A stretch of 64,000 nucleotides of DNA, from contig NC_092649.1 of NCBI RefSeq assembly GCF_032118995.1, forward strand, positions 29,526,927-29,590,926. The letters are read 5' to 3'. The position numbers were made by a program, and so were the translations under genes. The notes below the pieces were generated by a model, which worked only from the letters and a program-made list of their open reading frames with translations, did not search any database and was not told where the DNA came from. Shown piece after piece: positions 1 through 64,000 of the stretch. Numbering within the stretch: the first letter of the stretch is position 1; each line of letters opens with the position of its first letter. The stretch is from Asterias amurensis (Eukaryota; Echinodermata; Asteroidea; Forcipulatida; Asteriidae).

Positions 1-1953
1 ATCCCATAGTTATCCATGACCGATCCAGTGGATGTGCCTTTCTATTGCCGTCACCGTTACTAGCAATCTAGGAGAATGAACTGCAGTGGGCACGAGGCTG
101 TGTGTAGGGGAAATTCCCTACGCCAGCAATATCACCACGTTGTTGGGAAGTTGGGAAAATACTGCAAAGTACATGTCGTAACTTGCACGTGTGTAGTTGT
201 GTTTATGAACGAATCGGAATAAAAATCGCGGCACCAGCTTTTGAGAGATCGCAACTTCCAATCGATTGAAGTACAAACTAAAAGTATTTATTTAATCGGA
301 AACAGTGGTATAAAACGAAACACAAAAATGAAACGTGTTCTGTTTCATGGAATATGGACAACATTTTGGTGAGTTTTCTCGGCGGTTTGTATCAGTATTT
401 TGTTTGTTTAAAAAAATAATTTCGAGTCGTGTTCATGTTTGTTTTAAGTGCCCATATCCTCCCAACGGTAAAACTGTTACCGCGTTCGATTGAGCCATTT
501 GTATCCAATAATATGCCCTGTCTGATCATCCAGGGCATGGGGCACTCGGTATCTCGGCATACTCGGTGCGTGAATCTGATAATAAAACCGGATGTTAGAG
601 CAACGGGGTCGCGTCTACTTTGACCTCTTAAAACCGAAGATAAACCGGATCGGGTTTAACTCTGTGCTGTCTGAACGCAATGGGTTTTTATTTTTACGAC
701 CACCCCCCGCTGCTCGTAAAAGTTAGACCGGTTCGGGTCTAAGTTAGTACGCTGTCTGAACATACCAGTGACCTGCGAGTGTGATTAATTTCAGGTGAAA
801 GCTTTGTGGTTGAAATAGATTTTCTGCATGTTCTGGGGTGAACTACAGATCATGAAATGCATTCCTGTACTATGTAGTATCAACCTTACGCCTAAAATCA
901 ACAGTTCATTTCTTTTCACGATAACAGCAGTCCGCTCTTGTTAGAGAACTGTTAAAGAGAGGTTAGACTGCTTCCGTTTCCTTGTTTTGCTGGCCTCTTA
1001 CAACAAGAGGCAGTCCCGGCAGGAGTCCCAAAGAGTACATTCTGAAGTCCTGAATCTCATTTGTGCTTTGTGTTTGTTTTACTGTCCACTAAGAATGTTC
1101 CGTTATAAAGAAGCAAGTTGGCCAGTCCTAGTGATTATATTATATGGAAAGTTAACTCTACGCTGTACCTTTAAGTTCACCTCAACCTTTACCAAACATC
1201 AGTTTTTTTGTCTTATAAAAAACCCATTAACAATAACCTACAATAAACTGTTCTTCATGCCTTAAACCACACAACAGGGAATTTGGTGTGTTTTCAACCC
1301 AACCTTTACACCCAACAACACTGTATCATATTTAAAAGGCTCTACATGTACCCCAACCTTTATACCCAAAGAAAGGGCAGGCATTTTACCCACTGCAAAT
1401 ATGGATGTGCACATCACGTGCTACCTGCTGAGAAGTGTCACATCCAATGAATGAATAGTCCGTGCATACAAGCAGAGGGTTCGCTCCGGCTGTCCTTACA
1501 CGCCGTGTTTGCACAGGAAAGCCCTTTTATGGCTACACGATACAAGAGAAAATAAAACCCACTCAGGCAGAAGGATTCTCAGTGCATCAATACATTTTTT
1601 TTTTTAAGGTAAAAATTGTAAGCCAGGAATATTAATTGACTCAAAAAGCAATGTGATGACTGTGATAATAGTATAGTGCTTATTTATGGCATTTTCAAGG
1701 CATCGACTTTCATCTTTGTAAGGGAACCACCATTTTTAATTTGCTAAATGGCATTTTATTTGGAAAATCTTATAACTTTTAAAGAGGGACCAAGTCCAAG
1801 ATCAGGGCAACAGAGGCGATGGCCTCCATGTAATTCCAGGCCTGCATCATTGTCTCGTCTCTTGTAAGAAATACATACCGCATGCATCACTCAATAAGGG
1901 AGTTTTAGTCTAACTTTAACATCATTGATTTAGAGAACATCAAACAAACTTAC
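1..1953 (-). other. srGAP intron 2 (left part), no exon seen
   Basis: This stretch lies downstream of srGAP exon 2 on the minus strand and should be intron 2. I looked for the next F-BAR exon on the minus strand and saw none. The plus-strand frames at 429-623 and 987-1265 show no family resemblance and no splice context. A diverged pair of motifs, each ending in the phrase GCTGTCTGAAC, sits near 640-775. Confidence 0.5.
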
Positions 1954-2131
1954 TGTACGGCTTTCTGTCTCCTTGTCAGTCGTTCGTGGAGTCGTTCAAG
2001 GTTCTTGGCATATTCCATCTCCACCTCAGCACGTTGCTTGAAGTATTCCTGGAAGTCTTGGAGTTGTTCCCGTTGGGCGTCATAACGATTATCTAAAGAT
2101 CTCAGTTGGTCGGTTAGTCTTTGACGAATAT
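1954..2131 (-). CDS. SRGAP: srGAP coding exon 2 (F-BAR/FCH region)
   Basis: This exon encodes the start of the F-BAR domain of a SLIT-ROBO Rho GTPase-activating protein. The family bends membranes through F-BAR dimers and inactivates Rac/Cdc42 through a RhoGAP domain. The minus strand reads DIRQRLTDQLRSLD, then LQDFQEYFKQRAEVEMEYAK, then NLERLHERLTRR. It lines up with the vertebrate srGAP segment that has LQDLQDFFRKKAEIE and YSRNLEKLAERF. The acceptor is ttcttgcag at 2132-2140. The donor GTAAGT follows base 1954, leaving phase 2. The aspartate codon is completed by the last G of exon 1, so the junction reads VK-DIR as expected. The exon is 178 bp. The F-BAR remainder, RhoGAP and SH3 exons lie outside the window. 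Which vertebrate paralogue it corresponds to cannot be said, because a single invertebrate srGAP is the likely ancestor of all of them. Confidence 0.93.
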
Positions 2132-3326
2132 CTGCAAGAAGATGAAACCATATTTCTATGAAATAGGTAATTGCTAGACTTGACTCATGAGGCAATTTCT
2201 GTAGGAATGTGTTGTCAGTTGCTTTGGTTCCTAAGAATGGTTGCATTCCATTTCTCATTCAGGCAGTTTGTGAATGTTGTAGCTGTGTCAGGCAGTATTC
2301 GTCAGTTATTTTGTCAATTTATCAGACTCAGAAGAAATGCTGAAACCAACTACATGTACAAGTAGAATCAAAAAGCTTTTTCCCATCTGTCGTAGAGTAC
2401 CATAGACCTTGCTTGCCTGATTGAAATACACAAATTTTCTCAAGTGTTCTAAACATCTCGGTTTCTTTCCTACAATGTCTGGGAAGCCATTCAAGTTAAA
2501 TGGCAAAGGTTCAAAATTATTTTACAAAGTTTGAGAAAAATAACAAACATTGGCATATAGGGTGATGGGTGCTACCACACATTTTACCATATTTAAGCCA
2601 GCAATGTGTTTGAGAGCCTCGTGGAAGCATTATACTTTGAATTCTGACACACCATATTTTCATTTTCATAGCAAGTGTAGTACACAGTTTTTAAAAAAAA
2701 AATTAATTTACACTAAATTTTGACAAATATTCAGTAAACTTGGATATACCCCAGTACCCCTGATTTTAAAACCCACGTATAACAACCCTGTTTACTTCCT
2801 CCATGATTTTAGTGGTCCTGAATATAAGACTACTACACCAATCAGCCGTGATTGAACACAGAACGAACATGTCAACACACGACAAGTATTAAAATCACAA
2901 GCCAGAATCCAAGCAAATTAAGGCGCCGAGAATATGCCATATCGCAATCATCACCAGCCAATTGCATCAACACTAGATACAGTAAGCCTGGTAAATGTCC
3001 AACATGTACGTATACAGTGTATACATGTAATCAAATGCAACCAGACAAAGTGCCAAGCATGCCTCACTATCTCTCTGAAACAAGCAAATCAGTTTTTGTT
3101 CCACTTGCACACTGTATTTTGATTTGTTTATTTTTTAACTTTTTGTCCCTGAACATTGGAGAGTGATATAATGTATCGCACTGAATACATCCCATAGACT
3201 GCAGTAATCATACCTACATGTAGGAGTTAAAGTTTGGAGTACAGGTGTACTTAAAGCTAACTGTGTAACATTACAATCATCTATCATGTCTAGCGTAGGG
3301 TTTGGTTACAGTACTTCTATTTCAAC

Positions 3327-3714
3327 TTAAAGGCAGTGGACACTATTGGTAATTGTCAAAGACTAGCCTTCACAGTTGGTGTATCTCAACATATATGCAT
3401 AAAATAACAAACCTGTGAAAATTTGAGCTCATTCGGTCATTGAATTTGCGAGATAATAATGAAAGAAAAAACACCCTTGTCACACGAAGTTGTACAGTTG
3501 TACGTGCGTTTAGATGGTTGATTTCGAGACCTCAAGTTTTAAACTTGAGGTCTTGAAATCAAACTCGTGGAAAATTACTTCTTTCTCGAAAACTATGGCA
3601 CTTCAGAGGGAGCGTTGTTTTATACCATCAACTTCTCCCCATTACTCGTCACCAGAAAAGGTTTTATGCTAATAATTATTTTGAGTGATTACCAATAGTG
3701 TCCACTGCCTTTAA
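3327..3714. mobile_element. TTAA-flanked fold-back MITE, family M1
   Basis: Both ends are inverted copies of AAAGGCAGTGGACACTATTG, directly bordered by TTAA on each side. The middle is a near-palindrome (around 3525-3560, GACCTCAAGTTTTAAACTTGAGGTC). There is no coding capacity. TTAA target duplication suggests a piggyBac-like or other TTAA-using transposase acting in trans; the superfamily is not provable here. Related copies lie at 7136-7450, 25863-26262, 35918-36264, 46604-47111 and 60404-60730. Confidence 0.85.
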
Positions 3715-4530
3715 TCAAAAACACTAAAAAGGCCAACTCCTTCAATATCCAACAATGTACTTGCTAAAACGAAAGAATTAGGACTTGGGCAATCAGTCAT
3801 CTTTAATCTGGCTTTAAATTAGGGTTTTTGGTCTTATTAAAACTTTCTGCTAAGATACATTTTTTTTTTTTTACATTGTATATTGTAAGTTAGGATGTGC
3901 ATAAAAATGTTTCCAAGACAGTTGTGCATGCCTAACTACATCTACATCCCCATCTAATCACACAAGCCTGCAATACTACACCTACATACATTTGTGTAAT
4001 GTGTATTTCACATGATTTATGACTTAAATGCCCCAGCCAGGTTAAACGAAGATGAGTCCCTGGATACAGATATCACATTGACTGATGATACATTTGTCTC
4101 AATATGGAAAACGACAGTGTATGCCTAGCATTTCAAAGAGGTCAATGAAGTCTTGCTTACTGTTTTCTTGGTACTTACACGTATTCATCAAGTTGATGCC
4201 CCTTAAAATATTTCCGCACATCACAAACATTGTTAGTGAAAGTGCCCCATTTAAATTTGATAGAGAGTACCCATTCAAACATGAAATTCCATTCCTGAGA
4301 GAGTGACTGCCACTGCCAGGCAGGGGCCACCAGATGGCCCACTGCACTTTCGCAGTGCATTATGCGAACTGAAACTACTGTAGATGTATCAAAACCAGCG
4401 ACAAAAATACGAAAGAAAACGAGAGTGACCAAATACATAAATACTGTACAATCACATGGAAAAGGCTAAATATTTCATGTAGTGTACCTGTATACATCGT
4501 CATCATCTTTCATCTTCCTATAGGCCTACT

Positions 4531-4755
4531 GTGTAGCTGAGTAAACTTGCACATCCCACAAACTTCGGGTCAAACCCCTCCTCTTAAAGACACAATACAA
4601 AGTACTGGGTTCTTTCACCAGCAGTACACAGCCCACAAGACCTACGTCCCATCCAAAGGACAAAGTGCATTGCTTATGGACACAAGTGTCAGGACCGGGA
4701 CTCGAACCGGGACTCAAACCCGAGTCTGGTGCGCCTGACCACTCGACATGACACA
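4531..4755 (-). mobile_element. tRNA-derived SINE, minus orientation
   Basis: On the minus strand a tRNA-like head (about 4755-4690) with a B-box-like GGTTCGAGTCC is followed by a core reading CCATAAGCAATGCAC, GGATGGGACGTA and AAAGAACCCAGTA. The same core is found at 14600-14775, 36735-37025, 41262-41415 and 51531-51670. Similar cores are common in marine invertebrate SINEs. The copy is diverged. Confidence 0.75.
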
Positions 4756-5577
4756 CTATGTATCAGCGTTTACAATAAATGTTATGGGTTATGTAAATTA
4801 AACACATTACCAAGGAAATACAGTAATGGCGACCTTCATTTTATATTCAATTGTTTCAATTATAAAATCCATCGTTTTGAAGGCTGTTTAATATAAAGAG
4901 TGACACATTAACTGTGTCTTTAAAATTCCCATAACAATCTCACCCCTTATAAAACCTGCAAAGCACGCCACAGTGACAAGCTCACTTGACCATGGACTAT
5001 GAAATGATTTATACACATTCTATAAATACCACACACATTCTCCATACAACGCCACTAAGGAAATTATATCAGGGTGTTATTTTATCAATAAACACAGCTT
5101 GTAATGGTTAAGCATTATTGCCATCAAATTTAAATCCCACCGGGCCCCGTACAGTTAGACAATGAAATCAGTGACGAAAGATTAGTTTACCGCAGGTTAC
5201 TCCATTAGCTGTGCAGTCTACACTGGTTGAATGCGTGGAATTTGATAGCCAACACTTATAATTTACATATGAAATGATAAAGTGATAAAGAATGTAACTT
5301 ATGCTTAGTGAAATATCCAGTAATATGATTAATTTGTTATTGTTGTGCTGGTGACTGCACCCGCGTATTACGAATGCTGTATGATGATTGTATCTATAGA
5401 CAATAGTATTATTTTCATTGGAAATAATTGATTTCCATCAAAGACACAAAAACAACAGTAACATTTCCTGTCAAAGGAGAGGTTGTTTTTATAATCAAAT
5501 TAATTTTACCAGTATTTATCAGTAAAGGACATCAGTTCTATTATTTCTACTTTTGATTGTTGTTGTTTTTATATATT

Positions 5578-5597
5578 GTTTGTTTGTTTGTTTGTTT
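5578..5597. repeat. (TTTG)n microsatellite
   Basis: Five tandem GTTT units, within srGAP intron 1. No function is implied. Confidence 0.8.
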
Positions 5598-7135
5598 ACG
5601 TAACACGCAGAAGTATTTAGCTTACACACAATTCTACAAAGGCATAAAAAAATTCCAACTGTGTGCAAATATCTTTTTTGGGAGGAGTGCTAGCTCTGAG
5701 AAGAGCTGACGTGGTCTCAACATTTATACAGTATACAGTACTCTACTTGCCTGCAAGAGGAATCTTCAATAACAAAACACTTAACATTACAAGTCAAGAA
5801 GATCACATGAGCAAAAACATAGTCTCCATCAACTGCACATAAAATTCATCCCGTGTTTATATCCAGAATTAGTCACACTATTTAACTTTGTAATATACAG
5901 ATCTTTTACATAGTATAATTCCAGAATTAATTAATTAATTACACCACTTTTTAAGCCCAAACTCTTCGTTGGTTTTCCCCCCAAAAGTAACAAGTCTGAG
6001 AAAGTGTGTATTTTCTATCAGTTGACAATTTAAGTTACATTTATTACCTTGAGATATCGCCCTTGTTGACTGCAGGCAGAGGTTCTTCATTATAACAAAA
6101 ACAAAGCTCCTAGAGTTTGATACAGTGTGTACATTAAACGAGACCACGAAAGGAACAACCAAGGCTAAGAGAGGACTGCTCCCACCACTGTGTACTGCAC
6201 TACATCCAAGCTCCAAATGACGTTGAGCCAAACAACGGTGAGCCAACTGCCCCGTTCTAAAATGATGCACCATGTATCATCATCATCCTCCACAACACCG
6301 CGTTGACAACCACCAAGATTGCTTTGTGCTCGCATCAGTCTGGCTCCGGGCTATTCTAAATATTATTAGCTGCATGAATAATAGGGGGCGGAGGAGGGGA
6401 GTCTGAAACCAGCATGCTCCTCTCTGACAGCGACTCAGCGGCCCTGCTTCGGGCCAGCTTTGGCTGTAACAACAGCTCAGTATCACACCACTCTGATTTT
6501 ATTTGTTTGAAAGCTGACCCACAAGGGACTTTATAACCTTATAGCACCAATAATTATTTTCAGGGATTTTTTTGTTCTGCTGGATATTCTTTTCTCCCTC
6601 GGTCATAATCAGCTGGACGCTTCTAACTTTACCTCATCCCCCAATCATTTAGAGCTATCTCGGCGGACTCAATTATCTGGTTATAACTGGATCACATACC
6701 CTGCAGCACTACTGGCAGTAGGCATCTAATTTACCTCTAATTCTAACTCCCTACTTCAGATCCAAGTCGGCTGTTATCAGAAATTTAAGAGCACCCTAAA
6801 ATCCATCAGGTTTTATCGGAAAATATAAAGAAATATAGCAATTAACATTTTATTTTAACTTGGACGAGGTACACTGCTACGTACATGTATGTACTTTTTC
6901 CTATGATACAGTGCAGTAGAAAACTAGACACCTTTGTAAAGTGCTATAAAAGTGCATGGGGTTTCACAAATTCCCTGCCGTGGTAATACGTCTACAGAAT
7001 GTCACTACCCCCATATTATTTATTCATGAGGTTCCAGGCTTTTTGTGAGTGCCTCATTTGCTCAAAATGATCTCTTTTACATTAGAAATTACATGAACTC
7101 CTTCCACTTTAAGTACAAGTAATTTTTCATAATTA

Positions 7136-7450
7136 AAATAACAAACCTGTGAAAATTTGAGCTCAATTGGTTGTCGAAGTTGCGAGATAATAATGAAAGA
7201 AAAAACACCCTTGTCATATGAGGTTAGGTGCTTTCAGATGCTTGATTTCAAGACCTCAAAAATCTAATTCTGAGGTCTTGAACTCAAATTTGTGGAAAAT
7301 TACTTCTTTCTCGAGAACTACATTACTTCAGAGGGAGCCGTTTCTCACAATGTTTTATACTATCAACAGCTCCCCATTAGTCGCTACCAAGTAAGTTTTT
7401 AAGCTAATAATAATTATTTTGAGGAATTACCAAGTGTCCAGTGCCTTTAA
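7136..7450. mobile_element. M1 fold-back MITE, left end missing
   Basis: The right terminus (AAGTGTCCAGTGCCTTTAA) and the central GACCTCA/TGAGGTC palindrome match the element at 3327-3714. The first 70 or so bases of the family are not present on the left, where homology starts at about AATAACAAACCTGTG. It is more diverged than the 3.3-kb copy, so probably older. Confidence 0.8.
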
Positions 7451-8699
7451 ACTTATATGTGTGATCACTGTATACACAGATATGTGTCAGGATCGCTTTC
7501 CTTTGAACTACTATTATGCCTGTAGACTGTTTTTGTCCACAGACCCGGAAAGCACTATCATACATCAGTGTTGAGTAAAACCACAACTTTATAAGCCCTT
7601 TCCACACTTGTTTCATCGCGTGAAATACAGCCTGGGGAGGCCCTGGGGCTTTTTTACCCCATGCCCGGTGCACTTTCATACTGTCTCCCCTACTTGGAGT
7701 TCCGATTGCATGTTTCAAGAATATCCCAGAGTTTTACCTTTTACCGCTTACCCCTAATACTCTGAAGCAGGCCTGGCTACTCCCTGGGTATGCCCATTTG
7801 TCAGGGCAGATCAAGGGCAGACCGGGGTAAAGCGATCACAGAGTGAAAAGGTCGGCTGAGCTGTTCCCCAGGGGCAAAGCCCTGGGTACAGAGTAGTGTG
7901 AATGAACAGGGCTATACTTCATCCCCAATGAAATCATTACATTCATTGTTGCAGTACACACTGCTAATACAGGATTTGAACTGTCACAGGGGGTACTAAG
8001 TGCTCTAATGGCGAGACATCTGCTCTACTCAACGATGTCAGGATGGGTTCGATTCCATTCCAAGTAGTTTGCCTATTGGATGTTGGTTTTTCCACAAGAC
8101 TTATCACACATTGGTTAAAACGAAAATATTATTTTTTACCCTAATGCAATTATTATGTACTATTACGTGTATTATCAGCCAATACAAATATTCTCAAATG
8201 CTGCGGGGAATCAATTTTCCAAGCCAGCAAGAATTTTTTGTCTATGTAGCCTGGTCTAAAATTTAGGTACAAATGGGTGACGCACAAGCAGGTGAATAAA
8301 CCCTGATACGGCAGGCTGAACAAACACCAAGAAAGCTTTCACACTTTAGACAAACAATGAGATGGTTGCAAGAAGGGGCAAATGGAACAATGAAGATGAT
8401 TTCCCTGAGGTGTCTGACGGGAGGGAAAGCATATATCTAGAGGCTCCCTCAGGAAATTAGTCTCAGTGTTTCTTTTCTTAACTTTTCTTTTTAATTACAA
8501 CACTTAGAGGATGAAATGTAGGCCAAAGAAAAAATGGATTTAAAAGAAAATGGAGTTGTTTGGAAGCTCTTGTCTCTTTAAACAAGCTCTTGAAATCTAG
8601 GCCAAGGGTCGAATGACTGTTATTTTAAATGTACATTTTATGGAGGCACAAAACCTGTCTTTTCAGACAATGGAAGAATAACACACCTTTTTTGTTACT

Positions 8700-8905
8700 C
8701 TAGCCATCAGGCAATCTTGTCAGGCTTAGTTGGTCAGACATCTGCTCAAGATTGGCAAAGGCCATGGGTTCACATCCCACCCGAGCAATATGCCTGGGGT
8801 TCTTGAAAGTACAGAGTACACAGTTCTTTCATACATCGGTGTTAGGGTAAAACCAAATAATATTCTTTATCTCTGTTGCAAATTTAACATAGTTTTAAGT
8901 TCCTC
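8700..8905 (+). mobile_element. tRNA-derived SINE, second family
   Basis: A tRNA-like head (AGTTGGTCAGACATCTGCTC, then GGGTTCACATCCCACCCGAG) is followed by a tail with GAAAGTACAGAGTACACAGT and CATCGGTGTTAGGGTAAAACC. The tail matches 61462-61618 almost phrase by phrase, which shows a dispersed family. Another weak tRNA-like scrap lies just upstream at about 8000-8060. Confidence 0.7.
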
Positions 8906-8992
8906 ACTTGCTTTTGATACGTGTACAACGACATGTATTGGCATCCATTTTGACCAGGAAGTTATGGTAAAAAAAATTAGGAATAACTTGAG

Positions 8993-10690
8993 CAGGGTTC
9001 GACCTTAACGCTGGTCCGCTGGCCAAATGCCAGTAGAAATCGCGGCGGACCAGCTGAAACACCTTGCCAACTGGTCCGGCTGACCAGTCAAAAATATCGG
9101 CAGCGGTACTACAGAACTATGACTATTATTTAAATATTTTTAGGCTCGAATAAAACATAAAAACATTCACTCAAGGTTTGGATAAAACGTAAAAGAATCA
9201 CCCGAAGTGCCGCTGAACGCTGGCAAACTTCCCACGATAACGCATACACATGTACACACAGCGCAAAATCCCATCATGCAACGTAAATGCTTGTAGTCTT
9301 CGTATTAGTTCACGTGTGCCAAAAAAGGTAAGAAACATTGATCGCTAGAGGGCGTTTCAGAATATTCGATAGCGTGAGAATAGACGCCCTCTATTGGTGA
9401 AAGTACGCGATAGCTTACAAAACTAGCTTCAATCGCCTTGACAAAAGACCACAAAGCAAAACACATTCTGTCAGCAGCAGCATGGTCGTCGTCGTCAACA
9501 AAGCAGATTTCCGTGTGGGGAAAAGAGTCTAGCGTGTTTACGAAAAACGAGCGAGACGATGAGGCTTCATTGAACAAAAATTACAAAGTTAGGATACTCT
9601 TGATGAGCAAAAAGGAGTATTTAATTGGGATTAGTATGGTTCTTCCGTCCTGATTTTGCTTAATTTTTTTTGTTATTTGGGGCTTGTTTTTTTTTGCGGG
9701 CGATCGGTGGGCGATCTAGTTTTGCTCCATGGTTTTATTGGTCAAATATAATGCGTGGTTGCTTCGTTGTTTTTTTTTGCGGGTTCAAATTTCAAGAAAT
9801 ACTTGGGTTCTCGAATGCAACACCTCCATGGTTTAACAAAGGCGCAGTTGTTTTTGCTGCTTTTAAATGAATTTTTTCTTCACAAAACAGACAACGGCAC
9901 CGACCATTCCGTACACATAATTAAAAAAATACCGTAAAACGCCGTATGCTTCTCCATGGATGTTGCAACTATTTTGATGTCTACTTTTTGTTGTTTTTTT
10001 TCTGGACGAAAGTGGGAAGATTTTGGGAACTTCGGTTGTCGGTATGATGTATTGTGTTTATGAATACTTAATATTAAAAGTACAAACAGGCAATGTTTAT
10101 ACATGATAAATAACTTAAGCGATCGCACGTAAACCCTCCCCACTGTAGATTTGAAGGCAATACATAAAAAGTTAATATTTTTAACAGTCGGTTTTAAAGT
10201 GTTTTTTTTTGTTAAGTAAAACAATAAAAACAAATTCATACAAATGTTCTTCGTACTTGAGAATACTTCGATGTCCAATGCTTACAATAAACCGTAGACT
10301 AAAAAATTACCTAAATAAAGATCATGTTAAATTTTCCAATTTGCTCTCACAAATAATTTGACCTGTTTTTAAATTAATTTTAATAAGATTATTATTACTT
10401 TTTTTAAAGAAAAAATACTCTCAAATTAGTGAGCCCCCTTACGAACACAATAACTTGGTACACATAAATAAAGTATGGCTTCCAGTGCAGTTAAGTTGAC
10501 GTTGCAATTCATGTTGAATTTTGAAATAGCGGCGATTAAAAATCGAGCAGTTGGTATACAACAGTATTTTTTTAGTTAAAAAAACATATAAAAAAATTTG
10601 ACGGACCAGTCAAAAACCTGGCGGACCAGTGAAAAATCAAGCCAACTGGTCCTGCTGGCCAGTTGAAAAAAAAGTTAAGGGCAACCCCTG
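8993..10690. mobile_element. TIR DNA transposon, non-autonomous, 1.7 kb
   Basis: The left end starts CAGGGTTCGACCTTAAC. The right end, read on the minus strand, starts CAGGGGTTGCCCTTAAC. TTGAG is present immediately outside both ends (8988-8992 and 10691-10695), a likely 5-bp target duplication. Just inside both ends are GGACCAG/CTGGTCC phrases in inverted orientation. Internal frames are short and I recognise no transposase. The CAGGG start resembles hAT termini, but hAT elements normally duplicate 8 bp, so the superfamily is left open. Confidence 0.65.
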
Positions 10691-11794
10691 TTGAGACCAC
10701 AGTGGAACACATCTTTGCAAAGGGACACATTCACTGCACCTGTTAAGCTTTGGTGTAGACTGAAATTCCACCTTTGACTTCAATATAATACACTGTCAGA
10801 GATTATTCATTGAGGTGGAACAAGTTTCACAAACATGACTCACCTCATAAGGATATATTCAAAATAGTGCTACGGTGCACTACACAATTTTGGGGGTCAA
10901 AACCCAAGAGAATCCAGTGGTTTTGCATTGAGTGGGTACTAAAATGAGACTACAAAACACACAATGCACTGTACAGGAACAGCATTTTGAAAAAATGAAG
11001 AAATTATCTGATGCTTAGTACACAATTTTATCTTGTTTGCATATTGCGCATTAAAACAGCTAATAATTTTGTTAATTCGTTGTCGATTCATTTGTGAATA
11101 AATTTGAGTTATTGTTCTGTTCCACATGTGCAAGGCAATTGCATCAGTAAATTATTGCATCGATACTTAGGTGTGGCTACTCTTATCATAAAATCCATCA
11201 TACATGTAAGTACATGTATGACGTGCATACATGATTGAGTTTTTGCTGCAACTTCTACTTCCCTTGTATCTGCAGTGTTAGACATCAGTTAACGTAGGCT
11301 ACATGAAATGACCAATAAAAGAAATGTGCACGTTTTGCACGTACTGTACTATCCTTACTTAGAATTAATCTTCAGCTAAGGTTGAGTTCAGTTCTGCAAC
11401 TATAGACGTTAGGATACATTGAACCCATCCTAAGTTCAGAGAGGTTACTCTTCTTAACTCGAGATTAATCCTAGCATTTTGTGAAATCGGCCGCTGGAGC
11501 CTTTTGGGAACTTAGTATCTGGACCCCCTTGCACTGATGTCTCATGCAGCTACTGTCTGCCAATGGTCTACCGATTTGGGGAAAAAATTGCATATGATAA
11601 AGATGGTACGTGTACTCACCTCCCAAAATGAGCAGCAAAAATTTCATGGCTTATAATCAGCCTCCTCCACTTAACATGCAAGCGCTGATTTTCGGCGCAA
11701 GCTGTGGAAGCGAAGAATGCCTCGTAACATGGAATTCGCACACGCATAAATAAAAATTTCCTGCTTACCCCATGCCCCCCCCCCCAAAAAAAAA

Positions 11795-11806
11795 TATAAT
11801 AATAAT

Positions 11807-11853
<47 letters not shown>

Positions 11854-11855
11854 TA
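11795..11855. repeat. (AAT)n microsatellite
   Basis: A long run of TAA/AAT units with one interruption, preceded by a C9 and A9 run. Within srGAP intron 1. Confidence 0.9.
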
Positions 11856-12308
11856 ATATAAAAAGGATTTAAGGCACGTTATACTCAACAAATGAAAAAG
11901 CAGACTTGGTGGTTAATTTTGCCGACTGGATTTGAAAGCTGTATCATTTAATTGCTGACAAAACACAAATGCAAGGTAAGCTCCAGTGTTTCACACTTGC
12001 TTAGAAATGCTGCCAAGCGGCATTCCTTTAGCATCAAGATGCTTGCTGTACAAAGTGTTGCACGTATCATAATATGCACTAATAAAGCAGGCAAACATTT
12101 CATAAATTTCTTACAGCTTCAATTCAAAGTGCCTTTTTACATCGACAAACCATACATTGACCGATGTCACGTTATCACTGCATCACTTGTTTTCAAGATA
12201 ATTTATTTCTGTCCTCTTGTAAAAATATCAACATACAGGGCACAATGTGCACAGACACATAATGTAGTTGCAATTTTCGCACATTTCAGGGAACAACATG
12301 CGTCAACA

Positions 12309-12385
12309 AGTGTGTAGGTGTGAAGTGGATGAGAAGGTAGCGCTTTTTGAACTGAGTAGAGTTTGGGTTCTAATTAATAACTACA
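12309..12385 (+). mobile_element. tRNA-like SINE scrap
   Basis: GTGGATGAGAAGGTAGCGC followed by GGGTTCTAATTAATAAC resembles a decayed A-box/B-box pair with roughly tRNA spacing. It is short and diverged. No tail could be assigned. Confidence 0.4.
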
Positions 12386-13420
12386 TGTATTGGGGGCACT
12401 GTCCAACTACGTTGCCATAATTAATGTGCCAACATCAAATCTTGGTGCTGCCATTTTTGGCGTTGGAGGCAATGTCCCTGTCTGTTATACAGCAGAGTGG
12501 GCATTTCAGGCAGATGCGGCGTTTACACAGTCGTGGACGACTCCCATGAAGACACTTACTTACAAGTCCTCAGTGACTTGCCTCGACAATTGGACAAACG
12601 AGCAGGGAACAATTATTTGGAACGAAGCTGCAAAGTTAACATCCCAAATGACTTATAATCAATATGCAAAATTACGGCAGTTTACATTACACGTACGTAC
12701 AAGGCAAAACAAAGGAAGATCAGTGATGCATGATCCACAAATAAATAAAATAATAACAAGGATCTGTGTGTGCAGAGTATACAGACTTTATATCCAGCTA
12801 CTATAATGGCAGTCTTTTTAGTTTCATTCGTCATGTGCAAATTGGCACACATAGAATCAACCCCTGACCAAATGCAAAATGCAAGCAGATGTATCCCAAT
12901 TATCTTTCCCACAAGAATCCCGACAGCCTGGGAACCAGAAAGATAAAGCACATCTTCCTTATGTGCATAGTTTATAAATAACATATTTCTAATAGCCGCC
13001 ACTAACAAGGGCCTGAAATTAATACTGGACAGCAGGCCCTGAGGGCTAGTGATTTCATGTCGGGGCTGGTATCTTTTGACCAGACTAGTCCAGAGGTCTT
13101 GTGTTTTTTTCACTTGAATAATAATACCTCACTGTGCAATAACAAAATAGTGTTCAAATGTTGACTTTGAGTCTGATAAAGATCTTCTTTATTCTGTTGA
13201 GTATTGAAGTACATGTACATACTATGTACAGGCCTACTTAATCTGTACAGTATGATATTAATTGAACTGCTGGTACTTATAACGTTAAAAAAAAATTATT
13301 TTAAACTATTGATTGATTCTGGTCATAGAATGTAAACAACAAATCTTGACTGGGAAAATTGTGAGCTACACAATGTACAAGTCCAGAAGATTTTCCCCAA
13401 AATGTTGAGCTCTTCCCCTC

Positions 13421-13450
13421 CCCCACCCCCCCCCCCCCCCCCCCCCCCCC
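13421..13450. repeat. poly(C) tract
   Basis: A nearly pure C run of about 30 bases inside srGAP intron 1. Runs like this are error-prone in assemblies and can form i-motif/G-quadruplex structures. Confidence 0.9.
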
Positions 13451-14599
13451 GAGGGTTTAAACAGGTTCCATAGTCATTCTAATCTGAACAGCCTACTGCA
13501 ACTAGATCACTTTGTGATGTATGTGTGTGTGTGTGAACATGCAAACTACACAGCAATTAACAGCCAAACTTCAACGTTGCAATCATACACATTATCGAGT
13601 CTGGACTTTCATCATCTGAAATGTTAATTTTCTTTGAGGTGCCATGGCCTACTGCTACTCACACAGCGTGCAATTGGCCCACCCCTTGATGAACATGACA
13701 CATGTTGTGTGCTTTTTGTATTGTAAGACAGGCTCTCCAGCATTTTTATATTACATGTTTCAGAGACAGAGTCCTTTCATCTACAGATCTCTAATATTGC
13801 TTTATGAATGAAGCAAGAAATTGGGAGATGAAAATAAGGAGGTATGACCTGCGCACACCATGGTTCTCTTATGGAGAAAGACGCCCCAGTATACATGCAG
13901 CCCTGTATTTATGTATGCTTCGTTTTTGAATAGGGCAAAGGCACCAAGGCATTGTGTACTTGGTACGTATAAAGGGCATCCTAAGAGAGCATGGAGGCAA
14001 TCGCCTTTGTTGCATCCGTGAAGTATCAGGACAGTACATCGTAGTTTTTGTCAAGAACTACTAAAAAATAATAAAATTTGACTGTATAAACCTGTTAACA
14101 CATTGTATTTTCTTTATAAATACTAATCAGTTTAATAAAAACTTGTTAAATCTGACCGCATAAACTAGATATGTTTTACAGTACGCATATAGTGTGCGTA
14201 TTAAAATAAAGATTGTATTTGAACAAAAAGCCTTCGAACAAAAGAACTGCAAAGGTACCTGTGGTACAGTCTACATTATGCGAGCATCGTTCAATCTTTT
14301 TTACATTGTGGTAAGTTACGAGCTGAGCATACAATACTGTCATGTACATACAGTGCAGCGTCGAGAAAAAAAATGTGTGTTTACATGAAGACTCACATAT
14401 GTACATGTGTGAGCAAACAATGTCTTAAGGGTGTGGCAAATAGCGGAGGTAAAAACATCAGAGAACGTTATTATATAAAAGATATATCAAAGTCTTACAT
14501 AGCGTACACTACATGTACCAACAAGATACTCAAGGCGCTTATATACACTTATATAGAAAGAGAGGTTATTGAAAGTTACGAGTTCTGAGACCCAATTAT

Positions 14600-14775
14600 A
14601 GCACCTTATAAGTGTTTACAAGGTGTTACGGTGCATTTAGCAGCCACAGCCTGGAACACCGGGGCGAACCCCTTCTCTTTTTGATAATTCACTGGGTTCT
14701 TTAACATGTGTTACACAACACATGGGACCAACGGCTTTACGTCCCATCCAAAGGATGAAACATGCTACACAAAAT
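14600..14775 (-). mobile_element. SINE core, minus orientation
   Basis: On the minus strand it reads CATCCTTTGGATGGGACGTA, GTTGGTCCCATGTG, AAAGAACCCAGTG and GGGGTTCGCCCCGGTG. This matches the core of the 36735-37025 SINE. The tRNA-like head is missing. Confidence 0.7.
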
Positions 14776-16246
14776 GTATCAGTTGTAACTAAAAAATCTT
14801 TATTGCAACTCAACATTTAGTGAGCACACAATATTTTTAGTCCGAACTATTTTGCTATGCAAAGTTGCTAAACAATATCATTTCCCGATTGAAGCATATT
14901 GAATGCAGCACTTTAAAGGCGATTTACTCCTCTCAATTACTGTAAAATATGATCAGTGCACAGCAACACTTTTTGTGTCGTTTGGATACGAAAAAATTCT
15001 GCAAAAAAAACTCTATATCATGGCGACTATTGACAAGCCTAGGCTCTGTTGCATCGTGACCATTGCCAATCTTAATGTGCTGTGCAACCATCGGGGAGAT
15101 GTTCAGAATTACATTAAGCTCAACAATAAAAAGGAAAAAGTTTCTTAAATCAGAGAGGTTGTCAAATGAATTTATTTACGGAAAGATTGGATTATTTTCA
15201 GGGAACTTTCTGCAGAATCATGGAGAGTTGGTCTGTCACATTTGTCATTGGTACTGAATGGTAACATCATTATTACCTTTGTATAGTTTGATTCAATTGT
15301 CATGTACACAAATAGGACGTTCCCACTTCCGCATCGCACACTCTGACACTCCAAAGCCAACATTTTCACTTGACCTTTAGTCATGCTTTCTTCCACAAGA
15401 ACCGCAGGTTAATCTTCCTGGATTGTGTTGTTTTTCATCATTATATTTAGAATTTGGCATTCTGTTGTTCAATTTACAATGAAACAAAGTGCATGTTGTT
15501 TTGGGGGAAAATGCATCTGAGTACCACAAACCGTTCTTTTAACTTGTCATCGACCCAAAAAGAGATTGTGAACATACTACATTTATGGGTGGACTTGTAC
15601 ATACACACCCAGGTATGGTTTTGTTATGTGAAAACTTTAATTATTAATATGATGGGACTCATGAGCATTGTGCACTAAAGTGCTATCAGCTGACTGGTTC
15701 ATGTTGACAGGCACAAAGTACAATGCACAATGTAAATGTAGGCCTAATGGTTTAGAGGCCTATAGGTGTAAACCTCAAAGGACTAGGAAAGGGAACAATT
15801 TTGCAACACATCAGTGTTGATTGAAAATGCACCCAAATCTATGCCTAGATTTTGTATAGATCGCTTCAAAATGTTATTTTTCCTGCAAATTATTAATAGT
15901 ACACGTACAATCAGTAAAGATACTTTGAATTTGCTTCAATTGCATAATGTCCGTTGCCGTCATAACCAAAATTGCAAAAGATAATGTTAGTGATACTGAT
16001 TATATTTAAAATGGCAGCATAGCCACAAAGACAGATGGTGAATTGTTTACATGGGCCAAAGAGCACTCAGAGGGCAGCAATAATGAGTGCGAGTGCATAC
16101 TCCATCCAGCAAGGCCTTCCCTTGGTGTTCCAACCAGGCAGGCCTCTACCCATGGTCAAGCCATAGAGCCAGGCTTGCTCTATGCTCCAGCCATGCAGGC
16201 CTCCTCCAAACTCCAGCCATGCACAAATATTCAGATCTTGCATGTT

Positions 16247-16500
16247 TGAACCATTGCACGGTTTTCCTCTTATGTCGCAAACTAACATGGTCAGCCATTT
16301 TATAGAGTCAAAATTTTTGCTCCACAAAATGGCCGACCGTGTTTGTTCATGACATTAACAGAAAACTGTGCAACTTCGAGGCATGTTTGTGTGAAACATG
16401 ATATTCTACTTTTAAATTATCTATCTAACCACATGCATCATAACAACCGGTTTCACATGCTTTTCAAAGACCAACTCGCCCGATCCAAGGCAACTAAATT
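16247..16500. mobile_element. Decayed M2 fold-back element, inner part
   Basis: It shares GCACGGTTTTCCTCTTA, the inverted AACATGGTCAGCCATTTT/AAAATGGCCGACCGTGTT and TTTTCAAAGACCAACTCG with the M2 family (34849-35239 and others). Both TTAA ends have been lost or diverged beyond recognition. Confidence 0.65.
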
Positions 16501-18734
16501 CAATGGTATCCTGTTAGTTACCATACTATCATACCAACAATGCAGTAACTCCACAGCAGCCATGGACCATTGCCAATAATTATAAATATTTCTACTTCAC
16601 TAATAAGAAGCAAAACAGACCTTCACAACCAAGGAATTTCCTGTTAATTATGTTACCATGCCTTAACACTGCAGTGGCAAAATGAAAGCAAGAAGTGCTC
16701 ATGTATGTCTGCACACACATGAAATATGACTCAGATGACGAACAATGTAGGCCTACATGATATGGTTATGAAGATGCAACTTGTGAACATTCATGGAGCA
16801 GTCTCATGGTTACAATTAAAGTAAGACCCATCAAATGAATGTTACTCTTGTCAAAGATCCTCTATCAGAAATTATTTAGATGCATTTGTTCTGAATAATA
16901 CAATCAAGTGTAGGCCTATAGGCCTACATTTTGTACATGTTTAAGTGGCAGCAACACATGAGGCTGCAACATTATTTTACGTGTATTGATTGTAATATTT
17001 CAAGAATTTTTTCCCAATTTTTATGTGGAAAATGTTTTCATACAAGCTATTAATTTGTTTACTTGGTTTATATTCTTTACTAACCATCAATCAATCCGGC
17101 TTTCTATTCAAAATCCCTTACTAACAAAAAGTAAGAAAATTTAAACACATAGACTGTTAGGAAAATAAGCAACTGTGAACTTGTGTGAAACAGCACTTCC
17201 GAAGGGAACAAATTTTTCAAAGATGTAATTCATGCAAGGGCTTGTCAGAGTTCCTTGCTTGCTCTATGGTCAGAGCATCAGAGCCACCTCCATATCCCTT
17301 TACAAGTTCTTTCATGGGAAACAACAAAAAGCCACAATGCGTGTTTACTTTGAAAGCAGCTGCTTTTGTGTGGTCTCTTGGTCAATGACTGGTCAGGAAA
17401 TAAACAGAGTCCCACTAACCCCCAGGCAACTACAGCGAGTCCATGGGTAAATACTAGGATGTCATCTTAATAAAATAACTATTCTTCTGCAATAGTTGGA
17501 GATTTCAAAAGGTGAAAGTGAGGAGGGGGGATCAGATGTCATCAGTTTTGATTGAAGGTTTTTTATTTCATGACCAGGAGGAGCAAATTGAGAGTTTCCT
17601 CAGGTCTGGAGGTCGTTATACCCTAAGATGTCTAGAAAAAAAGTCAGGCCTGATCTTTAAGAAATATTTAATTCAAAGGAGGACCTTTTCTGGTATAAAT
17701 AATAACAAAGGAATCATACATCCTGGTTCAGATGTTTTTGAAGTCTGCATGTTTATCAAATTAAAAATAATGTACACGCAAAGAAAAACATTTGATTATT
17801 TACATCAGTGACTGATTATTCCTTGAAGGCCAAGCATAGCAAAATGCATGCTACACAAAACCTAGTAGTTGATAAACTCAGAAGTCATTGATTGCTAATT
17901 AGCATAATTAGCATTCAGTCTGCACAATTTCGTTCAGTCTAAAAATTTCACTAGAATGCAAAATTGCTGACCATTATTTCCTGAAGGTTGTTCTTTTTGT
18001 GAAAAGTAAATCACAGTCAGTGTGAACATTCATGCAATAAATCAACAGCCATGAGCCTGTGACCAATGTCAAATGATGTTTTTTCCGCAAACAATTTACT
18101 TAGTCAAATGGATCGACATTTGTTTTCATACAATTTGTTTTTAATAATTTGTAAAGTTGTTTTGTTAATGTACGGTATTTATTGTTATATCTTTCACTCT
18201 TTCACGGTTTTGATGACAATTTGCATTTGTCTTTGGCAACTCAGAACCTACAACAGAAAATGGAACTTGATTGGAAGAGGGGGGGGATTGAATAACATAA
18301 TCACATCACAAAGACAAGCAAAACATTATCCAACATAACAGCACTTTGTACAAGTATGGTAGTTCTATAAATAATGATGATTCTATTCAAATAAGATAAA
18401 GTCTTTCATTGTAAGCATGCTGGCAGTGATTAAAATCAACCTCAAGCATCAACAACAAACTCCCTCATAAAACTAATATTTTACTTTCAGTGGCCATCAT
18501 ACGTGTACAGAACTGCAAAGATAAGTTCTGTACTCAGAGACCGAAAGGGTCCATGACAAAACTCTCAGATGAAACTGAAAGACTCGGTAATGTACACATG
18601 AAATGATGTAACGTCATTACTAGTATAGCTTTCTACAGTAAGGTTCCTTACAAACTCACAAAGGTTTCATGAGTACATTAAATGTATAACAGGCCCAGTG
18701 CTTAAGGGTCCCTTGAAAAAGGCGTTATTCAAAG

Positions 18735-18844
18735 AGCACCTCTAAAGAAATTGTACATTTTACATGGAATATTTCAAAGGGGCATCAAAGGGCACCTCTA
18801 AAGAAATTGTACATTTTACATGGAATATTTCAAAGGGGCATCAA
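18735..18844. repeat. Two-copy tandem duplication, 56-bp period
   Basis: The phrase CACCTCTAAAGAAATTGTAC to AATATTTCAAAGGGGCATCA occurs twice head to tail with almost no differences, so the duplication is recent. Confidence 0.9.
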
Positions 18845-20434
18845 GGCAATGGCCAGTGTTTAAAAACACCCCAAATCAACAAATTAATGTTATTTTCCAA
18901 GAGTTGTTACAACTTAACTTTAAAGAGATATTTATCAGAAAATAGGGTTTTACAAATGAATGAATACGGTATACTAATGATATCTTTTTAAAAGGTATCT
19001 GATAAAATCAAAACTATTCCAGCTTGCATTGTATTGATACCATAATGATGAAGCTGCAGTAATTACAATCAATGCTGGAAGCTAGCGGGAGTCAATTCCA
19101 AGTTTCACCAATGTCTCACACACAGCAAGGTTATTTTCTTTCAATTTAAATACTCCACATTCTTTGTCCAAATAATCAAAGCTTACTCCACCCAACCAAC
19201 CAACCTAGCCACCCACTCATGCAGTCTCAAGTAAAGTATCCTCCATTGCCCCATAGCTGGGCAACGACACTATCCAAGACTAGCAGTATGGAATTGCTAG
19301 AATTAGTTGACTTTGAGAAACAGCAGGCAGGCTGGTTCAATTGGAGGTTCAACTGGAGTGGAGGTTCGTGGCTAAACCACAAATGTCTCAGAACCTGAAT
19401 ATGTTGGACTGTCTAATAACCACAACCAATAGGTCTGAGTCTGGTGAATGAAGGAGTTCTATAGTTTACTTTATGGAGGGCTTGGTACACCATACAATCC
19501 ACATGTTTCATTTAAGGATCTTCATAGGACAATGAACATCATCAGAATTTCAAGTTTACATTAATTTTTTTCGCTAGTTGGGTGTCTTTTTATCAACACA
19601 CATACTCAAAGTCAATTAATAGTGTCTGCTTACTGTACAATTTGTACATCATTAGTAAATGATGTTGTGGGTCTTAATTAATCATGTTATAAAAATTAAC
19701 TTTTAAAAATATCTTTACAGACAAAAACATCTGCATTGCATACAATCAAAAAGTTTACCAGCATTTTAAATCTGTGTCAATTAATTCTCATTGGTTGGGT
19801 GTGATATCTTATTGCGAACTCAAAGTCAAAGAGTCAAAGAGCGGTTTATTGAATGTATTTTTTCCTTAGCAACATTGGCCTTGGGCCGGCTAGGCAGGCA
19901 TACTTTTCTTGTCGTTGTGTTTTGTTTGACAGAATCGGTACACACAGAAGGAATGCCAAGATTGGATAGCAATCACATTTGAGTTAATGTTTGGATTTAA
20001 GTTTAAATTAATTGCAGCATACATGTAACTTTCCTCAGCTCAGGTGGAAGGTATGGAGGGCTGGAGGGTGATGCCTTACCCAAGGCAGGGGCCAACCTTT
20101 CCATATTTAAGTTTAGTTGATTCAATAAAACAATATTAATCGATCTTTACATTACCAGATTACAAATTTGCGGAGGCCTCAAATCATTTTGTATACGCCC
20201 CTCCTTCAAAAAAGAAAAAAGGGCTCTCTTGTATTTAGTTAGTTGTCGTAGAATAGGTTTTTGAGGTATCCATACGCAACATTTATGCCCAACTTATAAG
20301 CACAGGAACTGTGCACCGAGCAAAGTCACTCACTATCTGCCAGTCATTTTGCTTCACCATACGGTGAACGTAACCCGCCACCGCGCGGCGTACAGACCGT
20401 TACAAACACACACACACAATGCACATTCACGTAC

Positions 20435-20495
20435 CTTTCACATGCGATTCAAACTCCTGCAATATTTCCTTTTCTTGTTTTCTATCGGACGACAT
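20435..20495 (-). CDS. SRGAP: srGAP coding exon 1 (start codon)
   Basis: This is the N-terminus of srGAP. The minus strand reads ATG then SSDRKQEKEILQEFESHVK, 20 codons plus one base, followed by the donor GTACGTG. It aligns with the vertebrate srGAP start (KKDKEIIAEYESQVK). Joining to exon 2 gives HVK-DIRQRL, matching the family's QVKEIRAQL. The start is chosen because it is the only ATG in this short exon, gives the family's usual N-terminal length, and sits just downstream of a promoter-like region. The gene runs leftwards; its divergent neighbour FAM72 starts 441 bp away. Identification is strong because both exons and their phase agree, although only about 79 codons of the protein are in the window. 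Confidence 0.92.
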
Positions 20496-20936
20496 TTTGA
20501 CGTGGTGTAACTCCTAACATAAAACTGTCATCACATGGTCTTACCAGCCAAGGTTTTGCCGTCAACTTATTCAAAACACAGTCGGAAAAAACTCTCACAG
20601 TGTCAACCTTCTCCGGCTAGTCGCCATTTTCTGAGATCACGGAAATACTTTTCTGCTGCAGAGAGCAGCCGCACAGACTGCTGGGAAATAATCCTTTTGT
20701 AGTACCGACGACGGACCAGGCAATTTGATTGGTCAATCACTCGAGTCTGGCGTTATGCTCTAATAATTCAACCACTCAAAATTGTTGTTGCTGCGAGGTC
20801 GTTTGTATCGCCAACGTATAAATAATCAGCAGCTGTTGTCATTCGGGCATTTAAATTTTACACTGTCCCGATATTGAGGAAAGAGTTCTTATTTTTTTCC
20901 AAGTAACTCGTTTGTTTTGCAGGGAACCGGGTTACA
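20496..20936. promoter_or_regulatory. Shared bidirectional promoter of srGAP and FAM72
   Basis: Only 441 bp separate the two ATGs, so both promoters must lie here or in unseen upstream exons. On the srGAP side, the minus strand has AAAATGGCGA (20621-20630), a YY1-type site of the kind often found at start sites of TATA-less genes. In the centre, ATTGG (20728-20732) is a CCAAT box on the minus strand. On the FAM72 side, TATAAATA occupies 20817-20824. A good acceptor-like sequence (TTTGTTTTGCAG, ending 20922) precedes the FAM72 ATG by 14 bp, so a 5'-UTR intron is possible. Site function is inferred from motif matches only. Confidence 0.6.
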
Positions 20937-23839
20937 ATGCACCCCAGCTTCAGGAAGAAAAATGTTATCAAGCTTCAGTGCCGTTTTTGTGACTCTTATG
21001 TTTGTAGAAGAGGAATGAAGGCAGTGTTACTGGCCGACACAGCAGTGGAATTGTACTCCACCGATTCACCAATGGCTGGGTAAGAAAATGGGATGTGCAC
21101 TGCGCAGTATTTGGCCCCACTGATTGATGTAAACACACTCGTTTCGTTTTTAAAATTCTGGTGTTGTCTAGTGTTTATCTAGTTGATATATGTTATACAA
21201 CAAATAATATTAGGTTTATGATTAAGTTTGGAATAAACTACAATATATAAATGATAATAATTTATAATTTATAATTATCATGTCATTCCTCCATCATGAC
21301 AATGGTCTGTGCTGTGGTCATACAAAAATTTGACAGTTTTGTAATGGAGGAAGGAAAACCATGGGAAAACTAGGGAAATTCCATTCCAAAGTGGCAGTGG
21401 CATGATGGGTATTTGGCATGGTAAGTTTGGTAGGGTTGCTGATCGCATGATGATGTATTTTGTTTATGATTTACAATTACATTACAAATTCAATATCAAT
21501 ATGTTCAAGATCAAAGGATATTCAAGGGGTGTCAATCTAATAGTTAGTTGTCACAAAAGAGTCTGAAATATATCCCCAAAATAATTTCAAAATGGGACAA
21601 CAGCCAGATACGTTGGAATGAAGGTCAGATATTCAGCATTGTTTTTTGCTTCCCTAATTTGTTTTTAAAAATGTGTGCTTTTGCAAAAAACTAACCATTT
21701 TGAAACACTACTCTACTCTGTGGACGTTTGTGTTTTTGTGTTGTATTAAATACAAAAAGTACCCTTACACTTGGAAACCCATTTTTATTGTGGCAGATTT
21801 GGATTAATTGAGAAAGGGTATTATTTCCTTAGAACTGTAATCCATTATGCAGAAATGGTAACACTAATATAAGACTACAGATCTTGGGCACACCAATTTA
21901 CATGATTTATTTTTCCCTATTTTTTATACAGAAAAATCAGCAACATCGGTAAAAGTTATTCTACTAAAAAGTGCACATGTAAGATTTGCGATGTTGCCTG
22001 TACTAGTTGGTATGTATAAATATGCTTCATTTTATTGGGAACCTTAACACACTTTGATTCCCATTCATAAATACCTTTTCGGTCAAAAACATCAACACTT
22101 TTTGAAAGTAAAATAAATGCAAAAATTATAATTGTTCAATGACTTCTTTTAACACAACATCCCTCCAGCTATGAAATGGTAAAGCCCTCCACCGCCCTCA
22201 GGTTAACAACTCCTTATAATAAGGGAATGCTGTGGGCGTCGCGCGTATCGTGTGATGTGGCACAACTGTTTCAGCCGTTGCTCTCGACCAATAGAAATGA
22301 ATAAACTGTCTTATAAGAACAGGTGCAAGCTCGCATGTCACGTCCATGTTTCAACACTTGTTATTGGTCATAAACAAAGGTTTATACACACCCACGCAAC
22401 GCGCTCTTCACCAATAGGAATAGCGAAGCTGTCTGAGGTATTTATGAATACTAGATTATGAAATGAATTTTTTTTTTTAAATAGCCTGAAAACCTCTGTT
22501 CCGTATGTTTTTGCCCAAGCAATTGTTCCCACTCTTTTCCAACTGGGCCAAATATCATGCCTGGGTCATATTCTTAAAATTTGAATCATCTACCCTTGCA
22601 AAGATTTGTATACTTGCCAAAGTATTCCTTGAGCTGTATTGCTAATGAACTAACACTATTTTTCTTTTTGTATAAAGCGGAAACGTATTGGGTTATCATG
22701 TGATGCTGCCATGTTCTTCGTGCCTACAGTCTTGCAACAACGGACACCTGTGGATCTTCAATAGCAATACAGTCTTCGCAGAAAGTAGACTTAACATTTC
22801 AGGTAAATAGTAGAAGTCACGTAGCGGATGCACCTTTTATATCATTTAAGGGACACGTTGGCTTGGATTGGGGAGTTGGTCTATGAAAAGCGTTGTTAAC
22901 CGTTTGTTATAAAGTGCATATGGTTAGAAAGATGTTTTAAAAGTAGAATATAATGGTCCACACAATTATTCTGTAAAATTGTGTGCTTTTCTTTTTAGTT
23001 TTATCATGCGAACCAACATGGTCGGCCATTTTGTTGAGTAAAAAATATGCACAAATTGGAGTGCTGTGTTAGTTCCTGACACACAAGCATTACTGTGCTA
23101 TTTCGAGGCATATTTGTGTGGATCAGTATAATCTACTTTTAAAACATCTTTCAAACGCTTTTCATAGACCAAGGCAACGTGTTCCTTTAATTATTACAAC
23201 AGAAAGAAGAAATAGGGTAAACTCTTACCCCAGTATTGCCTGAGGGGCTGTAAAATGTACGGTCTAAATTCAGTTTTGTTTTGTGAATTATGATACACTC
23301 ATTTTCCAATTGTGTATAAAAGTTGCAAACCTCATGTTTGAACTGGTGTAAAGTTCCACTTTATTTGATATTCTTTCAGAATAAAAGGGTCTAAAGCCCT
23401 ATACATTCCACACAGAAATTTTATGCGACTTGATCAAATATGGAAATTCTGAAATCCACTAAAAAAATTCCCCATGTACACAAATGAACAGACCCATATT
23501 TTTGAAATATGAGATATCATCTGGTGTTTTTCGGGCTGTAAGGACTCTATCTACTCGAAAATTAGTGTCAACCAAATTTGACCTTGAAGCCTCTCTTATG
23601 AGCCTCTCTTTTTTTTGGGGGAATGTTGGGTGTATTTGAACCAAGAGGAGTGCAGTACATTGCTGACTCACAATGCGGTCTGTTTAGACAATGTTAGATG
23701 CATTACACTCAATTTTTCTCGATACATTACAGCCACAGAGACATTGAGATGGGACAGCCTCCCAGACGCTTCACTGGAGCAAGATTCAGAACTTGATGAG
23801 TGGGATAACTACTTCCAACAGATGGAATGCTGCCGGTGA
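20937..23839 (+). CDS. FAM72: FAM72, complete four-exon gene
   Basis: The exons are 20937-21079, 21932-22009, 22678-22802 and 23733-23839. They total 453 bp and 150 residues; human FAM72A is 149. All introns are GT-AG and the phases (2, 2, 1) join cleanly. Recognisable stretches are LQCRFC, RGMKAVLLADT, STDSP, CTCKICDVAC, then CGNVLGYHVMLPCSSC, NNGHLWIF and TLRWDSLPD. The cysteine pairs suggest metal binding. Trp122 corresponds to human Trp125, which as I recall was reported to be needed for binding the uracil-DNA glycosylase UNG2. In mammals FAM72A antagonises UNG2 in B cells and is proliferation-linked; the role in an invertebrate is unknown but may also involve UNG. Introns 2 and 3 carry MITEs. 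The gene is divergent from srGAP, as FAM72 is from SRGAP2 in human. The first Met gives the expected length. Confidence 0.95.
22053..22450. mobile_element. M3 MITE in FAM72 intron 2
   Basis: The ends are inverted: CCCATTCATAAATACCT on the left and GGTATTTATGAAT on the right. The interior includes CAACTGTTTCAGCCGTTGCT and ACCAATAGGAATAGCGAAGC. The same sequence recurs at 40212-40580 outside any obvious gene, so this is a mobile repeat. It begins about 45 bp after exon 2. No coding capacity. Confidence 0.75.
22846..23190. mobile_element. M2 fold-back MITE in FAM72 intron 3
   Basis: TTAA-bordered element starting TTAAGGGACACGTTGGCTT and ending AAGGCAACGTGTTCCTTTAA, with an inner inverted GGTCGGCCATTTT. 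It is more diverged than the copies at 34849 and 62762. It begins 44 bp after FAM72 exon 3. Confidence 0.8.
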
Positions 23840-25690
23840 CAGAGGCTCAAGTAACTTATTTTGTTTTTGTACAACATTTGCTGTAAATTCTCACAACTGG
23901 AAGCACAAATTCAACAGATACTCCTATGTACCAAGAATACGAAACTCCCCGCCAAGCCAATACTTTTAAGTGATATCAGATATGAACATTCTTTGGAGAT
24001 TAAGCACTTTCCAGCCAGAGCAAGTAACTGCAAATTGAAGTGTTAGTTTGCTGTTTGCATTTGCTTGAAGTATGAACTGGGCTTGAGGAGCTGCTGATCA
24101 GTCATCGTGTAATGATTGTTTGTTGGAAAGAGTGCTGAGCCACAACATGATCCTACTGCTTCTTATTGCAACATTGTGATTCCAACAAACTGTACTCCCC
24201 ACCTCACCCACCAAGCAAACCCTCAAATCATACATGTACTTTTACACCCAGAGGCCATAGTGAACTTGTCAACCAGATTAAACCAAAAACTTATTCACAA
24301 CTGCAATGAGAAATAGGCAGTGTTTGATACAGGCTTGGATGTGTTCGTGTTCGTGTTCTTGTATGAGAAGGGGACAACCCGCTTTGACTACACCCTTGTC
24401 ATGACCATCTTTGGAAACTGAGCCCAATTAAAGTTAACATCACAGTGGTCAATGTTGCGGTTAGTCATCACTTCACATGGTTGCATAAATGAAAAAGGGT
24501 AGCTTCACACTCACTCACTCCATGCCAAAACCAAGCACCTCCTGTCCAAAATCAACACCGATTTACTCATAAAATTAATGGGAAAAAGAGCTTTCAAATA
24601 GCACCTTATTTTAGGGCGATTCAGTAGGTCAACAAAATTAATGAAAAAATACATCTATCAAAATTGACATTGACTGATGTTTTGGTGTAATTTAACCATA
24701 ACATGTTTTCCAAGAAGTGCCTGATTTTGGCATATGAAACTTAAGATTATGAAGTATTTTATTTTTAATTTCATTTAATGACTTCTTTTCATTATTTGTC
24801 TGTAAATTGACCACAGGTAGGGTCCATTACTCCTTGGCCAAAAAACCTGTGCCCAAGACCACATTGTCTATTGTCAACCAATTATAATTGTTATGAATTG
24901 TTGCCTAAGAGTGGTTCAGATTTTGTTTTGATGTATTGTTTTGTAAATATTATTTAATTGCTTCTAAATGCTTGTAAGAAAGCCATTGGGAAATTTTGGT
25001 TCACATGGCCTTTGCGCTAAAAAATATTTTGTAATTTAATGTAAATTGGCTGGTGCTGCATGCTATGAACTGCAAAAAAGCTAACAAATAGGTCATCCTA
25101 CAGACATTAGGGAGAGCTTTTACGATGGAAGTTTTAAAATTTGAAGGTTCCTTCTTTTAACTCCATAAATCCAACTCAACAAAATTATTCTGGCACATTG
25201 TTTTTGGCTTTTTGAAAATTTAATTTTAACAGTTGAATGTAAAAAATTGTTTAATGTTTAACTGCATTTGTTTACAATTTAATGAACTTATATTTTTAAA
25301 TGTTAAAGTATTTTTGAGTTCCATTTTAGAGTGTAGACATTTGCACTTTCATACTAGTATGGTTTGATTATTTTATTTGTATTACGGTTGCTCATTTCTT
25401 ACTTTTTACTTTCATCTACTGAGCTAATTATTATTTGTACAAAGTATTTATTGACAAACAGTATGTTTTACAAGTGCACCGAGCAGTAAAATAACGCATT
25501 GGACACTTTGGAAGTTTATTTTTATGATATGTAGATAATTACAAAGTAACGGAAATCCCCTTTGAACAATTCCTTGCGATCACTTTTCTCTTTTGACAAC
25601 ATGTTCATCAATCCAATGACATCTGGAGGTCTACATGAATGTACATTCTAAGTTGAGAATGGAATAAAACAAACTCTTGCATCATTTCCC
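23840..25690 (+). other. Probable FAM72 3' UTR
   Basis: No further coding exon is visible after the FAM72 stop. The sequence is AT-rich and free of the dispersed repeats that crowd the rest of the window, as expected of a transcribed UTR. The small plus-strand frames at 23861-24046 and 24116-24316 show no resemblance to known proteins. The end is placed shortly after the AATAAA at 25663. Confidence 0.5.
25663..25668 (+). terminator. AATAAA polyadenylation signal, candidate for FAM72
   Basis: AATAAA lies in GAATGGAATAAAACAAACTC and is followed by a short T-rich stretch. It is the most convincing polyadenylation hexamer downstream of FAM72 before the repeats begin. A second AATAAA near 25794 lies inside a dispersed repeat and is less likely. 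Confidence 0.5.
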
Positions 25691-25729
25691 TGCCATTTGG
25701 TTTTTAGTAGTCCATTCATGCTGACTTAA

Positions 25730-26311
25730 TCTGAGCCTAATTTCATAAAGATTTTCAGCACAAAAGGTAGCTTAGCAACATTGTGCTTACCGAATAAAAG
25801 TACCATGTCACATGTACAGTTTGTGACTGGTATCCTGCTCATTTCTGCTTAGCAGAAAAATGTTAAAGGGAAGGTACACATTTGGTAATTACTCAAAACA
25901 AGTATTGACTTAAAACCGACTTGGTAACAAGCATTGGAGAGCTGTTGATAGTATAAAACATTGTGGGAAACGACTCCCTCTGAAGTAGCATACATTTTGA
26001 GAAAGAGGTAATTTCTTACTAAAATGTTAAAAGACTTCTAGCCAGAAGTCTTTTATTCCTATCTGTAAGCATGGAGGATTCCTCCATGCTATAAGCACAC
26101 AAATTCGTCCAACAAGGGTGATGTTCTCTCATCATTTTCTCGCAACTTCGATGACCAATTTAGCTCAAATTTTCACAGGCTTGTTATTTTATGCTTATGT
26201 TCGAATACACCAAGTGAGAAGACTGGTCTTTGACAATTGCCAATAGTGTACATTCCTTTTAAGCAATCATTTCTCCTTCAGCAGCTCTATTAAATTGGGC
26301 CCTGTTGATAA
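25730..26311 (+). repeat. Dispersed SINE-like repeat split by a MITE
   Basis: The phrases TTTGTGACTGGTATCCTGCTCATTTCTGCTTAGCA and CAGCTCTATTAAATTGGGCCC occur as one unbroken unit near 46140-46275 and 60000-60075. Here they are separated by the M1 element at 25863-26262. The BEL/Pao element inserted just after the repeat's right end. Confidence 0.7.
25863..26262. mobile_element. M1 fold-back MITE with TTAA duplication
   Basis: Starts TTAAAGGGAAGGTACAC and ends GTGTACATTCCTTTTAA, bordered by TTAA on both sides. The centre is an inverted AAGACTTCTAGCCAGAAGTCTTTT followed by a second small palindrome. An empty site (TTGTTAAGCAAC) can be read in the related repeat near 46230. Confidence 0.85.
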
Positions 26312-26316
26312 GTTAT

Positions 26317-26602
26317 TGTCAGAAAGTCTCCGCATCAGGACAGTTTTTGTTATAGCGCCCTCTCTTGAATCAAAATCTCCAATGTTTCCATGATCATACT
26401 AATCGCCATTTTACAAGTCCGAATCCAAACTAATCACGTAAATTCCTCAAATAATTCCTAAATATCCAGGTTAATCCAATCATCGAATCACTTCTATTAA
26501 TCACCAAAGTCCCGTGCGTGCATCTTAATCAACCACGGGTATATGATCACCAATAAAACACTACAAAAAGTACAAGCAAAGTTCAAGTACACCTTCTTTT
26601 CA
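26317..26602 (+). repeat. 5' LTR of the BEL/Pao element
   Basis: 286 bp, TG...CA ends, seemingly identical to 32796-33081. It contains AATAAA near its 3' end (CCAATAAAACACTAC), a plausible polyadenylation signal used in the 3' copy. Confidence 0.95.
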
Positions 26603-26636
26603 TGGTCCTTCGAGCCGGATTCGAACCAGCGACCTA
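26603..26636 (-). promoter_or_regulatory. Primer-binding site, tRNA-Tyr type, unusually long
   Basis: Directly after the 5' LTR the sequence begins TGGTCCTTCGAGCCGG, the complement of CCA plus the acceptor stem of animal tRNA-Tyr. The match continues through the T-arm (ATTCGAACCAGCG) to about 34 bases, well beyond the usual 18. The tRNA identity comes from memory of the tRNA-Tyr acceptor stem (CCTTCGA). Confidence 0.75.
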
Positions 26637-29600
26637 TGGCTATGGCTACGAATGAAATGGAGACCGAGAACATTAACCCGACAACCCCTCTCGATGATAC
26701 CCATGCAGTTACCATTGGCGGTGTTACTATTCCAGTTGCAACTCCAGCTACCAGTACACATCCAGTCCCAGTTACTGTCACCATCGTCGAGACCTCACCT
26801 TCCTCTACCGGGGTTTTCAGCACAGCTACAGCTGCAGCAGTTGGACTACAGACAAGTGCTGTTACCGTCCAATCCCGTTCTCGGTCCTCTCGTGACAGAC
26901 GTATGCCGGCCCACTTTCAGGACTTTGTTATTGACCACCATCCTTCAACTTCCGGCAGAACAGATGAACATAGCGTTGTAACCACACAAACATCTCGTTC
27001 ACGGAGGAGTTCTCACTCATCGAACTCACTCTACAGCGGACAGTCCCGTCACAGTAAATCTTCCTTCAAGTCAACACTGAGTGACTCCCAATCAGCGAAA
27101 CTCAAACAGCAACGCAAACAGGCTGAACTGGAAGAGATGAAACGCCAGATTGAGGAAGATCAATCAGCAGATGAAGAGTTACAAAGGCTAGACGATGAGG
27201 CCTATGCCGCACGGATACGCGCTGACGAAGAAGCTCTTGCGGCTCGTAGACGTGCCGAAGAAATTGAGCGCAATGCTTTTCGTCAGCGCGAGTCTCTGAA
27301 CACACGACTATCAAGACAAAGAAGATTGCGAGAAGTGGAACAACAGCTAAATGAAGCACGACTGATCACAGCCATGGTCAACAGTGATCCAGAACCAGAG
27401 ATAGAGAAACAGCATCAAACTGTGACCCCATCTTCCATCAACCAAACAACATTGTCTGACTCACCAACCCAGGGTCAAACAATCACAGTCAGTGCTGAGA
27501 ATACTCACATAGCCAACTTGAGTGATGTCCCTACATACAGCAATACTGCAGTTCATAAGCACAAGGCTGAAGTACACGTAGTTGATGTCACCACTCCGTC
27601 TGTTTGTTCTCCATCTAAAGGAACACCACCGTCCATGCAGCCGGCAGTTACCAATCCGTACCCTATGACTGCACCAACACAGTCGGTTGGTTGGGCACCA
27701 CCTTTTCCAAACCCCTTCGCACAACCGTTCCCGTACCCGGCTCCTTCACATCCAATGGGGCCAGCTCCAGCACAAATGATGATGCCGAACTCCACGGAGC
27801 TGCTGATTGCCTCTTCATATGGCATACCAAGGCCAGTACTACCTACCTTCAGCAGTGGAAAGGAGAAAGACTTTGCCCTCCTAAAAATGGCACTCGATAA
27901 CCTGATCGACGTTCATCCCCACTTAACCGAGCCGTACAAGTACCAAGTTTTGCTGGGTAAACTCAGCGGGAACATCAAGAGGTTAGCTGAAGCTTTCATC
28001 CATGAAGCCAAGCCATACACCGCAGCTCTGCAAGCCTTGAAAGAAAGGTACGGTCAACCACGGCAGTTGATACAGAGTGAAATCAACTCCATCCTGAGTA
28101 TGCCCCCTGTGAAGTACAACGACAATGACGCCTTTGAGAACTTTTCCCTCTCCGTGCATTCATTGGTAGGGATGCTTAAATCTCTGGAGGGAGAGAATGG
28201 CTATGAACTAAAGTGCGGTTCTCATGTCGACCGACTCCTAAGCAAACTTCCATCAAGCTACAGAGATAGATTTGTGGAGCACTGCATTAGTAGAGACATA
28301 ATTAAGGTAGACTCCAACAACACCTATACCCTACTCCACTTTGCAAACTGGTTGCAAACGAAGTCCCGAGCGAGGCGAATTGTCAGTCAGGCTACTGCTA
28401 TCCAGAAGAGTGACAACCCTTCTACCGATAAGAAGGATAAACACTTTCAGAAGAGGAATGCTCCTGCAACAGCAGTATTCGTCACAAACGAAACACCAAC
28501 GATGCCCCCATCGACGAACACCACTTACTCTGGACAGAAGGGCCCACACAAACCCAAAGCCTACTGTCCCAAGTGTAACGAGACAACACACTACCTCAAC
28601 AGCTGTACAGAGTTTAAACAGTTGACAACCGAACAGATCATCAACTGGATCAAGGAAAAGAATAGGTGCTGGAGGTGTGGGCGTTCCCACAAGCCAGAAA
28701 ACTGCACCCTGAAGAAACCTTGTAACACCTGCAAAGAACAGCACCTGACTGCCCTCCATGCTGCCATCCAGAGCGGAGCTAGTAAGGTTTACGTCACAGA
28801 AGCAGTAACGCAATCCCTCTTCATCGACCAACCCTCCCGACCACATCATATTATGCTAAAGGTGGTAAAAGTTCTGCTTCACGGACCAGGAGGGATGATG
28901 GAGACCTATGCCATCCTTGACGACGGTTCAATGAGAACCATGATCCTGATGCCAGCTGTTCAAGCGTTGAAGCTTTCTGGGGTAGAAGACAACATACTCC
29001 TGGCTACAGTGCGCAGTGAGCCATTCCTATGTGCAGGAAAATCAGTTAACCTGCAAGTGTCACCCAGGGACAACTCTGACGTCAGATATCCTATCAATGG
29101 TGCCTTTGCTGCCAACAACTTGTGCCTCTCTGAGTACTCGTATCCTATTGAAGCCCTCAAGAAACGATGGTCACACCTTCGTCAGATACCCTTGCCTCCG
29201 ATCAATAAGGCTTGCCCACTAATCCTGATTGGTTCAGACTATGCCGATCTCATTCACCCGATACAACCAGTTCGATTTGGCCCCAGAGGAGCACCATTAG
29301 CTGTATGCACAAAACTTGGTTGGTCTCTACAGGGTCCAGCCAATCTCCTTCAAAGCCAATCAGAAGAGCAACAGTGCTTATTCACGACAACCCTTCAGCC
29401 AACCACGGATCTGCTTAAAAATGTTGAACGACTCTGGCAAGCAGACATCCTACCCTACTCTGAAAAGCAAGTCACTCGCTCGAAGCAAGATAAGCAAGCC
29501 ATAGCGACACTTGAAGAAAAAACCATCAGAATAGAGATTGACGGAGTTCAGCGCTACGCCACTCCTCTACTTCGCACCAAAGACGACAACAAATTCAGAA

Positions 29601-32600
29601 CTACTAAGGAAGCCGTCATGCAAAACCTGAAGCGGAACGAAAGACGCCTCCAAAAACACCCAGATAAAGCAGAAATTCACAACAAGCTTATCCAAACCCT
29701 TGTCGACACAGGCTTTGTGAAAATCATCAGCAACGAAGAAGCTCTGAAAACTGAAGAGTCCTGGTATATTCCGCACCACGTAGTTGAGCACAATGGAAAA
29801 CACCGCTTGGTATTCAACTGCTCTTACGAGTACGAAGGCAAGATCCTCAACAATCACCTACTACCAGGGCCAACACAAGGTGCTTCACTGCTTGGCGTAT
29901 TCCTGCGATTCCGCCAACACCCTGTTGCCATATCTGGGGATATTCAGGCAATGTTCCATCAAGTGAGACTACTCCCTGAAGACAAACCTCTCCTTCGATT
30001 TGTATGGCGTAAGATGAACCGAGACGTTGAGCCAGATATCTACGAATGGCAAGTTTTACCATTTGGCACCACGTGCAGCCCATGCTGTGCCACATTTGCA
30101 CTACGCAAACACGTCAGCGACGACAAGGATGTCTGCAGTGCAGTTGACCAGGCATTCTACGTCGACAATTGCCTTGACAGTAAACCTACCATATCCGAAG
30201 CAAAGGAGCTCGTTATGAAGATGCGAAAGCTACTCTCAACTGGTGGTTTCAACATCAGACAATGGGCCAGCAACATCCCTTCAGTAGTTGATGAACTTCC
30301 ATCTAATGCCAGATCTGAAGGCTACGAGCTCTGGTTAGCCTTTGGTCAGAACGACTTGTCCGAAGGCACCCTTGGACTTCGATGGCAATGTTCCACAGAC
30401 GAACTCAGTTATAAACACAGATCAACTGAGTACTCGACGCTCAACCTACGAACTATCTACAAGATTCTTGCTAGCCAGTATGATCCAATTGGCTACATTT
30501 CTCCCTTCACAGCACGTGCTAAGGTGCTAGTGCAAGACCTTTGGAAGACAAAACGCGACTGGGACGACCCTCTTGAACCAGGAAAGATCCGTGATCAGTG
30601 GCTCACTTGGGAGGAGGAGCTCTCCGACCTTCCTCTGGTTAAACTGCCGAGATGTTACACCCCGCCTGATGTCAACACAGTGACTTCCAATAGAGAACTA
30701 CATGTTTTCTGTGACGCATCTGAACGAGTATACGGATCAGTTGCCTACCTCCGCACTGAAGATGACAAGGGGGACGTCAGCGTCAGTTTTCTCATGTCTC
30801 GATCCAGAGTGGCACCGAAAAGACAACTATCGATGCCACGACTCGAGTTATCAGCAGCTCTCACCGGTGCACAACTAGCCGATCTCCTTCGTAAGGAACT
30901 TACCCTAGAGATCAACAAGGTCACCCTATGGAGCGATTCGACCACGGTCCTGCAGTGGTTGAAGTCAGAATCATGCCGATATAAGGTCTTCGTTGGTACT
31001 CGTGTCACCGAAATACAGACCCTTACAGATGTGCAGGACTGGCGCTATGTGGACACCCAGAACAACCCTGCCGATGACATTACCAGGGGTAAGTCACTCA
31101 AAGAACTGAGTGAAGAATCCCGATGGAAGACAGGCCCACTCTATCTTCGTCAACCTCCTTCTAAGTGGCCGAAAAGTCCAATCACTGACCCTACAGAGGA
31201 CACCACAGAGCTGAAGAAAGCAACCTTCTGTGGTAAGACTGCCATTGTAGAAAACCCATTGCAGCCCGATCTCCATCAGTACAACAGCTGGGACGCTCTG
31301 GTAGAGGCTTTCAAACTATCCCTTCACGGGGTGGCCAAACCTGGAGATGACACAGCACAGTTGCGGGAGGACATCGAGAATCTTCTGTACCAAAAATGTC
31401 AACTCGAAAGCTTCCCTGAAGAGCTGTCTGCCTTAAAGGCCAAACGAGGAATACCGTCCGGGAGCAAGCTCTCACAGTTGGACCCAGCCTACGACGAAAC
31501 CGCAAAGCTCATCAGAGTTGGAGGACGACTACGTAGGGCAGAAATCCTCTCCGATGCTGTTAAATACCCAATCGTCCTTGATCCTCATCACCACATCACC
31601 AAGCTGATAATACGTGACTTTGACGAGAAGCTTCTTCACTATGGTCCAGAACGTATTCTAGCTGAAGTAAGACGCAAGTTTTGGATACTCCGGGGAAGGG
31701 AGGCAATTCGTCGTCATCAGCATCAATGCTTTGAATGCCGCAAATGGCGCGCAAAACCCGAAGTACCAAAGATGGGTGATCTTCCTCCGTCCCGTCTCCG
31801 TCTATTTAAGCCAGCCTTCTACTCTACCGGTGTTGACTGTTTCGGTCCGATGCATGTCAAGATTGGTCGCCGCTCCGAGAAAAGGTGGGGGGTGATCTTC
31901 AAATGTATGACGACCAGAGCTATTCATATAGATCTCTTAGAAGGCCTGGACACCGATGCCTTCTTGATGTCCTTTCGGCGCTTCATTTCCAGACGAGGGA
32001 AGCCCTATGAGTTGCTATCTGATTGCGGAACCAATTTCAAGGGAGCTGAAACTGAATTACAGGAAGCATTCCACGCCATGAAACCTGACCTTGCCGCACA
32101 ACTAGGCGACCAGAAAGTGAGATTCAAGTTTAATCCACCCAGTGCACCTCACTTCGGCGGAGTGTGGGAGCGAGAGATCAAGAGCATTAAAGACGGTCTC
32201 AAGGTTGTAATCAAGGACCAATCAGTCACCGAAGCCGTACTCCGCACCGTCCTGATAGAAATTGAAGGCATCCTCAATTCCAAGCCATTGGGCTACATCT
32301 CATCTGATGTTGCAGACATCAATCCCATAACTCCGAATATCCTACTGATGGGACGCCATGACCAGTCACTTCCACAAGTAGTATACCCTGTCGACGAGCT
32401 GATAGGACGACGCCGATGGCGCCACAGCCAAGTACTAGCGGACCAGTTCTGGTCACATTTCCTGAAATACTACCTGCCAAGCCTCCAACTTCGCCCAAAA
32501 TGGCAAAGGGACTGCCGTAACCTCACCTGTGGCGATGTTGTCATGATTGCCGACCCTCAGCAGCCTAGAGCTCATTGGCTAGTTGGTAGAGTCATCGAGA

Positions 32601-32722
32601 CACTTCCTGGAGTTGATGATCGCATCCGAGCGGCCAGAGTTAAAGTCGCTGATCGCGAATACACCAGACCCGTTGCGCGTCTGATACGCCTACCTGAGAT
32701 CACCGATAGTGAAGACCCTTAG
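26636..32722 (+). CDS. BEL/Pao Gag-Pol polyprotein
   Basis: A single 2028-residue frame from the ATG at 26636; an earlier in-frame ATG at 26543 lies in the LTR and is not favoured. Parts in order, by nucleotide position: Ser/Thr-rich N-terminus; charged coiled coil (about 27100-27360); Gag-like DUF1759 region (27840-28330); zinc knuckles (28560-28750, with CPKCNETTHYLNSC, CWRCGRSHKPENC and CNTCKEQH); aspartic protease (around 28909, LDDGS); reverse transcriptase (29770-30180, with a YVDN box); RNase H (30700-31090, FCDAS); integrase zinc-binding and DDE core (31630-32200, DCGTNF); and a C-terminal DUF5641-like domain. This order is characteristic of BEL/Pao. It would act in cytoplasmic particles to copy and integrate the element. 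It is a mobile-element gene, not a host gene. Confidence 0.95.
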   Translation: MAMATNEMETENINPTTPLDDTHAVTIGGVTIPVATPATSTHPVPVTVTIVETSPSSTGVFSTATAAAVGLQTSAVTVQSRSRSSRDRRMPAHFQDFVIDHHPSTSGRTDEHSVVTTQTSRSRRSSHSSNSLYSGQSRHSKSSFKSTLSDSQSAKLKQQRKQAELEEMKRQIEEDQSADEELQRLDDEAYAARIRADEEALAARRRAEEIERNAFRQRESLNTRLSRQRRLREVEQQLNEARLITAMVNSDPEPEIEKQHQTVTPSSINQTTLSDSPTQGQTITVSAENTHIANLSDVPTYSNTAVHKHKAEVHVVDVTTPSVCSPSKGTPPSMQPAVTNPYPMTAPTQSVGWAPPFPNPFAQPFPYPAPSHPMGPAPAQMMMPNSTELLIASSYGIPRPVLPTFSSGKEKDFALLKMALDNLIDVHPHLTEPYKYQVLLGKLSGNIKRLAEAFIHEAKPYTAALQALKERYGQPRQLIQSEINSILSMPPVKYNDNDAFENFSLSVHSLVGMLKSLEGENGYELKCGSHVDRLLSKLPSSYRDRFVEHCISRDIIKVDSNNTYTLLHFANWLQTKSRARRIVSQATAIQKSDNPSTDKKDKHFQKRNAPATAVFVTNETPTMPPSTNTTYSGQKGPHKPKAYCPKCNETTHYLNSCTEFKQLTTEQIINWIKEKNRCWRCGRSHKPENCTLKKPCNTCKEQHLTALHAAIQSGASKVYVTEAVTQSLFIDQPSRPHHIMLKVVKVLLHGPGGMMETYAILDDGSMRTMILMPAVQALKLSGVEDNILLATVRSEPFLCAGKSVNLQVSPRDNSDVRYPINGAFAANNLCLSEYSYPIEALKKRWSHLRQIPLPPINKACPLILIGSDYADLIHPIQPVRFGPRGAPLAVCTKLGWSLQGPANLLQSQSEEQQCLFTTTLQPTTDLLKNVERLWQADILPYSEKQVTRSKQDKQAIATLEEKTIRIEIDGVQRYATPLLRTKDDNKFRTTKEAVMQNLKRNERRLQKHPDKAEIHNKLIQTLVDTGFVKIISNEEALKTEESWYIPHHVVEHNGKHRLVFNCSYEYEGKILNNHLLPGPTQGASLLGVFLRFRQHPVAISGDIQAMFHQVRLLPEDKPLLRFVWRKMNRDVEPDIYEWQVLPFGTTCSPCCATFALRKHVSDDKDVCSAVDQAFYVDNCLDSKPTISEAKELVMKMRKLLSTGGFNIRQWASNIPSVVDELPSNARSEGYELWLAFGQNDLSEGTLGLRWQCSTDELSYKHRSTEYSTLNLRTIYKILASQYDPIGYISPFTARAKVLVQDLWKTKRDWDDPLEPGKIRDQWLTWEEELSDLPLVKLPRCYTPPDVNTVTSNRELHVFCDASERVYGSVAYLRTEDDKGDVSVSFLMSRSRVAPKRQLSMPRLELSAALTGAQLADLLRKELTLEINKVTLWSDSTTVLQWLKSESCRYKVFVGTRVTEIQTLTDVQDWRYVDTQNNPADDITRGKSLKELSEESRWKTGPLYLRQPPSKWPKSPITDPTEDTTELKKATFCGKTAIVENPLQPDLHQYNSWDALVEAFKLSLHGVAKPGDDTAQLREDIENLLYQKCQLESFPEELSALKAKRGIPSGSKLSQLDPAYDETAKLIRVGGRLRRAEILSDAVKYPIVLDPHHHITKLIIRDFDEKLLHYGPERILAEVRRKFWILRGREAIRRHQHQCFECRKWRAKPEVPKMGDLPPSRLRLFKPAFYSTGVDCFGPMHVKIGRRSEKRWGVIFKCMTTRAIHIDLLEGLDTDAFLMSFRRFISRRGKPYELLSDCGTNFKGAETELQEAFHAMKPDLAAQLGDQKVRFKFNPPSAPHFGGVWEREIKSIKDGLKVVIKDQSVTEAVLRTVLIEIEGILNSKPLGYISSDVADINPITPNILLMGRHDQSLPQVVYPVDELIGRRRWRHSQVLADQFWSHFLKYYLPSLQLRPKWQRDCRNLTCGDVVMIADPQQPRAHWLVGRVIETLPGVDDRIRAARVKVADREYTRPVARLIRLPEITDSEDP

Positions 32723-32781
32723 AGATGGACACCTATCGTGGACTTTTGAAGACTTTCTCTGTTTGATAAAATTTAGAGCCT

Positions 32782-32795
32782 AAATTTGGGGTGGC
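32782..32795 (+). promoter_or_regulatory. Polypurine-like tract before the 3' LTR
   Basis: AAATTTGGGGTGGC directly precedes the 3' LTR, where plus-strand priming is expected. It is short and not purely purine, so the assignment rests mainly on position. Confidence 0.45.
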
Positions 32796-33081
32796 TGTCA
32801 GAAAGTCTCCGCATCAGGACAGTTTTTGTTATAGCGCCCTCTCTTGAATCAAAATCTCCAATGTTTCCATGATCATACTAATCGCCATTTTACAAGTCCG
32901 AATCCAAACTAATCACGTAAATTCCTCAAATAATTCCTAAATATCCAGGTTAATCCAATCATCGAATCACTTCTATTAATCACCAAAGTCCCGTGCGTGC
33001 ATCTTAATCAACCACGGGTATATGATCACCAATAAAACACTACAAAAAGTACAAGCAAAGTTCAAGTACACCTTCTTTTCA
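32796..33081 (+). repeat. 3' LTR of the BEL/Pao element
   Basis: 286 bp, same sequence as 26317-26602 as far as I can read, followed by the GTTAT target copy. Confidence 0.95.
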
Positions 33082-33086
33082 GTTAT

Positions 33087-34848
33087 TAAATGTTGGTCAC
33101 ACGTGCGTTTGTCTGCTGCACGCTCAAGGTTTTGCTACTTCTGGCTCCATTATTTAAAAAGCCCTAGTTCTCAAGAGCATCAGCAGGGCCCAATTTCTTG
33201 GCACACCACTGTAGGCCTACAATGTATGCTACGTTACAGCACACCTGATTCTTTGAGTTGAACGCACAGGATTCCTTGGTACGCAATGCCATGAAATTAG
33301 GCCCAGGTGAGAGACAGTTTAAATTGTTTGCGTAAAGGAGCATCAATTTACATCTTTATGAAATAAGGCTCTTTAATTTAGCTCAATAAATTGATTACTA
33401 TTTATGAGGCATTTAGCCATCAAAACACAGCAACAATAGAAAAACCTGCATACAGTCAAGACAAAAAGCATAGTTGATGGCATGGCAAAACCTCTTGGCA
33501 GGGAAATTAATTAAGCTTTTATTAAGCTTTGCAAAATATTATGCAGTCCTTGGTGCTTTGAGTTTTGTTTCAAATTAGCTTTTCTTTATTATTACTGTTC
33601 AATTTCACGAAATTTAATCCCAATAGTGAAAGAAGTTGCATTTCGGGTAAGGTTTCAAAATATTCATCGAGTCGTTATCTATCTGTTGAAGGTAGCAACA
33701 TGGTTATCATTTTATTGCAGAGCTTCACTAAAAGTATTTTTTTAAACAAATAAAAAGAATTTAAATTTCCAATGACTAACAGTGATCTGTAAACACTTCA
33801 CATGCCATTGCGATCTCTTTTGTATTTAATATTTATTAAAAAAATATTTAGGCCTGAACGATCGACCCTATAAAGTTTTTCTCAAAGGCTAAATCAGAAT
33901 ATTTATAATATTGTTTTTTAAACTGTTATCCAATGTTGTAATAAAATATTGCACACCTTAAAAGTGTTTTGGACTGGAGGAGTTGGTTATTTTGCAGTTC
34001 ATTTCTATTCCCACAAAGTGACCCACATGTATGTGAGCACAACTCGTATTTTTATTTTCACAAAGTGACATGTTTAGGAATAAACTCATTTAAAAAAAGG
34101 TTGATTGACAGTTCTGTACGAATGCAGAAGTCGGCTTAATTAAAAAATATTAAACAGTTACACTTAGCAGTATTTGAATCAGTTTGACAAATAGTTCAAT
34201 CAGAGCTCCTGTGGGGTTACACTTTGTGTAAGAGAAAATGCTATAGTCTCCAAACGAAGATGACAATTGCTCCTCACCCAAGCCAGGAAGGCTTGATCTA
34301 GGTCTACATAAATTTAACATGTGAAAAAATAAATACCATGAGCTTTCAAAAACTGAAAATCAAGGATATGGCCTATAAGCATCTTAAACTTGTTAAAGTA
34401 TGATTGATGAAAACAGTAAAATAGTGCACCGCCCTTGTGGGTTAGACTTGTGGACAAGTCGTTAATGGTCTGTCGCGGTGAGATAGTTGAGTTGTGGCGG
34501 TGTCGTAATGATTTAGGTTGCCGCCATCGAATACTGTTCTCGCGAGATCACTGTTCTCCGACGAACTGCTGACTGCGGACTTTTACTCCCCTTGTAGTCG
34601 TCAGAGCAGTAGTCTCATGGGACCAGCAGTCACAGGAGAATACCGCAGAAATCGCAGGGAGATTCGGAATAGAGTTGGAATGCTATCACGCGACAGAAAA
34701 TTAACGACTTTTCCCACAGATTTAAACCCAACCCTAATCCAGGCCCCAACCCTAAATTTATACATTAAAACCCAACCCCAATCAAAACCCATATTATCTT
34801 AACCCTATCTTTCAGTGGTGTAACCAATGGTGGAGGCAAATTTGTTCC
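33087..34848. other. Gene-free spacer
   Basis: No convincing coding region. 33180-33310 resembles the dispersed SINE-like repeat (GGGCCCAATTTCTTGGC). The frames at 34518-34802 and its minus shadow lie in a stretch with repeated AACCC/CCAACCC phrases (34725-34800) and look like chance openings. Confidence 0.6.
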
Positions 34849-35239
34849 TTAAAGGAACACGTTGCCTTGGATCGGATGAGTTGGTCTATTAAAAGCGTTT
34901 GAAACCGTTTGTTATGAAATGCATATGGTTAGAAAGATGTTTTAAAAGTAGAATATAATGATCCACACAAGTATCACTCGAAACTGCACGGTTTTCCTTT
35001 TACGTCACGAACTATCACGGTCGGCCATTTATGGGAGTCAAAATTTCGACTCCCATAAATGGCCGACCGTGTTAGTCGACAGGGTAAAAAGAAAACCACG
35101 CAATTTCGAGGCATATATGTGTAGATCATTGTATTCTACTTTTACAATATCTTTCTAACCGTATAAACTTTACAACAAACGGTTACAGAACGATTTTCAA
35201 AGACCAACTCGACCGATCCAAGGCAACGTGTTCCTTTAA
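34849..35239. mobile_element. M2 fold-back MITE, well preserved
   Basis: 391 bp, beginning TTAAAGGAACACGTTGCCTT and ending with its inverse. Long inverted arms meet at GGGAGTCAAAATTTCGACTCCC in the centre. The copies at 39099-39474 and 62762-63152 share full length and the TTAA ends. No protein is encoded; the small plus and minus frames across it are products of the palindrome. Confidence 0.9.
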
Positions 35240-35609
35240 GCAGATCTATGGAATTGGGCCATGGTCTTTGTTCATGTAACATTTTAATGATTGGTCTGCA
35301 ATTTGATTACAATGAACTACTCGGTTATACAGGTATGATTACCCAAGTAAGGTCAATCCACAAACAAACAAACAAACATAAATCAATGAGTAAAGACAGA
35401 AATAAATCATACACAAATATTAAGTAACAAAAAACGTAAGTTCTCTGTATATATATTTGTTTTAAAGAAATCTTTAGACAGTGACTTCAGACAACAATGA
35501 ATACATATTTTGAACATGGGTCATCAAGGAATTTTAAACTTATAAAAACTGTCATCAACAAAGGTTTACAACCAAACACAAGGGGGAAAAACTATATTAT
35601 AAATTTTGT

Positions 35610-35921
35610 TTAAAGCCATTGGACACTTTCGGAACAGAATTTGTTGTTAAAGTTCACAGATTTACAAATAACTGACAGGGTTTACAGAAGGTAATGGCGA
35701 AAGACTTCTCTTGAAATATTATTCCATGAAATGCTTTACTTTTTGAGAAAACATTAAAACAATTAACAATTCTCGATATCGAGAATTACGGATTTATTTT
35801 AAACACATGTCATGACATGGCGAAACGTGCAGAAACAAGGGTGGGTTTGCCCGTTATTTTCTCCTGACTCCGATGACCTGTGGACAACATACTGTTTACC
35901 AATAGTGTCCAATGGCTTTAA
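35610..35921. mobile_element. TTAA MITE inserted at the end of another MITE
   Basis: Begins TTAAAGCCATTGGACACTTT and ends ACCAATAGTGTCCAATGGCTTTAA, with a CTCGATATCGAG centre. Its right TTAA is also the left TTAA of the element at 35918-36264. The sister Z blocks lack it at this point. Confidence 0.8.
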
Positions 35922-36264
35922 AGGCACTGGACACTGATGTTAATTACTCAGACTAATTGTTAGCATAAAAACTGGCTGCAACTGAGCAATGGCGAGCTGT
36001 TGAAAGTATAAAACATTGTGAGAAATGGCTACCTCTGAAGAAGTGTTTGGGAAAGAGGTAACTTTTCACTCAAATAATAAAAGGCTTCAAGCCTTTTATG
36101 GTGCATCTGAAAGCACACAAAGTTGTGCATATAGGGTGCTTTTTCTTTCATTATCTTCATGCAACTTTGATGATCAATTGAGCCAAAATGTTCACATGAA
36201 TGTTATTGTAGGCATTTGTTGGGATACACCAGGTGACTGGTCACACACATTCCACAAGTATTAA
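35918..36264. mobile_element. M1-related TTAA MITE, block Z copy 0
   Basis: Begins TTAAAGGCACTGGACAC and contains AAAAGGCTTCAAGCCTTTTA at its centre. It matches 46604-47111 and 60404-60730, which occupy the same place in the other Z blocks, so the insertion predates the block duplication. The right end is diverged (TTCCACAAGTATTAA). Confidence 0.75.
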
Positions 36265-36734
36265 AAGGTCATACAAAAAAATACACATTTCAGGAACAAA
36301 TAAGATATAAATTTTACATAGAGTGAGACAAAGACTATGTTACCGTTTCCTTTTAACTTACTGCAAGTCTTCCAAGACCAACTGATGACTATTGTTTGAT
36401 GCAGAAAAACCTTCTTTTTTAAGCTTTAAATTCTTAGACAATGTTTACTCTTAATGCCCCTCACCACAAGGTCTTCTGTTATTGACTTATACATCTGCAT
36501 CCTCCAGATCTACCAATGCAGCTCCAAACAGCTCCACTTGTAATCACCACTACACACTAGAATGTAGCCTTCAGTCAAGGCTCTCACTGCACCCCGGGTG
36601 GTTTACGCTGAAAGGAAAGAGATTACATAAAGTGAGGAGCAGACTTTTTACTATATCTCTGCAACAGGTTTTCCAAAAATTAGGATATAATTTTTTTTAT
36701 GGCAGAGAATAGTACTCTACAGACAAAGTTGTGG

Positions 36735-37025
36735 AAGTTTTGTGGCCGAGCTGTTAAGAGCACTGAATTCAAACTCTGGTATTTCTGCTCAGCAGAGTGT
36801 GGGTTCGAATCCCCAGCCATGAAACTTATGTCCTTAAGCAAGACACTTAACCATTGCTTCGTCCTCCAGATGGGACTCAAAGCTGTTGGTCCCCTGTGTG
36901 GTGTAAACGCATGTAAAAGAACCCAGTGCACTTATCATAAAGAGAGGGGTTCGCCCCGATATTCCTGGCTGGATTTGCAGCATATTGCGCCACAGCACCT
37001 TTTAAACCATTACATGGTGCTTAAG
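36735..37025 (+). mobile_element. tRNA-derived SINE, head plus core
   Basis: The tRNA-like head starts TGGCCGAGCTGTTAAGAG and carries a B-box, GTGGGTTCGAATCCCCAG. The core reads TTAAGCAAGACACTTAACCA, GATGGGACTCAAAGC, GTAAAAGAACCCAGTGC and GGGGTTCGCCCCGA. The head is Leu/Ser-like. This is the most complete copy of the family in the window. Confidence 0.8.
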
Positions 37026-37029
37026 GATT

Positions 37030-38100
37030 AGGTCTTATACCTCAAACTTCATACCACTCCTTGCAGTAATAATATCTGGCACTTTGTATCCCAGGTGCGT
37101 TTAAATACGGTTATTATTTTTTTTATTATTAGTCCCTTGAGTTTGCAAGATCTTTTGGTTGGAAAGTTGGTTAATTGAGAACTAATGGTTCATGATGTTT
37201 TGGAATTACAAATGGTGGACCTATTTTTTTAACTATAGGCTATGTCTTGATCTTAAAAAGTGATGATTTGCTTGATTTCCCACCCATAGGAATAACTTTT
37301 CAAATAATTTCTGTTTTTAATAAGTGGAATGTGGGTTGGGCAACAACTCAACAGTTGAAATTCAGCTGCAGTAGGAAAAAATAAATTCTTAGAGTGAAAA
37401 ATGACCACCGGCCCCTTCCAGATCATTTTGTCAAGTCAGTTCTCACATCAGTTCGTCAGCGTTTTCACAAAGTAGCACTCCCTGCTACACCAGCAAAAAA
37501 TAACAATCAGAGAAAACGGCCTCTGAAGTTGAACACTTTTTAGAAACTTGCTTTCCTTCAAAACTTCAAAGTTTTTCCATTTAAATTTCTCAATGTAGAT
37601 AGTTGATGACTTGTACTTAAAAACTAATCTTGTTTTGACTCATTTGCGTAATTAATTATGAAACGAGAGAAGATCCATGCTACATCGTGAAACCAAAAAA
37701 GATCAAAATACGTCTTTTTGCATTTTAACGAAGTCGCACTCGCCTATGCTACAACACAGCATTTCGTGCAAAAGTTGAAAACACTAATTAGCTTAATTAA
37801 AAAAGTAAAGCTGTCTGAGCTTTGAAACTTCGTGGAATTGTAGGTCTTCATGCATTATCAACAGAAATTAAATTGAAAAAAAAATAGCCCTAAGCACGTC
37901 GGGTGCTTCTTTGTGAAAACGTTGACGAGTTAGTTAACCTTGTATCAATAGAGTACCTCTGTGTACTAAGAGGGAGATGTCGACAAACTCCTCCACTATT
38001 TCAACTTGAAAGTTGCAATTTTTTGAAAGCCAGGAAAAACTTTTGAAAAACAAATTGAACAAATGTTTGAAATTCTTAAACATTGATTACTCTAAATTTG
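37030..38100. other. No gene recognised
   Basis: AT-rich spacer between exon-like units. 38013-38201 is open on the plus strand only because it runs into the exon-like unit. Confidence 0.6.
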
Positions 38101-38679
38101 TCTTTACCACAAGGTCTGCTGTTGTTGACTTCTACCTGCATCCTCCAGGTCTACAAATGCAGCTCCAAACAGCTCTAGTTGTAGTCACCACTGCACACTA
38201 GAACGTAGCCTTCAGTCAAGACACTTGCTGAAACCTGGATGGTTCTCATTGAAAGGAAGGAGATGACATCAATTGAGGCCCAGACTCTAATTCTATATCT
38301 ATCCAACAAATTGGGAATAGGGTATTTCTTTCGATTGCAGAGAATAGTACTCTAAAGAAAAGTTCCTTGAAAAAGTTCCTCCAAAAGTGATAATTTGATT
38401 GATTGCCCAAAAGGAATAACTTCATACATAATTTCAACTTTTTGGGCCATTAAGAATGACTATGTTCAAAAGTGTCTTTCTTTTTTCAATGGGATATCTT
38501 GAGCTGAGCAACAACTAAACAATTGAAGGATTTGGGTACTTTTTGTAACATAAAACACAATGTCCACAGATTTACATTAAACTTACACCTTTGAAGATAA
38601 TGATAGTAGAAAGCAGACCTTAAAGTATTAGTTGCTGAGGTGCTGTAGTTTTTGAGAACCGAGTAAAACAATGTCATGA

Positions 38680-38800
38680 AAATACGTTTTTTACATGCTA
38701 AAATAATTTTTGTCTCATGATCACTGAGACGAAAATTATTTCCATGACATTGTTTTACTCATTTCTTAAAAACTACAGCACCTCAGCAAGTAATATTTTC
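38680..38800. repeat. Imperfect palindrome
   Basis: AACAATGTCATGAAAATACG is repeated in inverse as AATTATTTCCATGACATTGTT around TGTCTCATGATCACTGAGACG. It resembles the centre of another fold-back element whose ends I could not fix (perhaps 38560-38870). Confidence 0.6.
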
Positions 38801-39098
38801 AGGGAAGCTTTCTACTGTAATTATGTTAAAACTGCGTAAGTTTGGTGTAAATCTGTAGACACTGTGTTTTTTGTCCTACATACCCTTTAAAAAAGGAAAC
38901 AAGAAATTCTTTGAGTGAAAAATACCTACCAACCCCTCCAATCCAGATCATGTGTCAAGTTAGCTCCTCATTTGGTCAACATCGTTTCAATAGACAACCT
39001 GTGTACTGAGAGGATAACAATTCTTTCCTCAGTCTTCTGTTTCAACTTTAATGTTTCATTTTTTAAATTCAATTAACTTTTAAAAAGGTTTGAACTTC

Positions 39099-39474
39099 TT
39101 AAAGGAACACGTTGCCTTGGACCGGTCGAGTTGGTCTTTGAAAAGCATTTTGTAACCGTTCGTTATAAAATGCACATGGGTAGAAAGATGTTGTAAAAGT
39201 AGAATACAATGATCCACACAAACATGCCGCGAAATTGCACGGTTTTCCTTTTACCTCGTCCACTAACACAGTCGGCCATTTGGACTCCCATAAATGGCCG
39301 ACCGTGTTATTTCCCACAGTAAAAGGAAAACCTTGCAATTTCGAGGCACATTTGTGTGGATCATTTTATTCTACTTTTAAAACATCTTTCCAACCTTATG
39401 CATTTTATAAAAAACGGTTACAAACGCTTTTTTATAGACCAACTCGTCTGATCCAAGGCAACGTGTTCCTTTAA
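39099..39474. mobile_element. M2 fold-back MITE
   Basis: TTAA-bordered copy, 376 bp, with inverted GGTCGGCCATTT arms meeting near 39285. It lies just right-adjacent to the exon-like unit at 39492, separated by 17 bp. Confidence 0.88.
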
Positions 39475-39784
39475 ACATTGATTACACTTACAGGGTCTGC
39501 TGTTGTTGCCTTCTACACCTGCATCCATCAGATCAACCAATGCAGCTCCAAACAGCTCCAGTTGTTGTCACTACTGCACTGAATGTAGCCTTCAGTCAAG
39601 GCGCCTGGTTTCACTGAAAGGAAGGAGATTACATATACTGATGAGGCACACACTTTGTTACTATATCTTTGCAAAGTCCAAGGAATGAGGGTTTTATAGA
39701 TGTAAACTTTGCATCGGCCACAAATTTTGGTTCTAACCTTACAGAATACAGCATTGTGTGTTAGCACTGTATACTTTCCCCAAG

Positions 39785-39850
39785 GCATATTACTCTGGTG
39801 GGATTTGAACCCACTGCAACTCTAGGTCAGATGACTCACCAACTAGACCT
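39785..39850 (-). mobile_element. tRNA-like SINE head
   Basis: The minus strand reads GGTCTAGTTGGTGAGTCATC (A-box-like) and GGGTTCAAATCCCACCAG (B-box-like) with tRNA spacing. Anticodon-arm pairing is poor, so it is a SINE relic and not a working tRNA gene. Confidence 0.6.
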
Positions 39851-40078
39851 TTAAGTTTTCCAGGTAGAAAGAGGCAGTTATAATCTTATATTTTAGCAGC
39901 GGGTTCCTCAAAGATTTAGATGTTAGTTCTGGGAATGAAGGTATTACATGTATTTTTGAACGAGGGTATAATTATTATTGATTGCAGTAAATAGTACTCT
40001 TAAGACAAGTTCCTTGGGATGTGCAAGTTTGTTGGTTGGGAATTGGCTTTAAATAAGGGAATCAATGTGTGGTGAAGA

Positions 40079-40580
40079 GGTTTTCAACTAGTGGTTTAAA
40101 CCCAACGAGGCCTGATTCTTGATAATTTCACCGAGAAGAAGTCGAGTTAAATTATCAAGAACCAGGCAGTCGGCGGGTTTAAACCACTAGTTGAAAACCG
40201 CTTCAACACACTTTGATTCCAATTCATAAATACCTTTTTGGTCAAAAAACATCAACACTTTTTGGTCAAAATGTAAAATAAATCCAAACATTATAATTGT
40301 TCAATGATTTCTTTAAACGCAACACCCCTCCAGCTATGAAATGGTAAGGCCCTCTGGTAAACAACTCCTTATAAGGGAATGCTGTGCGCGTCGTGCGTAT
40401 CGAGTGACTTGGCACAACTGTTCCAGCCGTTGCTCTCGACCACAGGTGCAAACTCGCGTGTCACGCCCATGTTTCAACACTTTTTACTGGTCATTAACAA
40501 AGGTTTGTACACACCCATGTGACGCGCTCTCCACCAATAGGAATAGCGAAACTGTCTGAGGTATTTATGAATGGGAATTA
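40079..40580. mobile_element. Hairpin plus M3 MITE
   Basis: The left part (40079-40206) is a strong inverted repeat (TTTTCAACTAGTGGTTTAAA and its inverse). The right part (40212-40580) is the M3 element found also in FAM72 intron 2, with ATTCATAAATACCT/GGTATTTATGAAT ends. Whether the hairpin belongs to the same mobile unit is unclear, since the FAM72 copy lacks it. Confidence 0.7.
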
Positions 40581-41206
40581 ATGCTTCATGCTGTCAGGGA
40601 ACCACAAATGGATAACTACTTTTGACTGGTTGGCTATATGTAGCACTTCAAAGCTGATGAGTTGCTTAACTTAACTAAAACTTTTGTTTAATTTCAAACC
40701 TTGTAGACTGCTTGAAACTTTTTGCATGTATATTCTCCCACCAATGCAGCTCAAGAATGTAGCCTCCAGTCAAGGCACTCACAGAACCCTGGATGGTTTT
40801 CACTGAAACGAAGGGAATGACACATGCAGTAAGCCCATAACACTCTGTTTATTTGTAATAATTGCAAGAGCTGAATACATTGTTTCAAGATTTAGGGTAC
40901 TAGGTTTTAAATGCTTCATGCAAATAGAGCAACTATCTTTAACTGATGGCGATATCTACATCTTCAAAAGGAATAACAAGATTCTTTCTTCAAAGTATGA
41001 AAAGATATTGAAGTTGGTCTGATTTGTGAATACCGATGCTGTTGTGGTATCGGAAATTTGCCAAAAATTATGTGGGAAGAAAGTCTTCTCAATTTTTAAA
41101 ACCAAGCTGACTGTTGTTGACTTTCCACACCAGCATCCTTCAGATCTATTGATGCAGCTCCAAACAGTTCCAGTTGTTGCCACCACTGCACAGTAGAATG
41201 TAGCCT

Positions 41207-43708
41207 TCAGTCAAGGCGCTCACACAACCCTGGATACCCTGAAATGAGATGACTGACAAAAGGTTTACAGGGTGCTGTGGTGCAAAATGCTGTCAATCAA
41301 ACAAGGATTACCAGGGGGGACAACCCTTCTCTTTTAATGCATGGAGCTCTTTTACGTGCATTACACAACACACGGGACCAACAGCTTTACGTCTTATCCG
41401 AAGGACACAGCAATAATGGTTTGAACTTAAAAGTGTCTTGCTTATTAAAAAAGGACACACACTCAGCTGATCAGAAACACCAGAGCTTGAGCACCAGACT
41501 CAAGCTCTGGTGCTCTTCTTGGCCACCACACTTTGGAAAGTTGTGGCTATTTGCATGAAGAGCTAGAGTGATTAAGGTATTATCTTCAACTACAGAAATA
41601 GACGACACGCCTTGAAATGACCCCACTTGCCGCAGTGCCTTTACTTTTGCTGGTGCTCTTAGAAAAGTTCAAATACAAATTTACATTTCCCTCATAGAAG
41701 TGCCCCTTACCGGAGAAAAATTGAAGTGCTCCTTCAAGAGCGACAATTGATGTTGAAACAAATATTGATTGCCTTGTAGAATGACAATTGAGATAATACT
41801 TTTAACTACCAGATAAACTAAAAAGTTTAGTTCTTTGAGAGGTTTCAATATTGTAACTATATTGATACACAATTTCTTTTTTTAAACTTAGCAGTAAAAT
41901 AGAATTTTTGGAAATGTTCATGATCTTCCAAATGTCTTATAGTTGTCTTGAGTAGTTTCAGAAACTCATCTTACATAACCTTATGCATTATCAAACCTTG
42001 TGTAAGACCACAGTCCCTGTGGGTAGACATCTCTTCAGCTGCACAAGCAAGTTCAGTCACTTCAAGATTGGAAAACATTACCTGCATACTTGGGAAGAAA
42101 ACTATCTATAGAAAGGTTAGCATTTGAGTGGTCACATCATGCCATAGCGTGATTTACACCATGAGTTTACCCTGAGACCTTACCAAACCTGTCATTATGT
42201 ATGGTGCCAATGAGTTAGCCACCAATGTGCAGTCACCTGTCACAGCATCGGCATTAGGAAGAATCGGTTATACTGTGAAAAACAAGAAAATGGTTATGCT
42301 GAAAAGGAAGAGGTTAGAAACCTGTGGAAGTAAGAGCTGCAAAAATGGTTAGAATTCAGCTGTGGAGAAAAGTGTTAGTTTCTTTCTCACTTACCAATAC
42401 TTTACCTGTCGTGAAAACATTGACCTTTGCTTGAAAACACTTAACCTCACTGACCCCTGATCATCAGCAACATCGGAGAGAGAATCGTCATCGTCTACCA
42501 TGGAGCTACCAATATTCAGTAAACCTGCTAGAAAAGGGAGTTAATCTTATCTCTAGGCCAACACTATTATTAACTCTAGGCCTACACTTACCACTAATAC
42601 ATACCTTCAGGAATCAAAGGCATCAGTGTTCTCAGTGGTTGCTCTCTCTCTCTCTGTTTCATCATGGAGAAGAAAATATCCCGCTCTTGTTGTTTCATCT
42701 TTTTCCATTCCTGTTGTTTTATCTTTTTGTTCTTTTGACGCAGCGCTCAAAAACTAATTCATTGCAGTAGTTTTGGTACATAAATACCGAGGGCTATGAA
42801 CAGATTTGTTTGGGTGGAAGTTAACTAATTTTGTAACAACTTGTTTTTATTTTATTGTTTCTTGACAACTTTGCTAAGGTTTTGTATGTTGTATTTTTCT
42901 AACTACAATTAATGTTCAAGGACTTTGGGTCATATACTCAAAGAAAAATAGTTACACATTCACAATTGATGAATGCTGTCATTAGGAATATTATGTATAT
43001 TAATTTAGTATGTATAAATTGCCCTATATGATAATACTCCTAAATCAAACATGGATCATCAAAATGAATGCAGATTGGACAGGAATCTAATTTCAGGTTA
43101 TGCTCACTACTATAGTAGGCAGGGGTTTGTTAAAGTTAAAAATCTACACCCAGAATTGATGTAAAGATGATATTAGGAGTATGTTAATATTAATTTAGCC
43201 TGTCTATATTGTTTATTTTTAATACTCCTAAATAAAACATTGATCGTCAAAAAGGGAAGATTTTTAGGGGAAGATTTACCCAATCTCTCTTTCTAAACTT
43301 ATTTGGATTTGACTCCCTAAAATGTAGGCTCTATAACCCTAAAGATATTTATTTTGATTTTCAAACAAATTAATCATGACAATTGTAATTAAACATGACA
43401 ACTGACGACTTTGAAGTTTCAACCCCAAGAAATTTCCAAAAAGACTTGTCTTCTAATTAAAAAGCATCATTGGCTTCGACCAATATGCAAAACAAGAAAT
43501 ACCAAGACAGAGTGAAGTCACATTGAAAGCTCAACCAAATGTGGGACAACATCAACAAGTTCATCGCCGATTATCTGGTGGGGACAGGGGCTGTAAAACA
43601 AGGGTGGGAACCTGCAAGAAATGGGTTAGATCTTCGCTTACCGTCTTCACACTCTTGTCTTTGTCTTGGACGATATCCAATGCCACATCCCCATACCACA
43701 CAATCCAT
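41207..43708 (-). CDS. Candidate six-exon gene, unknown family (copy A)
   Basis: Exons in transcript order: 43642-43708, 42605-42745, 42406-42524, 41975-42081, 41711-41772 and 41207-41238. They total 528 bp and 175 residues. Donors are GT, acceptors AG, and all phases join. Exon 1 reads MDCVVWGCGIGYRPRQRQEC. Exon 2 is a basic helix with KKIKQQEWKKMKQQERDIFF. Exon 3 has GSSMVDDDD. Exon 4 has VTELACAAEEMSTHRDCG. Exon 5 is short and hydrophobic. Exon 6 ends at TGA inside an exon-like unit. In the second block, exon 3 keeps its exact length with substitutions only, and exon 4 differs by one 3-bp gap, which favours coding. I recognise no domain; a small coiled-coil nuclear protein or a transposon accessory protein are guesses. 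The acceptor of exon 5 (ctacaag) is weak, and other starts, for example in the 44154-44288 exon, are possible. Confidence 0.38.
41262..41415 (-). mobile_element. SINE core, minus orientation
   Basis: Inside the last intron of the candidate copy A gene. It shares GTAAAGCTGTTGGTCCCGTG on the minus strand with the SINE family; copy B has the same insertion at 51531-51670, so it predates the block duplication. Confidence 0.7.
43539..43641. other. Intron 1 start with an alternative plus-strand frame
   Basis: The plus strand has an open frame (43539-43766) starting MWDNINKFIADYLVGTGAVK that looks protein-like but overlaps candidate exon 1 on the other strand. The sister copy carries a 4-bp insertion inside it, so this frame is not maintained between copies. 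Confidence 0.4.
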
Positions 43709-44153
43709 AGATAATTCTCACCAGACAAGTCTATCAATAGTTAGCACAGGAAATGTTCTGCCTTGAATCTTGACTTGAACACGGTAGCTCCGCGGTCCGG
43801 TGCGCCTCTCATCGTTCCCTGACTCGGTCCACATCAGTCAGCAAGGCCCGGTGACTACTTACAGCTTCTTGACGAAAAGTACAGTTGAAATACAACCCCT
43901 ATCCCCAATGCTGCAGTTCTAGGTAGTCATTGAGGTTTTGTGCATGAATGTTCACAACACTTTAATAAAGATGTTGTTAGAGGAGCTCCTGGCTTCGGTC
44001 GTGCATCTTTTACACTGCAATCAGTCCGCGTTCAATCACTGGAGCACTTTTTAGCCACACTCGCATGCTCAACATTGAAGTTAAATATTGTCTAATAGTT
44101 CACACTTCTATAAAGTTTGCAGTCCGAGTTAAAGTTAACTCCATGGAACTCAC

Positions 44154-44288
44154 GATATGCACTGAAGGGCTCAACAGTGATTTTTTCTTCAGTCTGCAAT
44201 TTTTGTAAAGAAAACTTTTTTCTTGCAAGTGAAAGAATTGCTCACCACTCTCTCTGTCCATCCTTTCTCTATGCTCAGCAAACTCCAT
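44154..44288 (-). CDS. Possible upstream exon, copy A
   Basis: The minus strand reads MEFAEHRERMDRESG from 44288 and stays open for 45 codons to a GTGAGT donor after 44154. The sister exon at 54474-54607 begins MEFAEQRERIDRESV and has the same donor, but the frames separate further on because of a 1-bp length difference. Its position just downstream of the octamer/CCAAT region makes it a candidate first exon. I could not find an in-phase partner exon in both copies. Confidence 0.3.
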
Positions 44289-44439
44289 GGTCTTAGTCGA
44301 CTGTGTCCTTCAAAACTCAACCAAGGCTATCAAATGCTGCAACAATTATTGCCAATTACATGAACACATTATCCGCAAATATTACTTATTTTTTTCGGTA
44401 AAGTTCATCGAAAAGAAAACGCGACGTCCAAATCCAGCG

Positions 44440-44880
44440 CTGGAGCCCAGAGGTAGGGCCCATCCTTCTTGCAGTCCACGCGTACTAAAAGTGGCATGTC
44501 AAATTGTCGTCTGCCCGCACGCGCCCACACGAGCCCACATGGAAGCATGTGCCAATAACTGTGTCATTTGCATAATTACACCTGTGGAGAAAACAATCAG
44601 TGAATCTGATTGGATAATTACACCCGTTGAAATCACCTGATTGGAGGATCCAACTATTGAGAACAACAACCGCCCACGTAAGCCCACATGGAAGCATGTG
44701 CCAATAACTGTGTCATTTGCATAATTACGCCTGTGTGGAGAAGACAATCAGTGAATCTGATTGGATATTCACACCTGTTGAAATCACAATCGGTGAATCT
44801 GATTGGATGATCCTAATCTTGACAATAACAAACTCGCGTGTGGTCACTCTGCCCATTTCAACTGCGCAGTTACCTTGATT
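44440..44880 (-). promoter_or_regulatory. Octamer and CCAAT-rich upstream region, copy A
   Basis: On the minus strand it contains two perfect octamer boxes ATGCAAAT (44566-44573 and 44715-44722), each followed by GACACAGTTATTGGCACATG, plus several copies of ATCCAATCAGATTCACTGAT. An internal tandem duplication of about 155 bp gives two sets here, but one in copy B. Octamer plus CCAAT arrangements occur in vertebrate histone, snRNA and immunoglobulin promoters; function here is inferred. Confidence 0.5.
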
Positions 44881-45059
44881 ATCCAGGGACTTCGATGCTT
44901 ACCTGGTTAATAAATAACAGCGTAATAAAGAGCATGGAGGAATAAATTAGTCTTATTCCTCCATGTAAAGAGCAATTGAATTTATTGTCCTTATGTATTA
45001 CCGTACAAGGGGTAGGCTTGAACACAATAAGAAATTGGACAATTGAGACAATGCAATCC

Positions 45060-45960
45060 ATGGTGCGAGAATGTTTTTTTAATTAAGGTGGAGCGGGGGC
45101 CGAGTTGAAGACTTGGGGCAATGTAGTGTATTGAAACATCCATTTGCTCATTTTGTTATACACAACAATGTGCTGTAGGATGGGATGGGTGGAGGCCTGA
45201 GGGGGGCTCAACCTTACCACAACAGAATAATTTCTGAAAAAGCAGCTTCAGAAGTTGTCCACACACTGGGCCAAATTTCAAAATTTCATAGAACTGCTTA
45301 AGCATTATATTTATGCTTACTAGGTTGCCGTCCACATTGTTAAGAAGGAGACATTTGGGTCATGTTTAGTCCAAGTGCTTAAGAACACGAGTGGCATTAT
45401 AAATTATAATTTGGAACTATAGAGGGCGGTATATAAGATAAGTGGTCTACTCCCAGCACACGAGTCTTATCGTGGGCCCAATTTCCTGCGCAAGCACATA
45501 ATCTTGCTTGGCAAAAACAGGTTACCATACAACATTCCATTAAGTTTATTCTGTTGCGACAGTGGTGCCCTACTCATTTTGGCTAAGCATAGAAATGAAG
45601 TTGTCAAGTAGTATTTTCTGCTCGCTTCTGCTAAACAAAGAAACAACAGCAATATCTGTGAAAATAAGCCCTGATTCGTGACCTCTTCCAATAAATAATA
45701 ATAATAATAATAATATCCCAGGATTGAGAAGGGATTTCTTCTTTGTTACTTTTGTAGCCTTCACCTGAAGTGCCCCCCCCCCCACACACACACACACACA
45801 CACCTTAGTTGATGTCCATTTCTTCAACGATGCTCCATCTGTTCCCCATCACCAACATACTATTCAGACTTTTGACGATATAAAAATCGCACTAGTAAAA
45901 TATTTTATTTCATGTGCTTGCTTTTGGCACCCCTGAACAGACACTATGTTGATAAATTAG
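45060..45960. other. No gene; repeat-derived spacer
   Basis: Contains the phrase AGAGGGCGGTATATAAGATAAGTGG (45422-45446), which recurs near 55602, 58453 and 59348, and (TAA)n and C8(CA)n simple repeats (45697-45716 and 45771-45803). The minus frames here are low-complexity products. Confidence 0.65.
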
Positions 45961-45977
45961 GAAGATCACAAAAATAG

Positions 45978-46095
45978 AGCTGGATAGCTTAGTTGGTAGA
46001 TCACTGGCTTGTTAATCATCCGAAGGTTGTTGGTTCAAGTCCCACTCAAGTAAATTTGTCTTTGTTCCAAGTCAGTTCCCCTGTGGTTTATAATA
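45978..46095 (+). mobile_element. tRNA-derived SINE head (Asn-like)
   Basis: GATAGCTTAGTTGGTAGATC is an A-box region, then TTGTTAATCATCCGAAGG and GTTGGTTCAAGTCCCACTC as anticodon arm and B-box. A matching copy is at 59776-59890. The stem pairing is too poor for a functional tRNA. Confidence 0.7.
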
Positions 46096-46603
46096 CTTGT
46101 TTGTAGCTTTTAAGTTTAAGTACAGCAAAACTAAGTATGCTTGCTAGACTAAGATTACCAGCCAAAGTACCACGTCATGTGTACAATGTGTACATGGTTT
46201 CCTGCACATTTCCGCTTAGCACAAATTGTTAAGCAACATTTTTGCTTAAGCAGCTCTTTGAAGTTGAGCCATGGTCTCAGTTCATGTAACATTTGGTTGA
46301 TTGGTCTGAAATTTGATACATTGAACTACTCAAGTATACAGGTATGATTACTCAAGTAAGCTTAGTCCACAAGCAAACAAACATTAACCAATAAGTAAAT
46401 ACACAAATAAACACACAAATAAAGGAACCAAAAAAACACGGATTCTTTTAATTGGTTTATTTCTTTTGAAGAAATCTTCAGAAATTAATGAATACACATT
46501 TTGAGTATGGATCGGACATGTAAACCTGTATAAAAACTGTCAACAACAGAAATGTTTTAAACTAAACTCATGGGGGGGACACACATTTTACTATAAATTT
46601 TGC

Positions 46604-47111
46604 TTAAAGGCACTGGGCACTATTGGTAACTACTCAAAGTAATTGTTAGCATAAAAACTGACTGCAACTGAGCAATGGAGAGCTGTTGAAATGATAAAAT
46701 ATTTTGAGAAATGGCTTTCTTAATTTTTCACTCAAATAATAAAAGGCTTCAGCTTAAGCTTTTTGTTAAGCATCTGAAAGCACACAAAGTTGTGCACTAT
46801 AGGGTGTTATATCTTTCATTATTTTCATGCAACTTTGAGGACCAATTGAGCCAAAAATATCACAGGTTTTGTTATTTTATGCAACAGTTGGGATACACCA
46901 GGTGAAAGTACTGGGGTGGATTTCACAAAGGTAGTCCTAACTTAGGACTAGTCCTAGGCAATGCTAAGAGATAGGACTGGTCCTAAGTTAGGACCAGTAA
47001 CCCATCCTAACTTAGGACTGGTCCTATCTCTTAGCATTGCCTAGGACTAGTCCTAAGTTAGGACTACCTTTGTGAAATCCACCCCTGGTCACACAAATTC
47101 CAGAGTATTAA
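46604..47111. mobile_element. M1-related MITE carrying a nested fold-back
   Basis: TTAA ends at 46604 and 47108. The sister copies (35918-36264 and 60404-60730) are about 170 bp shorter because they lack the nested element at 46914-47084. Confidence 0.8.
46914..47084. mobile_element. 171-bp fold-back MITE with CTG duplication
   Basis: A near-perfect hairpin: GGGTGGATTTCACAAAGGTA and its inverse at the ends, with internal CCTAACTTAGGACTAGTCCT repeats. CTG is present on both sides (46911-46913 and 47085-47087), and the sister block near 36225 shows the single CTG of an empty site. Confidence 0.9.
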
Positions 47112-49836
47112 AATGGCATACATAAAACCTACACACTTTAGGAACAAAGATAAATATAAATTTTACATAGAGTGAGATAAAGACTATTTTACCGTTTCTC
47201 TTTCATTTATTGCAAGACCAGCTGATAACTGTTGTTTCATGCAGGAAAGAGGGTGCCATTTTTTTTTTCAATGCCGAAACACAAACAGATTAGTAAATAT
47301 TGATTCAGTAACCCCTTCCAGAATATCTGTCACGTTATGAGCAGTACCATGTTAATGGTCAACCTTGATGCGATAGTTGACCTTCATGCATGATGGGAGA
47401 TAACAACAATTTTAACTTCTGTTTCAACTTACAAAAATGACAAACTTGAGAGCCTATAAAGCAGATAAAAGTCTTGAAATGGAAGAGCATTGATCTCAAA
47501 TAAAATCTGTTTCATTTGAGGTATTACTTTGTTCTTCAATGTACAGGGAATATTATAGAATATTGTCAGCACTATATAAAATAGTGAAAAACATCGGGGC
47601 GCATGAGTCAAGGCAAATTCGAAAAAGTTGATTGTTCTGAATGTACAAGGGTCTGCCTTTGTTGACTTCTACACCTGCATCCTCCAGATCTATTGATGCA
47701 GCTCCAAACAGGTCCAGTTGTAGTCACCACTGTACACTAGAATATAGCCTTCAGTCAAGGCGCTCGCTGCAACCCAGATGGTTTACACTGAAAGGGAAGA
47801 GAATACATAAAGTGAGGCACAAACTTTGTTACTAAAGTAATGAGGGAATTATTTTTGATTGCAGAAAACAGTACTCCTCAGACAAGTTTCTTGCGATGTG
47901 CAAGTTTGTTGGTTGGGAAGTTGGTTTAGATGGGAGCAATGTGGGGTTTAGATTGGAGCAATGTGGAATCAAAAAGTTTAAATAATTTTCTCTTTTCTCA
48001 CAATTTTGAGGGGTAGCACTTAAGATCTGATGGAGTAGATGTTGCTCATCAATGTATAAGGTCTGCCTCAAATATGAATCCGAGTGTTACTGCAATAATG
48101 TACAACCGAGAGGAAAATAACAACAAATTCCTCTTCTGTTTCAACTTGAAAGTTTCATGTTTGAAAGCCAAGAAAAGCCATTGAAAATTCCTGAGCTTGG
48201 AGAACATTGATCTAAAATATCTTTTGATTTTTTAATTTTTTGTCTAACCTGGAGTGGTTGTGTGTTTCACAACCAAAATTAACAAATTGAAGTTCTAAAA
48301 CAATGTTTAATGTGAGTTGCTCCTTACCACAAGGTACTGCTGTTGACTTCTACATCTACCACTGGAATGTAGCCTTCAGTCAAGGCGCTCACTGTACCCT
48401 TGATGGTTCTCACTGAAAGGAAGGAGATGCCATATAAAGTGAGAAACAGACTTTGTTACTACATCATTGCAACAAATTGCAAGGAATGGGGGAATTATTT
48501 GTGATTGCAGAAAACAACACTCCTCAAGTTTCTTGAGATGTGCAAGTTTGCCATAAAGCATGCCATTTTGAGAAGCATTTCACTTTGAAGTAATGTGCTG
48601 CTGGTATCGTGGTTAAACAAGATCAATTTTTTAGCCCCAAAATTTGAATCTAAAAGTGTCATTGTGGTATTTTTTTCAGATTGTGTGTTCCTGTTGGAGT
48701 TTAGTATTCTTGCAAAGACATAAGGCTCTGGATCTTGGCGTGATCTAGAAACACAACTACGTTTTTAATTGAAATTTCCAGATGTCCGTGAAACTACCTT
48801 CATTTAAAGATTAAAGCAATGGAATGGTTCCAAACAACAGGAATGCTTTGCCTCTGTATAATGAAAGAAAGATGACAATAAATTCCTTTTCTGTTTCAAC
48901 TTGAAAGTAGCAATTGTTTGACAGCCCAAAAAGCTGTTCTTCATTGTATCAGGGATATTTAGCAGTATGTTGATATTTTATTTATTTTTTGCCCTTGAGT
49001 GGGTGGGTGTTTTCAAAACGAAGTTTAACATATTCAAATTCTGAAGCAATGTTTACTCGAGTTGCTCCTTACCACAAGGTCTGCTGTTGTTGACTTCTTC
49101 ACCTGCATCCTCCAGATCTACCCATGCAGCTCCAAACAGCTCCAGTTGTAGTCACCACTGCACACTAGAATGTAGCCTTCAGTCAAGGCACTCGCTGCAC
49201 CCTTGATGGTTCTCACTGAAAGGAAGGAGATGCCAAAAAGTGAGGAACAGACTTTGTTACTACATCATTGCAAAAAATTGCAAAGAATGGGGGAATTATT
49301 TGTGATTACAGAAAACAGTCCTAAGACAAGTTCCTTGAGATGTGCGTGTTTAATGGTTTGGTTGAGATGGGAACTAAATCATGTTTTCACATTAATGTTC
49401 TTTGAATTCAGAAATGGTAGAACTACTTTTTACTGCTAGTTACATATTATAGAACTTCAAAAGTGACAATTTTATTTCTATGTCCTATAGGAAGAATTTC
49501 TATTAAAAAATTTCAATAATGCATTATTGCAAACTTAGGGGCCATTCAGAATAATCAATATTGAAAAGTTCCTCTTTTTTCACAATTTTTTTTCAACTTA
49601 AAAGTTGCACATTTGAAAGCCAAGAAAAGCCATTGAAAACTCCTGAGCTGGGAGAACATTGATCTGAGGTTTCAGCTTCCTTTAAAGGCATTCCTTTGTT
49701 CTTCATTGTATCATGTATTTAATAGTCTGTCAATTTCTTTTAACAAAATCCGAGGTGGGCTGGTGGGTCATCAAAACAAAATTGAAAATGGTTTAAAATT
49801 GTTATATGGTTGCTCTGAGTCAGAGTTGCCCCTTAC

Positions 49837-49965
49837 CACAATGTATGATGTTGTTCCCACTCCAGATGTACTGATGTAGCTCCAAACAGCTCCAGTTGTA
49901 GTCACCACTGCACACTAGAATGTAGCCTTCAGTCAAGGCACGCGCTGAACTCTGGATGGTTTTCA
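49837..49965 (-). CDS. Exon-like unit, fully open, phase 1-1
   Basis: The minus strand has acceptor CTTTCAG, then 129 bp (two bases, 42 codons, one base), then donor GTAAGG. The peptide includes ALTEGYILVCSGDYNWSC and ELHQYIWSGNNIIHC. A symmetric phase 1-1 exon can be repeated without shifting the frame, as in many modular extracellular proteins. Most sister units have a stop at the same point (a TAG after the codons for LELH), so this is either the preserved form or a chance opening. The domain is not recognised; three cysteines are present. Confidence 0.35.
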
Positions 49966-50409
49966 CTGAAAGGAAAGAGATCGACATAAATTAAACAAAA
50001 ATAATTAGCAGTTGCAAACTGCTTACCACCCAAAAAACCTATGGTACAAATGCAAACAGTAGTAAATGGCCTGATATGTTTCGACCCTAGCAGAGTCTTT
50101 CTCAAATTTGAAACAGCAGGGAATTAACTATTTTTTTTACATAAAGTGAGGCACATTTGTTGCTATATCTTGGCAACAAATTGCAAGATCTGAAAATAAC
50201 TAATGTTTCATCAGGAACAAGGGTTTTATTTCATATTGCAAGACCACAAACTAGTATACTCTGAAGGCAAGTTCTTTAAGATGGTGATGTTTGATGGTTT
50301 TGGAATTTGGTTGGGATGGGAACTAATACTTCATAGCTATTTTTAATTCCTAGCCATCTGAACTTCTCCTCAAACAACATTTATTACAAACTTTTGATTA
50401 CTTTCTAAC

Positions 50410-50545
50410 CATGCTGACTGCTGATGACTTTTGGCACCTGTATTCTCCACTCCACCAATGCAGCGCTGGTTGTAGTCACCACTGCGGCACACATTAAGAA
50501 TGTAGCCTCCAGTCAAGGCACTCACAGAACCCTGGATAGTTTTCA
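50410..50545 (-). CDS. Exon-like unit, fully open, phase 1-2
   Basis: Minus strand, acceptor ATTTCAG, 136 bp, donor GTTAGA. The peptide includes KTIQGSVSALTGGYILNVCR and SGDYNQRCIGG. The same frame is used as in the 49837-49965 unit. Its sister in copy A (40737-40802) is truncated. Confidence 0.3.
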
Positions 50546-50600
50546 CTGAAATGAAGGGAATGACACATGCAGTAAGCCCATAACACTCTGTTTATTTGTA

Positions 50601-51045
50601 TTATAACACACCTCTTTTTTGTTCTGTAATCTAGTTGGCTGAAACACGGTCACGAGAGATGGACTAATATAGTCTAGTGATCACGCGCGCATGTTTTACG
50701 GGAACTAGTTCCCGGGCAGGCAGTCTTTGAAAATCGTGCCCGGTTACAGCGTCCTCTCTTGACTTGAATCGTGAACAGCAACTACAAAACTTCCTTTCTT
50801 TTCCAGATTTCTGTTCTTATTTCACATTTAAGACAGAGTTGTGTTATAAAACTCATATTGACTGGCATAATTCAGTAACTATAGTGAACGTCTATTCCCC
50901 CTCGGGTCTGTGAGTGACCAGAAGAGGGGCCTATTTCCATTGGCCTTTGACCTCGGGAAAAAAGGTCGCTCTTCTGGTCACTCAAAGTCCCTTAGGGAAA
51001 AAGACGTACACTAGTTACCTCATTGCCAGTCAATATGTGTATAAT
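50601..51045. mobile_element. TIR element unique to block copy B
   Basis: Copy A reads ATTTGTAATAATTGCAAGAG without interruption. Here about 445 bp is inserted, starting TTATAACACACC and ending GTGTATAA, inverted ends flanked by TA. An inner inverted pair (GAGTGACCAGAAGAG and its inverse) lies near 50915-50985. A TA duplication would suit a Tc1/mariner-type element. No coding capacity. Confidence 0.65.
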
Positions 51046-51530
51046 AAGTGCAAGAGCTGAATACATTGTTTCAAGATTTAGGGTTCTAGGTTTTGAATGC
51101 TTCGTGCAAATGGTGCAACTATCTTTGACTGATTGTGATATCTACATCTTCAAAACTAATAACAAAAACCTTTCTTCAAAATAAAAAGAGATGTGCATTG
51201 GTCTGACTTGTGAATACCTCTGCTGCTGTGGTATCGGAAATGGTAGAACTACTTGAGACTGCTGGATATATCGCCAAAGGTGCAGGTTGCTTATAATTTG
51301 CCCAAAATTATGTGGGAAGAACTTCTTCTCAAATTTAAAAAGTTTTGAAAATTCACCTCAAACCGAGCTGGCTGTAGTTGACTTTCTACACCAGCATCCG
51401 TCAGATCTTTGGATGCAGCTCCAAACAGCTCCAGTTGTAGTCACCACTGCACAGTAAGAAAGTAGCCTTCAGTCAAGGCGCTCACACAACCCTTGATACC
51501 CTGAAATGAGATGACTTACAATAGATTTAC

Positions 51531-51670
51531 AGGGTGCTGTGATGCAAAATGCTGCAAATCAAACCAGGATTCCCAGGGGGACAACCCTTCTCTTTTAATG
51601 CATGGGGCTCTTTCCCATGCATTACACAACACATACCACCAACAGCTTTACGTCTCATCCGAAAGATGTC
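51531..51670 (-). mobile_element. SINE core, copy B
   Basis: Same insertion as 41262-41415, duplicated with the block. Confidence 0.7.
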
Positions 51671-51935
51671 CCTATCTGAGTCCAGTGCTTTTCTTGGTCA
51701 CGACGCTTTGAAATGTTGTGGATAGTTGCATGAAGAGATAGAGTGATTGAGGTATTATCTTCAACTACAGAAATAGAACAGGCCTTGAAATGACCCCACT
51801 TGCCGCAGTGCCTTTACTTTTGCTGTGGTGCCCTTTGAAAAGTTCAAATACAAATTTACATTTTCCTTATAGACGTGCCCCTTACCAGAGGAAAATTGAA
51901 GTGCTCCTTTAGGAGCGAAAATCAAGGCCTGTAAC

Positions 51936-52117
51936 AATAAGCCGTTTCACTATTACAACTGCGCATGTCCGTTACTGCTGACAACCCAATTTGTTTATCT
52001 CCATTGACCTTTTGACAATAAATACCCAGGTTTATTGTCAAAAGGTCACGGGAGATAAACAAATTGCGTTGTCAGCAGTAACGGACATGCGCAGCTGCAA
52101 TAGCGAGTAGGCTTATT
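51936..52117. mobile_element. 182-bp fold-back inside candidate exon 5 of copy B
   Basis: AATAAGCC to GACAATAAA and its inverse form arms of about 85 bp around a short loop (ACCCAGG). It interrupts the sequence corresponding to copy A exon 41711-41772. It is absent from copy A, so it arrived after the block duplicated. Confidence 0.85.
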
Positions 52118-52376
52118 GGTGTTAAAGCAAATATTGTTTGCCTTGTGGAATGACAATTGATGTAATACTTTTGACTACCAGATACAACTAAAAAGTTTAG
52201 TTCTTTGAGAGGTTTCAATATTGTAACTGTATTGATACATGATTTTGTTTTGGGTTTTTCTTTTTTTAACAATAAGCTAGAATTTTTGAAATTTGTATGA
52301 TCTTCCAAATGTCATAGTTGTCATGAGTTGAGTATTCGTTCAATTAACGAAGTAGTTTCAGAAACTCCTATCTTAC

Positions 52377-54064
52377 ATAATATGCATTACCAAACCTTGT
52401 GCTAGACCACAATCCATGCAGTGAGACATCTCTTCAGCTGCACAAGAAAGTTCAGTCGCTTCAAGATGGGAAAACATCACCTGCATACTTGGGAAGAAAA
52501 CTATCTAGAAAGGTTAGCATTTGGGGGTCACATCATGCCATAGCGTGATTTACACCATGAGTTTACCCTGAGACCTTATTACCAAACCTGTCATTATGTA
52601 TGGTGCCAATGAGTTAGCCACCAATGCCCAATCACATGTCATTGGCAGTAGGAAGAATCGGTTATACTGTGAAAAACAAGAAAAAGGTTATTGCCTGAAA
52701 AGGAAGAGGTTAGAAACCTGTGGAAGTAAGAGCTGCACAAAATGGTTAGAATTCAGCTGTGGAGAAAAGTGTTAGTTTCTTTCTCACTTACCAATACTTT
52801 ACCTGTCGTGAATAACTTGACCTTTGCTTGAAAACGCTTGACCTCACTGACCCCTGATCATCAGCACCATCGGAGAGAAAATCGTCATCGTCTACCATGG
52901 AGCTACCAATATTCAGTAAACCTGCTAGAAAAGGGAGTTAATCTTATCTCTAGGCCAACACTATTATTAACTCTAGGCCTACACTTACCACTAATACATA
53001 CCTTCAGGAATCAATGACATCAGTGTTCTCAGTGGTTGCTCTCTCTGTTTCATCATGGAGAAGAAAATATCCCGCTCTTGTTGTTTCATCTTTTTTCCTT
53101 TCCTGTTGTTTTATCTTTTTTTCATTTAACGCAGCGCTCAAAAACTAATTCATTGCAGTAGTTTAGGTACATAAATACCGAGGGCTATGAACAGATTTGT
53201 TTAGGTTAAAGTTAAACTACTTTTGTTACAACTCGTTTTTACTTTATTTTTTCATGACAACTTTGCTATGTTTGTGTATGTTGTATTTTTCTTACTACAA
53301 TTAATGTTTAAGGACTTTGGGTCATACACTCAAAGTTAAATGTTTCACATTCAGAATTGATGAATGCTGTCTTTATATTATGTGTATTAATTTAGTATGT
53401 ATAAATTGCTCACTACTATAGTACGCGGGGGTTTGTTAAAGTTAAAAATCTACACCCAGAATTGATGTAATGATGATTTAGGAGTATGCAAATATACATT
53501 TAGCCTGTCTAAATTGTCTATTTTGAATACTCCTATAAACCAAACATTGATCATCAAAAAGTTTAAAAAAGAAGAGGGAAGATTCACCTAATCTCTCTTA
53601 CTAAACTTATTTGGATTTTACTCCCAAAACTGTAGGCTCTAAACCTAAAGATATTTATTTTGATTTTCAAACAAATTAATCATGACAATTGTATACTAAA
53701 CATGACAACTGACGACTTTGAAGTTTCAACCCCAAGAAATTTCCAGAAAGACTTGTCTTCTAATTAAAAGCATCATTGGCTTCGACCAATATGCAAAACA
53801 AGAAACACCACGACAGAGTGAAGTCACATTGAAAGCTCAACCAAATGTGGGACAACATCAACAAGTTCATCGCAGATTATCTAGTGGGGACAGGGGCTGT
53901 AAAACAAGGGTGGGAACCTGCAAGAAATGGGTTAGATCTTCGCTTACCGTCTTCACACTCTTGTCTTTGTCTTTCAATGGACGATATCCAATGCTACATC
54001 CCCATACCACACAATCCATAGATAACTCTCACCAGACAAGTCTATCAATAGTTAGCACAGGAAA
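52377..54064 (-). pseudogene. Copy B of the candidate gene, partly decayed
   Basis: Exon counterparts: 53002-53136 (basic helix), 52803-52921 (GSSMVDDDD exon, exactly 119 bp as in copy A) and 52377-52480 (104 bp, one codon shorter than copy A). The last two are open and differ from copy A by substitutions and one in-frame gap. The helix exon is 6 bp shorter overall and has a stop in its 5' part in the frame used downstream. The first exon counterpart near 53945-54016 has a 4-bp insertion that changes its exit phase. Exon 5 is split by a fold-back. Copy B is therefore probably non-functional, or spliced differently from copy A. Confidence 0.45.
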
Positions 54065-54473
54065 TGTTTTGCCTTGAATCTTGACTTGAACACGGCAGCT
54101 CCGCGGTCCGGGTGCGCCTCTCAGTCAGCAAGGCCCGGTTACAGCTTCTTGACGAAAAGTACAGTTGAAATACAACCCCTATCCTCAATGCTACAGTTCT
54201 AGTTCATCTTGAAGGGGTTTATTTATAACGTTAAGTTTCAAACGTAGTCATTGAGGTTTTGTGCATGAATGTTCACAAAACTTTCATAAAGATGTTGTTA
54301 GAGGAGCTCTGGCTTCGGTCGTGCATCTTTTACACTGCAATCAGTCCGCGTTCAATCACTGGAGCACTCTTTAGCCACACTCGCGTGCTCAACATTGAAG
54401 TTAAATAATATTGTCTTTACTTCACCTTCATAAAGTCTGTGGTCTGAGTTAAAGTTGACTCCATGGAACTCAC

Positions 54474-54607
54474 GATGTACTGAAGGGCTCAACAGTGGTT
54501 TTTTCTTCAATCTGCAATTTTTCTTGGAAGAAAATTCTTTCTGGCAAGTGAAAGAATTGCTTCACACTCTCTCTGTCTATTCTTTCTCTTTGCTCAGCAA
54601 ACTCCAT
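54474..54607 (-). CDS. Possible upstream exon, copy B
   Basis: The minus strand starts MEFAEQRERIDRESVKQFF and continues open through QIEEKTTVEPFS to a GTGAGT donor (134 bp). It is more protein-like at its 3' end than the copy A version at 44154-44288. A following acceptor near 54196 would give IEDRGCISTVLFVKKL before a stop. Confidence 0.3.
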
Positions 54608-54729
54608 AGTCGACTGTGTTCTTCAAAACTCAACCACGGCTATCAAATGCTGCAACAATTATTGTCAATATTTCTTCAACACATTTTCAGCAAAAATGAC
54701 TTATTTTGTTCGGTAAAGTTCATCCAAAA

Positions 54730-55030
54730 GAAAACGCGACGTCCAAATCCAGCGCTGGAGCCCAGAGGTAGGGCCCATCCTTCATGCAGTCCACGCGTAC
54801 TAAAAGTGGCGTGTCAAATTGTCGTCTGCCCACACGCGCCCACACGAGCCCACATGGAGAAGCACGTGCCAATAACTGTGTCATTTGCATAATTACACCT
54901 GTGGAGAAAACAATCAGTGAATCTGATTGGATAATTTCACCTATTGAGATCACAATCGGTGAATCTGATTGGAGGATCCAAATCTTGAGAATAACAAACT
55001 CGCGTGTGGTCACTCTGCCCATTTCAACTG
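54730..55030 (-). promoter_or_regulatory. Octamer and CCAAT-rich upstream region, copy B
   Basis: One octamer ATGCAAAT on the minus strand (54883-54890) followed by GACACAGTTATTGGCACGTG, and two ATCCAATCAGATTCA-type phrases. It corresponds to 44440-44880 but has a single set. The plus/minus frames that cross it (54784-55110 and 54720-55022) are not convincing. Confidence 0.45.
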
Positions 55031-55889
55031 CGCAGGTTGATTATCCAGGGATCTCGATGCTTACCTCCTGGTTAATAATTAATAGCGTAATAAAGAGCAT
55101 GGAGGAATAAATTAGTCTAATGCCTCCATGTAAAGAGCAATTGAATTTATTGTCCTTACCGTACAAGGGATAGGCTTGAACACAATAAGAAATTTGACAA
55201 TTCGGACAAATCTTGCAACACATGGTGTGAGAATGTGTTTTAATTAAGGGGGGGGGGGCTGAGTGGAAGACTTGGGGGCAATGAAGTGTATCGAAACATT
55301 CATTTGCTCATTTGTTTTAGACAACAATGTGCTGTAGGTAGGATGGAAATGGGGTGGGTGGAGGCTGGAGGGGGGCTCACCCCAACCAAAACATAATTAT
55401 TTCTGATAAAGCAGCTTCAGAAGTTGTCCACACACTGGCCCCAATTCCATAGAGCTGCTTAAGCAGAAAGCATTATAATTATGCTTACTTAATATTGGTT
55501 CGTAACGATTAAGACTCAAAGGAAGGAGACTTGATATGTTCTGTCCAAGTAATGCTTTATAAATATAACGAGTGACATTATAATTATAAGTTGCCACTAG
55601 AGGGCGGTATATAAGATAAGCGGTGTACTCCTGACATTCATCTCTCATACACAATTTGTGACAAGTGTCCTGCTCATTTCTGCTTATCAAAGTAATATTA
55701 ATCAATATTGTCTGCTTAGCTCTGTGAAATTTGGCCCTGATTGTATGACCTCCTCTAATAAATAATAATAGCAATAAAATTCCAGGAATGGGAAGGGATT
55801 TCTTCTCTCCCTTTAAACGTGACTTCGTTATGGGACTTTGTTTCACTCCAAATTTTTTGTCAAATACTTGATACAATTTAGGACCAGAC

Positions 55890-56430
55890 GATTGATTTCA
55901 CCGATCAATATATCGACTTTGCATAAAACCAGAGTCAGAATTCGTTAAGATATGCCAAACCTGCTTTATATATTGGCAATAGCTTTAGCACAGTTCAACA
56001 ACTTTGTTTGGGTTTAGCTGAATGATTCATAAAACAATTGCTTTGATAGAATCACGGATGGTTTTGTTTTGTACAAGTCAAATCTGAAAACGGAGATGTA
56101 TCACTTTCCCAAAACCCTTACCCCTTTGGCCACACGTTGTGTAAAGAGGAGGGCGGTACTTCCAACACACATGTCTCATGTACAATTTGTGACCGGTGTC
56201 CAGGGCCAACCCCCATCGAGGCTTTAAGAAATTGGGCCCAGAAGACCGGTCAACAATTCGAGGCACAAAAAATTACTAAGCACAGGAAAATATTGCTAAG
56301 CGAAATCAGGTTACCATCCAACATTCCACGAATGATTGTTACACTGTTGCACAGTGTAGAATCATACAAAAACACTCAATGCGGGATGGTGCCTAACATC
56401 AATTTTGAACACTGATAAGATTGATTTTAA
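55890..56430. other. No gene recognised
   Basis: Holds another relative of the GGGCGGTA repeat (56148-56215) in mixed order with the SINE-like phrase GGGCCCAGAAG. The plus frame 56137-56415 runs through repeat sequence. Confidence 0.55.
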
Positions 56431-56557
56431 TGATTTTGGGGTTGAACAAAGAATTGACTAGAGTGAGATTCGAACCAACGACCTCCGGATTAACGTGCCG
56501 GAGGTCGTTGGTTCGAATATTCCACTCTAGTCAATTCTTTGTTCAACCCCCAAATCA
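56431..56557. mobile_element. Palindromic SINE head (snap-back tRNA-like repeat)
   Basis: A tRNA-like segment (GAGGTCGTTGGTTCGAATAT) and its SINE neighbour TAGTCAATTCTTTGTTCAACCC appear in both orientations with a loop of about 9 bases at 56489-56497. The right side continues into the normal SINE tail (CCCAGTCAGTTTCCCTTG), as at 59860-59895. Confidence 0.8.
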
Positions 56558-56599
56558 TTTTAAAACATTTACCCAGTCAGTTTCCCTTGTGGTTTAAAT

Positions 56600-57860
56600 T
56601 GAAGATTGATTTTAGAATTAAGAATCATTTTGACCACTCTCATCGGCTCAAAACAAACCAGTTTTATCCAGGGTAGATACATTGGGGAAAATAATTGTCC
56701 AATACTCAGTGAAGCTTTACATTATACCAATGGAGTTTATTGCTCCATGATTATACAGAAGAATCAAATGTCCCTGGTAGTGATTTTGAAAAAGCTTTTG
56801 ATAAGTTGGAATGGCAGTGTGTGAATAAAGCTTTGTTGTATCACGGCTTTGGCGAGGACTTGAGTAAACGGGTTAAGTCTTTTATACTGACATTGAAAGA
56901 GCCATCACTTACAATGGCTATGATTCTGAACTCTTTCCTTTATGCGGTGTGAGGCACGGTTGTCGTTATCCCATTATCTACTTATTTTAGCTGTTGAGCC
57001 CATGGCTGCAGATATTCGGAATCTCCATGGAATAACCAAGATGTTTCTGGTCGTCAAATTGATGGTCAGGCTCTCAAAATGTCCCAATTGCAAACGATAC
57101 TAGGACTGCATTCTTTTTTGACGGGTCAGAGAAATCATTGAGGTAGGGTCTGGATATAATGTGAAAGGGTTTAGTGTGTTTCAGGCTTGACCATCAACTA
57201 AAATAATTCAAAGGCTTTTCCTATAGTATTGGCTCGAGCAGAAATAGTGAAGTGTTTTTCAGGAGTTAGATTAAGGTGGACCTTAAACCTTGCGAGTAGC
57301 ACCCCCTTCATTTTACACAAACGGCAAAAGGGGACTCACAGAAGGCAGTTTCTGTTACGGGTATAATTACGGTTTGGTTGACACAATCCCCTTTTTAAGG
57401 GTCAATTACAGATGAATGGAGGTCCCCAAGGAATTTGTACATCTTGATGAACTCGTTGAATCTGAATTCTTCTTTGTTGCGAGACGTATTGTTGTCCTGG
57501 AGTCGTTTCACCAATAAGCCTCCCCTTTCGTTGTTTGACTATTGCAATCAGACTATTGGGTCAAACTCTTTTATTCATGTTCAGGGTAAGCCACTTTTTT
57601 TACAGGCGCTGGTTCGATGCAGGTATTTCTAAAACTCGGCATCCATTGTCAGACTCCGGGATGTTTCCACCAACAAAGAATTTACTTCTGAATTAAATAC
57701 CAATGGTTTTTTTTATTAAGTGTAGTTTCGTTTTAAAAGCAATTCCTCGGAAAGATAGATATAAGAGCGGGAATTTGACATGTCCCAATGAATCCTTTTG
57801 AAGATCACAAGTAAACATTTAGTTAAAGTGGTTTACAATCACTGGTGGATAAAGTTAATA
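56600..57860 (+). mobile_element. Decayed LINE fragment, L1/Tx1-like reverse transcriptase
   Basis: The plus strand shows pieces of a non-LTR reverse transcriptase in order: KQTSFIQGRYIGEN (56650-56691), DFEKAFDKLEW (about 56779-56811, the catalytic A box), a GVRHGC-like region (56944-56961, B box), a disrupted YADDT region near 57080-57110, and SWSRFTNKPPLSLFDYCNQ (about 57499-57555) typical of the 3' part of Tx1/L1 ORF2. Frames change and stops interrupt several times. The 5' half and ORF1 are missing. It lies between block Y copy B and the next repeats. Confidence 0.8.
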
Positions 57861-57869
57861 GGTATAACA

Positions 57870-59740
57870 AAACTATTAATAGGTGGAGTGAGATGAATCC
57901 TGTATTATATTCAAGAAAAAAACTGAGATCTTTCTTTAAAAAATTAAAAGCTAAGCACCACGAAGTTATGCCTGTGATTTTTTTTCACAGATTTGTTTGT
58001 TCATACTGAGTAACATACATCTGATGTACACCGGGTGTATGGGTATAACGAAAATGAAAATTCTGTACCCCAGATATTAAAATTATGATTACAATAATAA
58101 GGTTACCGTCCACATTGTAATGAGTTCATAACGATTGAGACTGGGGACAGAAACAACACTACTTGTTACTTGACAATTACTACCTGACTTGTTTAGAACT
58201 ATTGGGTCATGTTCAGTCGAAGTTTTCCCTTCAGATAATGACATAATCAATTTTCAAAAGGTCATAACTTCGGAACCAAACATCACACCACTGTGTAAGA
58301 CATGTTAAAATGAAGCTTGTTGTGTGCTCTTTTCAGCCATGTGTAAAACCTAATAAGTTAATCTTCCCCCTTGTGACTCGTGACATTTTCACAGACCCCC
58401 ATCCATTTACTTTAGTACACGAAGAGTCGTGTTAAACATAATTTGTCACTAGGGGGCGGCATATAAGATAAGTGGTGTACTAACAAGCACGTCTCATGAT
58501 GTACAGTAACTATGTGAAACTGGGCCCTGGTTCTTGACCTCCTCCAATAAATAATAGTAACAATTTTCAAGTATTGGGAAGGTTTTTTTTCTCTCCTTAA
58601 AAATGTTACTTCTTAGCCTTTAACTCAAGTGGCTTAAAACTTCTTCTTCTTTTTTTTTTTTTTTTTTGGGGGGGGGGGGGGTGCAAGGAAACAACTTGTA
58701 TCAGCTATGTGTCAAACCATTCATTAATTCATTTTTATTAAGCTCCCGGTGGGTGGAGGTTGCGGGGTGGGTAGCTGTGCCTAACCCAGGAAAATAATTC
58801 CTGAAACACTGGGCCAAGAGATCCATTCTCAAGCACAAAAGGAAGCTATGCACAACACATTGATGGTTACTGGAAGTTACCGTCTACATTGTTATGGGTT
58901 CGTAACGATGCGACTCAAAGGTACAACAATATGACTTCTTCCTTCCTCATTGATGGGCTCTCGTGTAATGCTTGGTGTTGTTTTATTACAATTATAGATA
59001 AATAAATAAAAAGTACGGGGTAGAAGGAAACAAATCATTATTCACTTGTATAACACTACCGATGGGTGGGAGTTGCAGGATGGGAGTGCTCCGCCTAACC
59101 ATAGTTTCTTAAACAGCTTAGAAAGTAACCCCACCTGACAGGGCAAAATTTCAGATGCTAAACACAAAAGGTAGCTTGGCACAACAAAATTATACATACA
59201 AGGTCCACATTTCTTTGGGTTTATAACTGTTGAGACGCAAAGAAAAGAATCAATGAATACTTGACTTGTTCTTAACTATATAGGTCATGTTGAGTTCATA
59301 TTATGCTTTAAATGAGTGGCATTAATATAGTACTATAAACTGTCACTAGAGGGCGGTATGTAAGATAAGTGGTGTACCCCAACAAACATGTACTATGTAC
59401 AATTTTTGACATGTGTCCTGCTTAGCAAACTATGCAATATTTTCTGCTTAAGCAGCTCTGTGACATTAAGCCCCGATTCTTGACCTCCTCCAACAACCAA
59501 TAGTATCCCGGGAAGGGGTTTCTTCTTTGTTACATTTGTAGCCTTCACCTCAAGTGCCCCTCCCCCTCCCCCCACACACCCACACATAATAGTTGATGTC
59601 TATGTGCCCCCACTGTTTCTTCAACGATGCTCCATCTGTTCCTGTCACAAACATATTTTGGACTTTTGATGATATTAAAAAATCGCGCTAGTAAAATATT
59701 TTATTTGATGTGCTTGCTTTTGGCACCCCTGAACAGTCAT
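57870..59740. repeat. Degenerate extra copies of the block Y right end
   Basis: Two partial, diverged repeats of 45.1-45.8 kb: TGGGTGGAGGTTGCGG near 58750 and TGGGTGGGAGTTGCAGG near 59062, and GGGCGG-TATAAGATAAGTGGTGTAC at 58453 and 59348. A T17G12 run at 58649-58681 may be assembly-fragile. No gene seen. Confidence 0.6.
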
Positions 59741-59775
59741 TATGTTGACAAAATAGGAAGATCGCAGAAACAGGG

Positions 59776-59890
59776 CTAGATAACTTGGTAGATCAATGGC
59801 TCATCACTCTGAAGGTCGTTGGTTCAAGTCCCACTCTAGTAAATTTGTCTTTGTTCAACCCTAAATCTTAAAGTTCACCCAGTCAGTTCC
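59776..59890 (+). mobile_element. tRNA-derived SINE head (Asn-like)
   Basis: Matches 45978-46095 in place and orientation within block Z. The A-box is shortened (GATAACTTGGTAGATC); the B-box GTTGGTTCAAGTCCCACTC is intact. Confidence 0.65.
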
Positions 59891-60403
59891 CCTGGAGTTA
59901 ATAATACTTGTTTGTAGCTTTTAAAATTAAGTACAAAAAACCGTATACTTGCTAGACTAAGATTACCAGCCAAAATACAATGTCATGTGTACAATGTGTG
60001 AATGGTTTACTGTTAATTTCCGCTAAGCACAAATTCTTAAGCAATATTTTTGCTTAAGCAGGTCTTTGAAGTCGAGCCATGGTCTTTTTTTCGTGTAACA
60101 ATTCAATGATTGGTCTGCAATTTGATAACATTAAACTACTGAAGTACACAGGTATGATTACTTAAGTAAGCTTAGTCCACAAGCAAACAAACATTAACCA
60201 ATAAGTAAACACACAAATAATAACATAATAAAGGAACCAACAAACACAGATTCTTAAATTCATTTATTTCTTTGGAAGAAATCTTTAGAAGTTAATTAGT
60301 ACACATTTTAAGCATGGGTCGGAAATGTAAACCTTTATAAAAACTGTCACCAACAGATATGGTTATAACTAAACCCAAGGGGAAAACATATTATAAATTT
60401 TGC

Positions 60404-60730
60404 TTAAAGGCACTGGGCACTATTGGCAACTACTCAAAGTAATTGTTAGCATAAAAACTGACTGCAACTGAGCAATGTCGAGCTGTTGAAAGTATAAAGC
60501 ATTGTGAGAAATGAATACCTCTGAAGTAGTTTTTGAGAAAGAGGTAATTTTCACTCAAATAATAAAAGGCTTCAGCTGAATTTTTGTTTAGCATTTGAAA
60601 GCACACAAAGTTGTGCACTATATAGAGTGTTTTTTCTTTCATTATTTTTATGCAACTTTGATATCCAATTGAGCCAGATATTTATAGGTGTGTTATTTTA
60701 TGCATATGTTGGGAAATTCCAAAGTATTAA
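60404..60730. mobile_element. M1-related TTAA MITE without nested element
   Basis: TTAAAGGCACTGGGCAC at the left and TTCCAAAGTATTAA at the right. It is the same ancestral insertion as 35918 and 46604. Confidence 0.75.
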
Positions 60731-61461
60731 AAGGACATACATAAAACCTGACAAAGTAGATATAAATATGACATAGAGAGGGGATGAGACAAAGACTATG
60801 TTACCGTTTCTCTTTCATTTATTGCAAGACAAGCTGATAACTTTTGTTTCATGCGAGAAAGAGGGTGCAATTTTTAAATTCTGAAACACAAACAGATTAG
60901 TAAATATTGATTCAGCAACCCTTCCAGACTATCTGTCATGTCATGAGCAGTACCATGTTAATGGTCAACCTTGATTTGATAGTCGACCTTCATGCATGAT
61001 GGGAGATAACAACAATTTTAACTTCTGTTTCAACTTACAAAAATGGCAGATTTGAGAGCCAAGAAAAACAGATAAAAGCCTTGAAATGGGAGAGCATTGA
61101 TCTGAAAAAAATCTGCTTCAATTGAGGTATTACTTTGTTCTTCAATGTAGAGGGCATATTGGTAGCTCTGTCAGCACTATATAAATAATGAAAAACATTG
61201 GGGTGCACGAGTCAAGGCAAATTTGTAAAAAGGTGTAATTTGTCAACTTTTATTGTTATGAATGTACAAGGGTCTGCCTTTGTTGACTTCTACACCTGCC
61301 TCCTCCAGATCTATTGATGCAGCTCCAAACAGCTCTATAGTTATAGTCACCACTGCACACTAAAATGTAGCCGTCAGTCAAGGCACTCACTGCAACCCGG
61401 ATAGTTTTCACTGAAAGAAAAGAGATTACATAAAGTGAGGAAAAGCCTTTGTTACTTAATC

Positions 61462-61618
61462 GTGGGTTCGAATCCCACCCGAGTAAAAATGCCTGTGATA
61501 TTATTCACAGGACTCTGGAAAGTACTGAGTATACAGTGCTACACACATCGGTGTATATGGGTAAAAGCCAAATATTAATGTTCTTTATCCCCGATGCAAA
61601 TTTAACATCTATTAAATA
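61462..61618 (+). mobile_element. SINE, second family, inserted in block Z copy 2
   Basis: GTGGGTTCGAATCCCACCCG is the B-box region, followed by GGACTCTGGAAAGTACTGAG and CATCGGTGTATATGGGTAAAA as at 8780-8860. The equivalent site in copy 1 (near 47830) is empty. Confidence 0.75.
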
Positions 61619-62761
61619 CTTAATCTTTGCAACAATTGCAAGTAATGAGAGAAGAATCACTTATGATTGCAAAAAACAGTACTCCTCAGACAAGTTTATT
61701 GAGATTACAAGTTTGTTTGTTAAAAGTTTGTTTAGATGGGAGCAATGTGGGGTTTAGATTGGAGCAATGTGGAATAAAAAAGTTTAAATAATTTTCTCTT
61801 TTCTCACAATTTTGAGGGGTAGCACCTAAAGATCTGATGGAGTAGATGTTGCTCTTCAATGTATAAGGTCTGCCCCAAATTTGAATATTATTCCTGCAAA
61901 GACATAAGTGCTCTGGATTTTGGCGTTGTCTAAGAAACGCAACTACATTTTTTATTGAAATTTTGAGATGTTGGTTTTATTGAAAACACCTTCATTTATA
62001 TAGGATTAAAAGAATTTAATGATTCCAAAAACAAAAGGAATGCTTTGCTTTTACTGAAGTAAGTCAACCTTGTTTCAATGGACAATCTTCTGTTTCAACT
62101 TGAAAGTTTCATGTTTGAAAGCCAACAAAAGCCATACTCTGTTCTTTGTTGTATCAGGTATGTTTTATTCTGGAGTGGTTGTGTGTTTCAAAACCAAAAT
62201 TAATAGACTAACATTCTGAAACAATGTTCACTCCAAGTTGCTCCTTACCACAAGTTCTGCTGTTGTTGACTTCTACACCTTCACCCTCCAGATCTACCCA
62301 TGCAGCTCCAAACAGCTCCAGTTGTAGTCACCACTGCACACTAGAATGTAGCCTTTAGTCAAGGCATGCGCTGAACTCTGGATGGTTCTCACTGAAAGGA
62401 CAAAGACTACATCAATTTAGAAACGGACTTTTTTACTAAGCGACTTTGCAACAAGGTGCAAGGAATGTGGGAATTCCTTTTTGGGTTGCAGAAAACAGTC
62501 ATTCTAAGACAAGTTCTTTGAGATGTGCGGTCTTGTTGATTTGGTTGAGATGGGAACTAGTACTTCATGTTTTCACATTAGTGTTCTTGTGAATTCAGAA
62601 ATGGTTATGTAGGTTTTCTCGGTCAAATTTGGCAAATGAGCAGCCAATTTAATTTTCATGCGTTCGAATTAAAGCGGTTTGCCTCTCTAGTTGTTACTGC
62701 GTTTCAAATTCAGAATTCGGCTATTCAATTTCGTTTTGAGTCAAATTCCTTTAGCACTATG

Positions 62762-63152
62762 TTAAAGGAACACGTTGCCTTGGATCGGACGAGTTGGTCA
62801 AAACAAAAGCGTTTGTAACCGTTTTTTATAAAATGCATATGGTTGGAAAGATGTTTTAAAAGTAGAATACAATGATCTACACAAGTTTGCCTCGAAATTG
62901 CGTGGTTTTCCTTCTACTGTGCGAACTAACATGGTCGGCCATTTATGGGAGTCAAAATTTTGACCCCCATAAATGGCCGACGTGTTAGTCGACGAGGTAA
63001 AAGGAAAACCACGCAATTTCAAGGCATGTTTGTGTGGATCATTGTATTCTACTTTTACAACATCTTTCTACCCATATGCATTTTATAAAAAAACGGTTAC
63101 AAACGCTTTTCAAAGACCAACTTGACCGATCCAAGGCAACGTGTTCCTTTAA
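62762..63152. mobile_element. M2 fold-back MITE, well preserved
   Basis: 391 bp, the same length as 34849-35239, with TTAA ends and a GGGAGTCAAAATTTTGACCCCC centre. Confidence 0.9.
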
Positions 63153-63420
63153 AGTTGGCGTTTCAACATTATTTTTCGTGATATACACGCCTCAAGAAGC
63201 GACTGCGAATTTGAATGCTGCTGTGATGAATTGTTAAATTGAATGATTATTTTGTTAAATCGAATGACGCAACATTACATTTGACTAATCGTAAAACGAA
63301 ATCGAATGACCCTTTTCAGTAGCATTCGATTTCGCGCGAAGTAGAATAGCTTGATGGTTAAATTGGCTGCTTTTTTTCCGAAATTGACCGAGAAAACCTA
63401 TACTACTTTTTACTGACTGG
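63153..63420. other. Imperfect palindromic spacer
   Basis: AATTTGGCAAATGAGCAGCC... upstream of the MITE (62628-62650) and GGCTGCTTTTTTTCCGAAATTGACCGAGAAAACCTA downstream (63366-63402) are inverse of the sequence around 62610 (TAGGTTTTCTCGGTCAAATT). The M2 element therefore sits inside a larger inverted-repeat element spanning roughly 62610-63402. Confidence 0.6.
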
Positions 63421-64000
63421 TTAGGGCTAGATCTTCAAAAGTGACAATTTCATTATATGTCGCATAGGAAGAACATCTCTTAAAAGCTTCAATAATGCAC
63501 AATTGCAAACTTAGGGGCCATTCAGAAGTTTCTTTGGTTTTTTTTTCACCACAATTCTGTTTCAACTGGGAAGTTGCATGTGTGAAAGCCAAGAAAAAGC
63601 CGTTAAGATATCCGCATCCTTTGAGGCATTTGTTCTTCAATATATCAAATTTTTTAATAGTCTGTCAATTTCTTTCAACAAAATCCGAGGTGGGTTGGTG
63701 GGTTTCAAAACAAGATGAAAATGGTTTGAAATTAAGTCTGAGTTGTCCCTTACCACAAGGTATGATGTTGTTGACTTCTACACCTGCCTCCTCCAGATGT
63801 ACTGATGTAGCTCCAATCAGTCAGTCAAGGCACCCGCTGAACCCTGGATGGTTTCACTGAAAGGAAATAGATTGACATGAAGTAAACAAAAAGAATTAGC
63901 AGTTGCAAACTGCTTACCAGCCAAAAAACCTATGGTACAAATGCAAACAGTAGTAAATGGCCCGATATGTTTGGACCCTAGCAGAGTCTTTCTTAAATTC

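What the first reader, a model, noticed from the sequence alone, without database searches (positions are those of the whole stretch)
1954..23839. Ancient head-to-head srGAP-FAM72 gene pair
srGAP exon 1 and the FAM72 ATG are 441 bp apart and divergent. Human SRGAP2 and FAM72 are also immediate, divergent neighbours and were co-duplicated in the human lineage. Finding the same pair here implies that the linkage predates the split of echinoderms and chordates and may be kept by a shared promoter. Both identifications rest on several matching motifs and consistent splice phases.
Basis: partly seen in the sequence, partly recalled or inferred. Interest (0 to 1): 0.82.

Follow-up and report, generated by a model that had tools for sequence, protein, structure and literature searches.

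The report
Ancient back-to-back srGAP and FAM72 genes
Two genes that sit back to back in humans, and that were copied together during human evolution, sit back to back here too in what looks like an invertebrate, so the partnership seems older than backboned animals.

Summary
On the minus strand are srGAP coding exons 1 (20435-20495) and 2 (1954-2131). On the plus strand is a complete four-exon FAM72 gene (20937-23839, 150 aa, Pfam PF14976 E=1.6e-56). The two ATGs face away from each other with 441 bp between them. The srGAP fragment is about equally distant from human SRGAP1, 2 and 3 (30, 30 and 28 of 74 residues), which are far closer to one another (55-64 of 74; human sequences recalled). 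So it branches before the vertebrate paralogues split, and the pair looks older than vertebrates. A 2021 review says that species other than vertebrates do not have this pair (PMC7957592, passages). The gap has raised CpG and TATA, NF-Y and YY1-like matches, which suits a bidirectional promoter, but recounting shows this support is weak, and no transcript data were available. 'Echinoderm', and so 'before the echinoderm-chordate split', could not be tested: no animal genome collection is held and no tool named the species. Verdict: a real, probably deeply conserved divergent gene pair; a new member of the known class of ancestral bidirectional pairs; shared promoter plausible but unproven.

The parts
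20435..20495 (-). srGAP coding exon 1 (MSSDRKQEKEILQEFESHVK plus one base); intron phase 1
   Evidence: with exon 2, phmmer best hit SRGAP2 E=3.3e-15 over query residues 6-75
1954..2131 (-). srGAP coding exon 2, start of the F-BAR (FCH) domain
   Evidence: Pfam FCH E=4.8e-9; tblastn with recalled human SRGAP2 E=2.2e-10; AG and GT borders
2132..20434 (-). srGAP intron 1, 18,303 bp; no other Pfam-recognisable gene in the open frames scanned
20496..20936 (.). 441-bp gap between the two ATGs, candidate bidirectional promoter; CpG observed/expected 0.99 against 0.54 for the window
   Evidence: 231 of 3178 sampled 441-bp stretches of the window reach this value
20817..20823 (+). TATA-box match (TATAAAT) facing FAM72
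   Evidence: (0.18 expected in the 526-bp stretch scanned), but present in 33% of 3134 other 441-bp stretches of this AT-rich window; sequence only
20726..20734 (-). NF-Y consensus match GACCAATCA
   Evidence: 0.09 expected; in 7.7% of other stretches; sequence only
20623..20630 (-). YY1-like match AAAATGGC(G) facing srGAP
   Evidence: 0.09 expected; in 8.1% of other stretches; sequence only
20850..20855 (+). CHR-like TTTAAA about 30 bp after the TATA box; not evidence by itself
   Evidence: TTYRAA gives 6 strand-hits at 3 sites in 526 bp, 3.57 strand-hits expected
20937..21079 (+). FAM72 exon 1 with the ATG
   Evidence: tblastn E=5.1e-10
21932..22009 (+). FAM72 exon 2
   Evidence: alone only E=0.19
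22678..22802 (+). FAM72 exon 3 (CGNVLGYHVMLPCSSCLQSCNNGHLWIF)
   Evidence: tblastn with recalled human FAM72A E=1.3e-14
23733..23839 (+). FAM72 exon 4 with stop; holds the tryptophan that matches human W125

Best explanation
This is the 5' end of a pre-duplication srGAP gene and a complete FAM72 gene, divergently transcribed from one short intergenic region in a non-vertebrate animal (which animal is not shown). The arrangement is most simply the same as human SRGAP2-FAM72A by descent. The common ancestor already had srGAP next to FAM72; after the vertebrate genome duplications FAM72 stayed beside the SRGAP2 copy, and the gap widened from a few hundred bases to about 4 kb. Shown: both genes, orientation, 441-bp gap, branching before SRGAP1/2/3. 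Inferred: descent rather than coincidence, and the retaining mechanism, namely that the two core promoters lie so close (start sites perhaps about 200 bp apart, guessed from the TATA and YY1-like positions) that a break would damage one of them. FAM72 would be driven as a proliferation gene through TATA and NF-Y sites and srGAP from a YY1-type start. FAM72 itself is inferred to bind UNG2, as the mammalian protein does, since the tryptophan matching W125 and two of the four residues of the FWMF motif (LWIF here, F104 included) are kept.
For: Gene identities. Similar distance to SRGAP1/2/3 (30, 30, 28 of 74; they share 55-64 of 74 with one another; of 55 columns identical in all three the window differs in 30; of 19 columns that vary it matches none in 10, SRGAP2 only in 3, SRGAP1 only in 1, SRGAP3 only in 1, two of the three in 4). 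FAM72 has four exons and 149 aa in human (PMC7957592 Figure 1 legend), four exons and 150 aa here; 63/133 identical. Human pair divergent with a 4-kb gap (same legend). Gap CpG o/e 0.99 against 0.54. [quoted passage not shown] Coincidence is unlikely: with about 25,000 genes a given divergent neighbour is expected in roughly 1 in 50,000 cases (my estimate).
Against: BLAST bits lean slightly to SRGAP2 (70.1 against 64.7 and 63.5). Promoter support is weak: the three motifs were chosen after scanning 19 patterns. Their joint absence from 0 of 3134 other stretches and 0 of 5000 simulations compares with only about 6.5 and 2.2 expected if independent, and the 3134 overlap heavily. The CpG value is reached by 231 of 3178 stretches. 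No E2F, ETS, NRF1, SP1, E-box, full CRE or GATA match. Four ATGs lie 25 to 132 nt before the srGAP ATG, inside the 5' UTR that the guessed start would give. A splice-acceptor-like TTTTGCAG ends at 20922, just before the FAM72 ATG, so a 5'-UTR intron and another start are possible.
Confidence: 0.75

Rival explanations
1. Same pair by descent (so overlapping with the best explanation on history), but kept only by inertia: adjacency without regulatory coupling; each gene has its own promoter, and neighbours that close are rarely broken.
For: The motifs found lie in separate parts of the gap (YY1-like at 20623-20630 near srGAP; TATA at 20817 near FAM72) and could serve each gene alone; motif support for any promoter is weak. 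A 2021 review has the human pair used oppositely, FAM72 in proliferating and SRGAP2 in differentiating cells (PMC7957592 passages).
Against: [quoted passage not shown]
Confidence: 0.4
2. The window is from a vertebrate or a close vertebrate relative, so the finding repeats what is published.
For: No tool named the species; the pair is reported from vertebrates.
Against: srGAP branches before SRGAP1/2/3; FAM72 is only 47% identical to recalled human FAM72A; gap 441 bp against about 4 kb in human.
Confidence: 0.07
3. Chance or independent placement of srGAP beside FAM72 in this lineage.
For: Only one non-vertebrate locus was seen.
Against: Same divergent orientation, with the first coding exon of both genes at the gap; about 1 in 50,000 by a rough estimate.
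Confidence: 0.03

Closest known systems
Human/vertebrate SRGAP2-FAM72A divergent gene pair
   Same: Same two gene families, divergent, head to head; FAM72 in four exons, 149-150 aa.
   Different: 441 bp between ATGs here against a reported 4-kb intergenic region; srGAP here is the form before the SRGAP1/2/3 split; the E2F matches reported for human were not found here.
Ancestral bidirectional promoters / conserved microsynteny pairs (amphioxus study PMC6292497, passages seen; Irimia 2012 known only by title and recall)
   Same: Short divergent gap between unrelated genes, shared with vertebrates.
   Different: Whether srGAP-FAM72 is among the 372 pairs of the amphioxus study or in Irimia's lists was not checked (no look-ups in supplements allowed; Irimia paper not held).

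Membership tests
FAM72 (PF14976) | Profile match over the whole domain | tested here: met
   E=1.6e-56, residues 3-138 to profile 2-137 of 145
FAM72 (PF14976) | Cysteines of the presumed zinc-binding core kept | tested here: met
   9 of the 12 cysteines in the compared part of human FAM72A (recalled) are kept, among them the pairs 18/21, 74/77 and 89/92; 12, 17 and 59 are not. Zinc binding itself not tested
FAM72 (PF14976) | UNG2-contact residues W125 and FWMF 101-104 | tested here: inconclusive
   W125 and F104 kept; the motif reads LWIF, 2 of 4 identical (residues named in PMC8616359 passages)
srGAP | srGAP-type F-BAR N-terminus | tested here: met
   SRGAP2 3.3e-15, next match of any kind 0.013 (a keratin), next F-BAR 0.62; FCH E=4.8e-9
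srGAP | RhoGAP and SH3 domains after the F-BAR | not testable with these tools
   no later exon found in the window; they should lie beyond its left end
SRGAP2 (as opposed to SRGAP1/3) | Clearly closer to SRGAP2 than to SRGAP1/3 | tested here: not met
   30, 30 and 28 of 74 identical; bits 70.1, 63.5 and 64.7 for SRGAP2, 1 and 3
Conserved bidirectional gene pair | Divergent starts within 1 kb | tested here: met
   441 bp between ATGs; transcription start sites themselves not mapped
Conserved bidirectional gene pair | Same pair in several phyla | tested here: inconclusive
   this locus plus published vertebrates; no other invertebrate genome could be searched
Conserved bidirectional gene pair | Co-regulation from shared elements | not testable with these tools
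   no RNA-seq, CAGE or reporter data

The most novel reading that the evidence does not exclude
The srGAP-FAM72 switch reported for human neural stem cells is a general animal cell-cycle/differentiation switch that was in place before vertebrates, perhaps before the split of deuterostomes and protostomes (a transcript annotated 'protein FAM72A' is listed in the snail Biomphalaria, PMC4599737). A single short promoter has kept the two genes together for more than half a billion years, and the human-specific duplications copied an ancient regulatory unit, not a vertebrate novelty. (Lowered from 0.4 after the recount of the promoter motifs.)
Probability: 0.35. Interest if true: 0.72.

Novelty: new member of a known kind. 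Interest (0 to 1): 0.52.

Why it matters
SRGAP2 and FAM72 were co-duplicated in the human lineage (PMC8156310 passage) and are discussed as a brain 'master gene' said to be absent outside vertebrates (PMC7957592, Figure 1 legend). A divergent pair in an animal that branched before SRGAP1/2/3 contradicts that statement. It recasts the human event as the copying of an old unit, and it gives a simple invertebrate system in which to test what the shared gap does and what FAM72 did before antibody diversification.

Tried and rejected
Searching other genomes: FAM72 in viral contigs (9 pattern stretches, none confirmed) and genome contigs (56, none confirmed), srGAP in viral contigs (16, none confirmed). 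These collections are viral and prokaryotic, so the misses say nothing about animals.

Naming the species: Rfam gave 0 matches and ARAGORN (bacterial settings) 0 tRNAs. A repeat motif of the window had 0 matches in viral contigs and genome contigs, and three short repeat fragments had 0 matches in the paper library; one of the three turned out not to occur in the window as typed. I have a vague recollection of the palindromic repeats from starfish DNA; this is recall only and not used.

Literature on deep age: FAM72 with SRGAP2, 26 papers, 20 listed, five of them opened for passages. FAM72 with invertebrate, 5 papers, three opened for passages: one is on divergent pairs in general and used only fly, worm and yeast as outgroups, one uses 'FAM72' as a repeat-family name, one lists a snail FAM72A; PMC8529117 and PMC6579814 were not opened. 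FAM72A with sea urchin, FAM72 with Strongylocentrotus, FAM72 with Branchiostoma: 0 papers each. Searches (mixed query, 32 papers, 15 listed; SRGAP2 with bidirectional promoter, 6 papers; general, 68 papers, 15 listed) showed no invertebrate pair in titles and abstract starts. So no print of an invertebrate pair was found, within these searches of this library only; supplements were not searched.

A further gene in the window: the longest 148 of 177 open frames of 62 aa or more outside the BEL element, scanned with Pfam; apart from FCH only two weak single matches (0.0041, 0.0066), taken as chance. The same scan did not recover FAM72, whose exons are short, so genes with short exons would be missed.

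A cell-cycle CHR promoter as in human: TTYRAA 6 strand-hits at 3 sites against 3.57 expected, so not evidence.

A strong statistical case for the promoter: dropped after the recount.
Full report
What is there. The minus strand carries the first two coding exons of an srGAP gene (20435-20495 and 1954-2131, phases 1 and 2). Their 79-aa product matches SRGAP2 in the Protein Data Bank at E=3.3e-15; of 18 distinct sequences matched at E<=1 the only other F-BAR proteins are Gas7 (0.62) and formin-binding protein 1 (0.81). Pfam gives FCH at 4.8e-9. The plus strand carries a complete four-exon FAM72 gene (20937-23839; exons) whose 150-aa product matches PF14976 at 1.6e-56; no solved structure matches it by sequence at E<=1. 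The two ATGs are separated by 441 bp and point away from each other. Both have an in-frame stop upstream (7 and 11 codons before the ATG) and an A at -3.

Chance. tblastn of recalled human SRGAP1-3 and FAM72A sequences over both strands of the window finds below E=0.01 only srGAP exon 2 and FAM72 exons 1 and 3; the shorter exons score 0.43 (srGAP exon 1) and 0.19 (FAM72 exon 2) or are not listed (FAM72 exon 4), and rest on frame, splice sites and the Pfam alignment of the joined protein. That two named genes should be immediate divergent neighbours by accident in a genome of about 25,000 genes is a matter of roughly 1 in 50,000 (my estimate).

How old. The window srGAP matches recalled human SRGAP1, SRGAP2 and SRGAP3 at 30, 30 and 28 of 74 aligned residues, while the three human proteins match one another at 55 to 64 of 74. 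At 55 columns all three agree, and the window differs at 30. At the 19 columns where the three differ, the window matches none in 10, and shows only a slight lean (SRGAP2 alone 3, SRGAP1 alone 1, SRGAP3 alone 1); BLAST bits also lean slightly to SRGAP2 (70.1 against 64.7 and 63.5). No tree was built. The gene therefore appears to have left before the three paralogues separated, which I take (recalled) to be at the early vertebrate genome duplications. Since human SRGAP2 is paired with FAM72A (PMC7957592), the simplest history is one ancestral pair, with the FAM72 neighbour kept at only one of the duplicated srGAP genes; that SRGAP1 and SRGAP3 lack FAM72 neighbours is recalled. [quoted passage not shown] passages). 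A 2025 study of human divergent pairs used fly, worm and yeast as its outgroups beyond vertebrates (passages). The window contradicts the first statement if, as its position outside SRGAP1-3 says, it is not a vertebrate.

What I could not show. The species. The window has no whole genome behind it, and the collections searched here are viral and prokaryotic.

The gap. It has 20 CpG in 441 bp, observed/expected 0.99 against 0.54 in the window; the count is reached by 8.3% of 441-bp stretches and the ratio by 231 of 3178 sampled stretches. It holds one TATA match facing FAM72, one full NF-Y match and one YY1-like match facing srGAP (0.18, 0.09 and 0.09 expected in the 526-bp stretch scanned). 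In the real window the three occur in 33%, 7.7% and 8.1% of 3134 other 441-bp stretches; all three together in none of them and in none of 5000 simulated gaps. But about 6.5 and 2.2 would be expected if they were independent, the stretches overlap, and the three were picked from 19 patterns, so this is suggestive at most. E2F, ETS, NRF1, SP1, E-box, full CRE and GATA patterns gave no match. From the TATA position FAM72 would start near 20848, from the YY1-like position srGAP near 20640 (inference); the latter would put four upstream ATGs in the srGAP 5' UTR. A splice-acceptor-like stretch ending at 20922 leaves room for a 5'-UTR intron of FAM72.

What the proteins do. Mammalian FAM72A bridges UNG2 to the CTLH E3 ligase through MKLN1 and causes UNG2 loss (PMC12223117, passages). 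A modelling paper names W125 and F104 in the FWMF motif as important for the contact (PMC8616359, passages). The window protein keeps W (residue 122) and has LWIF. So an UNG2-binding role is possible outside vertebrates; it is inferred only. The srGAP part seen here is the start of the F-BAR domain; later exons are not in the window.

Where it belongs. An amphioxus study counted 372 putatively ancestral bidirectional promoters, the majority lost in vertebrates (PMC6292497, passages). The pair here looks like one that survived, with the gap widened to 4 kb in human. It is thus a new member of a known kind, whose interest lies in which genes they are. Whether this pair is already in that study's tables was not checked.

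Noticed in passing
26317-33081 (+): Young BEL/Pao-type LTR retrotransposon 2.5 kb after FAM72: two 286-bp LTRs, 286 of 286 identical, 5-bp flanking duplication GTTAT, one open frame of 2073 codons (26501-32722) with DUF1759, Peptidase_A17 and DUF5641.
   Followed up: partly
16253-16438, 22873-23165, 34878-35242, 39092-39477, 62762-63155: Palindromic MITE-like repeat family; one copy lies inside FAM72 intron 3. Could serve to name the species.
   Followed up: partly
42342-44636 and 52739-54953: Direct repeats about 10.3-10.4 kb apart, 89-98% alike in the pieces listed, perhaps two copies of a mobile element.
   Followed up: no
about 151-750, 9001-9600 and 62801-63550: CpG-rich stretches (o/e up to 1.52), two of them in or below srGAP intron sequence, without a clear Pfam match in the open frames scanned.
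   Followed up: no
11796-11858: ATA trinucleotide array, 21 copies.
   Followed up: no
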